Shown here piece by piece: positions 1-64,000 of a DNA stretch of 64,000 nt (positions are counted from its first letter, which is position 1; each line of letters starts with the position of its first letter). A program made the position numbers and the translations under genes. The notes under the pieces are model-generated. The model saw nothing but the letters and a program-made list of their open reading frames with translations, was not told where the DNA came from and ran no database searches. The stretch comes from Isoetes taiwanensis (taxonomy: Eukaryota; Streptophyta; Lycopodiopsida; Isoetales; Isoetaceae): positions 15,058,245 through 15,122,244 of the forward strand of contig JAJEKV010000001.1 of the NCBI GenBank assembly GCA_021234155.1. Direction: 5' to 3'.

Positions 1-3000
1 ACAGGCTGAGGAATTGAAAATCAAGTATTGAGAATAAACTATAGAAAAATGTTATCGTTATACATGTCCAGATTCAAGTTAATTTTGAAAAGCATTTCAT
101 GTACAAATGTGTGCATTTGATGCATGGAGTTATGGGTACCTCTTTGAGTAGTTAAGCTTCGTTGTTTATGTTAAAAATAATTGGTCAAATTCACGAGGAT
201 TTAGAATAACCAACATATAGCAAAAATGACGCATGACATTGCCCCCCTTAATGGTATAGGTTCAATTGTTATGGGTTATGTTGACAACGTTGCTTTTTGT
301 GAAACTTTTAGTTTTGCCTTAGCAATATCTCTATTCCACATTATAATGAAAGTGTTATTTAGGAAAACCTCCCAAACACAAATCATTCAATATATGATCT
401 TGTAAATTGTTCCTTTGTGCATTTGAATAAATAGTGCCAAAACAAAGAAGTGCATGCCAAATTCCTTACTTGTGGGTATACGAACTTCTTAATTCCTACT
501 ATATGAATTTGTTTGTCTCACTTTTGGTGTAACGTGCTTATAAGGCTATCCAAGCAAGTTTCCATCTCCATTCTGGATAATCGGCTTTTCAAATATCCTC
601 CAACCTTGCAGCTAAATAGCTCTCTTGCAAAGAGTCGATACATCTCGAAATATTGATTGGGGAGCGAAGTTATACAAGGCATTGCAATCTTTCTAGTCTT
701 TGTTTGCATCATTGAGCAATGGTGGATGTTTGCATCTACCATGCTTCAAAGTGAGACTTTGAAAATTATTTCATTCTCACTATTTATATAATTTTGGGGT
801 TGTGGTTCATTTGGCTCATAAAGAGGGCGCATATACATTTGATATTAAAGTAAAGCCAGCTATATCTTATAAATCCAAACTTGAGATCTCTATTATAGCA
901 TGTTCTGCTAATTCTTTATTACTCCGACCGATGCAGGCACCAAGAAATGCCCTCCAAGCTGGCTGAATCGGTGGCGATCGATCGAAACTGTCGCGATCTC
1001 TTACTTCCGGCAAGCATCCCTGCGTCCAAGCGGATCAATGGTACATGCATAATGCTCCTCTAACATATTATTACGCCATGTTCATGCATACAAACGAAAT
1101 GATGGTGGCCTTCGTCTACTAAACCCATGTGACTATAAGCATTTAAAATTGCAATATGTGTAATGCAGTGCGGCGTTGAGCCCTGCGATTGCATTTCGGA
1201 CAAAAGCTTCAAAGCTTCTCGATGACCATGGTCAGCAAATGTTGAGATAATGGTGTTCGGGAAATAGAATCTCTTGTGAACATGTGATCAAAAACTTGTT
1301 GAGCACATTCCATCTTGCCACAATGGCCATACATGACAATCAAGTTATTTCCCATAAAGATATCGACTCAGTTCGGTTTTTAGTAGGCGAGAATGGACAT
1401 GCTTTGCCCATGCTAGGGCTCCTACATTTGCAAAGGCGAATCGAGCAGGTGAGATAGGTAACTTTGTTTGGCTTTAAACCATCTTCTTTGCATATGCGAA
1501 GCATATAATAGCCTCCTGTATAGGCCATGTCGAGCATGCCCACGAAATCATCGTAGTCCATGAAACTATGTTAGATGCGGGCATCATATCAAACAATTCA
1601 TAGGCACTTACAATACTTTGCACATTCAAAATACATGTCAATGAGAGAAGTTCCAACAAAATATCAGTCAATTTATGGTTGAGAATGTGGACATGAATGA
1701 CTTTGCCAAAAGCTAGAGAAACGACATTACAACATGCATCTAAGACATCTAAATATGTTACCTTGTTCGGTTTGAAACCAAAGGCTGCGCATTTGACAAA
1801 ATAGTTTCATGGATTCAGCGCTCCCAACTTTGGCATAATGCGACCAACCCGGCACTACCATTATTTGTCTCTCCGGTCTGAGGAGAATTTCTTTGAAAAA
1901 ACATAGATTACGCCACCTGACTATATCCTCCAAATTCTGTCAAATAAAGCTCTAAATTTCTCAAAATGAGTAGATTACGAGATTCTATGCATTGTGTCAC
2001 AGATAGAAGATAGATGACTAATTGCACTGCTTCATTTGTATAAACGAAAATGGCGTAATTGACATCCATGTAAAATAGATTGCGGTAACTCCACTTCATT
2101 CCATCCACAATAGAGTAGACCCGGTGAGATAATCCATACATCGGTTCCCTCGGCATATTGATTGCAAATCCAGATTTCGGCGGTGGCCAATTTGGTGGTG
2201 CACTTCTTGCAATCAATTTAGCTTCATCCACAACATTTAATATGCATGGTTAAAAGATCTATGCACATTTGGGGCACCGCCAATGACCTCTTTGCGAAGT
2301 AACTTTAGAGATGATTGCGGTACTACGAGACTAAATCTTGAATATGAAAAGCATGTACATCCGGCTGTGATTGTGCCATATAAGCTAGCCGTTTAAGGGC
2401 ATCAACCAAAAAGCTATCAGCGAAAAAATGCCTTTATTATCCTATCAAGAATTGAGAAACGACCCGGGGCACTCATCTTAAGGCTACCCGATTAGACATG
2501 TCCAACATGTTTGATATGGCTTGCTTGTTAGGAAAGGATTGCGGGGACATGATTACAAGAGAGGCACGTGTTCTATTTAAAATGGCATCAACGAGAGCCG
2601 CAACTTAATGCACTCTTCATGCATGGATACTTCTTCCCCAAGGACAAAAAGAATTGCACTTTCGCCCCAAGAAAGGTGACATTTGACCTCAACATGCCAT
2701 TCAGAATTTTGCTTTTTCACAACATAACAAGGGCATACATGCATCGCCCACTTGAAGGCTGGACTTTCTTAATAAACGTCTTCTGCGAGTTGCATGGATG
2801 CATTATCTTTTCGCCATCGATTTGGCTCGCATGAAGAAGCATTGCCTGAACCCTTGGCACGCCAAGGTGCCTAGATAAGAAACATTCCTTTAGATTGTGC
2901 ATAAGAAGGACAAACGAATCGGAAGCTTTCGTTATTGCATCCATGATAGATCAAACTATTCAAATATACAAAAACTTTCCCATACCATCGTTTGTGCTCC

Positions 3001-4154
3001 TCACATTTTTAAACCAGCCATTGTCCAGGAGCCAAAGTATGAAGATCTTGGCATCACAAAGGTTAAATTTTGCACATTTAAATGCTTAGAAAAACCATAG
3101 CCAAAGGAGCATTGAGCTTGCTTACGTTTTGTATAGAATAGAATCTCTAAAAGCATGCCATCGAAAGTATATAGTGAAAGAAAAAGTGAGCTTCAAGTAG
3201 ATTACCTCATCAATTTGTTGCTTTTCCATTTCTTCTTTCCGAAATTGTTGCTTAGAGATGAATCGTCTCTATCTTCTTTCGTTTACTGATTCATTCATGA
3301 ATTGGGTCACCAAAGTGAAAAAAGATGTGGATATAGCGGGAGAAAGAAACACAATACGTTGTTGGTTTACGAAATGATTCGAAGACCAAAAAGTGTTTTC
3401 AACAGAGGTGTCCTATTCATCTCGACTCTTTTAAATCAAGACCCTGAGTAAATTAGCTACCTTATTCATTTTCCTCATTTGGCGGACCCATTTGGATGCT
3501 GTTGGTGCTTTTCTTTCTCCTTCCTATTCCGGGTTCCATTTACGGTCTCGTTTCTTGTGCTCTAAAAGACCGGACAACGAGTATTTAGACAAAAGCGGCT
3601 ACAAAGGCAACACCACATTGTCGGATTTAAGAATCAATCTTCCTTTTCTTTTGTGAACACACATCGATAATTCATAACCTAAGGAAAAATAGTATCTGAG
3701 TCCACATATCTACCATATTTTTAGGCGAAGAAGATGCGGCGGCGACTTCATGCGCCCTAAAGCTTTGCTTTTGCAATAACCATAGTGTGCACAATCCTAT
3801 AGATTTATAGCAGATCCCTTTGATAGAGAAGGGAGAGGTTTCCCTTTGAATCCAAGCTTTGGAGTTATCGATCTAAGATCCTATCGAAAACCCGGCAAAA
3901 TATTATTCGCAAGCACACAATTTATTTTGAAGAAAATACTCTCGTCGCCAATAGGGCAAGAAAATACTCTCAGTCGCAATAGGGCAAAATCGTTCAGGTC
4001 ATTTCTCCTATGCATTGATCGAGCAACGAAAGGATAAATAATAACTACTTACTATAATGACCCCCAAATGAAAGCTGCAAAAACAACAAAATTGCTTGGT
4101 AGAGATGCTGCGCACACACACTACATTTTGCTTTTATTACTATATATAGATAGA
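1..4154 (-). mobile_element. Helitron-like element, copy 1, cut by the window start
   Basis: This stretch aligns with 7969-12132 over its whole length as a direct repeat, with an offset of about 7,970 bases. Both copies stop at the same base: a run reading TATATATAGATAGA followed by T. On the minus strand this gives a 5' end TCTATCTATATATAG, preceded by host A, which fits the Helitron rule (5' TC, insertion between A and T). The 3' end would lie left of the window. No Rep/helicase ORF is visible, so it is non-autonomous. Nearly every difference from copy 2 sits at a CAG or CTG site. Confidence 0.7.
870..2690 (-). pseudogene. PPR protein gene captured by Helitron copy 1, frame broken
   Basis: This is the same PPR gene as in copy 2, read on the minus strand. 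Recognisable pieces include SAYELFDMMPASNIVSWTTM near 1560-1670 and KLFCQMRSLWFQTEQGN near 1800-1930. PPR proteins of this PLS type bind organellar RNA in plants and guide editing or processing. Here the frame is broken far more often than in copy 2, mostly at positions where copy 2 has CAG or CTG and this copy has CG, CGG or CGA. It could be a decayed gene or an intact one with assembly errors. I favour errors on top of a probably non-functional captured fragment. Confidence 0.6.
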
Positions 4155-4194
4155 TGACACCAATACTAACTTGTGATGCGCAAAGACTATTTGT

Positions 4195-4385
4195 GTTCCT
4201 AGAAATGAGGTTTCCTTCGTTTCACCGAATAGAAGGAAAACAAGGTTCTAGAACTACGGAGGTAGTTATCTGTTAGTTATTTTGTCCTTTCCCCTTCTAG
4301 CCCTATTTATGTTCTTCCACGTCCCTGTTCTATCTCATCAGCTCTCATTGCATCTCCCTTCTGTCCTTCTACGGTTTGGTCCCAT
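4195..4385 (+). repeat. 190-bp direct repeat with terminal hairpin, copy 1
   Basis: This block matches 6192-6378 at high identity. Its first 60 bases fold back on themselves: GTTCCTAGAA at the start pairs with TTCTAGAAC near 4245-4253, and TTTCCTTC pairs with GAAGGAAA. The palindrome TTCTAGAA recurs at every boundary of this repeat group (4195, 6192, 6951). It directly precedes the coiled-coil ORF. The pair could be read as short LTRs, but the third boundary at 6951 argues for two tandem units of a hairpin-ended element. Confidence 0.7.
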
Positions 4386-4440
4386 CTGGTGCATCAATCC
4401 TTTTTTCCCTAACATCTCCGTTAGTGCATCGTTGGAGTTT

Positions 4441-5025
4441 ATGGTCCCCAAGGCCAGTGCGAGAAAGCTTAGGAAAAGGCATGGAGGTGATTTCCACGAC
4501 GAGGATCATGCATGGCTGGAAGCTATGGAAGAAAGTTTGAAAGCTAAGATTGACAATCTGAGTCACGTCATGGAGGCCAGGTTACAGGCCAAATTAGATA
4601 ATCTGAATGGCACTAAGGCAGAAGTTATTGTGGCCTTAGAATCCAAGATCTCATCTCTACAAAAAGAGATCCAGCGGAAGAGCAGCAATGCAAGATCCCC
4701 TGTCTTTAAGTTTCATGAAAATTTCAAGGAGTTTGATTTCTTGAATCAGTTAGAAGACTCTTTTACAGAGTTAGAAGGGCACTTGCAGTCGCATAAGTTC
4801 TTGGATGCAGCAACCAAAGACGTCATTGAGAAAGTTAATACCTTGATTGCTAACAGAAAGAAGCTTATTTGCATCAGAGATAGGGAAGGACCGAGAGTTG
4901 CTGAATTTTACGAAATGGGGTGTTTAACTCTGTTTGATGTGGAAGACGGCCTTAAAATGAGGATCTTACCTGGCGATGGCTACGAGGTTACGTGGTACAT
5001 AAATTTCGAGAATGATTGGGCCTAA
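4441..5025 (+). CDS. Coiled-coil protein, unrecognised, in a repeat unit
   Basis: This is a clean ORF of 194 codons from MVPKASARK. An upstream in-frame ATG exists at 4282, but that part lies in the non-coding-looking repeat block, so I prefer 4441. The N-terminus is basic (SARKLRKRH). A repeated heptad-like segment follows, in which KAKIDNL, QAKLDNL and SKISSLQKEI point to a coiled coil over residues 30-80. The C-terminal half contains FLNQLEDSFTELEGHL and a terminal YEVTWYINFENDWA. I recognise no family, and there is no zinc knuckle, protease or polymerase motif. Its place between two copies of a hairpin-bounded repeat suggests it belongs to a small mobile element. It might be a gag-like or structural protein, but that is a guess. 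Confidence 0.5.
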   Translation: MVPKASARKLRKRHGGDFHDEDHAWLEAMEESLKAKIDNLSHVMEARLQAKLDNLNGTKAEVIVALESKISSLQKEIQRKSSNARSPVFKFHENFKEFDFLNQLEDSFTELEGHLQSHKFLDAATKDVIEKVNTLIANRKKLICIRDREGPRVAEFYEMGCLTLFDVEDGLKMRILPGDGYEVTWYINFENDWA

Positions 5026-5222
5026 AAGACTCGCTCTAGCTTTTCCATAGAGTTGCAAAAAGTTTGACGAATTTAGTTGGGTCACGAAAGTTTGTTTCTG
5101 TTGATAATTTTTACGTCGTCAATATACGTTTCTACCTCGGTTCTTGCGGTATTAGTAATGCAAGAACCACATGTAGGGGAAGGCCAGCCGAATAAGATCT
5201 GTGGCCTTTTCTAGCTACAACT

Positions 5223-5520
5223 TTTGTAAATTAAAACCCTGTTCTTGTCTATTGCCTGCTTCCTTACCATCTTGGGACACCTTAACCGCTTACCGATGTA
5301 GCGGGACACGCTTTGAGTTAGAACTCTAGATCCATGCTTGAATCGTACTAAGATGTAGGCGGATTTTGTTGTTCCTCTGCAGATTAAAACCATTCATGTC
5401 TTTTGCCCGCTTTCTTACCATGCTTGGGACACCTTAACACAATGCGGCGATGTGCGTGAGAACCTTCTTCTAGAGATTAGAGCTCCAGATCCATGCTTGA
5501 ATCGTGCCAAGATGTAGGCC
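5223..5520 (+). repeat. Tandem duplication, about 155 bp x 2
   Basis: Two adjacent blocks (about 5227-5375 and 5383-5520) share ATTAAAACC, GCTTTCTTACCAT-like, CTTGGGACACCTTAAC, AGATCCATGCTTGAATCGT and AAGATGTAGGC in the same order. No coding potential is evident. Confidence 0.75.
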
Positions 5521-6191
5521 AGAAGACCCTAACCGGTTTTGTGCTCCAGTTCTTTCATTTCGTAACTTCCTTTGTTTTAGCCCTAATTTAATAATCCTAA
5601 TGATTATGGTGGATATTTAAAGGCATATTGGCATTCTAGGTTTACTACGATTTAGGCCAATGTTTATTCTCTTGTTAATAATGGTTTTAAGCAAGGCTTA
5701 GGTTGTGTTTTTCTAATGCTTCATTTAAAGAATTTGGGTTGGCTAACGAGTGAGGAACTTTAATATTTGAGTCTTACCAGAAAATACTATTATAGTCTCA
5801 AGTGCTCTGGTTTACGCTTGTTATATGATGTTGTGGCTCAAATGTTGCCTTTTGGGCTTATACGGTTGCTTGATGGCCAAAGAGTAAGCATAATGGTTGC
5901 TCCTAACTTGACTTTAGTGCTTTCCAAGCATATGTCTCTCCTACATCAAGACGTTTTTGCCTTTTTTCCCTCTGGTGGCCTTGTGTTTTTCTCATTAGAA
6001 TCGTTGTCTTTCATATTTATCTTGGAAGGAAGGTGGCCTTCTACGGTGAGTTACTTATGTTCTACCCACCTTTTTAGACTTTCCAAGTTTATGAACACCC
6101 TCTAGCTTTCTTGCTTGGACCTTGACCAATTGGATTACTTATTTTTTATTACGCCTCTTTTTGGCATTCTTGTCAGGTGTTTACCATAGTA

Positions 6192-6378
6192 GTTCTAGAA
6201 ATGATGTTTTCCTTCGTTTCTTGAATAGAAGGAAAACAAGGTTCTAGAACTCTGAGGTAATTATCTGATAGTTATTTTGTCCTTTTCCCTTCTAGCCCTA
6301 TTTATGTTCTTCCGTCCACTGTTCTATCTCATCAGCTCTCATTGCATCTCCCTTACGTCCTTCTACGGTTTGGTCCCA
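6192..6378 (+). repeat. 190-bp direct repeat with terminal hairpin, copy 2
   Basis: Second copy of the 4195-4385 block. Its hairpin is cleaner: GTTCTAGAA and GTTTTCCTTC pair with GAAGGAAAAC and GTTCTAGAAC across a 12-base loop. The sequence just before it (GTTTACCATAGTAGTTCTAGAA) recurs at 6938-6960, so the unit appears to start and end with the same TTCTAGAA palindrome. Confidence 0.7.
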
Positions 6379-6433
6379 CCCTCCCACCCTTTCCCGATTG
6401 TAAGTATACTTTATTTGTTAGTTATTATCTAGT

Positions 6434-6538
6434 TGGAGGTCCTCGTATCTAATGGGGGCCTTTGTGCCTGGCTGAGGCCCTCGTGCCTGGAAGGAGGCCC
6501 TGGTGCCTGGATGGAGGCCCTCATGCCTGGATAAGCCT
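6434..6538 (+). repeat. Minisatellite, about 21 bp x 5
   Basis: Successive units read GGAGGCCCTCGTGCCTGG with small changes (GAGGCCCTCGTGCCTGGAA, GGAGGCCCTGGTGCCTGGAT, GGAGGCCCTCATGCCTGGAT). It lies inside the second hairpin-bounded unit and is more GC-rich than its surroundings. Confidence 0.75.
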
Positions 6539-6961
6539 TAGTGGCTTTTGGTTCATTTTTCTTGTGTATGCAGGGATATTGGTGAGAATTTTTCTATAGC
6601 TTGGCATTTGAGGCAAAGAAGTTGGAATCTAGACACAAGATGAAGACAACAAAGAAGGCAATTCAAGCATACTTTCTAATTGGCAAACTTCATTGCCATA
6701 ATGTATTTTCACCCAACAAGGCTAGTCAGCATGAGGGTATAGAGCCTACTTTAATTTTGACTATAGCATAAGTTAGTGATCCCATTATTGTCAGGGTTTT
6801 TCCTCGGAAACCCGAAAGGGCGAGGTTTTTTAGTCCCGGCCATAATGGGTTTCACTAATTTGCTTTCAGTGTATACTTTATTTTTGGTTATGAAGGAGAT
6901 GCCAGCAGCGAGCATTCTTGTCAGCATTCTTGTCCGTGTTTACCATAGTAGTTCCTAGAAC

Positions 6962-7231
6962 ATGGCTTGGTGTTATAATTCTAGTCACAAAGTCAACAAA
7001 AGGTCAAGTAATAAAGGGTTTGTATTGGAGTACTCGTTTATCAGAAACAATGCAATTAAACCAGATCATTTAAGAATGATAGAAACAAATACCATGGAAG
7101 AAACAGAGGCACCTAGGAGCAACAATGCAATTAAACCAAATCATTTAAGAATGATGGGAATAAATATCATGGAAGAAATAACAGTACATGTTCTTGCACT
7201 TTACAAATTAAATAACCATCCGGCATTTTAA
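6962..7231 (+). CDS. Small ORF built on an internal 75-bp repeat, doubtful
   Basis: This 89-codon ORF contains a 75-bp duplication kept in frame (7046-7120 and 7121-7185). It gives two copies of NNAIKPxHLRM followed by a TMEE or IMEE segment. In-frame repeats can preserve an ORF by chance. No family is recognised and no splice context or promoter is apparent. I report it mainly for the repeat. Confidence 0.2.
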   Translation: MAWCYNSSHKVNKRSSNKGFVLEYSFIRNNAIKPDHLRMIETNTMEETEAPRSNNAIKPNHLRMMGINIMEEITVHVLALYKLNNHPAF

Positions 7232-7722
7232 AAGCAGGCATGAACCAGTAGAGGAAAGGCTATGAAGTAAACATGTACCGTTTTGAACAATTACATGTCA
7301 TGAACAATCTAGCAGCAGCATGGCACGACATATTGTGATGCAATCTGCAACCGAGGCAGTGAAGTAGACCTAGCATATAATGCCTCGATAAAGGTTCCCG
7401 TGCCAATTTATTAGCTTATCATGGCGAACCTATCAACATGTGAAAACCAAAGATTCTTATCTGAAATTCATACCGTCATGCATTGAATTGAATTGATGTG
7501 TCACCATGGTGGAGTTGTACAGAACAGATATATAAATTGCAGACATATTGAACACGTTTGACCCATAATAGAATTCAAATTCATAAGGCAGATATTAAAG
7601 TGCTGCAGAATGCTCTGGCTAGCTGGCTGGCTTGGACTTGTCTAAAACACAATTAGCATACGGTTAAAATGTGTACTGCTGAACATGTTAACAGCATATT
7701 TAAAAGTCCCAATCTAGGATTA

Positions 7723-7900
7723 CTAGAAAAAGTGCCCAGCGTTGCTGGGCTTTCGTCAGGCACAAGTTAAAAAGCTAATAAAAATAAATTTTATTCTTTT
7801 AGAGATGTAAAAGATAGAATTATGCTTTAAGAGAAAGTGCCCAGCATTGATGGTCTTTTCTATAGGCATAAGTTCAAAAATAATAATACATGAAGTATAT
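7723..7900 (-). repeat. Duplicated Helitron 3' terminus
   Basis: The terminal 65 bases (AGAAAAAGTGCCCAGCGTTG onward) are followed by a decayed second copy at about 7833-7900 (AGAGAAAGTGCCCAGCATTG), whose hairpin arm has lost pairing. This suggests an older terminus left inside the newer element, as when Helitrons read through or gain new ends. Confidence 0.6.
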
Positions 7901-8829
7901 TTTACAAAGATCATGTTTTGGCGATGTAGGGTAGGATACATATGTTATTCACATAGAATATGTACACAACAGGCTGAGGAATTGAAAATCAAGTATTGAG
8001 AATAAACTATAGAAAAATGTTATCGTTATACATGTCCAGATTCAAGTTAATTTTGAAAAGCATTTCATGTACAAATGTGTGCATTTGATGCATGGAGTTA
8101 TGGGTACCTCTTTGAGTAGTTAAGCTTCGTTGTTTATGTTAAAAATAATTGGTCAAATTCACGAGGATTTAGAATAACCAACATATAGCAAAAATGACGC
8201 ATGACATTGCCCCCCTTAATGGTATGGGTTCAATTGTTATGGGTTATGTTGACAACGTTGCTTTTTGTGAAACCTTTAGTTTTGCCTTAGCAATATCTCT
8301 ATTCCACATTATAATGAAAGTGTTATTTAGGAAAACCTCCCAAACACAAATCATTCAATATATGATCTTGTAAATTGTTCCTTTGTGCATTTGAATAAAT
8401 AGTGCCAAAACAAAGAAGTGCATGCCAAATTCCTTACTTGTGGGTATACGAACTTCTTAATTCCTACTATATGAATTTGTTTGTCTCACTTTTGGTGTAA
8501 CGTGCTTATAAGGCTATCCAAGCAAGTTTCCATCTCCATTCTGGATAATCGGCTTTTCAAATATCCTCCAACCTTGCAGCTAAATAGCTCTCTTGCAAAG
8601 AGTCGATACATCTCGAAATATTCAGTGGAGCAGAAGTTATACAAGGCATTGCAATCTTTCTAGTCTTTGTTTGCATCATTGAGCAATGGTGGATGTTTGC
8701 ATCTACCATGCTTCCAAGTGAGACTTTGAAAATTATTTCATTCTCACTATTTATATAATTTTGGGGTTGTGGTTCATTTGGCTCATAAAGAGGGCGCATA
8801 TACATTTGATATTAAAGTAAAGCCAGCTA

Positions 8830-10657
8830 TATCTTATAAATCCAAACTTGAGATCTCTATTATAGCATGTTCTGCTAATTCTTTATTACTCCGACTGATG
8901 CAGGCACCAAGAAATGCCCTCCAAACTGCTGAATCTGGTGGCAGTCGCATCGAGCCTGTGCAGTCTCTTACTTCCAGCAAGCATCCTGCACGTCCAAGCA
9001 GATCAATGGTACATGCATAATGCTCCTCTAACATATTAGTTCTGCCATGTTCATGCATACAAACGAAATGATGGTGGCCTTCGTCTACTAAACCCATGTG
9101 ACTATAAGCATTTAAAATTGCAATGTGTAATCTGGTCTGGCGTTGAGCCCTGCAGTTGCATTTCAGACAAAAGCTTCAAAGCTTCTCGATGACCATGGTC
9201 AGCATATGTTGAGATAATGGTGTTCCAGGAAATAGAATCTCTTGTGAACATGTGATCAAAAACTTGTTGAGCGACATTCCATGCTGCCACAATGGCCATA
9301 CATGACAATCAAGTTATTTCCCATAAAGATATCTGACTCCAGTTCAGTTTTTAGTAGCTGAGAATGGACATGCTTTGCCCATGCTAGGGCTCCTACATTT
9401 GCAAAGGCAGTCAGAACAGTGAGATAGGTAACTTTGTTTGGCTTTAAACCATCTTGCTGCATATGCCTGAAGCATATAATAGCCTCCCTGTATAGGCCAT
9501 GTCGAGCATGCCCTGAAATCAACGTAGTCCATGAAACTATGTTCCGTGCAGGCATCATATCAAACAATTCATAGGCACTTACAATACTTTCACATTCAAA
9601 ATACATGTCAATGAGAGAAGTTCCAACAAAATATCAGAGTCGAATTTATGGTTGAGAATGTGGACATGAATGACTTTGCCAAAAGCTAGAGAAACAGCAT
9701 TACAACATGCATCTAAGACATCTAAATATGTTACCTTGTTCGGTTTGAAACCAAGCTGCTGCATTTGACAAAATAGTTTCATGGATTCCGCGCTCCCAAC
9801 TTTGGCATAATGCAGCCAACCTGGCACTACCATTATTTGTCTCTCCAGTGCAGAGAATTTGCTGAAAAAAACATAGATTCTGCCACACAGCTATATCCTC
9901 CAAATTCTGTCAAATAAAGCTCTAAATTTCTCAAAATGAGTAGATTCTGAGATTCTATGCATTGTGTCACAGATAGAAGATAGATGACTAATTGCACCTG
10001 CTTCATTTGTATAACACGAAAATGGGCGTAATTGACATCCATGTAAAATAGATTGCGGTAACTCCACTTCATTCCATCCACAATAGAGTAGACCAGGCTG
10101 AGATAATCCATACATCGGTTCCCTCAGCATATTCAGTGCAAATCCAGATTCTGACGGTGGCCAATTTGGTGGTGCACTTCTTGCAATCAATTTAGCTTCA
10201 TCCACAACATTTAATATGCATGGTTAAAAAGATCTATGCACATTTGGGGCACTGCCAATGACCTCTTTGCCAGAAGTAACTTTAGAGATGATTGCAGGTA
10301 CTCTGAGACTAAATCTTGAATATGAAAAGCATGTACATCTGGCTGTGATTGTGCCATATAAGCTAGCCGTTTAAGGGCATCAACCAAAAAGCTATCACTG
10401 AAAAATGCCTTTATTATGCTATCAAGAATTGAGAAACCTGACCAGGCACTCATCTTAAGGCTACCCTGATTAGACATGTCCAACATGTTTGATATGGCTT
10501 GCTTGTTAGGAAAGGATTGCAGGGACATGATTACAAGAGAGGCCTGTGTTCTATTTAAAATGGCATCAACGAGCCCATAACTTAATGCACTCTTCATGCA
10601 TGGATACTTCTTCCCCAAGGACAAAAAGAATTGCACTCGCCCCAAGAAAGGTGACAT
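8830..10657 (-). pseudogene. PPR protein gene (PLS type with E-like region) in Helitron copy 2
   Basis: Read on the minus strand, the pieces line up as one PPR protein. An N-terminal part (10657-10211) is followed by repeat modules: KLFCQMQQLGFKPNKVTYLD (9833-9579), SAYELFDMMPARNIVSWTTL and CFRHMQQDGLKPNKVTYLTV (9606-9256), QQVFDHMFTRDSISWNTIIS (9308-9102), and EEHYACTIDLLGRAG with the following E-like motif (9097-8834). These are the P, L and S repeats of plant organellar RNA-binding PPR proteins. No DYW deaminase end is visible. The frame shifts several times between modules, including at CAG/CTG sites, so the breaks may be partly sequencing errors. No introns are evident, which is normal for PPR genes. 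Confidence 0.7.
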
Positions 10658-12132
10658 TTGACCTCAACATGCCATTCAGAATTTTGCTTTTTTCACAACA
10701 TAACAAGGGCATACATCTGCATCGCCCACTTGAAGCTGGACTTTCTTAATAAACGTCTTCTGCAGTTGCATGGATGCATTATCTTTCTCGCCATCGATTT
10801 GGCCTGCATGAAGAAGCATTGCCCTGAACCCTTGGCCTGCCAAGGTGCCTAGATAAGAAACATTCCTTTAAATTGTGCATAAGAAGGACAAAGCGAATCG
10901 GAAGCTTTTACGTTATTGCATCCATGATAGATCCAAACTATTCAAATATTCAAAAACTTTCCCATACCATCGTTTGTGCTCCTCACATTTTTAAACCAGC
11001 CATTGTCCAGGAGCCAAAGTATGAAGATCTTGGCATCACAGGTTAGGCTGCACATTTAAATGCTTAGAAAAAACCATAGCCAAAGGAGCATTGAGTTTGC
11101 TTCTGTTTGTATAGAATAGAATCTCTAAAGCATGCCATCGAAAGTATATAGTGAAAGAAAAAGTGAGCTTCAAGTAGATTACCTCATCAATTTGTTGCTT
11201 TTCCATTTCTTCTTTGCCGAAATTGTTGCTTAGAGATGAATACGTCTCTATCTTCTTTCGTTTACCTGATTCATTCATGAATTGGGTCACCAAGAGTGAA
11301 AAAAGATGTGGATATAGCAGGAGAAAGAAACACAATACGTTGTTGGTTTACAGAAATGATTCTCGAAGACCAAAAAGTGTTTTCAACAGAGGTGTCCTAT
11401 TCATCTCTGACTCTTTTCGTCAAGACCCACAGAGTAAATTAGCTACCTTATTCATTTTCCTCGCTGGCGGACTTGGCTGGGTCTGTTGGTGCTTTTCTTT
11501 CTCCTTCCTATTCCCGGGTTCCATTTCTGGTCTCGTTTCTTGTGCTCTAAAAGACCAGACAACAGTATTTAGACAAAAACGGCTACAAGGCAACACCACA
11601 TTGTCGGATTTAAGAATCAATCTTCCTTTTCTTTTGTGAACACACATCGATAATTCATAACCTAAGGAAAAATAGTATACAGAGTCCACATATCTACCAT
11701 ATTTTTTAGACGAAGAAGATGCAGCGACAGCTTCATGCGCCTAAGCCTGCTTTTGCAATAACCATAGTGTGCACAATCCTATAGATTTATAGCAGATCCC
11801 TTTGATAGAGAAGGCAGAGGTTTCCCTTTGAATCCAAGCACTGGAGTTATCGATCTAAGATCCTATCTGAAAACCGGCAAAATATTATTCAGCGCACACA
11901 ATTTATTTTGAAGAAAATACTCTCAGTCGCAATAGGGCAAGAAAATACTCTCAGTCGCAATAGGGCAAAATCGTTCAGGTCATTTCTCCTATGCATTGAT
12001 CGAGCAACGAAAGGATAAATAATAACTACTTACTATAAACGGCCCCAAATGAAAGCTGCAAAAACAACAAAATTAACGGCCGAGATGCTCTGCACACACT
12101 ACATTTTGCTTTTATTACTATATATAGATAGA

Positions 12133-14379
12133 TGCTGGACGAGTTTAAACCAGTATGGAAAAGACAATTTGGAAGCACATAACATGAACACCTGATCTAT
12201 TAAGGTAACATACCATAAACAATTGTTTATGAATAATCAAACATCATACATGATGCTCTGTTTCTATGAGCAGAAGGGGACAAAAACATGTTTCTATTAA
12301 CTAATATCAGTTTAGATAGAACTAATAAATGAAAATAATTCAGATTATAACGACAATCTGTTTATTTAGGACCAGAAAGGGACAAAAAATGTTTAAGTTA
12401 GTTAATGCTACTACTACATAAGTTAGAACCTAACCATGGAGAAGGGTAATGAATGGATTTATGTTGGCACAGGCGCTTCTTAAATACCTTAACCTTAGTA
12501 ATGTGAATTGTTGTGGCCTTTATGTCGTCCTTACAACAAGCAACAAGCAATTTATTCCGAGTTGACCTCAAAAGAGAGCCATAGTTTTGGCCATGATCGT
12601 TGGGGGGGGGGGAGGGATGATGGTCCATTCCTTTTCAGTTTCCAACGAACATATTTTAAAATACACAACGTGTTAGCTGGCCACACAATCATCACGGGTA
12701 TGGAATATCAGAAGTACAACAATTTGCAGCCTACAAAGGATGACAAAAAATGAAAAACCTTAACACAAGAAGATAATGCCGGAGTTTGATTCAAAAAAAT
12801 TCTATCTATTCCAGGATTCAATTTTGGCTGAGTGCAACTTGTAACTAAATATGGTCCAGAAGATTCAATTCAACAACTGGAACGGGGGAAAGTTTCTGAA
12901 CTCTGTGTTCTTTAATCCAAATCCGACAAGGCATACACAGATTTAAAGGGATCCTTTATGAAACAAACATGTCAAAACAAGAGGGAAAGGACGTCAAGGG
13001 CTAACGGACTAGAAGCATAACGCCAAAATGTAAGAGAACAGAGCAGAACAGAGCCCTAAAATTTAAACAGGGACCAATAGCAAGCTTCCATTTATTCCAG
13101 ATCGGGTCAAGATTCAGGAAAAAACAGAACCCTAAAATTTAAAACAGGTCTGACCTAATCTGTTCGAAGCCTGCGCCTTCAAGCCGACAGCCTGCATGTG
13201 GATCTGCATAATTTACCGGGGCCTCACAAACTATAAAATCCTAGTCTTACACTCTGTATGAAGATACATCACGGAAGCCAATGCTGAAGCAGATGTCAAG
13301 AAAATGGTTGCTCTTGGCGAGAAGCTGTAAAAGAACCTGTATAGAAAACCAGATTTAGTGCTCTTTCCTTAACCGTTAAATATCTAGACATGCAAGTGTG
13401 AAAATGCTGCTTCTCGCGGAATTTGTTATTCTAAGAAGCAAATTTGAGGCTTTTGTACCAGATTCAAACCCAAGAACCTTAAAATGGAAGCAAAAATTTA
13501 CCATTTGTTGGGTCTCGAGAGTCCTAAACACATCGGGAATATTCACGCATCTTGCAGACGAAATTCAGAACAGGGGAAAAAACCTTACCTTTTGGCTTTG
13601 TGGAGACCAGAATCACCTATTGCCAGAATCTCTTCCATTGGAAAATCGTATCCAGTTATTAAACCTTTCCTTGCTTGCGTTCGCACCATTTGATCGCATC
13701 AGATTGCTCGTCTGAATGAAGAGTACCCAAATCTTCAAAACATGGGGGCCGGTCTTACTTTTTGTTATTAATAGAAGCTATGGCGGATAGGGGAAAGACC
13801 CAGTGTTCAGAAGGACGGGCTTTGCGGGATCACATCCTCATTTTTTTGCAATAGAAGAAAGACCAGTGTTCAGAAGGGTGAGCAGCTATGGCGGAAAGAG
13901 CAACAACTGGGCAAGCTAAAGAATTGGGTACGTCGGATACATAGTTAATGACATAAAGAGAATTAGTTAAGGCCTCTACCCTTGCTAAACCAGCCTGTGC
14001 GTCACCAGAACTCGACCATGCTCGGCTTCCCAAAAAAACTCAAACGCCATAGCGTTGATGGACGAACTTACCTTCTGGCAGAGTTTTGGAACCGTCATAT
14101 CTTTGGACTAAACAACCAAAGGTTTCAGAAGCTACCCAAATGTCAGGTCTCAGCAGCCAACTGAGCGATTCCTTCCCATCACCATGCTTTGCCGTAGGAA
14201 ATTGGAGAAAACTATGGCAATCACCTGTGACCCAGTTCAATGCTTCCTGATATTAACGGATATGGAAGAAGAAGGGTCGAGCTGCGCCATAGCCATGCCT
14301 GCGACCCCTGCAAAGGAATGGGGCTGGATGACCGACCATTTACAGGCAGCAGCCAGTTTTTAGCAGTCATCAGCATATG
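12133..14379. other. Non-coding stretch with no supported gene
   Basis: AT-rich sequence without a convincing gene. Visible items are a G-run at 12600-12615, two partial tandem repeats (about 13030-13150 around CCCTAAAATTTAAA, and 13790-13885 around CCAGTGTTCAGAAGG), and short minus-strand ORFs at 13830-14240. One of these ORFs contains DIWVASETFGCLVQRYDG, which I cannot place. Confidence 0.5.
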
Positions 14380-14500
14380 CTAGGTATATGCCAGTATATA
14401 CTTGAATATGCCCACATATCCACATAAACGAGGGTTTGCCCCCCTAGGGGCAACCCAAAAATAAGGCGTTAGTGGCACGGTATAGGTTGCCTTGAGGCTG
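14380..14500 (+). repeat. Dispersed repeat, inverted relative to 50540-50665
   Basis: Reading GCATATGCTAGGTATATGCC, then a GGGTTTGCCCCCCTAGGGGC palindrome-like segment and CAACCCAAAAA. The reverse complement of 50540-50665 gives the same order of blocks with moderate divergence. The internal GCCCCTAGGGGGGC-type stem could form a hairpin. This is probably a short element family of unknown type. Confidence 0.6.
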
Positions 14501-14705
14501 ATGTAGTGTGCAATATATATATTGCGCCTTGTTGTTAACGGATTATATTAGGTATATAAGATCACTGCACAACCTGTTCCAATGCTTAGTAGAGTTTGTG
14601 CATCAACATTATTATCTTCAATTGAATATACCAAAGTCTGAACCCTTGTCAGCCTATCCTTCGAAAACCATGGGTTTCCATTCAAATGGCTCATTATGGT
14701 TGACT

Positions 14706-15259
14706 TTAAGATTCTCTTCCCTTCCATCTCAACAAATCTAACATTTCATCAAATGCATAACGTAATTTAGACCTAGCCACATTAGCCTCATTGATTACCT
14801 CGTTCCTGACTTGATTCATCACCTTCAAGCTCCATATTGTCTTCCATAACATCGATCTCGGAAATGTGATAGAACTCGAGTTTTTAGACAAATTACTTTG
14901 AAACCAATCCTCAAATTTCCATGGCTCATTAAACCAACTATTAGTGCCCGTGCATGTAATGCCTACACTCTCACACAATTCTTGTGTAGCTTTTTGTCAT
15001 CCGCATCCACAACACTATAATCAACAAGGTCACAATTCAGCACGTTTCCATCACTATCTATCTTTCTTTCTAACTCCTGCCAAATGTGCTCTTGCTTAAC
15101 ATGAGTTGTAGAAAATAAGAGGGTTGTGGCAGCTTGAAATTCATAAATATGATTCAAGGCAGATACACTCTCCAACAAATCTACCCCAACGTACGACCTT
15201 TCGTTACGTACCATGCCAACCACTTTGGGGAAGAAGTTCATGCATCCGATCATGTACAC
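14706..15259 (-). pseudogene. Unrecognised coding remnant
   Basis: Two adjoining minus-strand ORFs (15259-14963 and 14978-14706) have ordinary protein-like composition, for example NFFPKVVGMVRNERSYVGVD and KFEDWFQSNLSKNSSSITF. They are in different frames and no splice sites convincingly join them. I do not recognise a domain. A transposon-derived or exon remnant is possible. Confidence 0.25.
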
Positions 15260-15454
15260 TTCAAGGGCAACTCTAAATCCCCAAATTTATCTCTGAAATA
15301 CTGTATGAGTAGCACAAAAGAATGCCATGACAATTGCACATCCATAAGCCTTTTCGACTAATGAATTTCTTACTCAATGAATGCGTGCTTTGGTTCTTCA
15401 ACCATAGCCTCCAAAGCCTGCTATGGTCAACGAAGTTAGAGTGATTAGCAACCT

Positions 15455-15545
15455 CCTAATATATAGCATAATAACAGGGGGTTTTCTTTGTGTTTTTGTA
15501 CGCTTTTCACTAAGGTTTTCCTATGATTTCGTGATGTATTCAAAT
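15455..15545 (+). repeat. Dispersed repeat shared with 61275-61360
   Basis: Both loci share ATATATAGCATAATAACAGG with GGGTT, then a T-rich stretch, TTTTTxTACGxTTTT, CACxxxGGTTTTCCTATGAT and TTCGTxxTGTATT. The shared block is about 85 bp at roughly 80 percent identity. It may be the end of a larger element, since the A/T-rich start resembles Helitron 5' ends, but the exact TC terminus is not present. Confidence 0.5.
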
Positions 15546-15585
15546 GGATGTACTAATGCGTACATCTAGAGTGCACCATTTCTGA

Positions 15586-15785
15586 GCCATTGATTTTAGC
15601 CTTTTTTTTTTCAATGGTCAACAACCAATGGCTCACAACAAAAGCCCTTTTTTTGTGCGTGTGGTGCATAATGGGTACATGAAGGGCCATTGATTTTAGC
15701 ATTTTTTTCCAATGGTCAACAACCAATGGCTCACAACAAAAGCCCTCTTTTTATGTGTGTGGTGCATAATGGGCACATGAAGGGC
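15586..15785 (+). repeat. Tandem repeat, 100 bp x 2
   Basis: Two adjacent 100-bp units start with GCCATTGATTTTAGC and include CAATGGTCAACAACCAATGG, CTCACAACAAAAGCCC and GTGTGGTGCATAATGGG. Each unit holds a small inverted pair (CCATTG and CAATGG). The units differ by only a few bases, so the duplication is young. Confidence 0.85.
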
Positions 15786-16490
15786 TTGAAGGGCGCATGT
15801 AGTGCAGTTTCCCTGCCGGCAACACATTTCTTATCATAACTTTTGATCCAGAGCTCTGTTTGAGATGATTTTTATTGCGTTGGAAAGCTCTCTCTGAGAT
15901 CTTTTTGATAGTGTATGATATGGATATGTTTGGTTAAGTTATCTATGCTAAAACATCAATTTTTCGGCCGGGTTTGGTAGGCTTTCACATCCTACCAGTT
16001 GATTAATACAGGATTGCGCTATTGGATATTGTTTTATGGCTCATTCCGAATGAAGCTTGCAAAAAATGACCATGCTTTTTTAGATTTTGAGGCAGTTCTT
16101 AAGCAAATTCCAAGGCTTCTAGATCCTTGTGCTAACAAGCAGAAAAGTTTTCCACTTTGGTTTCTCACCACAAGAATCCATGGAGGCCAAAGGCTGCTGT
16201 TAAATTCCAGTTGAAAAATGTTTGTGTATGGGTGTTGCAAACTTTATGACTTCAGAATAATGGGATCAATCTGCTCTATCTTTATGGTAACTTTTACTTA
16301 TGTTCTTTTTGTTTTATTGTGATCAAATTCAAAAGTTACAGGTGATGAAAGCCTCAAATGAATTCTAGTTTTTTTCTGGTTTGAATTCTAAAATTTTTGT
16401 GGGGGGGAGGGGGGGGTCCCTAAGGCCCGAAGGGGCCAAAATTTTTTTTGCAACACAAACCATTAACATCCAACATATAAAAATTAAATC

Positions 16491-16994
16491 CCCAACACAT
16501 AACAACCATTGACATTAACAACCAACACATAACTACCATTGACATTAATTAACACAACCATTGGGTCCAACACATTTTAAATTAAAATCCCCTTAAACCC
16601 CCTTTGGTTTGGGTGCATATTCACACAGGGGGTGACGAGGGGCGCCGAGAGCCCTCATAATTGTATTTTGCACGTACGAAATCAACACCATATAGTATTT
16701 CGCTTGAAATCTTATAGTATTTTGCGAATCTTGTTATACAGTACAACAAATTTTGTACTTGCATACCCCACAAACGAGGAACTTTACGTACGGTGTAGAT
16801 TAAGGAATAAGGGGTGAATATGCCTATCCAACAGCTCTCGTTGCCCGGAGTCACCCCCCGTGTGAATATGCACCCAAACCAAAGGGGGTTGAAGGGGGAT
16901 TTTAATTTAAATGTGTTGGACCCAATGGTTGTGTTAATTAATGTCAATGGTAGTTATGTGTTGGAAGTTAATGTCAATGGTTGTTATGTGTTGG
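16491..16994. mobile_element. Foldback/MITE-like element with about 145-bp inverted repeats
   Basis: The left arm 16491-16635 is the inverse of 16850-16994 at high identity. Both arms contain CCAACACATAAC, ACCATTGACATTAATTAACA, CCCTTTGGTTTGGGTGCATA and TTCACACxGGGGGTGAC. About 210 unpaired bases lie between the arms. Each arm has an internal tandem repeat (ACCATTGACATTAA twice). There is no ORF of note. The long-arm, short-loop structure is typical of non-autonomous DNA transposons or foldback elements. No target-site duplication is clear. Confidence 0.8.
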
Positions 16995-17287
16995 AAAGAA
17001 CAATTTAAACTAAAAGAGGAAAAAATTATTCATGCTCACTTAAAAAAGGGATACTATTGCAGTGGCCTTAACCCTTGCTCTCAAGTCCATAGTAGACGAC
17101 AAGAAGATGTCAACATATGATGCCACAACTTCCAAATAGATTTTTATTCTCAAATTTCGCATTGGTAGGCCTACATAAACATCTCTCAGTTCGTCCAAGT
17201 ATTATTTAACTCTTTTAGAAGCAAGACCTGAGCAGCCCTCTAGTTTTGCCTATCTTGATGCTTCACATCTCCACAACCATGCTTTCC

Positions 17288-17749
17288 TTAGCATAAGTCA
17301 AACACATGGCATATGTCATTTAGAGTCACTAGCTCGTTCCCTAAATACAATTTTCTAGTTGCACTATCCAAGGAATTAACAAGCTTCTTGTCACTGTGCA
17401 CTGCCTCCTTGGATGTATAATCCTCAAACACGCATGTTCTTCTCCTTGAATCTCCATCCGAGCTGTGGCCGATTAGAGGGCCAACAACCATTCTCAATTG
17501 CACATCCACAACTCTTGGATGTGCCTCCACTGAGGTCTTACTTCAAGGTGATCAAATCTTTACATGCAAGAATAATAGCAAGGACGAGCTTGGGCAGCTT
17601 AAGGGGTTTACAATAAGAACTCTTGCATAGTGAGAAATGACATTCTCCTCGAAGACCTTCATAGTGACATTATAGCCCTCTTCATTGGAGCCAACAAGGC
17701 AATCAAATGTGACATGTCTTTCCTTCACAAAAGCCAAACAAACAGTCAT
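17288..17749 (-). pseudogene. Unrecognised coding remnant
   Basis: Two minus-strand ORFs (17749-17552 and 17530-17288) read, in part, ERHVTFDCLVGSNEEGYNV and DSATRKLYLGNELVTLNDI. Composition is protein-like, but frames differ and no domain is recognised. They might be parts of one old gene together with the remnants at 14.7-15.3 kb, but I cannot show a link. Confidence 0.25.
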
Positions 17750-18413
17750 CTCTTGGAATCAAACGAACAACCAACTTTGTAGAAGAAGCTTTCTTGTGTG
17801 GAGCGCATCGTAGTGGACATACTTGGACCTGCAAAATTTAGAGAAAGAAAATTGTGCATTCTTCTCCCTCTCCAAATCAAATTGTTTCAAACAATGCTTT
17901 CGTAGTTTCTCTATATCTTCTTTTATGGCTATATTTGACGATGTTTTGAGCTATGTCCCTTAAAAAATCCCACAAAGTCGGTTTTCCACTAAATATCCCT
18001 TATCGATGTGCCTCCACTATGTCCTGGCAAAATCTGTTCACATCCTTCCTGTTCATGGACTATTTCAAACTTACTCTTAGAGACCTTTCTTTCATAGACA
18101 ATGCAGTAACTCTCATTTTGGAAAACATTAATTCTATTTTTAACTTTCTTATCTCATGACCGGTAGACCTAGCCATTTTCTTTATCTCTATGCTATTCAG
18201 GTAATCTGATCTAATATATAATTTAGTAGTTCTAAATCCCCTTGATACCTTATCATCAGTCTATCTATGCACTCTCATGTAAAAATCCTTTTCCTCCAGA
18301 ATAGCAGCACAAAATGAACATTGAAAGCTTTGATTAACATGTAGTCTTATATGTTTAAAGAATGTTTGTAATGCAGCTCATATGCCAGGGCTTACTTTGA
18401 AAAATAGCATTAA

Positions 18414-20918
18414 CACTAGAGTGGTCCCGGGGACCATTCCTAGTCTATAGACCAGAATTGGTCCAGTTCGTGGGAGTGCTGCCTCCGCAACTGTCTGACG
18501 AGGAGGCACATATACCTTCATCTTGCCATTAACTAAACCAGCAGCCCCTCCAGCTTGTCGAATCTCTCTTATCTTGACCAACTCTTGGCTTCTTTCCCGT
18601 TGTTGTAGTGGCGTGAGATCCAGATCCAGGTATATGGACGTACCTTTCAAGCGACTGGTGCGGTGCAACAACAAAGATTTTGCCTCCCAATCCAAGACTG
18701 CAAACTTAACTAGCCGAGGCTTCATGTTCGGTCCTCCGACCCTGATTGGACTCTTGATAACCAAATACTGTAATTGGAGCTTTGCAAGTACCAGGGTGGT
18801 AAGCTTACCTGGCAAATCCTCGCCTTGCTCCTCCGGCAATCCCCGCACAATAAGGTTGAGGCGTGCACGGATGTCTTGCTCCTCGAAGTACCCGCCCTGA
18901 TTCCCGAGCCACCTCGGCCTGCGGCATGGGGGTCTTTGGTGCGGATTTGTGGTGCACTACGGACTTGTTGCACCTCCATCGGGAGGTCCTGCATCTCTTC
19001 TTGCGTAAGTGGGCCATATGGTTCTCTATATGTGAGCATCTTCGACATCTCCTGCCAATGCGCCTTTGCTTCATCAAGGAATTGGAGCCTCCCCCGCACC
19101 GCTTCCACATCCTTTTCCTTAGCATCTATCCGACCAGCCATGCTTGTGACTTGTACAATCTGCTGTAGCAACCCCTTCATGTCAGCCCGTGCTTGCGCCA
19201 TGTCTTCTATCCACTACTGGTGGACCTTATCCAAGCGGTGCCCCATCTCCGTGACTAGCTGCGTTGTTGCTTGTATCTTCCCTCTTATCTGGTCATGAGC
19301 CTTTTGGGCTCCCCTGCAATCATAATCCCCGCGCCGAACTTCCACAAAGGAAATTCGCTCCTTCTGTTGGAGAAGCTGCTTCTTGAGCTTGACCCACAGG
19401 TGATGCCTCCAAGCTTTGCAATATAACTCTCTATTTTCATATTGAAATAACGTATTATTTGAAAGATACAAATATAATTAAGCATGAACTATTTATGGTC
19501 CATAACTAGACCAATTGTATAGAGCATATATCTCTCACTAGCCCTATCTATTTTGTCCCCATAATGATACCATGGTTTCTTACCTTTGATAACATAATCT
19601 TTCAAAGGTGTGAGTGGAAGTCCATGTAGATTCAATTGGTGAATAAGTACCCCATAAATTCTCAGTTGTTTGTGCTTAAACATTGCTCTCAAATTATGGA
19701 AGCTCGTTTAGCCAATTAATTTTATCCTATAGAGAATTGTACGCATAAACTATATTCTAAAGTTGAGAACAAAATTGATTAAGATGTTGTCTCTATTAAT
19801 TTTTAAACTTCCAGTCCTATGGACCAATAATGGTCTGCAAGTGGAACTGCACATAGCAGTCTAACTTGACTTTTTGTAGTCATAAACTTCCATATTTTGC
19901 TTTGAATTTTTTTGCATTGATTTCATGACATGGGACATTTTGAGAATGTGATTTTTCAAAGTCATATCTCAAGGCATAAATCTAGAATAAACATAGAAGA
20001 TATATTTGAATTTAATGCTATAAAGTTTAATCCAAATCTCACGGTTATGATCAACAAATATTTTCATTACTAAAGTAAATCAGAAGCTATTCATATCCCA
20101 AAATTCAACATGAGGTCAATTAACATAAGAAAGTTATTGATTTAAATGGACCTATGGACTAGTAATGGGCTCATGTACAGAAACCTTTCTTGATTTCTTG
20201 TCACCATGTCTTTTGCGTTTTTAATGAGCTTGTTTTTGCATTGGTTTCATATCATTTTGAACTTTCATACTATGATTTTTTGGAGGACATCATAAAGTAA
20301 GTTTTGCTCTATATGGGGAAATATTAATCATTATTACAAGTTACCTAAAATTGAGATCAAAAGTGAAAGTCCAAACATCAAATTCAAGGCCAACCAACAT
20401 TTTTATGGGATGGAGAAACTTGTCAATTGCTTATATATCAAATATTAGCTCAAAATGCATTTCCCTGTGAAAGTTGTTGTATTTAAACTACAACTGCCTT
20501 CTGGGAACCATAATTGGTTCTGAGGAGGCAGAAAGCAGTTTTGACCCTGTCATGTTTGAATGGCCCTGTCTTTCTTCACAGACTTCAGATTGACATGTGA
20601 TTTTTTGTTTTATTTTCCTTATCTCGTGTAGAAAAATATCATGGTAATCAAAAAATTTGAAAAAATCGTTTTTGTCGAGACCGTTTGACTTTATGTAAAC
20701 ATGAAGCTTTTAATACTTGACCCCCCTGAGTTTGCTAGAGCATAACTTACAAGAATGGAGACATATATAATTTTAGGTATTTTTCAAGTGGACTATAACT
20801 GCCATATATGAACTTCTAAAAAGGGTTCGAATAGATTTTGTACCATTGATTTTATATGAATTTTAAAGTGAAATCTTCAAATGGACCATTTCTGGTCCAT
20901 CACCTGACCACTTTAGTG
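18414..20918. mobile_element. piggyBac-like non-autonomous element flanked by TTAA
   Basis: The left end reads TTAA then CACTAGAGTGGTC (TTAA at 18410-18413). The right end, reverse complemented, reads TTAA then CACTAAAGTGGTC (TTAA at 20919-20922). The tetranucleotide TTAA flank with short inverted repeats is the piggyBac hallmark. Just inside the right end lies the inverted repeat ATGGACCA-tttc-TGGTCCAT (20881-20900), and related GGACC...GGTCC motifs recur at about 18425, 18450, 19495, 19815 and 20510. No transposase is present. A LINE ORF1 fragment (18469-19417) sits inside. A second copy of the right part, including the right end, occurs at 26166-27674 through segmental duplication. Confidence 0.6.
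18469..19417 (-). pseudogene. LINE ORF1 fragment (copy A)
   Basis: A minus-strand fragment of the L1-like LINE ORF1, truncated at both ends. It encodes the coiled-coil part (ARADMKGLLQQIVQVTSMAG) and the RRM-like part (LIVRGLPEEQGEDLPGKL and SIYLDLDLTPLQQRERSQE). Its upstream (5') end at 19417 has exactly the same junction as copy B at 26165, so A and B descend from one truncated insertion by duplication. Internal differences from copy C (40.3-41.2 kb) again cluster at CTG/CAG sites. Confidence 0.8.
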
Positions 20919-21559
20919 TTAATGCGGGTGCTGGTGTGGTTGATGCTGGCTTCAAGAAACGAATGTTGTTTGCTGAGGCCGTTTGCCGTTCGTGGAAAAG
21001 ATTGATGATGTAGTTACATGAAAAGGCCATTCTGACAATGCTCCTCCAGTTGCTATATCCATTCTGTCGAAGCAATTCTGGAGAGTTAAACTGTCTTTTT
21101 ATTGGCCAAAACCTTATTAGATTTGCCTTACTCTGTTATAAATTTCTTGGAGTTTCATACATTGGCTAGAATTTTCTATGTCCCTTTTGTAAGTAGATAT
21201 ACCTTCTGCTTTATTTGCTATGTTTTTGTAGACTGATGTAGGTCCTGCATGCCAGTTCAAACCATGATCTGTACACTGCTATGTGATCAAGATGCTTTAT
21301 TATACTAAACTGCATAGTGTATTAGTGTTGTATTGCAGAATACTGCAAGGCATACCTTTTATTAATGAATGATTGAATTTGTGTGCAAGGCACTTAAGTT
21401 TTGAAGGCAACAGTTTTCTTCCAGAAGGAAAATAATATTCAAAGCGTAAAGAGAGTGAACATAAAGCAGGGTTATGTAAATGAGGCCCTTAAACTTTAGT
21501 GAGTATATTCCTTAAATTAATATAAAGCCTAATGGAGCAAGGAGATCACTTGAGCCTTT
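19418..21559. repeat. Segmental duplication spacer, copy 1
   Basis: This stretch is nearly identical to 26166-28309, with only a handful of substitutions over 2.14 kb. It holds the right half of the piggyBac-like element and about 640 bp of other non-coding DNA. Together with the adjoining LINE sequence it forms a tandemly repeated unit of 6,748 bp. Confidence 0.9.
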
Positions 21560-21740
21560 AAGGAAGGAAGGAAGTTTATTTTAACGTCCATGGCCAGAGG
21601 CCTATGAGACGGTACATGCAGAGACAGGCAAAAAGCCAAAAACCCCAACACCAAAAACAAACAATGTAACTGTACAGTAGATCCCTACTACCGGGATGAA
21701 AAAACCCCCACTTGGGAGGAAAAACCCTAACAGTAGGCTC

Positions 21741-22295
21741 TCAAATACCATGCCTCCAAAGAGCAAGTCTGACGGCCGAAATCTGCAGGATGTAAGCTCC
21801 CAGTCGTGCTACCATAGGTGATGCGAGTAACTGATGTAGCGGTGTGTCAGAGCATCTAAGATTAGTGTGCACTGCTCGGACATGGGCATATGCTGGGCAC
21901 CGCTGGAGGGCATGGTGCTCATCCTCTATCACGTGCATCTCACAACACTGACATATCCTCTCCTCCCTGGGGATCCCGTGCCCGCCATTCACCCCCCAGC
22001 GACCTGTTTCAATTCTGAGGTAATGGGATTTCGTCCTTATGGCAGCAATAGCTCTCCGTTTCTTCACAGAGATGTGTGCTTTCAAGTCCCAATGGGGTCC
22101 ATGCTCAAGGCCGGGATTAATCTGAGCATGATAGTGCTCTGTCTTGGGCTTTGCAAGAGTAGAGGCATCCCACAGAGTGGTAGCATAGCCCGCATCCAAT
22201 TGCCCATTCTCGCGCATCGAATGCCCGATTGCCACCATTTGTTGGTAATCCATAGACCACCTCCTAAACCATCCCTTACGATTTGCTCGTGCCAT
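21741..22295 (-). CDS. LINE B: C-terminal RT-protein segment with Cys/His motif
   Basis: A 184-codon open segment, the longest intact part of this LINE's ORF2. It ends in a C-X2-C...H-X4-C type motif (ERICQCCEMHVIEDEHHALQ then RCPAY), as found at the C-terminus of many plant L1 reverse transcriptases, where it is thought to bind nucleic acid. The upstream part carries WSMDYQQMVAIGHSMREN. It belongs with the reverse transcriptase pieces at 22.5-23.6 kb but is separated from them by frameshifts. Confidence 0.7.
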   Translation of the reverse strand: MARANRKGWFRRWSMDYQQMVAIGHSMRENGQLDAGYATTLWDASTLAKPKTEHYHAQINPGLEHGPHWDLKAHISVKKRRAIAAIRTKSHYLRIETGRWGVNGGHGIPREERICQCCEMHVIEDEHHALQRCPAYAHVRAVHTNLRCSDTPLHQLLASPMVARLGAYILQISAVRLALWRHGI

Positions 22296-22499
22296 ACCCT
22301 CTTCATTTGGGGGGCCTGCGTTAACAACACGGCCTATGAAGGCAAGCGATGCTCATCCATCCCATCCACCTTATGGAAGCAAGTAAGATGCTGCGCATAG
22401 CGTATCTTTGTAAAGGCGAAACCCGTCTCATACAACAAAATCGTCTGATGCGGTGTCCTTCACTCCCAAGCTATATGTCAAGAAAACTTTTCGCACCCT

Positions 22500-23600
22500 T
22501 TCCAACCTATCCCGCGTGTTTTGCTAAGCTCTTTGGGCCCCAAACCTCCACCCCATATAGCAGCACCGGCTCGACCAAAGCCCTAAGCGGTGTGCTCTCC
22601 TCGCCCGATCCACAGAGATCTATCCAGGCAACACGCTGCGTTTTGCACTGCATATAGAGCCTTCCGGACGACCGGCTCTCCTCTCCACACACTCATCCCA
22701 CAACATGTTAGTAGTGAAATCAATTCCTAGATACTTGAAGCTCCGCACCATCTCCACTTTCTCGCCCCCGTAATATAACTCAGGGATAGGGTGTTGCGAG
22801 GACAAGATCGAGAAGCTTAGTTTTGTGCAAGTTCCTTTGTCATTCCGTTGCCCCACGTAACCCCGATGGCATCCAAATGCTGCATACCTGGCGGGCCGTG
22901 TGGGCTAGCAAACCTACATCATCCGTGATATAGTAACCGGCTCCACAGAGGTCGACGATAATTGCACCCGGCTCCCCATGGTCTTTGCATCCACGTCTCC
23001 AAGCTATCAATGTACAACCCAAAAGCGTTGGAGACAACGGCAGCCCCCGCTTAACTCCCATAGTGCTAGCTACCGCCCGATCTTCATAAGGCAAGTAAAG
23101 CATAAATCCCATCATAAAGCTGGTGCACCACATTCTCGCAACTCTGTGGAACTCGCAATTCTTGAAACCTCTCGCCATAGCATGTCTGGGGGGGACGATA
23201 TCATATGCGTCTTAAAATCTACAAAGCGGCAATACAAGTCTCGGCGCAAGATTAGGCTTGCCTCCATCAACACTCTCAAAGTGAAGATATGGTCGGGTCG
23301 TGGAGTGAGTGAAAAAAGCTTTGCCTGGCCAATTTGCCCCCGCCTCCCTCGCCCACTTAGTGAGTTTCTTCTCCACCACCCCTGCCGGGAGCTTTGCAAA
23401 CAGCGAGCTTACCATAATCATCGGTAATTCAGCCGGCTCATCCGTATTACCGGTTTTATGAGCGGGAACAACCTTACTAACCATCCACTCTCGGGGAGCC
23501 CTGCATTTCGAGCACGGTTAATGATCACCGCGTTAGGGGCCCTACCACGAGATGGGCCACCCCATTTTCAACGGCTTCGACTGCGGCCCCTGTAAAATCC
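22500..23600 (-). pseudogene. LINE B: reverse transcriptase domain, frame broken
   Basis: The RT palm is visible as GVKRGLPLSPTLLG (about 23058-23017) followed by YYITDDVGLLAHT, where TDDV stands in place of the usual YADD catalytic box. Further on, SFKYLGIDFTTNMLWDECV and EPVLLYGVEVWGPKSLAKH are typical L1 thumb motifs. RT copies LINE RNA into DNA at the nicked target. Several frameshifts separate the parts. The changed first residue of the catalytic box may be real or a base error. Confidence 0.75.
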
Positions 23601-24079
23601 TTTGCCTTGCCATTCGCCCGGATGCGAGACCTGCTGGACATCCTCCCCGGCGTGAGCTGCGGGACCTCTCCTACTTGATCCAGGGACCCGGCATTAGCTC
23701 ACGGGGGTCATATAACTCCCGCAGCGGTGCATCCATTGCTCCACACTTACATTACCAGCCACCTAACACCTTATGCCAAAAAGCTTTTGGCTCGCCATGA
23801 GCATGTCAAAGCGGGCACTCACGGGTTTCGCCATAATCTCCCCTTCTTGGCTTTTAGGAAGAGCTTATAGTCTTGCGAGGGGCGTGTGGCGCAATTGTGG
23901 ATCTATGAAAGCGCGGTGGCTCTTTAGAGCCTTGCAATCAGCATCAAACCCACGGGTTCTCGGGGAAAATCTTGGCGGTGTCCCTCTTTGGAGGGCCCTT
24001 CACCGCAAAGGAAGCACCAAGAAATGCAGCGGCGCCCTCACCACCATGCACACTGTCTTGCGGTGTGTGGAAGCTATCA

Positions 24080-25056
24080 AACCCCACAGTAACTCCCGCA
24101 CCAACCAGATTCATCTGTCCCTCGCCCGATAGCGTGGGATGTATGGTAATCCTCCACGCCCTCTTTTGGTGTCTCCACTATTGAGTGCTCCCAATTTGCG
24201 TGACATAAAGCGGGTAGTGATCGACAAAGCCTCCTCATCCCCGTGCTTGTGCCAATGGACAAGTGTGTAACCATGTCAAGTCTTTGCTCGGGGATGCGAA
24301 GGTAATCCAACACACTAGCTCCCCATCCCCGCCTATCACTCCCGCAAGTAACACCCCCGAAAGTGTGGCCATGGCCGCATACCATTACAAATTACCATGT
24401 CAAAAACCTGGCGAGCTGGACCCGGCTGCACGCCAAATGGTCTAGCCACCATATCACGGAGTGGTGTATCTTTGAATAGCGGGTGTCTCAGCCAAAGCGG
24501 ATCGGCATTAGCGTCACCTTGGAAGGTCACCGACCGCAAGCAAGCTGCCGCCCATTTGAGCATTGAAATCTCCTAGCAAAACACGTCGCCCTTGCTGTCT
24601 ATAGCGGTCTATGTCATCATACGGTTCCTATCGGCATCACGGACATCTATGTCCGCATCATGTACCGGTAGAACTTAGAGCTGCATGGGGAATGCAAAGA
24701 CTAGCAAGAAACAATGGGACATGACCGGGCTCTAATACCATTACCCACATGTAGCGGTTAAATGCATCGGACTTACGAAGTGTGATCTTGCATGCTAAAG
24801 CGTCCCTAAAGTAGCAAGCCACTCCACCGCACCCGCGTGCGTCGCCATGGCTCATTAGCAAGTGAGAAATGCCGATATCCTCGAATGTGCGGCAATCGAT
24901 GCCCTTCATACTCCCATGTCTCCCCGGGAAGGCGATGTCCATGTCTGTCGCGATCCCATTCAAGCCCGCGCCCTTACGCCACGCGAAGCCCCTACAATTC
25001 GAGGGGAAACAATGCGAAGACACTTTCCCTATCTTTGAATGCGGTTGTGGACCCAT
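24080..25056 (-). pseudogene. LINE B: AP-like endonuclease domain, frame broken
   Basis: Pieces of the APE-type endonuclease that nicks target DNA for LINE insertion. They include RGCGGVACYFRDALACKITL, AFNRYMWVMVLEPGHVPLFL and, in another frame, the C-terminal part around SIGTSTGM. In copy C the same C-terminal segment shows the conserved SDHYPL motif. The 31439-39717 transposon is inserted within this domain in copy C, and this copy gives the uninterrupted site (GCATCATGTACCGGTAGAAC at about 24655). Confidence 0.75.
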
Positions 25057-26165
25057 CGAGTGCCGAGGGGCCCGGCTGCGTGGTTGGAATTTCGGGCAGC
25101 CCGCTCATGGGACCACGATGGATGTCTTTGCCGATTGTGGAAGGCCTCAATCCGCCCTCTCCACGGCTCGCCTCGGTGCGATGCCCCTGGACGCTCGCGC
25201 TGCGACGCCACTGCTCGTGGGAGTCTTTGCCTCGAATCGCTGTCTGACGAGGAGGCACATATACCTTCATCTTGCCATTAACTAAACCAGCAGCCCCTCC
25301 AGCTTGTCGAATCTCTCTTATCTTGACCAACTCTTGGCTTCTTTCCGTTGTTGTAGTGGCGTGAGATCCGGATCGGGTATATGGACGTACCTTTCAAAAG
25401 CGAATCGAGTGTGGTGCAACAACAAAGATTTTGCCTCCCAATCCAAGGCGCAAACTTAACTAGCCGAGAGGCTTCATGTTCGGTCCTCCGACCCTGATTG
25501 GACTCTTGATAACCAAATACTGTAATTGGAGCTTTGCAAGTACCAGGGTGGTAAGCTTACCTGGCAAATCCTCGCCTTGCTCCTCCGGCAATCCCCGCAC
25601 AATAAGGTTGAGGCGTGCACGGATGTCTTGCTCCTCGCGGTACGCTGATTCCACGAGCCACCTCGGCCTGCGGCATGGGGGTGCTGGTGCGCGACGCGGC
25701 GTGGTGCACCACGGACTCGTTGCACCTCCATTCGGAGGTCCCGCATCTCTTCTTTAACGTAAGTGGGCCATATGGTTCTCTATATGTGAGCATCTTCGAC
25801 ATCTCTGCGCAATGCGCCTTTGCTTCATCAAGGAATTGGAGCCCCCGCACCGCTTCCACATCCTTTTCCTTAGCATCTATCCGACCAGCCATGCTTGTGA
25901 CTTGTACAACTTTGTAGCAACCCCTTCATGTCGGCGGGTGCTTGCGCCATGTCTTCTATCCACTACTGGTGGACCTTATCCAAGCGGTGCCCCATCTCCG
26001 TGACTAGCTGCGTTGTTGCTTGTATCTTCCCTCTTATCTGGTCATGAGCCTTTTGGGCTCCCCTGCAATCATAATCCCCGAGCCGAACTTCCACAAAGGA
26101 AATTCGCTCCTTCTGTTGGAGAAGCTGCTTCTTGAGCGCAGCCCCTGGGTGATGCCTCCAAGCTT

Positions 26166-28309
26166 TGCAATATAACTCTCTATTTTCATATTGAAATAAC
26201 GTATTATTTGAAAGATACAAATATAATTAAGCATGAACTATTTATGGTCCATAACTAGACCAATTGTATAGAGCATATATCTCTCACTAGCCCTATCTAT
26301 TTTGTCCCCATAATGATACCATGGTTTCTTACCTTTGATAACATAATCTTTCAAAGGTGTGAGTGGAAGTCCATGTAGATTCAATTGGTGAATAAGTACC
26401 CCATAAATTCTCAGTTGTTTGTGCTTAAACATTGCTCTCAAATTATGGAAGCTCGTTTAGCCAATTAATTTTATCCTATAGAGAATTGTACGCATAAACT
26501 ATATTCTAAAGTTGAGAACAAAATTGATTAAGATGTTGTCTCTATTAATTTTTAAACTTCCAGTCCTATGGACCAATAATGGTGCGCAAGTGGGCGCACA
26601 TACTTGATCTAACTTGACTTTTTGTAGTCATAAACTTCCATATTTTGCTTTGAATTTTTTTGCATTGATTTCATGACATGGGACATTTTGAGAATGTGAT
26701 TTTTCAAAGTCATATCTCAAGGCATAAATCTAGAATAAACATAGAAGATATATTTGAATTTAATGCTATAAAGTTTAATCCAAATCTCACGGTTATGATC
26801 AACAAATATTTTCATTACTAAAGTAAATCAGAAGCTATTCATATCCCAAAATTCAACATGAGGTCAATTAACATAAGAAAGTTATTGATTTAAATGGACT
26901 TATGGACTAGTAATGGGCTCATGTACAGAAACCTTTCTTGATTTCTTGTCACCATGTCTTTTGCGTTTTTAATGAGCTTGTTTTTGCATTGGTTTCATAT
27001 CATTTTGAACTTTCATACTATGATTTTTTGGAGGACATCATAAAGTAAGTTTTGCTCTATATGGGGAAATATTAATCATTATTACAAGTTACCTAAAATT
27101 GAGATCAAAAGTGAAAGTCCAAACATCAAATTCAAGGCCAACCAACATTTTTATGGGATGGAGAAACTTGTCAATTGCTTATATATCAAATATTAGCTCA
27201 AAATGCATTTCCCTGTGAAAGTTGTTGTATTTAAACTACAACTGCCTTCTGGGAACCATAATTGGTTCTGAGGAGGCAGAAAGCAGTTTTGACCCTGTCA
27301 TGTTTGAATGGCCCTGTCTTTCTTCACAGACTTCAGATTGACATGTGATTTTTTGTTTTATTTTCCTTATCTCGTGTAGAAAAATATCATGGTAATCAAA
27401 AAATTTGAAAAAATCGTTTTTGTCGAGACCGTTTGACTTTATGTAAACATGAAGCTTTTAATACTTGACCCCCCTGAGTTTGCTAGAGCATAACTTACAA
27501 GAATGGAGACATATATAATTTTAGGTATTTTTCAAGTGGACCATAACTGTCATATATGAACTTCTAGGAAGGGTTCGAATAGATTTTGTACCATTGATTT
27601 TATATGAATTTTAAAGTGAAATCTTCAAATGGACCATTTCTGGTCCATCACCTGACCACTTTAGTGTTAATGCGGGTGCTGGTGTGGTTGATGCTGGCTT
27701 CAAGAAACGAATGTTGTTTGCTGAGGTCGTTTGCCGTTCGTGGAAAATATTGATGATGTAGTTACATGAAAAGGCCATTCTGACAATGCTCCTCCAGTTG
27801 CTATATCCATTCTGTCGAAGCAATTCTGGAGAGTTAAACTGTCTTTTTATTGGCCACAACCTTATTAGATTTGCCTTACTCTGTTATAAATTTCTTGGAG
27901 TTTCATACATTGGCTAGAATTTTCTATGTCCCTTTTGTAAGCAGATATACCTTCTGCTTTATTTGCTATGTTTTTGTAGACTGATGTAGGTCCTGCATGC
28001 CAGTTCAAACCATGATCTGTACACTGCTATGTGATCAAGATGCTTTATTATACTAAACTGCATAGTGTATTAGTGTTGTATTGCAGAATACTGCAAGGCA
28101 TACCTTTTATTAATGAATGATTGAATTTGTGTGCAAGGCACTTAAGTTTTGAAGGCAACGGTTTTCTTCCAGAAGGAAAATAATATTCAAAGCGTAAAGA
28201 GAGTGAACATAAAGCAGGGTTATGTAAATGAGGCCCTTAAACTTTAGTGAGAGTATATTCCTTAAATTAATATAAAGCCTAATGGAGCAAGGAGATCACT
28301 TGAGCCTTT
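26166..28309. repeat. Segmental duplication spacer, copy 2
   Basis: Near-identical to 19418-21559. It contains the right end of the piggyBac-like element (TTAA at about 27672) but no left end, showing that this copy arose by segmental duplication and not by a second piggyBac insertion. Confidence 0.9.
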
Positions 28310-31300
28310 AAGGAAGGAAGGAAGGAAGGAAGGAAGTTTATTTTAACGTCCATGGCCAGAGGCCTATGAGACGGTACATGCAGAGACAGGCAAAAAGCCA
28401 AAAACCCCAACACCAAAAACAAACAATGTAACTGTACAGTAGATCCCTACTACCGGGATGAACACTTGGGAGGAAAAACCCTAACAGTAGGCTCTCAAAT
28501 ACCATGCCTCCGAAGAGCAAGTCTGACGGCCGAAATCTGCAGGATGTAAGCTCCCAGTCGTGCTACCATAGGTGATGCGAAGGTGGCGATGTAGCGGTGT
28601 GTCGAGCATCTAAGATTAGTGTGCCTTTGCTTTCGGACATGGGCATATCTTTGGCACAATTTGGAGGGCATGGTGCTCATCCTCTATCACGTGCATCTCA
28701 CAACACGACATATCCTCTCCTCCAGGGGATCCCGTGCCGCCATTCACCCCCAAATGACTGTTTCAATTCCGAGGTAATGGGATCCCGTCCTTATGGCAGC
28801 AATAGCTCTTCGTTTCTTCACGAGATGTGTGCTTTCAAGTACCAATGGGGTCCATGCTCAAGGCGGGATTAATCGAGCATGATAGTGCTCTGTCTTGGGC
28901 TTTGCAAGAGTAGAGGCATCCCGCAGTGGCGGCATAGCCCGCATCCAATTGCCCATTCGCGCGCCGGAATCTGCCCGATTGCCACCATCATTTGGTAATC
29001 CATAGACCACCTCCTAAACCATCCCTTACGATTGCTCGTGCCATACCCTCTTCCGGCCCATTTGGGGCCCTGCGTTAACAACCGCGACTGTGGAGGCAAG
29101 CGATGCTCATCCATCCCATCCACCTTATGGCAAGTAAGATGCTGTAGAGGAATCTTTGTAAAGGCGAACCCGTCTCATACAACAAAAATCGATACTGCGA
29201 TGCGGTGTCCTTCACTCCCAAGCTATATGTCAAGAAAACTTTTACGCACCCTTTCCAACCTATCCCCGTGTTTTGCTAGCTCTTTGGGCCCCAAACCTCC
29301 ACCCCATATAGCAGCACCGGCTCGACCAAAGCCCTAAGCAGGGTGTGCTCTCCTCGCCCGATCCCGCAGAGATCTATCCGGCAACACGCATTTTGCACCT
29401 TTGCATATAGAGCCTTCCACCTGACGGCTCTCCTCTCCACACACTCATCCCACAACATGTTAGTAGTGAAATCAATTCCCGGATACTTGAAGCTCGCACC
29501 ATCTCCACTTCACGTCCCCGTAGCCAATAACTTTCAGGGATAGGGTGTTATTGCGAGAACGAGGATCGAGAAGCTTAGTTTTGTGCAAGTTCAATGTCAT
29601 TCCGTTGCCCCCACGTAACCCAATCGAGGGCATCCAAATGCTGCTTTGCACCGCTGGCCGTGTGGGCTAGCAAACCTACATCATCCGATATATAATAACT
29701 GGCTCACGAGGTCGTCGCATCGAGATAATTGCACCGGCTCCCCCCATGGTGCCGCATCCACGTCTCTCAAGCTATCAATGTACAACCCAAAAGCGTTGGA
29801 GACAGCGGGCAGCCCCGCTTAACTCCCATAGTGCTAGCTACCCGCCGATCTTCAAAGGCGGTGCGGCATAAATCCCATCATAAAGCTGGTGCACCACATT
29901 CTCGCAACTCTGTGGAACTCGCAATTCTTGAAACCTCTCGCCATAGCATGTCTCTGGGTATCATATCATATGATCTTAAAATCTACAAAGCAACAATACA
30001 AGTCTGTCGCGCATTAGGCTTGCCTCCATCAACACTCTCAAAGTGAAGATATGGTTCGGTCGTGGAGGAGTGGGGGAAAGCCTTGCTCGGCCAATTGCGC
30101 ACCCCCGCCTCCTCGGCCCACTTAGTGAGTTTCTTCTCCACCACCCCTCGCCGGGGAGCTTTGCAAGCAAATGAGCTTACCATAATCATCCGGTAATTCG
30201 CCGGCTCATCCCAGATTACCGGTTTTATGAGCGGGAACAACCTTACTAACCATCCACTCGGGGGAGCCCCTCGCCGAGCACGGTTAATGATCGGATTAGG
30301 GGCCCTACCACGGATGGGCCACCCCATTTCAACAGCTCGGCCTGCAGCCCCTGTAAATCCTTTGCCTTGCCATTCGCCCGGATGCACGAGACCTGGCTGG
30401 ACATCCTCGCGTGAGCTGCAGGACCTCTCCTACTTGATCCGGGACCCGGCATTAGCTCACGGGGGTCATATAACTCCACGCAGCGGTGCATCCATTGCTC
30501 CACACTTACATTACCGACCACCTAACACCTTATGCCAAAAAGCTTTTGGCTCGCCATGAGCATGTCAAGCAAAGCTCACGGGTTTTACGCCATGTATCTC
30601 CCCTTCTTGGCTTTTTAGGAAGAGCTTATAGTCTTGCGGGGCTGTGGGCGCAATTTGTGGATCTATGACAACGGCGGTGGCTCTTTAGAGCCTTGCAATC
30701 AACATCAAACCCACGGGTTGTCGGGGAAAATGCGCGGTGTCCCTCTTTGGAGGGCCCTTCACTGCAAAGGAAGCACCAGCAGCTGCAAGCAGCGCCCTCA
30801 CCAGCCATGCACACTGTCTTTGCGGTGTGTAGAAGCTATCAAACTCACAGTAACTCCCGCACCAACCTGATTCATCGCCCCCCTTACGATGGCGTGGGAT
30901 GTATGGTAATCCTCCACGCCCCCTTTTCGGTGTCTCCACTATTGAGTGCTCCCAATTCAGCGTGACATAAAGCGGGTAGTGATCTGACAAAGCCTCTTCA
31001 TCCCCTGTGCTTGTGCCAATGGAGAAGTGTGTAACCATGTCAAGTCTTTGCTACCGGGCGAGAAGGTAATCCAACACACTAGCTCCCCATCCCCGCCTAT
31101 CACTCCCGCCGTAAGTAACACCCCCGAGTGTGGCCATCGGCGCATACCATTACAAATTACCATGTCAAAAACACGGCAGGAGAATTTGGACGGGGCGCAC
31201 GCCAAATGGTCTAGCCACCATATCACGGGAGTGCAGGTGTATCTTTGAATAGCGGGCCGTCTCAAGCCAAAGCGGATCGGCATTAGCGTCACCTTGGAAG

Positions 31301-31438
31301 GTCACCGACCGCGAAGCAAGGCCCGTCGAGCATTGAAATCTCTAGCAAAAACACTTGTCCCTGGCTGCCTATAGCGGTCTATGTCATCATGAGTTCCCTA
31401 TCTGACATCACGGACATCTATGTGCGCATCATGTACAC
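28310..31438 (-). mobile_element. L1-like LINE copy C, 3' part
   Basis: The downstream part of a full-length LINE on the minus strand: TTCC tail at about 28336-28310 (longer than in copy B), 3' UTR, zinc motif, reverse transcriptase and the C-terminal endonuclease (EEALSDHYPLYVTLNWEHSI, about 30980). It stops at ATCATGTAC where the transposon begins and resumes at 39718. Frames are heavily broken at CTG/CAG sites. Confidence 0.85.
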
Positions 31439-31464
31439 GAACAAGATTGCGTATTAAGCGGGAG
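31439..31464 (+). repeat. Transposon left terminal inverted repeat
   Basis: GAACAAGATTGC followed by GTATTAAGCGGGAG. It pairs with the inverse of 39692-39717 at about 21 of 25 positions. The adjoining LINE sequence ends at ATGTACAC, where AC may be a distorted reading of CTG. Confidence 0.7.
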
Positions 31465-31754
31465 CAAATCATTGAAACGAGGCTTAAAGGAATATTCCTT
31501 AAAGATTCCTTTTTTTTTTTTATAAAAAGGGGTAAAAACGAGGTTAAAAAAAAAAAAAAGATGCATGAAATTCTATTTTGACCCCCAAAAGTGACTAATT
31601 TTTTGTGCAACGAAAAGAATTGTTTTTAAAGTGTCATTTTTCTTAGCAAATAGAATGTTCTTGAAGTATATTTTACGTGAGAAACCCTAATTTCAGAGGA
31701 TAAAATATTCAACAAAAATTGAAGTTAGTCCCAGATGCTTAAAGCGTAGTATTC

Positions 31755-34700
31755 TCAAAATTTGAAGATAGAATCTTCATATTCATATGCAAAATTCTGA
31801 TCTTTTTCTAAGACTTCGTTATGTGCAAAAGTGTGAGGAGTGATGAAGGAGGGATCCAGGGCGTCATCATGCTCATTTATGCCATCCTCATCACCTTCAC
31901 TTTTTACATTGTCACTAGAGGAAGTGCTTGAGTTATCTTCCTCATCACTATCAATAGATGGTGTAGCATTGCCACCACCTTCTTCATCCTCTTCTTCGTA
32001 ATTACAAGCTTTTTTAAGCAAATTGATAGTCCTCTGGCGTGAGGCGATTGTCGATTTCAATTTAAAATCATAGCACAATATAGTCCGTCATTAAGGATCA
32101 GCTCATCCCTACAACCCACCTTCTTGGACTTTCTTCCTTTTCCTTGGCTTCTCATTTCTAACTCATATCTACCTTCAAAAGCATTTTCTGAGCGTGTTGC
32201 AAGCCAATGAATCTTGAGTTTAGTGACTAAACCTTCCTCCTTGACTGTGTCAAGCACTTTTGCTATCCAGAAAGGTCGACCTTTGTCATCCTCCTCAGTT
32301 GGAAGAGCAATTAGCATACCCTTGGTAATTTCTGTGATATTACCTTGAGGTTCATTCCTGCGTCTTGGTCAGAGGTACATGACTCGATCCTCATCTTCTT
32401 CTCTGCGGTGCTAATGTAGCTTTGCTTGGACTGCTTAGTCTTTGGGGTTGATGGAAGGTGTTAGGCCATCGAAATGGTTCTTGCAAGCTGTCTTAGAGCT
32501 ACATTTTTTTCACAACAATTTTTACATTCGAGAAAGAAATTACTCCACCACATCCGATCTTCTTCTAAGAAGTACTTAAAACGAGGAAATTCCATTTTCA
32601 ATGGCTTTTAAGGATGACTCTGGGGTACTTTTCTTACGCTTGGACTCCTTAGGATTTTTGAGAGGAAGTTGTTCAAAGACGTTCTATGAAGGAAATAATG
32701 CGGAATATATTTAAGGAAGCGTAATCCCTCTTGTGGACTCCAATCCTTAGTTGTGGTATACTTTTTCCCTGTAAGAAACTCGGCCATCCTTCAAGTAGAA
32801 CTTGATGTGATGTTGAAAGGTGAGATCATTCAACTTGTTCACGGCTTGTTCTCAATGTCGAGCGTTGAGAGAAAACAAACTCTCTGAAATCAGCAGTCTC
32901 TTTAAGAAGATCGATCACCGGGGTGGGAGTGTAAGAATCTTCAATAATTTGAACTAATGTAGGAAGGGAGAAAGCCTTCTTCCTTCTAAAAATACCTAAA
33001 AATCTCTTTGAACATCGGTCAATCTGATCATGAGTGTGGCCTACAAGTAAAAAACCGAGCTTCACTTTTCTAAAGATCCCTAGCTCCACTAACATAGCCA
33101 CGGTATGCAAAGAGTGTTTGATTCTTGTTCTCCCTTGTAGTATTGTCAAGTTGCGTAAAAAGCGTGGTGGTAATTGCTCTTGCTCGCCGACAGGGACTGG
33201 TAAGAATTGTAATTGTGAGGTTGGTCACCATGCAAGTTTGGATATGTCAAAATACTTTGCACTTTAGACTTCCTTTGAAGACCATAGCTCCTACAAGGTG
33301 GACCTTAACAAAACATTCCTCGGCACATCTTTAGGAATGTTCAAGAAATGTGGTAGAGTAGTTTTTTTTGGTCCATTCCATCAATCAATGAGACATATAT
33401 TGCGGTGGGACGTTCAAGAGCTTTTTTTACGTGTTTGGCAAGCTTTCTTCTCTCTCTTTGCTTGTTGTTCACGATGCGGCAAGGTTACATTTGCACAATA
33501 TCTCGTAGAAGAAATAAGGTCAAAGCATTTTTTAAAACAAGTGAGAGATTGAAGAACATGAGCTTACTTCTTTTCGACCCTGCGTCTTTTGCGGTTTCTC
33601 TTTGACTTTTTAATTACGCACACCTTGAGCAAAGCGGACATTACATTGTCTCACAGGAATTTTTCAATTCACTTTTCCACAACGGTGAAGTGTGAGTAAG
33701 AGATGTCTTTGAAGTTGAGTGCAAGTCTCTTTGTACTCATTAAAAACATTTTTGGTGATGTTATCGGTTAAATGATACATGTTCTTTGTTAGGCGACTTC
33801 TCACATGTTTCTCTAAAATATTTCTCCATCCATGACCGGCCGGCAAGGGCATGCATGGTTACAACTCTTCTTGGTCCACAATGATCATCAATTGCTGGAT
33901 TTTTGTCGATCTTTTGTGTATTCTAGACATTACGGTAGTCCCTAAGCGGTGGACAACCATAAAGCATTTTCGGCAAACTTCTTGGCCGGTTAATGTAGTG
34001 CAAGAAGGTGTTGCGGTCTGGCCTTACATGATAGGCCAAGTAGGCATTCTGGTCAGCCAATGTCATTGAGCTGTAGTTGTCTCTAATTGCTCGTAATTTA
34101 GACATGTTAAATTTGTTGATGCAACCCAATGCAGCGGCATTTACTTCTTAAAAGTCTTCTCATTTTATGCTCGTCCATAAGGTTTCTTCTTCTTCTGAGG
34201 AAGAGCATGCTCTCACACCATAATCCACCTTGAATTTTTTGGTGGGTGGCTAGAGAAGCGTGTAATCTCGTTGCACTTTGTTGGTGTCTTCATCTTACAA
34301 GAGAGTTCTACTCACGGGGGTGACCTCCCTCGCCCTTAGTGGTGTGCTTGTAGAGGAGAACAAACCCGTGAAGTGGTATGCAGGAAAAGGCGGAGGTGCG
34401 GTGTTGAATGAAGGAGATGGGCGGCATATGATGTGCCAATGAAAGTTGTTGTAAGCGTCTTCACGGGGAGTTCGATCAAACATCTCTCTTATAGCAGACC
34501 GAAATTACGCAAACCCATGTGTCCTGCGTTTGTGTGAAGAGGAGTAGATCTTTGCGGGGTCGCGTCTTCATTTGTAGTGAAATCGTGGTGGGAGAAGCGA
34601 TGGAGAATCTCATGATCTTGAGCGAGCTGTATTCTGGCATGTGTAAGTGAAGATGGAGAAACAACAAGCGGCGGAGGTAGTGTTAGAAAAATTTCTTTGA

Positions 34701-35006
34701 GATCGAGCCATTGTAGTGTCGGGGATGGAACAAATGGTGGTGGAAGATTGCTACGTGCAGCAATGGTGAGGGTTGGAAAGGTGGTGGCAGCCGGTTTCCT
34801 ACTGGACTTGGAGAGGGTTGGAAAGGTGGTGGCAGTCTACTAGTTACTGGACTCGGAGTGTCTTCTAGAAGTAACAAAGACCTTGTCGAGGTAGGTGTTG
34901 AAGAAGCATCTCCGTCTTGTGTTCCATCTGAAGTAGAGGTACTTGGGCAAACAAATGGTGGTGGAAGTTTGTTCACGAAGCGGTTAACCATGTCAAACAA
35001 CTGCAA
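31755..35006 (-). CDS. DUF7869-like probable transposase, multi-exon, frame broken in places
   Basis: Read on the minus strand. The N-terminal exon (35006-34683) follows a TTTTTTGCAG acceptor and is proline-rich (repeats of LPPPFQPSP). Further on, LRAIRDNYSSMTLADQNAYL (about 34110-34040) matches the usual start of this family. The core has a DNTTRENKN segment (about 33150) and LLVGHTHDQIDRCSKRF (about 33060-33005), both hallmarks of DUF7869 proteins, thought to have an RNase H-like fold. The C-terminus has a short SH3/BAH-like segment (PFWIAKVLDTV, HWLATRSENAFEGRYELEM) and an acidic tail. At least three frame changes occur. Being the only transposase-like gene between the inverted repeats, it probably mobilises the element; this is inference. 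Confidence 0.6.
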
Positions 35007-35322
35007 AAAATTGTGGGCTTGTTACTAACTCATAAGTCGATTCGACTAATGATATTCGAGAATACAAATGCTATTCTGGAATAGTATTGTGTGTGCAGCA
35101 TTTGCTGTGTGTGTGCAAGAATGCTATTCCAGAATACACTTATCCAGAGTGTTTGGACAAGACGTATTCCGCATCACATAGAAAAACACAACCCGAGTTG
35201 CCTACTTTAAAAAAGGAAAATTCGGCGCCTCGATTCGTATTGGCTTCGGAGATTTAGTCGCCAGCCCGAGCGCCTTCCGATCAATATACATTTGCTGTAT
35301 TCCGATTCACATAGCGAAAACA
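35007..35322. promoter_or_regulatory. Region between divergent transposon genes, with degenerate palindromes
   Basis: About 320 bp between the first clear exon of the minus-strand gene and the ATG of the plus-strand gene. It holds three degenerate copies of the GTATTCYGGAATAC palindrome (35051-35065, 35071-35084, 35124-35137) and two half-copies near 35163 and 35298. No certain TATA box is visible. Repeats placed between divergent promoters could act as shared operator sites. Confidence 0.45.
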
Positions 35323-38300
35323 ATGGACAGGTAAGCATGTAAAGTACATAGTACGTCTTTCTTTTGTTTTCTGATTTGCTTCTGTAGGCCAAAGTGTATT
35401 CCGGAATACACTTTGCCCTTCAAAGAGCAAAGTGTATTAGGAATACACTTTGCACTTCGCCGATGGGCAAAGTGTATTACGGACTTTGCCCATTCTGGCG
35501 AGAATGCAAAGTGTATTCGGAATACACTTTGCCCTTCAAATGAAGAGCAAAGTGTATTAGGAATACATTTTACTCTACGCTGAAGGGCAAAGTGTATTCG
35601 GAATACACTTTGCTCAAATCTCAGATGGGAAAAGTGTGTAGGAAGAATACACTTTTACTCTCGCTGAAGGGCAAAGTGTATTCCGGAATACATTTTGCTT
35701 GTAGTTTTGAGAACGCTTGCTTTTTTCACTAAAATAACACACTTTTTAGCTGCAACAGACAACTTTTTAAGATAAAAATTACTCTTTTGAGTCCAATTAA
35801 GGCACAAGAAATTGACTTAGACTGACAACATTTTAGCTTGTTTTCCTGTCTTTTTCTGGCCTTTAGGGCACAAGATTAGTAAATGTTATTCTGGAATACA
35901 AATTTCGTTTGAATTTCTGTCTTAACATGGTTGTTTTAAACGTTTCAGTGGCAGGGAAGAAGGAAGCAAGAGGGCATCAAAGAAACTTCAGAAGCCCAAG
36001 CGTCCACACCCTCAGAAGCACACCGCTGACACAGATGTGCCCGCTATTTATGAGAACTATCAAACGCTATGGTTCGTGACCAGGGGTGCAGATGGAAAAT
36101 ACAAACCTGCTTGACGTTTTTTGTATCGCCGTAAAAATTTTGGTAACAAAAAGGCGCCCGACTCGAGTTTGTTAACCTTGGGACAATAAAAGATGTCTCC
36201 GAGGTTGCCGGACAAGGAGGTCAGGTGGGGAGGCTATCCTTCAAGACCTCCCAAGGCTTCATTGTTGTGGACATCGCATTCTTTAAAATTGTCAGTGTGC
36301 AACCCACAAGCACTATACAAATTCTTTTTCACACTCTGGGACAAAGCGAAGGTTGTGTTCATGTATTAGGCGAGGTTTGTTTCCAAAGACAAGCGAGGAC
36401 TTTCCTGTCAGTGAGTCCGAGCAATCAGATGGAGAAAGATCACAATCACCACCTTCTGCTAGTTCTTCAGGGAGGTCATCAGATAAAGGTTCTGAGGAAG
36501 AAGAAGAGGAAGAACCCCCTGCGCGGCCAAAGAAACTTAGCAGGCCAAGACTTACCATAGCTGCCAAAGAACCAAAGAAGCGAAAAGTACAGCAGCTTGA
36601 AATCACAGAAGTCCCCGAGGGAAGCACAAAAAAACAAAAGGGAAAAGGAAAAGCTCCCGGGGTAGCAATAAAAGAAAAGAAAGTTGATAAGACCTCCGAA
36701 AGAATGGAGGTAATAAATGCAGAAAAATTTGTACAAGGGGTGATCTATCTTCCTGTAACTTGCATGAGGCTGCCCCCAAAGAATGAAGCTGGTGAAAGGC
36801 CGCTTCAGGTTCGTAAAATTTATGCCGACCACTTAAGGAACCTGAAGGATAGAATTAGGAGCAATCCTAATGCTCATGTGGCGCCAATAGTTGTCCTTGT
36901 TGACAGGGAGCAATGCAACACCCCCCAGGACTATGACAGAGAAAAAGCAGACACTTACACTCACTACGTCTTGGGAGGAAATCATAGCTTCAAGGCAAGA
37001 AGGCAGCTGTACAAGGAAAAAAATAACCCCGGTATCTCAGAGTCCCGTATGCGCGCCTCTCCGTGGTCTCACCAAGCGAAGAAGCAAAAATCGTTGCCAA
37101 CACACACAATGGCGACAACGAGTACAAATTAAAGATGAGCTTTGTCGACAAGATCCGGTTCATGCACGGGGAGTACATGATTTTTAAAGAAAAATATGGG
37201 GAAGACTTGAAGAAACCAGTACTCCTTAGAACCCGAAGGAAGCTCAGCGATGGAGTCTTTGCCTGAAGTACGACGAGGCTAACAAACGGCAGTCACTCAT
37301 ACCGCATGACAACTGGTTTCAATTAGCCTTTAGAGACGGCAGAGTAAGTTTCTTTTGTATTCTGGAATAACTTTCTTGCCCACCGACTCGACTGACCGTT
37401 TATTCTTGTCTTGATTTGGGACCTACAAAACGAGATATTTACCATGTTCGAGCGTGGTGAATTGAAAAGTAAAGGAAAGGTCTCAGAAAAGAAAAAAGGG
37501 TCTGATGTCCCAAAAAAAGAAATGACGATAACAGTGTGGAGAGAAATGCAGGGCTTCACTGACATGGACATACTAGAAAGGCTACTGCAGAAGGTCGTAG
37601 ACAAAGAATTTACTCTAGAAGAAATGTCCAAGGAACTGCACAGGTAACAACGACAGAACTTTAGTCTAAAGTGTATTCCAGAATACACATTCCCTTACAA
37701 GCCGAAGCCAAAGTGTATTCCGGAATACACTTTTTTTTGCTTTCGACAAAAGTGTAAAAGGAAAACTTTTGTATTCGAATACACTATACACTTTTAAACT
37801 TAAGGAATACACGTCGAAAGCAAAAGTGTATTCCGGAATACACTTTGGTTTCCTCTTCTTGGTGTTTTCGTTTTTCGAAAAGAAGTCTTATTTTGTTTCC
37901 TTGTTGTTGACTTCCAGCCAAAAAAACGTTATTACGTGCCAAACGTGTTTAATGGAGCAAATTGAGCGTGGGACAGGGGACGGTGCAAAGAGCTCTATCC
38001 CATTGCTACATCCGACGAGCGTATTATTCAATACGCTCCAAATTTTGAGGGCTGGGTACGTGTTTTTACTGTTTTTAGAGTTTTCCCTTTGTGTTGCATG
38101 AAGCTAACTTTAACCATTAACAGAGCAAGAAGAAGAACAAGGACCTGCCAGAAGGTTTTATGCACTGGTGCGAACGGCCCGAGAAGAGAGGACTCTAGCG
38201 GACGGCGTGTTGTGTAGATCTTTGAGCCGTCCGGACTACGAGAGGTTTTCTATGTTCGATCAAAATAATTTTTATTCTATCATTCATGGGGACTGCACTA

Positions 38301-39176
38301 AGTTGCCAGGAAGTATAAAGCCACAAGATTTTACATTGGTTATAGCAGACCTGCCATATGGTTTTAAGATGAAGGATAGCCGCTACGACGATCAGCCTTT
38401 TAAAAACTCAGAATTTAATGCTTTCGTCGATGGAATTAAGCAGGTTACCACAGCAAAACACTGGCGTCTTGTTGTGTTCCATTCAAGCATGCAGGCCGGC
38501 CTTGTGGAAGCTACTTTCAAGAACCACTTCGGTTCCCCTATGCAAGCCGGTTATGAAAACATGGTCTGGTGAGTCCTACAATCAAAAGTGCCGTTCATGT
38601 GTTCTTTCTTTCAAGTTTTTATTCATGGTTGCAATTGTAACCCGTCAGGGTCTATTCTGGAATACGTACTTACTATTCTGGAATACGATCTTGCAGGTAC
38701 AAAACTAATATTAACTACCATGGTGGAGGACCGAGGCTGCTGAGCAAGGTTGAGTATCTCCATGTAGCTTACTGGAGTTTCGACGGGAAGCGTACCATGG
38801 AGCACTTCAACACTGCAACCTGCCAGAATTTTTCTAATGTCCTAGAGTTCCCAGCAGTATTACAGAAGCTCCAGGACCCAAGTGCACAAGGCAGAATTGT
38901 AAATCATTATCAGAAGCCACAGAAGCTAATCAACCATATTCTGGACATGTTCTCACGTCCAGGAGATTGGGTCCTTGATGCTTTCTCTGGCTCTGGTACA
39001 ACAATAGCATGTGCACTTAAAAAGGGCCGTAATTGTGTTGCTGTTGACATTGATAAAGAGGCTGTAGACTTCATCAAGATGAGGTTGTCTGCTCTACCAA
39101 CTCTACCAGATGAAAATCAAGAGTTAGGAGCTAAATCATCATCAGATTTTGCCAAGATGACATCCTACGAGATCTG
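35323..39176 (+). CDS. ParB-like domain fused to N4C/N6A DNA methyltransferase, spliced
   Basis: Exon 1 is only ATGGACAG (35323-35330) with donor GTAAGC; the acceptor TTTCAG at 35948 joins in frame to MDSGREEGSKRASKK. Later exons: about 36150-37343 (acidic SEEEEEEEPP, basic KKRK signal, ParB-like core with VLGGNHSFKARRQL, then EEAKIVANTHNGD), about 37434-37643, 37918-38055, 38124-38568 and 38697-39176. Introns end in AG and begin with GT. The last two exons join in frame as MVW-YKTN and form the methyltransferase. Known family logic: beta-class enzymes carry the catalytic box before the AdoMet box, as here. Breaks: TGA near 36110, frameshifts near 37045, 37260 and 38200, and TGA near 37950. 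Some are likely sequencing errors. Role: DNA base modification in the nucleus, guided perhaps by the ParB-like part. Confidence 0.75.
35331..35948 (+). repeat. Palindrome array in intron 1 of the methyltransferase gene
   Basis: Eight close copies of a 28-bp perfect or near-perfect palindrome lie between 35391 and 35698. The core is GTATTCCGGAATAC with arms GCAAAGT and ACTTTGC. Copies start near 35391, 35427, 35465 (half), 35506, 35547, 35587, 35630 and 35671. Separators of 8-25 bp are related (CCTTCAAAGA, CTTCGCCGATGG, CTACGCTGAAGG). Variants with TTCGGAA or TTAGGAA lack one central base, which may be a reading error at methylated CCGG. A further core sits near 35890. Confidence 0.9.
36720..37135 (+). 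other. ParB-like domain of the fusion protein
   Basis: The segment starts near MEVINAEKFVQGVIYLPVT, contains HVAPIVVLVDREQ and the signature GGNHS (36974-36988), and continues after a one-base frame change into PSEEAKIVANTHNG. ParB/sulfiredoxin-fold domains have a conserved G-x-H/R-R-x-x-A motif that binds nucleotide. GGNHSFKA is the eukaryotic-type variant, and the following EEAxxxAxxHN segment is also seen in ParB-like proteins. No separate helix-turn-helix part is obvious. Prokaryotic and phage proteins often fuse this domain to DNA methylases, which supports the gene model. Confidence 0.65.
37660..37850 (+). repeat. Second palindrome cluster, in a methyltransferase-gene intron
   Basis: Palindromes with core GTATTCCRGAATAC at about 37668-37690, 37710-37733 and 37823-37846, with a degenerate one around 37771-37810. 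The intron runs from donor GTAACA at 37644 to acceptor TTCCAG at 37917. Single cores also occur in other introns: TATTCTGGAATA at 37359, 38653 and 38674. Confidence 0.85.
38240..39176 (+). other. Methyltransferase domain, two exons, intact
   Basis: Exons 38124-38568 and 38697-39176 splice across a 128-bp intron (GTGAGT...TTGCAG). The N-terminal part has IIHGDCTKLP and the catalytic box DLPYGF (38348-38365), a D-x-P-Y form of the DPPY/SPPY motif. The C-terminal part has DAFSGSGTTIACALKKGR (motif I, AdoMet binding, 38977-39030) and VAVDIDKEAVDFI (motif II-like). This IV-before-I order is the beta class, which makes N4-methylcytosine or N6-methyladenine. Plant cytosine-5 enzymes and MT-A70 enzymes have different motifs, so this is not a usual plant methylase. 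L replaces the first P of the box; activity is uncertain. Confidence 0.85.
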
Positions 39177-39672
39177 ACCTCCTTTTACAAGCTCTCACGG
39201 AAGATGAAGCTACCTTTGCGAGCTCAAAGAAGTAGCTCTAGCTACTATTCTGAAGAGGCGTTGACACCAGCAAAGATCAAACAGTGCCAAAGGAGCAAAC
39301 TGAAGAGAAAGAAAAAGGTGAGACGAGCAAACCACACACTGAGGACTTCGATTTAGACCTCTGAGTTTTCGTTTGCTATATTATTTATTATTGGCTGCAA
39401 AATACTGCCATACTTACTGTACTGAAAGAAATTAATAAAAAAAAGTTTTACTTTTAACGTATTTTGGATGTCTTCGACTTCTTAGTAATGTTTCTGGTGT
39501 ATTAGTGTCTGCAATTCTGCCATTTTCAAGTGCTCCTTTCTACAAATGCGAGATTATCATTTTAAAGGGCCCCAAAATGCATGATATAATATTTTGTTCC
39601 ACTTAAAATCCCAAGCTTCTTTTGAAAATGATCATTTTTTCAATCTTGGTGTTTTTTTTAAGGGAATCTTTG

Positions 39673-39717
39673 AAACGGGAGTGATGCAACACTCCCGTTT
39701 AATTTGCAATCCTGTTC
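39673..39717 (-). repeat. Transposon right terminal inverted repeat with subterminal hairpin
   Basis: The hairpin GAAACGGGAGT-gatgca-ACACTCCCGTTT (39673-39700) is followed by AATTTGCAATCCTGTTC, the right inverted repeat. The left end has only one arm of this hairpin (CGGGAG). Confidence 0.7.
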
Positions 39718-40050
39718 CTGGTAGAACTTAGAGCCTGCATGGGGAATGTAGCAGCTAGCAAGAAACAATGGGACATGACCAGGCTCTAATACCATTACCC
39801 ACATGTAGCGGTTAAATGCATCAGACTTCTGAAGTGTGATCTTGCATGCTAAGGCATCCCTAAAGTAGCAAGCCACTCCACCGTACCCGCGTCTGCCATG
39901 GCGCTCATTAGCAAGTGAGAAATGCTGATATCCTCGAATGTCTGGCAATCGATGCCCTTCATACTCCCATGTCTCCTGCAGGAAGACGATGTCCATGTCT
40001 GCATCGCGATCCCATCAAGCCCGCGCCCATACGCCACGAAGCCCCTACAA
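39718..40050 (-). CDS. LINE C endonuclease, N-terminal part
   Basis: This is the start of the APE-type endonuclease. NCRGF (about 40050) and MDIVFLQETWEYEGHRLPDI (39996 downward) carry the QE metal-binding motif. RGYGGVACYFRDALACKITL and RYMWVMVLEPGHVPLF follow. The domain is cut at GSKFYQEQD by the transposon insertion and continues at 31438. The part after MDIVFL is open, so this LINE may have been fairly young when interrupted. Confidence 0.8.
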
Positions 40051-40159
40051 TTCGGGAAACAATGCGAAGACACTTTCCCTATCTTTGAATGCATTTGTGG
40101 ACCCATCTCGAGTGCCCGAGGGACGCCGGGCTGTGGTTGGAATAACTCGGGCAGCCTGC

Positions 40160-41366
40160 TCATGGGACCCTGATGGATGTGCTGCAGTTGTGGAAGGCCT
40201 CAATCTGCCCTCTCCCTGGCCCCGCACGGGTGCGATGCCCCCGGACCGCTCGCCCCTGCTGACGCCACTTTGTTTCGGGGAGTCTTTGCCGCCTCCGAAT
40301 CGGAGGAGGCACATATACCTTCATCTTGCCATTAACTAAACCAGCAGCCCCTCCAGCTTGTCGAATCTCTCTTATCTTGACCAACTCTTGGCTTCTTTCC
40401 CGTTGTTGTAGTGGCGTGAGATCCAGATCCAGGTATATGGACGTACCTTTCAAGCGACTGGTGCGGTGCAACAACAAAGATTTTGCCTCCCAATCCAAGA
40501 CTGCAAACTTAACTAGCCGAGGCTTCATGTTCGGTCCTCCGACCGTGATTGGACTCTTGATAACCAAATACTGTAATTGGAGCTTTGCAAGTACCAGGGT
40601 GGTAAGCTTACCTGGCAAATCCTCGCCTTGCTCCTCCGGCAATCCCCGCACAATAAGGTTGAGGCGGCGTGCCTGGATGTCTTGCTCCTCACGAAGTACC
40701 CGCCTGATTCCCTGAGCCACCTTGGCCTCTGGCATGGGGGGTGCTGGTGCAGACGACTGTGGTGCACTACGGACTCGTTGCACCTCCATTCGGAGGTCCT
40801 GTATCTCTTGCTGTAAGTGGGCCATATGGTTCTCTATATGTGAGCATCTTCCTGACATCTCCTGCCTGTCTGCCTTTGCTTCATCAAGGAATTGGAGCCT
40901 CCCCCGCACCGCTTCCACATCCTTTTCCTTAGCATCTATCCGACCAGCCATGCTTGTGACTTGTACAATCTGCTGTAGCAACCCCTTCATGTCAGCCCGT
41001 GCTTGCGCCATGTCTTCTATCCACTACTGGTGGACCTTATCCAAGCGGTGCCCCATCTCCGTGACTAGCTGCGTTGTTGCTTGTATCTTCCCTCTTATCT
41101 GGTCATGAGCCTTTTGGGCTCCCCTGCAATCATAATCCCCGAGCCGAACTTCCACAAAGGAAATTCGCTCCTTCTGTTGGAGAAGCTGCTTCTTGAGCGC
41201 AGCCCCTGGGTGATGCCTCCAAGCTTGCCAGCTTAGCCTGGAGGGAACCGGCCTATTCCTGTACAACCCTGATTGCCTCAGCCTGTGATACCTGCTCTGA
41301 TGGGGACGAGGTATCCAAATTGCGGGCTCTTTTCTTCAACGCATGCATGCTGTCAGGGGTTGCCAT
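40160..41366 (-). CDS. LINE C ORF1 protein (coiled coil plus RRM-like)
   Basis: The longest ORF of the family here (40160-41011, 283 codons from MAQARADMKG) covers a coiled coil (residues 1-70), a basic linker, an RRM-like core starting RLNLIVRGLPEEQGEDLPGK, and the C-terminal motif SIYLDLDLTPLQQRERSQEL. ORF1 proteins bind LINE RNA. Upstream the same frame continues through a TAG (HQ-stop-WIED) to 41266, and a likelier initiator ATGGCAACC lies at 41364-41366, followed by MATPDSMHALKKRARNLD and a second TAG. Both stops would be CAG with one C-to-T change, the expected result of deamination at methylated CAG. The C-terminal part below about 40300 is frame-distorted. Confidence 0.75.
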
Positions 41367-41567
41367 AGAGGGCCGGGACTGTCAGGTGGATTCCGTCGAC
41401 TAAAACAGAGGAAACACCATACAAATCATACATTGACGGAAAGCCTATTCGATAAGCTTTCCAACGAGCCCAAGAACACCTGAATCTGACACCGAAATCC
41501 CGAGTTATGAGCAAAAGAGCAGGGCTGAAACCCTAAGCGCCAGCATGAGCGCCCGAATCAAGTGACA

Positions 41568-44293
41568 ATTCTAACTAATAACTAGGTCATTAATTCCTTA
41601 CTATTCTACTTGAATTGTGAGCTTATAAATTCAAGAGCAACGTCATTGTTAACTCCTCCTTACTAAATCTATGTGACCCCTCGTCAACTTCAATATGGTC
41701 CCAACAATATTTAGCACAACAACTGCCTTCTACATGTGATTTGTTAGAAACAAACTAGAAAGCAGATTAGGGCATTTGCCACAACCATAGGTCTCAAAAA
41801 TAAACATTGAACTCAAGTGCTACCGTGCTAAAAGAAAGATGTTCGTTCCAAATCGCACATCATTCTATATTCAAGCATTATATGAATAAACAATGTCTTC
41901 AAAACAAAATGAATCAAAAGCTCAATGTCCAGGAAGAAATTGCTAAATACTTTATAATCGAATAGCACAACCACAACAATGCAAAACTTTTCACACACAT
42001 ATTACACCTACATCCAAAATGGAAACTCATAAATGCTATTCTATTCTCACCATCTTGGTTCTCAATTTTTTTTTTTGCACAATTAGCACATCTCCTGCTG
42101 CATCTAGCCCAACCTACTAGCAACATACTTGCACTCCATTCCTACTGGAAATAACCAGAAATATTGCTATTTTTAGCAAACAGTTTTCCTGCTATTTCCA
42201 AACTATAATGCGAAATTTCAGATTTACATGGTAGGTTATGAGTTCCGGGGAATTTCTCGAACCAAGCTCACCGTGTAATTCGACCAAACAAACAAGGCAA
42301 ATGCCAAACATGCGATAACCTAACCAACTATGCAACCAATCCAACTCAATCCATTCTCCAAGCCTGTGTTACTGCTAGTTTATTTTCAATGGTTCCTTGT
42401 CCATAATTCTTTCTCAAGTTGTCCACTATTGGTACACCCCATATCAGAGAATCAAAACCTTTTGACTGGCCCTAATTTTAAACACTCCTGGTGCTAATAA
42501 CAGGGGCCAGGCAGGATCAAAAAGTGCTCGAGGATTACTGGTTGGAGTTCTTATTTTCTGATTGACTCTTTTGCATGTCAGGAAAAAAAATTAGTAGCAA
42601 AAATAGAGTTTATATGTAAAATCCGGTATTTTTTAGTAGTAGGGTTCGAAAAATATTTGAGATATAACCAGGAAGTTTGCCTGTGTATGTTAGTATGTAT
42701 CGGATTTCCTATATACTAAAGCTCAAATATACCGAATTTTCTAAATATATATAAAGATTATAGGCTCTTTCATTAAATTGACACATAGCTCTTCTATTTT
42801 TTCTGGGTACAACTTATATCGGTTGAATTATTATAGGGGTTATGACACGTTGAATCTGGAGTTGACAGGTGTTGCTTTTTTTTTTCCTGAATACACTTTT
42901 CCGGCATGATCTTTGGTGAATGTTTTTCATCTCTGAGCTGCGTGGGATTGACCACATTCTCTATATGCATACAATTAAAATTTTACAAATATTAAATGGT
43001 CGGGAGCAAGGAAATTTGGGTCAGTAGATCCACGAGATTAGAAATGATGAGCAAAATTTTATTTGGCCTATGGCAGACAAGCCATGATTCGCCCTCTCGC
43101 TGCCTTGCTCTGATAATCACAATGCAAATATCAGAATCCTTGGAAATAGAGTACTTTGTCAAGGCTAAGATTTGGGCTCTAAGGAAAAATGCAGATCCGT
43201 GTTGCAGAAGCATATCATGTTTGAGCTTATTGGGATCGCCCCACATAAAAGAAAAACACCATTCTTTTGGTCTGGTTATAGCTAACTCTTCCTGCAATCG
43301 ACCGATCAAATAATGAACGCCCATATTGAATTGACCTATCAGAGGACACACTTACTGCCTTCTATTTTGCATTACTTTCTCAAGTTGGAATCACAGCAGA
43401 GGGCATCTGCTGCGAAAGACTCTGAGTTTCGGTATGGCCATTTTCTCTGTGGCAATTTCCAATCTTGCTGATTTCCAGAACGAAATTCCGGATCTTGCAA
43501 TGGCCGATTTCCAGAATGAATAATGCGGAGGCATGGATTGACAGAATTGTGCAGAGGCATGGATTGAACGAATGGTGCAAAGGCATGAATTGATAGCTTT
43601 GACAGAACAGCACCGCTGGCCTTTGTAGTTGTTAGGGATACCGAGAGACGATATCCTATTTTTCTAATGTATTTAGAGTTTTGGGATCGTTGTTTTTTTC
43701 ATAATGAATTTATTTAATGGTTCCAACCATTGTTTCTTTTTAACTCTTACCTCATGGTATCCAATGTCTAAAGACTATTGTTCCTTGGTACCTTGGTACC
43801 CCAATGCTTCATTTCTTTTCTCCTATCATGTCCATGGCTTCTCCCTTGGTCCTCGATGAACCTAATAACCCACTCTTAGAAAACAATAATGCCTAGCTAA
43901 TGGATAAGCATAATAACCCACCTCTAAGAAACAATATTGCTTACCTAGGGAAATATAAATCCATAGTCTATCTTTCTTGCATTGAATGCATGAGCCATAT
44001 AGAAGCCAAAGATTCTAAAGGCTATACCACAACAATGCTCTCAAACTAATTGTCTTTGATACTAAGACTTCCTCGCAATATCTTGAATAATCACGTTCAA
44101 AGGTTCAAATAGCATAGGTTTAAATACTATGCCACAAATATCCCCAAATGCAAGGGAGTTGGGAAAGAGAAATGTTCTCTGCTTTTGCTACCATTTTTTT
44201 CCGGGCGTGCAAAAGCATCAACCAGAAAATAAGAAGTCCAACCGGTAATCCTCAAGCATAACCCCCACTTTTTCGATCCCTAGCCAGGCTGCA
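41568..44293. other. Non-coding stretch
   Basis: AT-rich DNA without a supported gene. A 30-bp tandem repeat (GAGGCATGGATTGA units) occupies about 43526-43592. A short homopurine/T-run lies at 42062-42078. The last 100 bases before 44294 probably hold the promoter and 5' UTR of the SEC14-like gene. Confidence 0.5.
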
Positions 44294-45978
44294 ATGGCGC
44301 TGCCAAGCATTGTATCAGTTGCACCCTCGTCTTCCGTGTTCGATCCGTTTCAAGACTTGGAGCAGCTTCAACTTCTCAAATTACAGGGACGAGACAAGCT
44401 TAATCGCCCTATTCTCAGAGTTGTGGGCAAGTTCTTACCAGGTGAGACACACCTTAGCAGGCACAATATTCTGTAAAATACATTATCAAAATAACTCTTG
44501 CCTGCTGTCATTAGCTTAACATATCGAGGGCTAGCAGGAAAGGATCCACACATTAGATATGCTTGTCAGGTTATGACCATTGTTGAGCAAGATTTCACTA
44601 AATCATATACACTGTAACTTAATTTCATGTATTAGTGCTAAACTAGTGCTAAACTGATTGATGCAATAATACACTGCACCTAATTGCATTGTATTCGTGC
44701 TAAACTGATTGATGCAATAATACACTGTAACTTAATTTCATTGTACGTCTTAGTTTCTGACTGATTGATGCAATAATACTACAAATGATCGTCTTATTGC
44801 ATGCTTTATTTATGTATCAGGTCTCAATGAAGGAAATGTGGTAAAGGGAATCTGTTACTTGGCTTCAGAACCAAATGACCACTGCTTGGACATCAAATAA
44901 TTTCTAGAATAACTGCATGGACCATCAACTGATTTTGAAAATAAAAGTTTGTAGAAAGGCCTATTGCACAAATCACACAATATGATCAGACTATGTTTAT
45001 GATTTCACTGGTGATCAACCAAGTGAGGGTTTTCAGGCTACTTACGGTGAGACCCAAGGATTCATTTTACAGCCAGGCATCATTATAAAAAGTAAGATAT
45101 ACCCCACACGAGAATAACGAAAAACTGGTATATTGTAGGAGCCTGAGGCATATATTTGACTGCTATGCTTTTTGAAGTCCTTAAAATTATATGGCAGACC
45201 TTATACACTCGGGGGTGCCCACAGTCCTTGTAATTGGAAATATTTGCCCTCTCCTCCCTCAGATTTTTAAGAACAGTTAACGAACATCTGAGTGTTACTG
45301 CATAAGTACTGTTAGTATATGCTTACGGAATGTTACTGCATAAGTACTGTTAGTATGTGCTCCTAATTAAGAAATGTTGCAGCAACTGTAATTGACAAAG
45401 AAAGGCTGAAGAATTATGTCTTGCACAAGATCAGTAACGAGTTCGAACACACTAAATTTGCAATTCTTTATCTACATACCGCGGTTCAACGAAGTGAGAA
45501 CTCACCAGGAATCCTTACATTGTGGCACATTTATGAGGCACTATCAGCAAGAGTAAAGAGTAATCTAGAGGTAGTGTATTATGTACATCCTGGATTGATA
45601 TCACGGCTACTTTTTGCTACATTTGGACGATTCTTTTTATCTGATGGGTATGTATTTGCTTTTGCTTCAATTTACTCTATTTTATCCGATGGGTATGTGT
45701 TTTCTATTACGTGAGTTTACTCTATATATCTTCATCTCGCTTGTTCTGAGGACTAATTAATGTGCAGGCTGTATTCCAAGTTGAAGTACATCAGCAGAAT
45801 TGAATTTCTTTGGAATTACATGCAGCAAGAAGAAGTCAACATTCCAGATTTTGTGGTTGAGCATGATCATGAACTTGAAGACAATCCTTTGAAAGATTAT
45901 GGCCTAAGTGCAGATCTTCGTACCCCTAACCATGGTTCTGAGTTTCGTAGAACACCATATAGTTCTGGCATATATTAA
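44294..45978 (+). CDS. SEC14/CRAL-TRIO-like protein, 3 exons, 207 aa
   Basis: Exons 44294-44441, 45383-45647 and 45768-45978 join in frame across GTGAGA...TTGCAG and GTATGT...GTGCAG introns. The product starts MALPSIVSVAPSSSVFDPFQ, continues RDKLNRPILRVVGKFLPA, then YVLHKISNEFEHTKFAILYL, VVYYVHPGLISRLLFATFGR, FFLSDGLYSKLKYISRIEFL and IPDFVVEHDHELEDNPLKDY. This is the divergent CRAL-TRIO fold also found in GDAP2-like and p50RhoGAP-like proteins, and in the plant SEC14-like family of Arabidopsis At4g35750. Such proteins bind small lipids or act as scaffolds in the cytosol. No frame break is present and CAG/CTG sites look normal, in contrast to the transposons. It is one of two genes here that I consider intact. 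Confidence 0.85.
44612..44780 (+). repeat. Intronic tandem repeat, about 60 bp x 3
   Basis: Units share GTGCTAAACTGATTGATGCA, ATAATACACTG and TAATTTCATTGTA. It lies in intron 1 of the SEC14-like gene. A second short repeat (GAATGTTACTGCATAAGTAC with CTGTTAGTAT, twice) lies at about 45290-45360 in the same intron. Confidence 0.75.
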
Positions 45979-46804
45979 GGTCCAATTCTCAAAGTTGGAT
46001 CCAATTAATGCTTTGCATGTTCATGTTGTATCTTTACATTGTATGGAAACTGGAGGTCGTTGAATGAAAACATGAACCAGTTATAAATTCAGAAATGACA
46101 ACCAAAAGTTCTTATTGTCAGATCTTGCATATCCTTTCCGTGGTTTACAGTAGAAACATGATGTTTTAATGACTCGTAACTGAGAAACCAGTTGAAAGTA
46201 AAGAATGGTGAATTCCCTATGTGAACCACCATCTCCTAGATAATGGACTTTTTGACTCTATCTGCCTGTTACAGGGGTCATTGTGCTTCGCACTGGAAAC
46301 AAATTATGCTCTAAATTGCCTTTTCATTATACACTATATTCTAAAGAAATGGGGTGCGCTCTTCAAACGTCTGCATGGGCCCTTATGAAGTAAACCCTGT
46401 TGTGCAGTTTAATCATTAACACAAGTTTATTTATGCTCACCCAATACTCACAAAATAGTGATCTGCAAGTCCTTCCCTTCTATTTCAATCCTATTGCCAA
46501 TGACATCCACATCTATTAAGATCTAGCAAACAACCACTAGTTGAAATTATCAACAAAGTTAATTGCAGTAAAAAGTCTGCCAACCATCCAGATTACAAAT
46601 GCAGTGGAAAATTTTATTATTCAAAAGAATAACCGGGGTTGCTCTTACTACAAAGGCAAGACCCAGCTGATAAAAAATAAGTATTTTATATCTTCCCTGC
46701 AAGATTGAATGAGCTCTTACTTGCTCTCAATATCGTAGAGATCAGTTCTGTAAATCGTCAAGAACTCCAAGTGGAGGAAAAACTTTCCTACTTAGAACAA
46801 TACT
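45979..46804. other. Intergenic region between two convergent genes
   Basis: No ORF or repeat of note. It should hold the 3' UTRs of the SEC14-like gene (plus) and the small membrane protein gene (minus), which converge here. Confidence 0.6.
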
Positions 46805-47242
46805 CTAAGCTAAAACAGAAAAGGTAGGATACACAAGATAAATTCCATGGAAAAGTGCCACTCCAAGGACACCAGTGAACAATCTATCCCTCCATACTGG
46901 ATTCCTTCTCAACCCAATCCTGACTGCATGAATTAAGAACATCAAAGCATTATTTTCAAAATGTGCCCTCTGTAAGGGTTTATTTCTTACTCATGGGTAA
47001 AATGGGTGCATATATTAGTGGAACCAGGAACTTGAAGGGTGCTTTCTTCGGTCGTCTTCTTACGTCTTCACTGGCGTGCATTAACCAAATAATTGTCATT
47101 AACAGATTAAACATGGTATAGAGGAAGATGTTACATGGTGAACTATATTGGCACGAGCACAAAAGAAGTCTAAAAGAAAAGAAACAGAGAAAGAAGGAAA
47201 GAAAGAGATATGAACATACATGTCCTCTTCTGGAGGCGCCAT
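46805..47242 (-). CDS. Conserved small membrane protein, 3 exons, 73 aa
   Basis: On the minus strand, exons 47242-47220, 47070-46991 and 46923-46805 splice cleanly (AT-GTATGT...GCCAG; ATGA-GTAAGA...ATGCAG). The protein reads MAPPEEDIEDVRRRPKKAPF, then a hydrophobic FLVPLIYAPILPMIRIGL, RRNPVWRDRLFTGVLG and VALFHGIYLVYPTFSVLA, so it likely spans a membrane twice. The unforced frame agreement over three exons, the last ending in TAG, supports a real gene. I recall similar short plant proteins with RIGLRxNPVWRDRLF but cannot name the family. An upstream in-frame ATG at 47362 exists; I prefer 47242 because it directly precedes the acidic start. Confidence 0.7.
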
Positions 47243-48603
47243 AGAGGTACTAGGAAAAGGAAAAGCGGTTATGGGACTTGAGAATCCTCCTGTTGAAACA
47301 AAAAGCTGTTCTTTTAGCTGAAAATGGCAACCATTACACTTGTAACTATTACTGTGGTCCAATTTCCGTCAGTACTATTTCAATCCAGCATCATTTGCGA
47401 ATATCAGGAACTTCATTACATTTAGTAGTTTCTTACAGCAATATCTACCAATGTCTGAAGTAGAAAGATCCATATGGGAGGCATGTTGCGTGGTCTGTTA
47501 TTGATGAGGAGGCTACGAGATTGTAAATCAGCTTTAGTAAGATAAGATAACCTAACCTGAGAAGCGGATCCCAATACCGAGCGGAAAATGATTCCTAGCT
47601 CTTCCTCGTACTTGAGCTTTTATATGCTTTGAAGAAGACCCTTTTTCTATTTCATTATATATGAAGGGGTTATGCGTACATTACACTCTAGTATGATTTT
47701 TTGGGCAACCTTCAGTTTTGATATTAGAATAGAATCGAATAGAATATACATTATTGTCCCTTGTGCCCTGAGGCCTCTGGACTTATGTAGCATTACCCGG
47801 TGCTACTAGCACAGTATGGTTTTATTGTAGCCTTTTTAGGTCGACTTTTTTTATTAATCTAGTGGCTTTGGATCGGCTTCAAGGCCGCATAGGCGGCCAT
47901 TATCAATCGCCTTTAAAAAGCATTTTGGGCAGCTATGGTTCACCTCCTGGGCGGCTCATAACACAAGCCCTTTTTCTGTGTGTACTTCACGGTGTCTTGT
48001 CGTCATTTCCACAGCAACCTCCTTGCAGTAACCTCCAACAAGTATTATAGTTTTCGGTGTCTCTCGAATTTTTTTGACCATTAGATTGGGGCATATTACA
48101 GGTGATATTCCTTCTCATAGCCTCCCAGCCCTTGAATGCAGGTCAAGATGGGGTCAAATCCACCCCATTTGACTTACCCCTCCAACAGAAAACCATCCCA
48201 TGGTCCCATATGTATGACAACAGAATATTCCCACAGCATATGCGAGCATCAAATTCTTATGATCCTGGGGAGTCGAACACCAGCATGATTCCCATGCTCG
48301 TCCAAGCATAACAGTCATGCCACAGAAGGGATGGCTGCTATGCCCAAGGGCCGAAGCCCACTAATACAGTAAACAAGTTAGTACCTCTATCAAACAGTAA
48401 TAATAAATGACTTTGGAATAATTTCGGACCAGCAGCAATAAGAAATGATTTCAGATGAGCAGCATGTTCACATGCATACAGCCAACAGCACTTAATTTTA
48501 GCACACACTATACATTACCCAAAACCAAACTGTACAATGTATTGAAGGAGACTCAACCAAGCCAAGGAGGTTGAGCTCCCCAATAAACGTGCCCCTGCAA
48601 GCA
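47243..48603. other. Non-coding stretch
   Basis: No supported gene. Short ORFs on either strand lack domain signals. A pair of GC-rich motifs (GGCCGCATAGGCGGCC, 47882-47897) forms a small palindrome. Confidence 0.45.
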
Positions 48604-49070
48604 CTACAGTAGACGTCCACATAAAGGGGGGATCACGAGCTCACATGTAAATACAAAAACATAGATAACAAAGCACAAGGACAAATCAAACACTAGTTCA
48701 TGGCAGGGCCACTCTGTGCATGCTTTATCACCGCATCCAACTGGCGTATCTCTTGCAGAAGCAAGGCTCTTGCGAGGCTCATATGAGAGCGCAGCATATG
48801 CAGCTCTGACACTGGGACACCCAGGTGCTCCCAACTCCACAACAGCTATGGCACTATCAATGGACATATAGAATGCCCTGAGTTGTCGTCTAAGCACATG
48901 GAGTGATGCTGCTATCCTATGTGCCTCAGTACCCACCCGAATCACATTGCTAACAAACTCTATTGAGCAAGAAGACTGCCTCCGGTTCAGCTTGATACAC
49001 AACAGGATCGGGATGAGAGGCATCAATGCTTCAAAGATTTTGGCAAGGATAGAACTGGCTGCCGTACACC
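48604..49070 (-). CDS. Unrecognised protein next to the HUH gene
   Basis: An ORF open from about 49070 to 48604 on the minus strand. It reads AASSILAKIFEALMPLIPIL, KLNRRQSSCSIEFVSNVIRV, RIAASLHVLRRQLRAFYMSI and ends after a hydrophobic CFVIYVFVFTCELVIPPLCG. Codon use and amino acid composition look protein-like. It lies about 150 bp downstream of the HUH gene on the same strand and could be its second ORF or a last exon. No family is recognised. Confidence 0.4.
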
Positions 49071-49222
49071 ACCAACCGGATCCGGGTCACCCTCCATTAC
49101 TCCTGCAGCTGTATACCAAAGAAACACATGAAAACAAGAAAACTGCAACTTGAACACAATGAACAACCCAAGCAACTCTATCAATCAATGGCCATTGTGC
49201 TATCACCCTTGTGGATGGGGAT

Positions 49223-50250
49223 TTAATCCACACCAGGTTCGTGTATGATCACAGCACTGTAAGAAGGTATATCCTCAAAATTGTTATCCTCCTCATCAAC
49301 AGGAATGATATCATCCCAATAATGCCTGCGGCCAGGCCCATTCCGCTCCACTGGCACAAACCCAGCTAGCAGCCCAAATAAGATGGTCCTCATGTCGGAG
49401 GGCATGCAGTGGTTGGGGTTCAACAAAACCCTCCAAGTTGCTCGAACCTGGTGCTCATTGATGTGAGCTACGTTTGAAGGTATAATCCACTAGCTAAAGA
49501 GAGTAAACTTTCCAGATCGGATCATTCTGGCCAAGGTATACAACAGGCTGGCAGTTAGCCTATAGTTGCCATGGTAATTGACAAAGTGTGCAGCTCTATT
49601 CAAAATGTTCTTATTGTGTAGAACAACAAGGCTCTTCGTATCACCAGCCCCTTCCCCCCCATCTCAAATACAGGTCTTTTCCCTTCTCAATGACAGACTC
49701 GGTGGTGTTGTACATATGGCAAACATAGTGGATCTTGCAAATGTCCTTCGTGCAATACCCAACCATCGCTTCAAAGCAGTGAAGGCAGCTGTTCTTGAGG
49801 GCCTTGCACACCAGAATCATGCCTGATGGTTTTGAAACCCAATTAAAATCCTTCTTAATAGCATCGTTTATAGCCCTGGGACTCTTGAACCGAGCTCTAA
49901 ATACAACACGGCAGTGTAAGTGATCCACACTTGCACCACGTTCCAGGGCCACAGCCCCAGCCAAGCACCTTCTGTTGCAAAAACCAACAAGGGCATCATA
50001 GAAGCTCGTGGAGACGTCTTGCTCAGACAGGCCCAATGTTACACTGACATCTATGGCAGTCCAATCATGTCCAAGGGAAGGGCCCGCAGCAGGCCCTCCT
50101 GTTTGAGAGCCTCTAGATGAGGACCCAATTTCTAATGAGCTCAGAGAAGGAGGCATAGCAGGCGACCCCCTTCCCTTTCCTGGCTGCCCTCCTCAAAGAC
50201 ATAGTGTCACAGACAAAATAAAACAAGGAACACAGAACCATTACCTGTAG
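49223..50250 (-). CDS. HUH endonuclease, Rep-like protein, frame broken twice
   Basis: On the minus strand the main ORF (50156-49641) carries the two defining motifs of rolling-circle HUH nucleases. These are ASVDHLHCRVVF (HUH, residues 79-81) and MVGYCTKD (Y-x-x-K, residues 134-137), preceded by IDVSVTLG as a possible motif 1. Such enzymes nick and join single-stranded DNA through the tyrosine. The coding region appears to begin upstream at MSLRRAARKGKG and continues downstream through NKNILNRAAHFVNYHGNYRL to a C-terminal FEDIPSYSAVIIHEPGVD (49223). Two frame breaks fall on G-runs (about 50166 and 49660), plus one TAG. Candidates are a Replitron-type transposon, a Helitron-unrelated plasmid-like element or an endogenous ssDNA-virus Rep. 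No superfamily-3 helicase is seen. Confidence 0.65.
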
Positions 50251-50539
50251 CTGAAGTCGCCAAACCAATTCCTGGGGTTGTACCTGCGAAAAGGCCATGC
50301 AATCGGATGACACCTACCATGTCAGGAACAGACGCCCATCTGCATCTCGCCAAGTGCGGCTTGCCCACGTGAACCAAAGAAATCCCAACCAACAGGAAGC
50401 CAAATTCCAACCCTACATTCCCATTTTTGGAATCCAAGGTGCCATCATCAGCTTATACGGTATTCTTATATGAATACCATCTCAAACCATACAAAATCTT
50501 ATGTTATATTTGTACCATTTCGGCCAGATTATATAAACA

Positions 50540-50665
50540 AGTCTGGTGCTGGTGGGATTGGTAAGCCGGTGGCTAACAGGGTTTTTGGGTTGCCCTTAGG
50601 GGGGAAACCTTCGCTCATGTGGGTTTTTAGCATATTCCAAGATATGCTGGCATATGCCCAGAATA
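50540..50665 (-). repeat. Dispersed repeat, inverted relative to 14380-14500
   Basis: It contains TTTTTGGGTTGCCCTTAGGG and GCATATTCCAAGATATGCTG, the inverse of the blocks at 14380-14500. Confidence 0.6.
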
Positions 50666-51197
50666 TTCCAAAAACTGCTCCAAACTTGCTATTGCCCTTA
50701 ATCTTCTGATCACCCTTGTTGCTGCACGAGGCGCGTCCATGTGCAAGCTCTTCATACCGTGTAACCGGATGCTCAGTTTTATACGTTGATGAAGAACCAC
50801 ACTAAATCCCATCATCAAGAGCCCAAATCGGGCCACGTGCACCTGAAGCTCCAACAGATCTATGAAACGATTGAAGCAAAATGATAAAATATGGTAGTAA
50901 GGACTTCCGACAAGAACCAGGAGAGCCGAGATCTAAATTTGAAGATCTACTTTGTTAATTTGGAAATTTCCGGTATGGTCCAAAAACTTTTTTGGAATTT
51001 TTCTAACACGATTTCCTAAGGTTTTAAGGAGTTTTAGACGCCGGAAAAAACTCCGGCTATCCAAAAATTAAAAAGAATTAATCCTCCTATATTATAACGT
51101 TATAGGGTGTTGTATCCAGCCCTAACTTGGACGGTCGTGATTTGGCCTGGCAATCGGATGGTTAGGATTTTAGCGTGTTGGGGTTAAGCCATCTTCT

Positions 51198-51590
51198 GTG
51201 CACGGATTTGTTTGGTGTTGCCGTGCTCTACCTATGGCGGCGTCTTCTGGCTGCGGCAATTGCACTCAACACCATCAAGAGGTTGGGTATGGCATTTTTT
51301 TTCCTTTTACTGACCTGTGGCACATAAGAAGCCATCGTCTTCCAAGACGATTTTGCATCTCCTCTTCTGCTATCGGTGATGGCTTCAAGGCGGCTATGGC
51401 TTGTGTGGAAGCTTTAGAACAGCAAAGGCCCATACTCAGTTTAGAAAAAAGGGCAACGAAGAGCTTTTCCTCTGTAGTATGGCGCAAGCTTCAGATCGAT
51501 AAGGATGATTTATTCACCAGAAATAAGCGACTTGCTCTTCAATCTCAACTCAAAGACGTTTTAGTGCTAATAAGCAGGTCTGGGATTTAA
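51198..51590 (+). CDS. Possible first exon of an unidentified gene
   Basis: A 130-codon ORF. From the internal MAASSGCGNC (about 51237) the product would be basic and serine-rich early (RRFCISSSA) and then helical (AMACVEALEQQRPILSLEKR, LFTRNKRLALQSQLKDVLVL). A donor-like AGCAG-GTCTGG occurs near 51578. Candidate later exons bounded by AG/GT lie at about 51979-52033 and 52100-52165. I recognise no family, and the early part could be a plastid transit peptide. The gene model is tentative. Confidence 0.35.
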   Translation: MHGFVWCCRALPMAASSGCGNCTQHHQEVGYGIFFPFTDLWHIRSHRLPRRFCISSSAIGDGFKAAMACVEALEQQRPILSLEKRATKSFSSVVWRKLQIDKDDLFTRNKRLALQSQLKDVLVLISRSGI

Positions 51591-52242
51591 CTAGAAGTAG
51601 AGGAAGGAGTGATGGCCCAGATCGATTACGCTAGAAACTCCATTTCTTCCCCTTTTTTATTTCAATTATGGTTACCTGCAATTTATGCGAGTCTGTGCAA
51701 CTTCCAATGATGAACTCCGTGCTAGGTCATCCATCTCAAGCCATGATTCTGGATTAAATATTCACTGTCGCTATGCATAAGGTCTGCAAGGCGCACTCTT
51801 GGCAGAGTTAGCAGCATCAAAAGCAGAACATTATTTGCCTCTTGATTTTTTATTATTGCTGTAAGCGAAATGGTAAGAGGAGATGGATGTGGTATTTTCT
51901 TAGAAACATTATCTGCGCTTCTGGTGCTTTTGTTGTGTCGTAAGCTACTGATGATTTCTTTATGTTTTATGCTACAGGTTTTCTTCAAGACGTTTTGCAG
52001 TTCAGGTATTGAAGGGCACCAAGAGGAACAAGGTAAACCTAAAATTCTTTGTTGTTCTAAGGCATTTGATAATCTATAAATTTGATTTTATTTTCATAGG
52101 ATGTCACATGAAAGCATGGTTGATGAAACCAAAGCCTTTGTTAACATCCTAAGGGAGTTAACATGAAGCTGTATATTTCTTAAATCAGAGCTTGCTAAGG
52201 TATCCATGTGGAGTTGAATGTTGGATCTTGACTGCATCCCAG

Positions 52243-52650
52243 GTCCCTTTTGCATTTCTTATTACCTATTGGATGGGCATATATGTCCATAGAACTGTGC
52301 AAGAAGAACATATCATCACAGAGGTATGAGTCAAAACATTGTGCATTGTTTATTTTGGTATAAAACCAATTCTCATTGTTGCTGGCATTTAGGAAACAGA
52401 ACAACATACTCTTCTTTCATTAATGGCTATATTTGCTGGAGTTTTGGGTGGTGTGCTGGCCATTGGAGGTGACATGATTGTTAACCCTATTGTTTTGCAA
52501 ATTGAAATACACCCTCAGGTAAGTATAATAGGCCAATAGTTTTTTTTAAAGGTGGGAACTTGAGAATTTTTCTAATTCCATCAATAAATTAGGTAACTCT
52601 TGCAACTACTGCCTTCATGGTCTTCTCTTCACATCAAGCTAAGGTTAACG
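52243..52650 (+). pseudogene. TauE/SafE-type transporter remnant, three exons
   Basis: Three segments with good splice borders: 52243-52323 (VPFAFLITYWMGIYVHRTVQ), 52393-52518 (LMAIFAGVLGGVLAIGGDMI then VNPIVLQIEIHPQ) and from 52593 (VTLATTAFMVFSSHQAK). The GGxLGIGG-like turn and the xPQVTxATxxFMVxFSS pattern are typical of plant TauE/SafE sulfite-exporter-like membrane proteins. The N-terminal and remaining C-terminal parts are not found nearby, so this is a partial gene copy. Confidence 0.65.
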
Positions 52651-53499
52651 AGCTTATGTCTTCAGCATCTACCAGAGTTATATTACGAAATATTTATTCT
52701 AATTCAACAAACAATCTCTTGGTTTCAACATAGAATCTCTCTATTTGCTATTTTCTTTGGATTTGGCAGAGATTGAGATGTTTTTCAAAGGAATAGTTGG
52801 GAGCAGTGTATTTCTTATTTCCTTGCACACAGCAGTCAGCAGACCCATGTGTACAAGAAAAAAGAACCTTATTTCACTATCTGCATCCTACATGCAAAAG
52901 ACCATTCTATTTATGTCGAGAATCATGTGAGGGATGCTGCTCATCTAATATTTGAACATGTAAGATAGCAAACAAAGCTTGAGATAGTTTGTAGACTAAA
53001 AACTTCACTTTCTAACATATAGAACCTTTTATTAAAGCACATACAGTTATTTACCTTTTAAGACAGCAACAAAATACAGATATGCAGCTCCATGAGTCAT
53101 TTGCAAGAACTGATGTGCCTAAACTATGATGTCTAGATGTATGTCAAATTCTGCAGCGACATTGCCCAATCTGACAGGGCATGCGTGAAGAAACATAGAA
53201 CGAAGATCTAGACCCAAAGTTGTGGTGTCAATTTGATGTGTAGTGTATAAAGGTTTCAAAACTACAAGCCAAAGATGACCAATGATGTGGTAGAGAAAAA
53301 GATGTGCTAAACTTGGAATGTATTTGTCTATATCTACATGTACTTCATAACAAAAGCAAATTATAATTTCCACAGAGTAAATATATCAGCATTGTCCTGC
53401 TTCAAACCTGAAATTCATATTTTTTTCAATGCATCGTGTCAGTTCTTGCAATCTTTCTGGTATGATAACATATCTTTCCATTTAGTTTGCTTTGGCAGT

Positions 53500-54852
53500 C
53501 GATTCAGCCCGTCGCAGGCCCCTTTGTCACTCATAACCTCCCTTGAATCCGGCCCAGCTACTCGCTCTGCTTTCTTTGTATCCGCCCTTACAGCTCCTTC
53601 TGTTTTATGTCCTGTTTTGTGGCTGTATCCTACAATTCCGATTCCTTGAAGGTTTGATCGGCATGGTGCGTCAGATCAAGCGTATGGCCAGGGAAACTCG
53701 TAAAGAAAAGAACCTCGTTAGGCTGCTGGAGCCGATTTTGAATAGACCCTATGATCCGCTGATTGCATCATATCTTGAGCAGCCCCATTATTTGGGGCCC
53801 CGCGCCTTATATCGGCGCGAACCCGGACACACCCCGGGTGGCGTCGCTCTAGATGTATCTTTGGTCGCGGCCTTGACCAAGATTGATGCTTTGATCCATT
53901 GTTTGCCTTGATTTGTTGGTTGGGATCCGCGACGATCCAATCGTGATCACACTTACGAGGAGCCGCCCAAATTACCCTTGGGAAGTTGGGTCCGGCTTCT
54001 AGAGATGTTGCTACGAAGATCGCCGTTGATTCACCGCTGCGGCATGGCGATTGCTCCACGCATACCCTCGAAAGCATGTGGATGCTACACCTCGATGACC
54101 GGGTGATACCCACCTATGCCCACGGTAGTCATCGAGGATTGCTTGCCTGCGGCCATGAGTCCCGCTTTAGCGGCGGGACCCTGGCGCACCCTTTAGCACT
54201 GAACCTTTATTGTGGGTTTGGAGGAAGCAAAGCGACACCCCAAAGGGCGCAAAGGAGGCCAATTTTCTTTCGCGAGGTGATGCACTTAAAGGCGGATGGC
54301 ATTCTCGGCTCGTCGAGTTGGGCGGAGCGGCTGATCGCCCGTCATTTCTTTGGTGTTCCGGGGATGCTTTGTCCCGGCGCACATCCTCCGCCATGGCAAT
54401 CACTTTGCAAAGGGACCTCCTTCTCCGGATCGGAAGACCTTACCCCCTGCGGCTATGTCGACGGGAAGGATGAATTGTGTCGAAGTTCGCGAGGCTCGCC
54501 CGCCGGAAGTGGGGTGTATAGAGGCGGCCAGGCTATCATTCGGGATCACTGGCCACTTGATCCATGGGCAGTGTCTGTGTAGTGGATTTGATTCCGATAT
54601 CTGCTTGGGCTTATGCCCTCTTGTTTTGTATTATTTTAGTATTGTGATTTGCTATGGGGCATAGTCCCAGAAGTCGTGGTAATTGGGGCCGGATCCCCAC
54701 GTTTGATTTTGGCTTCGGCCTTTTTGGTTTGGTCACGGGGCTTCGTCCCCGACTTTCAGTCTGGGCTTCTTGCCCTCTCTTTTGTATTGGGTCCCATAAC
54801 CCGATTGGGTTCCGCGGACGTTAAAATTTCTTCCTTCCTTCCTTCCTTCCTT
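53500..54852 (+). mobile_element. Non-autonomous LINE-like element with TTCC tail
   Basis: The plus-strand 3' end GGACGTTAAAATTTC followed by (TTCC)5 (54817-54852) matches the inverse of the LINE B/C 3' ends (GGACGTTAAAATAAAC then TTCC repeats). The shared GGGTCCCATA...CGATTGGG context matches LINE D. Upstream ORFs (53663-53911 and 53986-54582) are GC-rich; one reads MVRQIKRMARETRKEKN, and neither shows RT or endonuclease motifs. The 5' border is not defined. It probably uses the LINE machinery in trans. Confidence 0.55.
54606..54802 (+). other. String of seven short stem-loops in the LINE-like 3' UTR
   Basis: Successive perfect small hairpins include GGGCttatGCCC (54607), GGGGccggatCCCC-type (54685), GGCttcgGCC (54711), GGGGcttcgTCCCC (54737), GGGCttcttGCCC (54763) and GGGTcccataACCC (54789). 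Two have a TTCG loop. Confidence 0.65.
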
Positions 54853-55170
54853 ATGGAATATAGACAATATGGTGTTGAATTGTTAAGAAAGCATACCTTA
54901 TGTCAAATATCATTTTCAATGATGTGTTGAATTGTTGAATTTATTTTCAAAATACTATCTTTGAGTTTCTTTGGAGAAGGCCAAAGGACCTTAGGTTGTA
55001 TCAAGAATTGGAATCACTCGAGTGCTAACTAATAAGTAAATTTATATTGCTGACAAATTAAAAGACATGCAAAACAGCTAGGTGGAAAATTCCTGCTAAA
55101 TAAGCTTAGAAAATAAGCTCCCAAAATAAATAAGCTCAGTAAATAAGCCAAGCAAGGTAACATAACTATG

Positions 55171-55361
55171 ATCCCAACAAGTTTTGTTGGATTGTACAAG
55201 TTCCGAACATTTACATGTTACTAAATTGAAATATGCTCCCAACAAGTTTCGTCGTTGGATTGTACAAGTTCCAAACATTTACATGTTACTAAATTGAAAT
55301 ATGCTCCCAACAAGTTTCATTGGATTGTATGTGTCCAACATTTACATGTTACTAAATTGTT
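55171..55361 (+). repeat. Tandem repeat, about 67 bp x 3
   Basis: Units start TCCCAACAAGTTT and contain GTTGGATTGTACAAGTTCC, AACATTTACATGTTACTAAA and TTGAAATATGC. The third unit is shortened. Confidence 0.85.
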
Positions 55362-56038
55362 TCTCCATGATTTTTTAGGGTGGGCTTTGTCCTCCGTAAA
55401 AATTTATATTCGGGATAAGATAAAGGTAAAGATACGGACTTCCAATTTTCAAGGTCAGATATGGCACCGGTACACCTACCATCGCCGCCCATCGCCAGAT
55501 TTGGATGCTCTACAAACTGTCGACGTCAATGTATTTCTTGGAGCAAGCATGGTCGCTTCTGGCCAGATAACGAAATACACTTCTAGATGCTACAAAATAC
55601 ACTTATAAATATCTTAAATGTTGCATGTGCACTCCTCCAATTGAGTATATCCATCATCAACGTCTATCCTTCCAAAAAATGATAGGAGGATGTATAGCAA
55701 GTACATGCACAAAAACTCATTGATTACCATGTAGGTAACCACATAAAGGCACAATAACTCATCAACTGGTGCGTAGATCACATTCATATATGCTCTCAAA
55801 TTTCACTATTAATTCATCTCAATGTACATTCAAGTTCAATGTTATGCTGTGAGTATTTTTACTTGGTCCAACATAATATAATCAATTTTAAGCCCGAAAT
55901 ACCATATACACAAAATCCATATAATGACCTTTATGTCAATGACCTCTTTAAAAGTTCCTCTATTTACCCTTGCCCCTCCAAGCCACGTTACTTATTCTAG
56001 CTAGCAATTAAACAATCACCACATCAAATTGTTACTAG

Positions 56039-56066
56039 GCCCGGCAACGCCGGGCACCATAACTAG
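56039..56066 (+). mobile_element. Helitron 3' terminus
   Basis: Hairpin GCCCGGC-aac-GCCGGGC (56039-56055), seven bases, then CTAG (56063-56066) followed by host T. This is the canonical Helitron 3' end on the plus strand. The matching 5' TC end to the left was not found with confidence, so the element length is unknown. Confidence 0.65.
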
Positions 56067-56309
56067 TTTAGATTAAGAAGATTTGTTGAAGTATATGCTT
56101 CATGTGGTATTATTGAGACATCACCGGCATGCAAGTTGTATTGTTCTTGCATTCTTCAACATCTATGATAGTTTCCTAAGTGGTCTGGAAATATTCAAGT
56201 GCAAGGAGCTCATTAGATATACAACAACATGCATATAGTGAATGTAGTTTCATTGAAACATGTGGACTGTCATATTCATCTATGCATAGATGTACCATCT
56301 TTTAAATGG

Positions 56310-56625
56310 ACTATAACTAGAGGGTTGAAGCCAGCCAATGTAACTTTTTGTATTGGAGGTTCTGATGCACTTTGTGCCTTTGCAAGTCTAGTAGAAGAGG
56401 TAAGATTATCCATTCCAACATTGTTTGCCATAGATTCAAGGCGGCTCTTATGACAATGGAATGCCCTCCTTCATATGCAATATTTTGCGGCATAAACAAA
56501 TGGGATGCAGTGTTATGAAATGCCATAGTCATTTTGCACATTCATCGTCTGCAAAAAGAGGTGGCAACTTTGGTGTTCTTGATACCACTCTAGTTTTTAG
56601 ACTTTGCTCAAGTGTAATCAGTGGA
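56310..56625 (+). pseudogene. Decayed PPR fragment, repeat copy 1
   Basis: GLKPANVTFCIGGSDALCAF with ASLVEEVRL matches the GLKPxxVTFxxxLxACASL pattern of plant PPR repeats, after which the frame decays with stops. The block 56383-56622 recurs at 57088-57322 with about 85 percent identity. Confidence 0.5.
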
Positions 56626-57087
56626 TCCATTAGCATAATTAAGGAGTGTGGATATATTGAACATGCATTGAGAGTCTTTCAAATATTCACTATCTAAAAT
56701 GTGATGCATAATCGTAACCATATTAACGTTGAAAAAACACTTGAATGCCTCTCTCTATAGTTCCTGATTAGGTTGTTGACGGTGTTATGCCCTGATGCAT
56801 GGTAAGACTGTTTGTAGCTACTGTGTATGATATTATATGGAAAATGGGTGGGAAGTTTGTTGCAGGAAGCATGAATAGAATTCATGGCATTATTGAGTTA
56901 AAACAAGCTGAATCTCGTATATTCAGATGAGCATATACATCAAAATAGAGTGGAGAAAAAGACGTGCAATGATAAATTGTTGCATGTCAAGACGCAACTC
57001 AATACTAGATAAGGTGTATTCTTCAAAAGCTAGATTGCAAAAGAAACAAGGCTTTTAATAACAAGTCCTTATGCAATTGTCCTTGAC

Positions 57088-57322
57088 AGTCTAGTAGAAG
57101 AGGTAAGATTATTCATTCAAACATTGTTTGACATAGATTTAAGGCAGATCTCACTACAATGGAATGCCCTCCATCATACGCAATATTTTGCATCATGAAC
57201 AAATGGGATATAGTATTATAAAATGCCATGGTCATATTGCACATTCATCGTCTGCAAAAAGAGGTAGCAACTTTGGTGTTTTTGATACCATTCTAGTTAT
57301 TAGACTTTGCTCAAATGTAATA
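57088..57322 (+). pseudogene. Decayed PPR fragment, repeat copy 2
   Basis: Second copy of the 56383-56622 block (AGTCTAGTAGAAGAGGTAAG, GAATGCCCTCC, ATTCATCGTCTGCAAAAAGA). It is more AT-rich than copy 1, with many C-to-T type differences, consistent with long-term deamination. Confidence 0.5.
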
Positions 57323-58229
57323 TGATATGTTATGTCAAACATCGGTTTCTTCACCAGTTCATTTTTATTAAATATTATATTGTAAGTGATTAAAAATATT
57401 GTGAAAGATGTATTATAAGCGATCAAAACACTACGCAGTTGCTCAATGTGGACACTCGACACTTGAAATTAGAAGCACTCATTGTGTCTATTCAACGATT
57501 TAACTAAATACAAATTAACGCTCTCAACGATTTAGCTAAATAAAATTAACGTCCTCAGGAACCATGATATTAATCTCCTAATATCCTATGCATTAGTGCT
57601 TGCCTTGGTGAAATAGTTGCTATTTGCTATATGTATTTTGTTGGCATAAGAGGTGTCAATTGATAAGTTAAAACTAGCAATTATTGTTAGTGGCACAGTT
57701 GATTTAACAGTGCTTCTTGCTCAATATGCATGTTTCGTCTATGTATCAATTGGAGATCTTGATGCATTTTGTGCACTTTTGCATATCCAATTTCTTATTG
57801 CAGAGTTAATTAAGTCACAAGTAGCCCAATGGGACAACCAACTTAGTGCTCAATAAATTTTCTTGAAAGCAAAAAAAATGTCAAGCAAACCACACAAAGG
57901 TCATACCCCAACAAACGCACCACCAATAAATGAATACACCACAACTAGTAAGGACCACAACTCCTCCAAGCTTGTCTGCGGCACAAGAGAGATTAAGCTT
58001 GCAACAATCCGTTTTATGAAAAGATACAATCTCTCCATCTTCCTTACCTTTTCACATAATTTTAGAGCTGCTTCTAGGTCTGTTTTGGCATACTTACAAC
58101 TTTAACTTATTTCATTGTTTGCTAGGAATTTAAACGTTATAAGTTGAACTATAACATAAAACAAAGAATGAGAATGATTTTTTATCGTCCACTGAGGCCA
58201 ATCGGCCTATGGGACCCATAAGGAGCGCA

Positions 58230-58305
58230 GCAAACTTATTACTGTCCGGGTTAAAAAACCCCCGCCCCGAAGGGTTTTCGAGGGAAAACCCGTGGCAGTA
58301 ATAAG
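58230..58305 (-). other. LINE D 3' UTR stem-loop
   Basis: CTTATTACTG near 58232 pairs with CAGTAATAAG near 58305, enclosing GGGTTxxxAACCC and a CCCCGAAGGGG-like inner stem. LINE B has a comparable fold at about 21680-21735 (CTACTA...TAGTAG with CCGGG and CCC segments). Reverse transcriptases often recognise such 3' structures. Confidence 0.5.
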
Positions 58306-59282
58306 AATGTTGTCAAACTGTACAAGTATACATCAATGCTTATATACATGTCAAGTGTGTGCCCGAGGACATAGCTGATCTCGCATGTCCATAACCTCCT
58401 GAAGGTATGATCCTAATACCCGTACGGATGCTGTGCTCAATGTCACATGTAGCGGTTGGCCAAGCGACCAACTCGGCAGATAGCGTCCAATTTGATCATA
58501 TCTTTGGGCAACTTTGAAGGGTATGAGATTCATCCTCAATGACTCCCATTTGGCGGCATTGCCGAAGCCCATCTGGCGTGGCTCACCAATCCATCCGCCC
58601 GATCTCAATTCGAAGATGATGTGCCCCAATGCGAATGGAGGCAATGAGTGCGCCTTTTCATGGGCAAGTGGGTAGTGCCTTGGTAGCATTGCGGGCCCTC
58701 GTTCAATGTGGGATTTATGTGGCTATTTGGTAGTGTCTTTGTCTTGACATGTTCAAGGGCATTGGCATCCCAAAGCTTTGCGAGGAAGCAAGCGTCAAGA
58801 TATTGCCTCAAGCTATGGTGATCGCCTCTGTTTGCACATGTATGCACTGTGCTCCGCACATTCCATCTAGCCAACCATTGAGCTCTCTTTTCCCTCCAGC
58901 CGGGCCTTGAGAGGGCTGCGGCCCCATTGCCATGATATAAGCTAGTTTGGGAGGCGAGCATCGTCCATATTGACCACCTTCCGAAAATAGACAATGTGGC
59001 GATCAGGGGCCCTCACGAAGAGGCAAGAATCTGTCTCTCTGCGGTAGAATTTGATATGGGATGTGGACTTCACCCTAGTGCTTTCGTACTAAGAAGGCTT
59101 TTCGGACCTGCTCCAAGTCATTCCAAGTAGCAAGTGATACTCTTTGGGCCCCATACTTCCATCCCGTATAAAAGGACAGGGCTCTACTAAGACCTTGAGC
59201 AGTGTGTGGTGATGGGCCCAATCATACAACTCCGCTCTATGACTATTGTTTTGCATTGCATATAGTGCCTTCCGGTCTGCCG

Positions 59283-59726
59283 TCACTTTCGTGGCCGTAT
59301 GGATGTGTCCCGGTGCATAGTAGAAGGAAACTCCACTTCCAAATACTTGTATGTATATGCAACTTCCACATTCGGCCTTGGTGGCGAAGGAGGGGACCCT
59401 CGGTGACGTGAAGATGATATGAAAACCATCTTAGTCTTGGCCGGGTTGACACGCGATATCGGTCGCTTGGCGAGATCGTGTCCGGGGCATCGAGATGTCG
59501 TTGCATGTCTGGCTGGTGTGTAAGCTAGGAGGTCCACATCATCGGCATATATTAAGCGTCTCGATGATTTGATAGAGAAGGTGAGCTCCATCGCCCCATT
59601 ATCGGCAGCCCGACTCTCCAATTGATCAATGTAAAGCCCAAACAATGTTGGGGAGAGAGGGCATCCCCGGCGAACCCCGATACTACTATCAAATGGCTGG
59701 CTTGTCTGGCGCAACCGACCGAGCAT
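59283..59726 (-). CDS. LINE D: reverse transcriptase palm segment
   Basis: A 147-codon open segment containing GVRRGCPLSPTLFGLYIDQL and the catalytic box LIYADDVDLLAYT (YADD at 59549-59538). It is followed by RVNPAKTKMVFISSS and YTYKYLEVEFPSTM, the usual L1 order. Unlike copy B, the YADD box is normal. The upstream fingers part (60132-59764, RTAVGIYIVALWILAKAFDT) is in another frame. Confidence 0.8.
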   Translation of the reverse strand: MLGRLRQTSQPFDSSIGVRRGCPLSPTLFGLYIDQLESRAADNGAMELTFSIKSSRRLIYADDVDLLAYTPARHATTSRCPGHDLAKRPISRVNPAKTKMVFISSSRHRGSPPSPPRPNVEVAYTYKYLEVEFPSTMHRDTSIRPRK

Positions 59727-61274
59727 CTTTCATATAGCCCGCATTAATCGCATTACGCAAATCTCACAGGAACCCCGGTATTGCGGTCTTGCCCATAGTT
59801 TTTCGAGGCGCGGTGTCAAACGCCTTCGCCAAAATCCACAAAGCAACAATATAGATCCCGACGGCGGTTCTGTTGTCTTCAATCGAGTTATAACGTGAAG
59901 ATGTGGTCAATGGTTGGGTGCGGGGTCCGAATCCGCACGGGTGAGGGCACCTCTCCTGCCGCCCGCCCTTCGTCAAGCTGGCCGCCGAGAATCCCAAAAA
60001 GCGGTTTTGCAAACACCCGGCGACCATGATTGTTCGGTAATTGGTTGGGCAAGGTGGGTCATCGCCTTTATAGATGGGTGCGCTATTGGTCCCGCTGCGG
60101 CGGGAAGCCTTCTGTAATGCCTTGTTGAACAAAGGCGGTCAAGATCGGTATTATGGACGGCCCCGCCCACTTAAGCAATTGCCGCATACCATCCAAGTCC
60201 GGAGCTTTCCCATTGGCAAGATTTTGTAAAGCCTTGTTCCACGTCCGAATCTGTGATTTCCGACCGGGCCTTCTTGCAAGGGTAATGCCGCATGTGCACT
60301 CGAGGGTCGTATAGCTGTTGCAAGTATTGCCTCCACCGCCGGGAGTGATATTCCCCGTGGGTTTTCTTGTTTTCTAAGAACCCTTCGCCGGAAGGTCCCG
60401 GGGTGACGTTCCGAGGTAAAACATTTCCCTTTGATCTTGCCGCAATGTGCGACTTTCTTAGCTTTAAGGAAGATCGCGATCGTTGTCGACCGCATGTGGG
60501 CGTAAAAAGGGGTCTGTGACTTGGCGGACCAGCATTTGTGTTCCTTGCACTCGCATCAAACCATTGATTACGATGGGAAGGTTGTCTTCACGAGGAGTGT
60601 CGTGTCGCGGCGGCTTATCCCAAAGCATCTCTCGCCAGATCCTAAGCACATCGGTCGGCCGGCCCGGTGCATTTGCTCTAGTGTAGGATATTGCAAAATT
60701 TACGCCAGGTCATCTATAAGCATCTAGGCATAAGCCCCCCGCATGTTCATAATCCGGTCGCGGTGAGGCATGTGAGCGGTTGTTGTTGCGGGGTTTGCAC
60801 AACCTGCCAAGCCAACTTCAAGTAAAGTGGTGAGTGGTCTGAGTCGATCTCTTCATCCCTATTAGTTGTTCCCACCTGAAAGTGCTTGATGACATGCATA
60901 TCCTGCTCAGGCACCAACACATAGTCCACCACACTAGATCCGCCCCCCTGGTTTTCCTGCCTACAAGTGCTCTTGCGGGTGGAAGGCCACTGTGCCAGTC
61001 CATTGCAGATTACCAGGTCAAAGATACTACAGAGCAAAAGCAAATGTCGACCATAGCACATAGATAATTCTTACAGTACATGCATGTATTAACATTGGAT
61101 ATTTTACAAATTCATATTGATGGCATATTTCTCTAAGACCATAACAATTCTAACAAAGTATATTGACAAAGATCCTCCATTTATTTAGCATCCCTATATA
61201 GATCGAATGCAATTGCAATTCCTAATTCCTAGTTTTAGAAAAAAGTAGAGTTCCATCCCTAAACTTGTCTAAAA

Positions 61275-61360
61275 AAAATATATAGCATATAATAACAGGG
61301 GGTTAGTTTAATATTTTTATACGTTTTTTCACATGGTTTTCCTATGATTTCGTTGCTGTA
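61275..61360 (+). repeat. Dispersed repeat shared with 15455-15545
   Basis: Reads ATATATAGCATATAATAACA then GGGGGTTAG, TTTTTATACG and CATGGTTTTCCTATGATTTC. Same block order as at 15455. Confidence 0.5.
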
Positions 61361-62214
61361 TTTCTGGAGTGAACTTATTCTGAGAAATGGATTTTGAATC
61401 AAAATCCAATCCTGTGGTTGTGGTTTCTCAAAAATTTGGATAGTTGTTGCAATTATAGTTTTGGAAAATGTGGTCGTGGCCTCTGCTATTGAACCTTAAA
61501 ACAAAAAATTACTTGACCATGTCTCCTACAACCATGGTTGGCAGATCACGCATTAGCCCCAAATCCCTAATGCGAGATCCGTGATTAAAAAAAAATAACG
61601 AGAAATAACGGTTATTAGTTTTGTCAGAAAATTACAGTGCTAAAAAATCGTCCAAAAATTTTACAAAAAGTTCCGACTAGGAGGAGCTCCATTTTCGCGA
61701 TTGGAGCCGCTGCTCGTCCGCTGCTGTGCCATTCGATCAGGTAACCTCTCTTTCCTTCCTCTTTTTCTTGGGTATAGATTCCTCTGGTCCATCCACCATC
61801 ATGAGGCATTCGGATCTTCTCCACCAACCCCACCACTGTTTCCAGCGCAAACCCAGGTTTACAAATCTTGCATGACGATGATTCTTATCCATCTTCCTCA
61901 TATTACTCAGTCTGCCAGTTCTCAGACTCTGGATTGAGCCTGCCCATATAAGCTTTTGGAGGTTGAGTTGCAAATTGACAAACAAGATCATCCTTCATGT
62001 TGCCCGATATGGCTGAGCCTGTGACAGGGTCTGACATGCTCATTGCAAGAACTCGCAGAAGATTTGGTTCTGGATCAAAAGCTTGAATGAACTAGAAAAG
62101 AAACAAAAAGAGCAGAATGGACTGAAAAAAATAAATAAGAGGAGGAGAAGGAGCTCATGATAGAACATGGCAAGTATAGATGAAATGGGTATGTGTTCCA
62201 AACTTCTTGTTATG

Positions 62215-62262
62215 TAGAATGGCATGGGGGCAGCAAGAATGGCTGACCCCATGCCATTTCTA
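62215..62262. other. Imperfect inverted repeat (hairpin)
   Basis: TAGAATGGCATGGGGGCAGC pairs with GCTGACCCCATGCCATTTCT across a short loop. A second, wider inverted pair (CGTCAAGGTAAG at 62268 and CTTACCTTGACG at 62362) surrounds the downstream segment. It could be a MITE remnant or a small-RNA precursor. Confidence 0.5.
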
Positions 62263-62439
62263 CTACGTCAAGGTAAGGCAACCGGATTCTACAGGTTTTG
62301 GAGGGGTGATTTGTCATTCTTGACAAGAATGGTTCAAGAAGATGCAGGAATGGTGACCCACTTACCTTGACGTTAATTATTTCTTTTGTTAGTTTGTTTG
62401 AAGCTTGATTCTGTATCCTTTTCAGCTTCTTCCACATCC

Positions 62440-64000
62440 GCGCATCAATATAGACTAATTTGAAATGAATTTGTTTACTATTTTTGTATGCAGAAGAGGG
62501 ATCTTGAAATTTTTTTTTCCCGCTGCAACTTCTTCTACATCCTTGCCGATACAGATTTTCATGTTGACTGTAGTAGCTTGCATTCTTTGAGCAAAAATGC
62601 TAAAGGTACATTTGTATACTGCATATACATTATTGGATAATTTATGGAATCCATTATTTGTTTGAAGGTGAATCATGGAGGATAGGATTACATATTGTGG
62701 TTAAGAATGTGGGGATTTTCGTATAGAAGAAGTGGATAAAGGGAAATCGAGGGATCACAATTTGTAATCTCTAGGGTTTGTTTACAGGTTGGAAGGATTT
62801 AGATATGGGAAATTAGAATGATGGTTTCATAACATTTGAAATAGTCTGAATGGTAATGAAGAGCTTTGCTATCTCGATTTTTGTGGTGTTAAGATGGACG
62901 CTACAATAGTATTTTTGTTTTTTGGATTGTTTAAATCAACAAGTTTTATTTTAAGGTAGCAACAATAAGAATGGAATAGTATCATAGGTAACTACTTTAA
63001 ACTTATGACAGTTTGATGAAGTAAGAAGACATTGATATGCGAGACATGTCCATTAGATAGCTTAGATGTAACAAGAGTAAGAATGGAAGCATATCATGCA
63101 TCCACATTCAAAGTAGTTTATAATGAATAGAATGGGTGAAGCTACTATTGTCATGTTTGTGCTCAGAAGCAAGTAGTGTAACTCATCAATACTTAAATTT
63201 TTTACTGCTTGATGGAGTAAGAAAACGTTGATTTGCATTACATCACTTAGGTGTAGCTTTGTTGCGAGTTGAAGGTTGCAGTAAGGCAGGCTTGGGGAAT
63301 GGGTTGGCTTGGTTGCAAGAGTTGGTAGAGGAAGGGAAATTATTATTAGATGAGGGAAAAGCAATAATACTACATTTTGGTCTTCTACATTCTTTATTTA
63401 TTGCAAATTAGAAGATTTTGGATATGGGAAAGAGATTTTCATTAGCGTCTATTTGGATAGAAGGAAGAAGAGTGTGTTTTGTCTGCAAGTGTTTGTAAGA
63501 CATTAAACTTTAAGTTGTTTGTCCGATACCTTGGGCTAAGTCGAGGTAAGGTTAAGTACATGAGGTTATAAAAGGAGATTTTATGCAATGTAGATAAGCT
63601 AGGCTATTGTGTTCATTTTAATGGCAATGCCTTTGCCATATTAAGTTTGTGAACCTCATGTACATACACTCTGCGAGTATAAATTATATGTTCTATATTA
63701 ATGTGCTTTCATTCTTTGTCCTTTGCAAGACTTAGGGTATTTACATCTTTACAACTTGCCCTGAATTTGTGGATATGTCCTTGGTATTTGCACCTCAAGT
63801 AATTACCTTGAACTATTTACCCTAAGCGTAGACTAGGATTAATTAGAACCTACTTAAAGAACATTCTTGCCAGGGCGTAAGTGGATCCTAATGCAATTGC
63901 ACTAGAAGGCATTAACAACAATACTTTGGATATTGTTGAAGCACTGGGATCAAAAGCAATTTAAAGCAGTATATGTTCAATTACTGCCATCAACTAAAGC
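62440..64000. other. Non-coding stretch to the window end
   Basis: AT-rich DNA without convincing coding sequence, splice-defined exons or repeats. Only short ORFs are present, none with recognisable motifs. Confidence 0.5.

Follow-up and report, generated by a model that had tools for sequence, protein, structure and literature searches.

Does a plant transposon that carries a DNA methyltransferase of bacterial type use this enzyme to mark its own copies? The question is raised by an insertion in a 64,000-nucleotide stretch of the Isoetes taiwanensis genome (the window), in which a methylase gene stands beside a DUF7869 gene. To our knowledge, there are few well-understood examples of transposons that encode their own means of evading DNA methylation. 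VANC is one case of transposon-encoded anti-silencing: as described in the available passages of PMC5735166, the VANDAL21 transposon encodes the anti-silencer VANC21 and has arrays of a private motif in its promoter and introns. What the Isoetes element carries is a methylase, in place of a demethylase or a protein that only binds DNA.

We compared the window with itself and observed that positions 18468-24665 align with 25215-31436, and positions 24657-26165 with 39709-41226. These alignments end at 31436 and start again at 39709, so that the LINE-like repeat is interrupted at the insert and intact near 24655, where the unbroken copy reads CATGTA-CCG-GTAGAAC at the insertion point. The first-pass annotation had described an 8.3-kb insertion with inverted ends inside a LINE, with an uninterrupted version at 24655, and the repeat alignments break where the insert lies. 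Its limits of 31439 and 39717 placed the element correctly and ran one base too far on each side: the true ends, which begin with AACA and finish with TGTT, were fixed by comparing other genomic copies and are given with the remaining features in Table 1. By hand count, the inverted ends match at 22 of 26 positions (GAACAAGATTGCGTATTAAGCGGGAG against the reverse complement of GAACAGGATTGCAAATTAAACGGGAG). A perfect 4-bp target duplication was found in 6 of the 7 copies for which both ends were seen (L014, L017, L027, L028, L031 and L034), the exception being the window copy; the inverted ends were not found inside the fetched spans of L029, L030, L032 and L033. Terminal inverted repeats (TIRs) thus bound the unit in several copies and the duplication is of constant length, as in TIR DNA transposons, and the insert is a decayed member of a large Isoetes DNA transposon group. 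Sola transposons, according to the available text of PMC10741241, likewise have 4-bp target duplications and TIRs, are mostly 2-9 kb and are known from moss; the Isoetes element is like them in its TIRs and 4-bp target duplications. Cargo of a LINE or other retroelement was ruled out by the insert's own TIRs and target duplications, and piggyBac-type insertion at TTAA was rejected, as the TTAA sits within the TIR and the duplicated 4-mers vary among copies. Scans for Rfam families and tRNA genes detected none in the window.

Table 1. Window coordinates of the insert, its flanks, its two genes and its palindromes.
Feature	Coordinates	Strand	Remarks
Left flank CACG, degenerate target-site duplication	31436..31439	+	from sequence
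Whole transposon, AACA...TGTT	31440..39716	.	8,277 bp, inside LINE-like repeat
Left terminal inverted repeat	31440..31464	+	
DUF7869 gene, probable transposase, frameshifted here	31818..35020	-	5' limit approximate
Two palindrome sites (TATTCTGGAATA, TATTCCAGAATA)	35072..35136	.	divergent promoter region
ParB-like/N6-N4 methyltransferase gene, several exons, frameshifted here	35323..39177	+	exon structure matched in sister copies
Palindrome array, intron 1	35390..35697	.	unit ~40-42 bp; full sites 35397 and 35679, plus degenerate copies
Palindrome site, close to intron 1 end	35887..35898	.	
ParB-like domain stretch (YVLGGNHSFKARR)	36515..37340	+	matches L027 exon; kept in Ginkgo and Riccia proteins
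Palindrome site, intron 3	37358..37369	.	conservation across copies
Palindrome array, intron 4	37674..37840	.	sites 37674, 37716 and 37829
Catalytic exon, motif IV DLPYG	38124..38568	+	splice sites by eye
Two palindrome sites, intron 6	38653..38685	.	aligned consensus site at 38653
SAM-binding exon, NHYQKPQ and DAFSGSGTT	38697..39177	+	PF01555; splice site by eye
Right terminal inverted repeat	39692..39716	-	
Right flank CCTG, partner of 31436-31439	39717..39720	+	2/4 identical

The two genes are both split into exons and lie in opposite orientations, as had been annotated. Both are also frameshifted in the window copy, a feature absent from the first-pass annotation. The DUF7869 gene was recognized by the PF25273 profile (E 8.2e-19; 32826-33224, minus strand), and tblastn with P0013/P0028 covered 34420-31818, spread over several frames; the same gene occupies two open exons in the sister copy L027. 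The conserved motifs IDGMDQKK, LQLDNTxRENKN and GHTHDxID of the protein are candidates for the sites of an RNase-H-fold DDE/D transposase, and a search of PDB sequences with it returned no credible relative (two matches, E 0.39 and 0.61). The DUF7869 protein is probably the transposase, a role that we infer.

The other gene matched the PF01555 N6_N4_Mtase profile on the plus strand with E 3.8e-18 (66.7 bits against a cut-off of 26.7), and among NCBIfam models the proteins from Ginkgo, ferns and a liverwort matched CcrM best, far under its cut-off. The assignment of a ParB-like domain is weak: TIGR03764 matched the corresponding L027 exon (E 3.8e-4 over 136 aa) and PF20188 gave E 0.0059, both under cut-off, and no ParB chain was present among the PDB matches. 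In beta-class methylases motif IV precedes motif I, and the motif IV consensus is (D/N/S)PP(Y/F/W). The Isoetes motif order is that of the beta class, and the SAM motif DAFSGSGTT is present in 20 of 21 window-family copies; motif IV, in contrast to the canonical DPPY, NPPY or SPPY, is DLPYG or DIPYG in 18 of the 21. Two Ginkgo paralogues have DIPHG and DISQG at this position, and catalysis may be altered or lost because of these non-canonical forms. In the diverged families, motif IV could be aligned in four loci and is intact in L029, L030 and L033, with L031 as the exception; the SAM motif is intact in one locus of four, L029, and garbled in L030, L033 and L034. The sampled diverged-family copies are thus mostly broken, by decay or by assembly error. 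From these comparisons, the methylase is a predicted beta-class DNA amino-methyltransferase of bacterial type, fused to a ParB-like domain.

Substitution rates were estimated pairwise by the Nei-Gojobori method on frame-patched alignments, with saturated or tiny-dS pairs dropped. At dS of 1.2-3, the median dN/dS was 0.07 for the catalytic exon (16 pairs), 0.14 for the ParB exon (37 pairs) and 0.07 for the SAM exon (103 pairs), the last being biased towards conservation by the choice of the 20 methylase-anchored loci as top PF01555 scorers. The two DUF7869 exon stretches gave 0.17 (19 pairs) and 0.26 (23 pairs) in the same range, from only 13 copies and with one query that is a C-terminal piece of its exon. 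Pairs at dS of 0.05-0.2 had medians of 0.10-0.58. The methylase exons are under strong purifying selection.

Protein searches located methylase relatives in Ginkgo, a liverwort and ferns, which suggests a wide occurrence of the methylase in land plants. Both searches scored only the 8,000 candidates sharing most words, and the Riccia and Adiantum proteins, which were in the first list, are absent from the second. The weakest matches, some of which are annotated as methylases of bacterial type, do not go beyond E ~1e-4. Phage relatives are distant (536 records, of which the 12 listed are 24-28% identical), and scans of viral contigs for the DUF7869 and methylase proteins confirmed none. Recent bacterial contamination was rejected, as the gene is spliced and present in high copy and the strong organism-named matches are land plants.

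The first-pass annotation had regarded the locus as a self-contained mobile element, a claim to be abandoned if in other copies the two genes travelled apart or the inverted repeats bounded only part of the segment. Other copies with the same inverted repeats were looked for and found; they share the ends, the 4-bp duplications and both divergent genes, which the repeats enclose. In the Isoetes genome, a DUF7869 gene lies divergently beside the methylase in 15 of the 20 methylase-anchored loci, and 2 of the remaining 5 have a listed DUF7869 match at 10.3 and 12.3 kb. Conversely, ParB-methylase sequence is present in all 6 DUF7869-anchored 10-kb loci. When two genome-wide top-150 lists were paired, 17 of 17 pairs within 7 kb were divergent against 0.19 expected, which rules out chance neighbours. 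By these observations the two genes are co-mobile in the Isoetes genome. Outside Isoetes, the listed locus tags of the Riccia and Adiantum methylase and DUF7869 proteins are not adjacent.

The non-coding parts of these elements carry arrays of a family-specific palindrome of the form TAT-N6-ATA, in which the inner six bases are TCCGGA in the window family and AAATTT, GAATTC or GCGCGC in others. These arrays are absent from the first-pass annotation. The window-family palindrome occurs 210 times in 155.6 kb of element span and not at all in 53.6 kb of flank, the spans running from first to last match and so including later insertions. None of 210 and none of 94 sites fall inside detected coding matches, coding sequence being defined by protein matches so that unmatched exons count as non-coding. 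An array of the TAT-N6-ATA form was observed in all 12 DUF7869-anchored loci. Genome-wide, three of the four classes (GTATGAATTCATAC being left out) occur 3,720, 12,556 and 1,551 times, with 0, 17 and 0 occurrences of reversed-pattern controls. In 3 of the 4 classes the arrays are spaced near whole helical turns. Two of the three intron sites tested were far better conserved than their surroundings: the columns of the intron 3 site were 0.93 identical across 21 copies, against 0.73 for the other aligned columns (some of them exonic), and those of the intron 6 site at 38653 were 0.92 identical across 19 copies, against 0.55; another intron 6 consensus site was no better kept than the rest (0.54 against 0.60). 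Compared with the DUF7869 protein of L033, those of the other two 10-kb AAATTT-class loci are 94% and 86% identical, those of the two GAATTC loci 65% and 53%, and those of the window family (L027, L009) and of L034 ~49-50%; as judged from these identities, the motif class tracks the relatedness of the proteins. Seven sites of the AAATTT class with one mismatch are additionally present in each of L029 and L030. In L020 there was no excess of one exact palindrome over the null (2 against 2), and a looser pattern gave 7 sites; in this null test the segment bgL3 contains an element and so is no control, and the background bgL0 had one palindrome twice.

The reading that we favour, on a narrow balance of probability, is that the ParB-methylase binds its own palindromes, methylates DNA there and thereby marks the element for anti-silencing or licensing. 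A dimer of the protein would bind the palindromes of its own family and would methylate DNA there, most likely at N6-adenine; through the marked palindromes the element would recognize and mark its own copies, and the mark or the bound complex would either hold the promoters of the element open in the face of silencing by the host or license transposition. We infer each of these steps, from binding and methylation to the modified base and the outcome. The first-pass suggestion of a self-mark or an escape from silencing is nevertheless strengthened by palindrome arrays that appear confined to the non-coding parts of the sampled families. A broader proposal, for us somewhat short of an even chance, is that land-plant transposons have a portable and re-targetable self-recognition, in which methylase specificity would co-evolve with the private TAT-N6-ATA motif and 6mA/4mC would be written to keep the element active; as part of it, and equally tentatively, such self-recognition may be the eukaryotic counterpart of self-marking by restriction-modification methylases. 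Dam methylation times Tn10/IS10 transposition in bacteria. The palindromes might similarly be sites for the DUF7869 transposase, with the methylase timing transposition, for example after replication. The co-mobile genes do diverge from one promoter region that holds sites, and in other families a few sites lie elsewhere: L034 has sites at 1101 and 9601, close to its ends (729 and 9956), and two more, at 3309 and 3413, between stretches that match DUF7869 coding sequence. This explanation is nonetheless rather unlikely, as transposase sites would be expected near both ends and those of the window family are concentrated in the methylase gene and in the promoter that the two genes share, not at the ends.

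It is unlikely as well, in our estimation, that the ParB-methylase only binds, spreading or looping over the arrays like VANC or a partition complex, with catalysis minor or lost. The non-canonical D[LI]PYG motif, the ParB-like domain, the array spacing and the same motif-array arrangement in VANC (in the available passages of PMC5735166) are consistent with binding of this kind, whereas retention of the SAM motif in nearly all window-family copies and strong purifying selection on the catalytic exon argue for catalysis. Were the methylase instead an autoregulator or a copy-number control, acting through the palindromes to repress its own promoter and thereby restraining the element, the position of sites within or close to the divergent promoter and intron 1 would be accounted for in the sampled families. 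We consider this improbable, given the high copy number reached (1,443 and 9,903 first-look genome candidates) and the conserved sites deep in introns 3 and 6. Those single sites outlast the divergence of the surrounding intron, which makes it very improbable that the palindromes are neutral minisatellites placed in introns by chance, even though they form tandem arrays whose copy number differs among copies; the frame common to different inner sequences and the arrays in every DUF7869-anchored locus argue in the same direction. Finally, with only one copy visible at first pass, two unrelated elements nested by chance, or contamination, could be considered; as many contigs have the same two-gene arrangement and complete copies enclose both genes, we count that explanation as refuted.

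Among known systems, the VANC/VANDAL elements of Arabidopsis are similar to the Isoetes element in that a short private motif is dense, often in tandem, upstream and in introns of its own element, and related families have different targets (available passages of PMC5735166). The Isoetes motif is likewise dense in the non-coding parts of its own family and different among related families. It is palindromic, however, whereas the VANC21 motif YAGTATTAY is not; the passages on VANC mention no methylase domain, and they report proven binding and methylation loss where the Isoetes functions are predicted from sequence (PMC5735166). VANDALs are, moreover, of MuDR type (excerpts of PMC12730594), while the neighbour gene in Isoetes is DUF7869. 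We do not file the Isoetes element as a VANC member, its accessory gene being a ParB-like methylase. Fungal TET/JBP DNA transposons also have a base-modifying enzyme beside the transposase, but that enzyme oxidizes methylcytosine and the Isoetes enzyme is predicted to add a methyl group; their target duplications are 7 bp (Kyakuja) and 8 bp (a Dileera family) in place of 4 bp, and private palindrome arrays are not mentioned for them in the same excerpts (PMC12730594). Retrotransposons with cytosine DNMTs and DIRS elements that encode Dam-like adenine methylases are further mobile elements with a DNA methyltransferase, and a charophyte alga is among the hosts; these are retroelements, however, and their enzymes are of the DNMT or Dam type, where Isoetes has a beta-class ParB fusion (available portion of PMC5890265). 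The N4CMT of bdelloid rotifers is a captured bacterial amino-methyltransferase in a eukaryote; it has a chromodomain and belongs to host machinery that silences transposons, whereas the Isoetes enzyme belongs to the transposon (available portion of PMC8885841).

The presumed address sequence of the Isoetes elements can be read from the genome; four classes were seen, and the three that were counted have between 1,551 and 12,556 sites. This makes it possible to test whether 6mA/4mC in plants has an enzymatic source, whether eukaryotic transposons use bacterial methylases as self-marks, and how such an enzyme and its target co-evolve. If the proposal is true, vascular plants would have a real transposon-borne 6mA/4mC writer, with at least four such specificities in one quillwort genome; if the specificities are real, the proteins may serve as sequence-specific DNA methylation tools. 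In about half of the window-family palindromes TG or CA replaces the central CG (216 10-mers with CG, each CG site counting twice, against 107 and 103 with TG and CA). This pattern is as expected if the host 5mC-methylates the sites, and any protection would therefore not be permanent.

Self-alignment of the window matched a LINE-like repeat at 18468-24665 to 25215-31436 (92.7% identity) and at 24657-26165 to 39709-41226 (89.7%), and by these alignments the repeat is broken at 31436/39709 but unbroken near 24655, as the first-pass annotation had proposed. The inverted ends claimed for the insert were also present (22 of 26 positions identical by manual count), and its 2 divergent spliced genes could be assigned to a DUF7869 protein, the probable transposase, and to a ParB-like methylase. 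By their reading frames and homologues, the genes are split by several introns, and both are frameshifted. Since the Isoetes taiwanensis assembly (1658.30 Mb, 204 scaffolds and 909 contigs) was built from nanopore reads with Illumina correction (excerpt of PMC8566536), some of these frameshifts may be residual assembly errors.

The LINE-like repeat at 18468-41226 has a period of about 6.75 kb (starts at 18468, 25215 and, past the insert, 40303) and is a tandem arrangement, not a set of isolated copies. The window also contains a 4.2-kb direct repeat (1-4156 versus 7969-12134, 94% identical) and a 0.5-kb near-palindrome (16492-16994, 77%), both seen by self-alignment. Immediately inside the terminal inverted repeat (TIR) of the right end (39640-39716) is a hairpin-like AAACGGGAGTG...CACTCCCGTTT, which was present in 8 of 8 right ends compared (one with a mismatch) and in 0 of 11 left ends.

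Features of the window element and its relatives; the 2 window genes are placed by their point of divergence
Feature	Position or sequence	Strand	Evidence or count
DUF7869 protein gene	leftward from about 35.0-35.3 kb	minus	PF25273, E 8.2e-19
N6_N4_Mtase gene	rightward from about 35.0-35.3 kb	plus	PF01555, E 3.8e-18
4-bp target duplication, L014	AAGC		read by eye
4-bp target duplication, L017	CTAA		read by eye
4-bp target duplication, L027	AAAC		read by eye
4-bp target duplication, L028	TAGC		read by eye
4-bp target duplication, L031 (diverged family)	ACTT		TIR also starts AACA
4-bp target duplication, L034 (diverged family)	TCTA		TIR also starts AACA
Palindrome of L029/L030	TATGAATTCATA
Palindrome of L031-L033	TATAAATTTATA
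Palindrome of L034	TATGCGCGCATA
Genome count	GTATTCCGGAATAC		3,720; control 0
Genome count	GTATAAATTTATAC		12,556; control 17
Genome count	CTATGCGCGCATAG		1,551; control 0

We searched 1,658,258,908 bases in 1110 contigs, which yielded 1,443 first-look candidates for PF01555 (the best 150 were scored, and all 150 exceeded the cut-off) and 9,903 for DUF7869, of which 150 were scored; DUF7869 gave no match in 14 control genomes. In 20 loci of 10 kb taken around the top 20 PF01555 matches, blastn recovered copies of the window element that range from partial to complete. Both ends were visible in L014, L017, L027 and L028 of the window family; with L031, L034 and the window's own degenerate pair counted in, 6 of 7 copies with both ends have a perfect 4-bp duplication. 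TIRs were not found within the fetched span of L029, L030, L032 and L033, loci of diverged families.

The proposal that the 2 genes travel together held in other genomic copies, whichever gene served as anchor. The DUF7869 gene adjoined the methylase in 15 of the 20 methylase-anchored loci by protein search, and was not recognized within the 10 kb of L010, L011, L018, L024 and L025. For L018 and L025 a top-150 DUF7869 match lies 12.3 and 10.3 kb away, respectively, distances consistent with later insertions. (L018 has an open frame of 1286 aa between its catalytic and SAM exons, at about 3551-7408 in element orientation, which is probably a later insertion.) When the 2 genome-wide top-150 lists were crossed, 17 pairs fell within 7 kb, versus 0.19 expected, all divergent and offset by 4.9-6.2 kb; widening the limit to 15 kb gave 24 pairs, of which 22 were divergent. 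For the reverse test we took 6 10-kb loci from the DUF7869 list (L029-L034), each without a listed methylase partner, and found divergent ParB-methylase sequence in all 6, although only the ParB-like part matched in L032 and the matches in L031 were weak and scattered. Matches to the window family (L027) were 31-65% identical in the catalytic and SAM exons and 40-49% identical in the ParB exon. Motif IV (DIPYG) was intact in 3 of the 4 loci where it aligned, and one locus of 4 had an intact SAM motif; the sampled diverged-family copies are therefore mostly damaged in the assembly.

The 12-mers TATTC[CT]GGAATA and TATTCC[AG]GAATA occur at 210 sites in the 155.6 kb spanned by 21 copies, and at none in 53.6 kb of their flanks; the density of GAATAC is 3.55 per kb in the element versus 0.41 in flank. 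None of the 210 sites lies inside coding matches, which span 79 of 209 kb, and the 11 in the window sit in introns 1, 3, 4 and 6 and in the promoter region. Of 2 consensus sites in intron 6 (19 copies), one is more conserved than other columns (0.92 versus 0.55) and the second is no better conserved than the rest (0.54 versus 0.60); the intron 3 site stands at 0.93, and the remaining aligned columns, which include exonic ones, at 0.73 (21 copies).

Diverged families carry palindromes of their own, and motif class tracks protein relatedness. With one mismatch allowed, 0 of 94 sites in L029-L034 fell in coding matches, and shuffled sequences gave 0-0.15 sites per locus. L029 and L030 each have in addition 7 one-mismatch sites of TATAAATTTATA; their GAATTC class differs from AAATTT (L031-L033) by one base per half-site. 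An array was also present in each of 6 more pieces of 1.5 kb, cut where the promoter of a DUF7869 match was predicted to lie; it was of TATAAATTTATA in 5 and of TATGCGCGCATA in one. The commonest exact 12-bp palindrome occurred 5-22 times per locus in 12 of 12 DUF7869-anchored loci, and at most once in simulated controls (60 sequences per locus). Among intervals of up to 130 bp, 88 of 137 in the TCCGGA class (window family) measured 41-42 bp and at least 66 of 111 in the AAATTT class measured 27-33 bp; the GCGCGC class (L034) gave 10, which included 39-42 and 61-63 bp, and the GAATTC class 8, of 100-115 bp. The first 3 spacings are close to whole helical turns, which GAATTC fits less well.

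Pairwise dN/dS was determined for up to 21 copies (13 for DUF7869). Median values over all pairs were 0.14 for the catalytic exon (60 pairs), 0.20 for the ParB exon (78) and 0.09 for the SAM exon (160), versus 0.34 (78) and 0.38 (77) for 2 DUF7869 stretches; at dS 1.2-3 they were 0.07, 0.14 and 0.07 versus 0.17 and 0.26. By these lower medians, the spreading lineages conserved the methylase no less strictly than the presumed transposase. Most close pairs gave higher dN/dS, as expected of dead copies.

Motif IV of the methylase starts with D. Among curated models, the adenine methylase CcrM fits the methylases of Ginkgo, ferns and a liverwort best, at a score far under its cut-off. For these 2 reasons 6mA appears a more likely product than 4mC. 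The DLPY form of motif IV is similar to NLPY in KsgA/Erm. VANC21/VANDAL21, in the excerpted account of PMC5735166, similarly pairs an element-encoded DNA-acting protein with a motif array that is private to the element, co-diverges and lies in its promoter and introns; that protein strips host methylation, whereas its counterpart in Isoetes is a DNA methylase that has a ParB-like domain. Given this parallel, the nature of the enzyme and the association of eukaryotic 6mA with transcriptionally permissive chromatin (2025 survey, excerpt of PMC12695648), we favor, at slightly better than even chances, a reading in which the methylase would mark its own element, which would thereby stay open or gain a licence. 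We found no paper on DUF7869 in the open-access literature, and among the open-access papers listed for related subjects no title or abstract opening describes an N6/N4 methylase carried by a DNA transposon of plants. The combination appears to be new; TET transposons (PMC12730594), DNMT and Dam retroelements (PMC5890265) and VANC elements (PMC5735166) were already known, according to excerpts of these sources.

Relatives of both proteins, which the first-pass annotation had suggested seeking, were found beyond Isoetes. A read-through methylase query gave 12 matches, 6 strong (E 1e-72 to 1e-37; 4 from Ginkgo, one each from Riccia sorocarpa and Adiantum nelumboides) and 6 weak (E 1e-4 to 5e-4), and a profile search gave 61, including 6 Ginkgo proteins and one from Ceratopteris; we take the eukprot prefix Gb_ to denote Ginkgo. 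The DUF7869 query drew 43 matches, and those with an organism name belong to Ceratopteris, Riccia, Adiantum and Chara. In 2 Ginkgo paralogues (P0001, P0004) motif IV has the form DIPHG or DISQG, which suggests decay or domestication. One Adiantum nelumboides gene model (P0042, L7F22_061815) fuses a retroviral-type integrase core (PF00665) with DUF7869, a fusion that may have arisen when nested elements were annotated as one gene.
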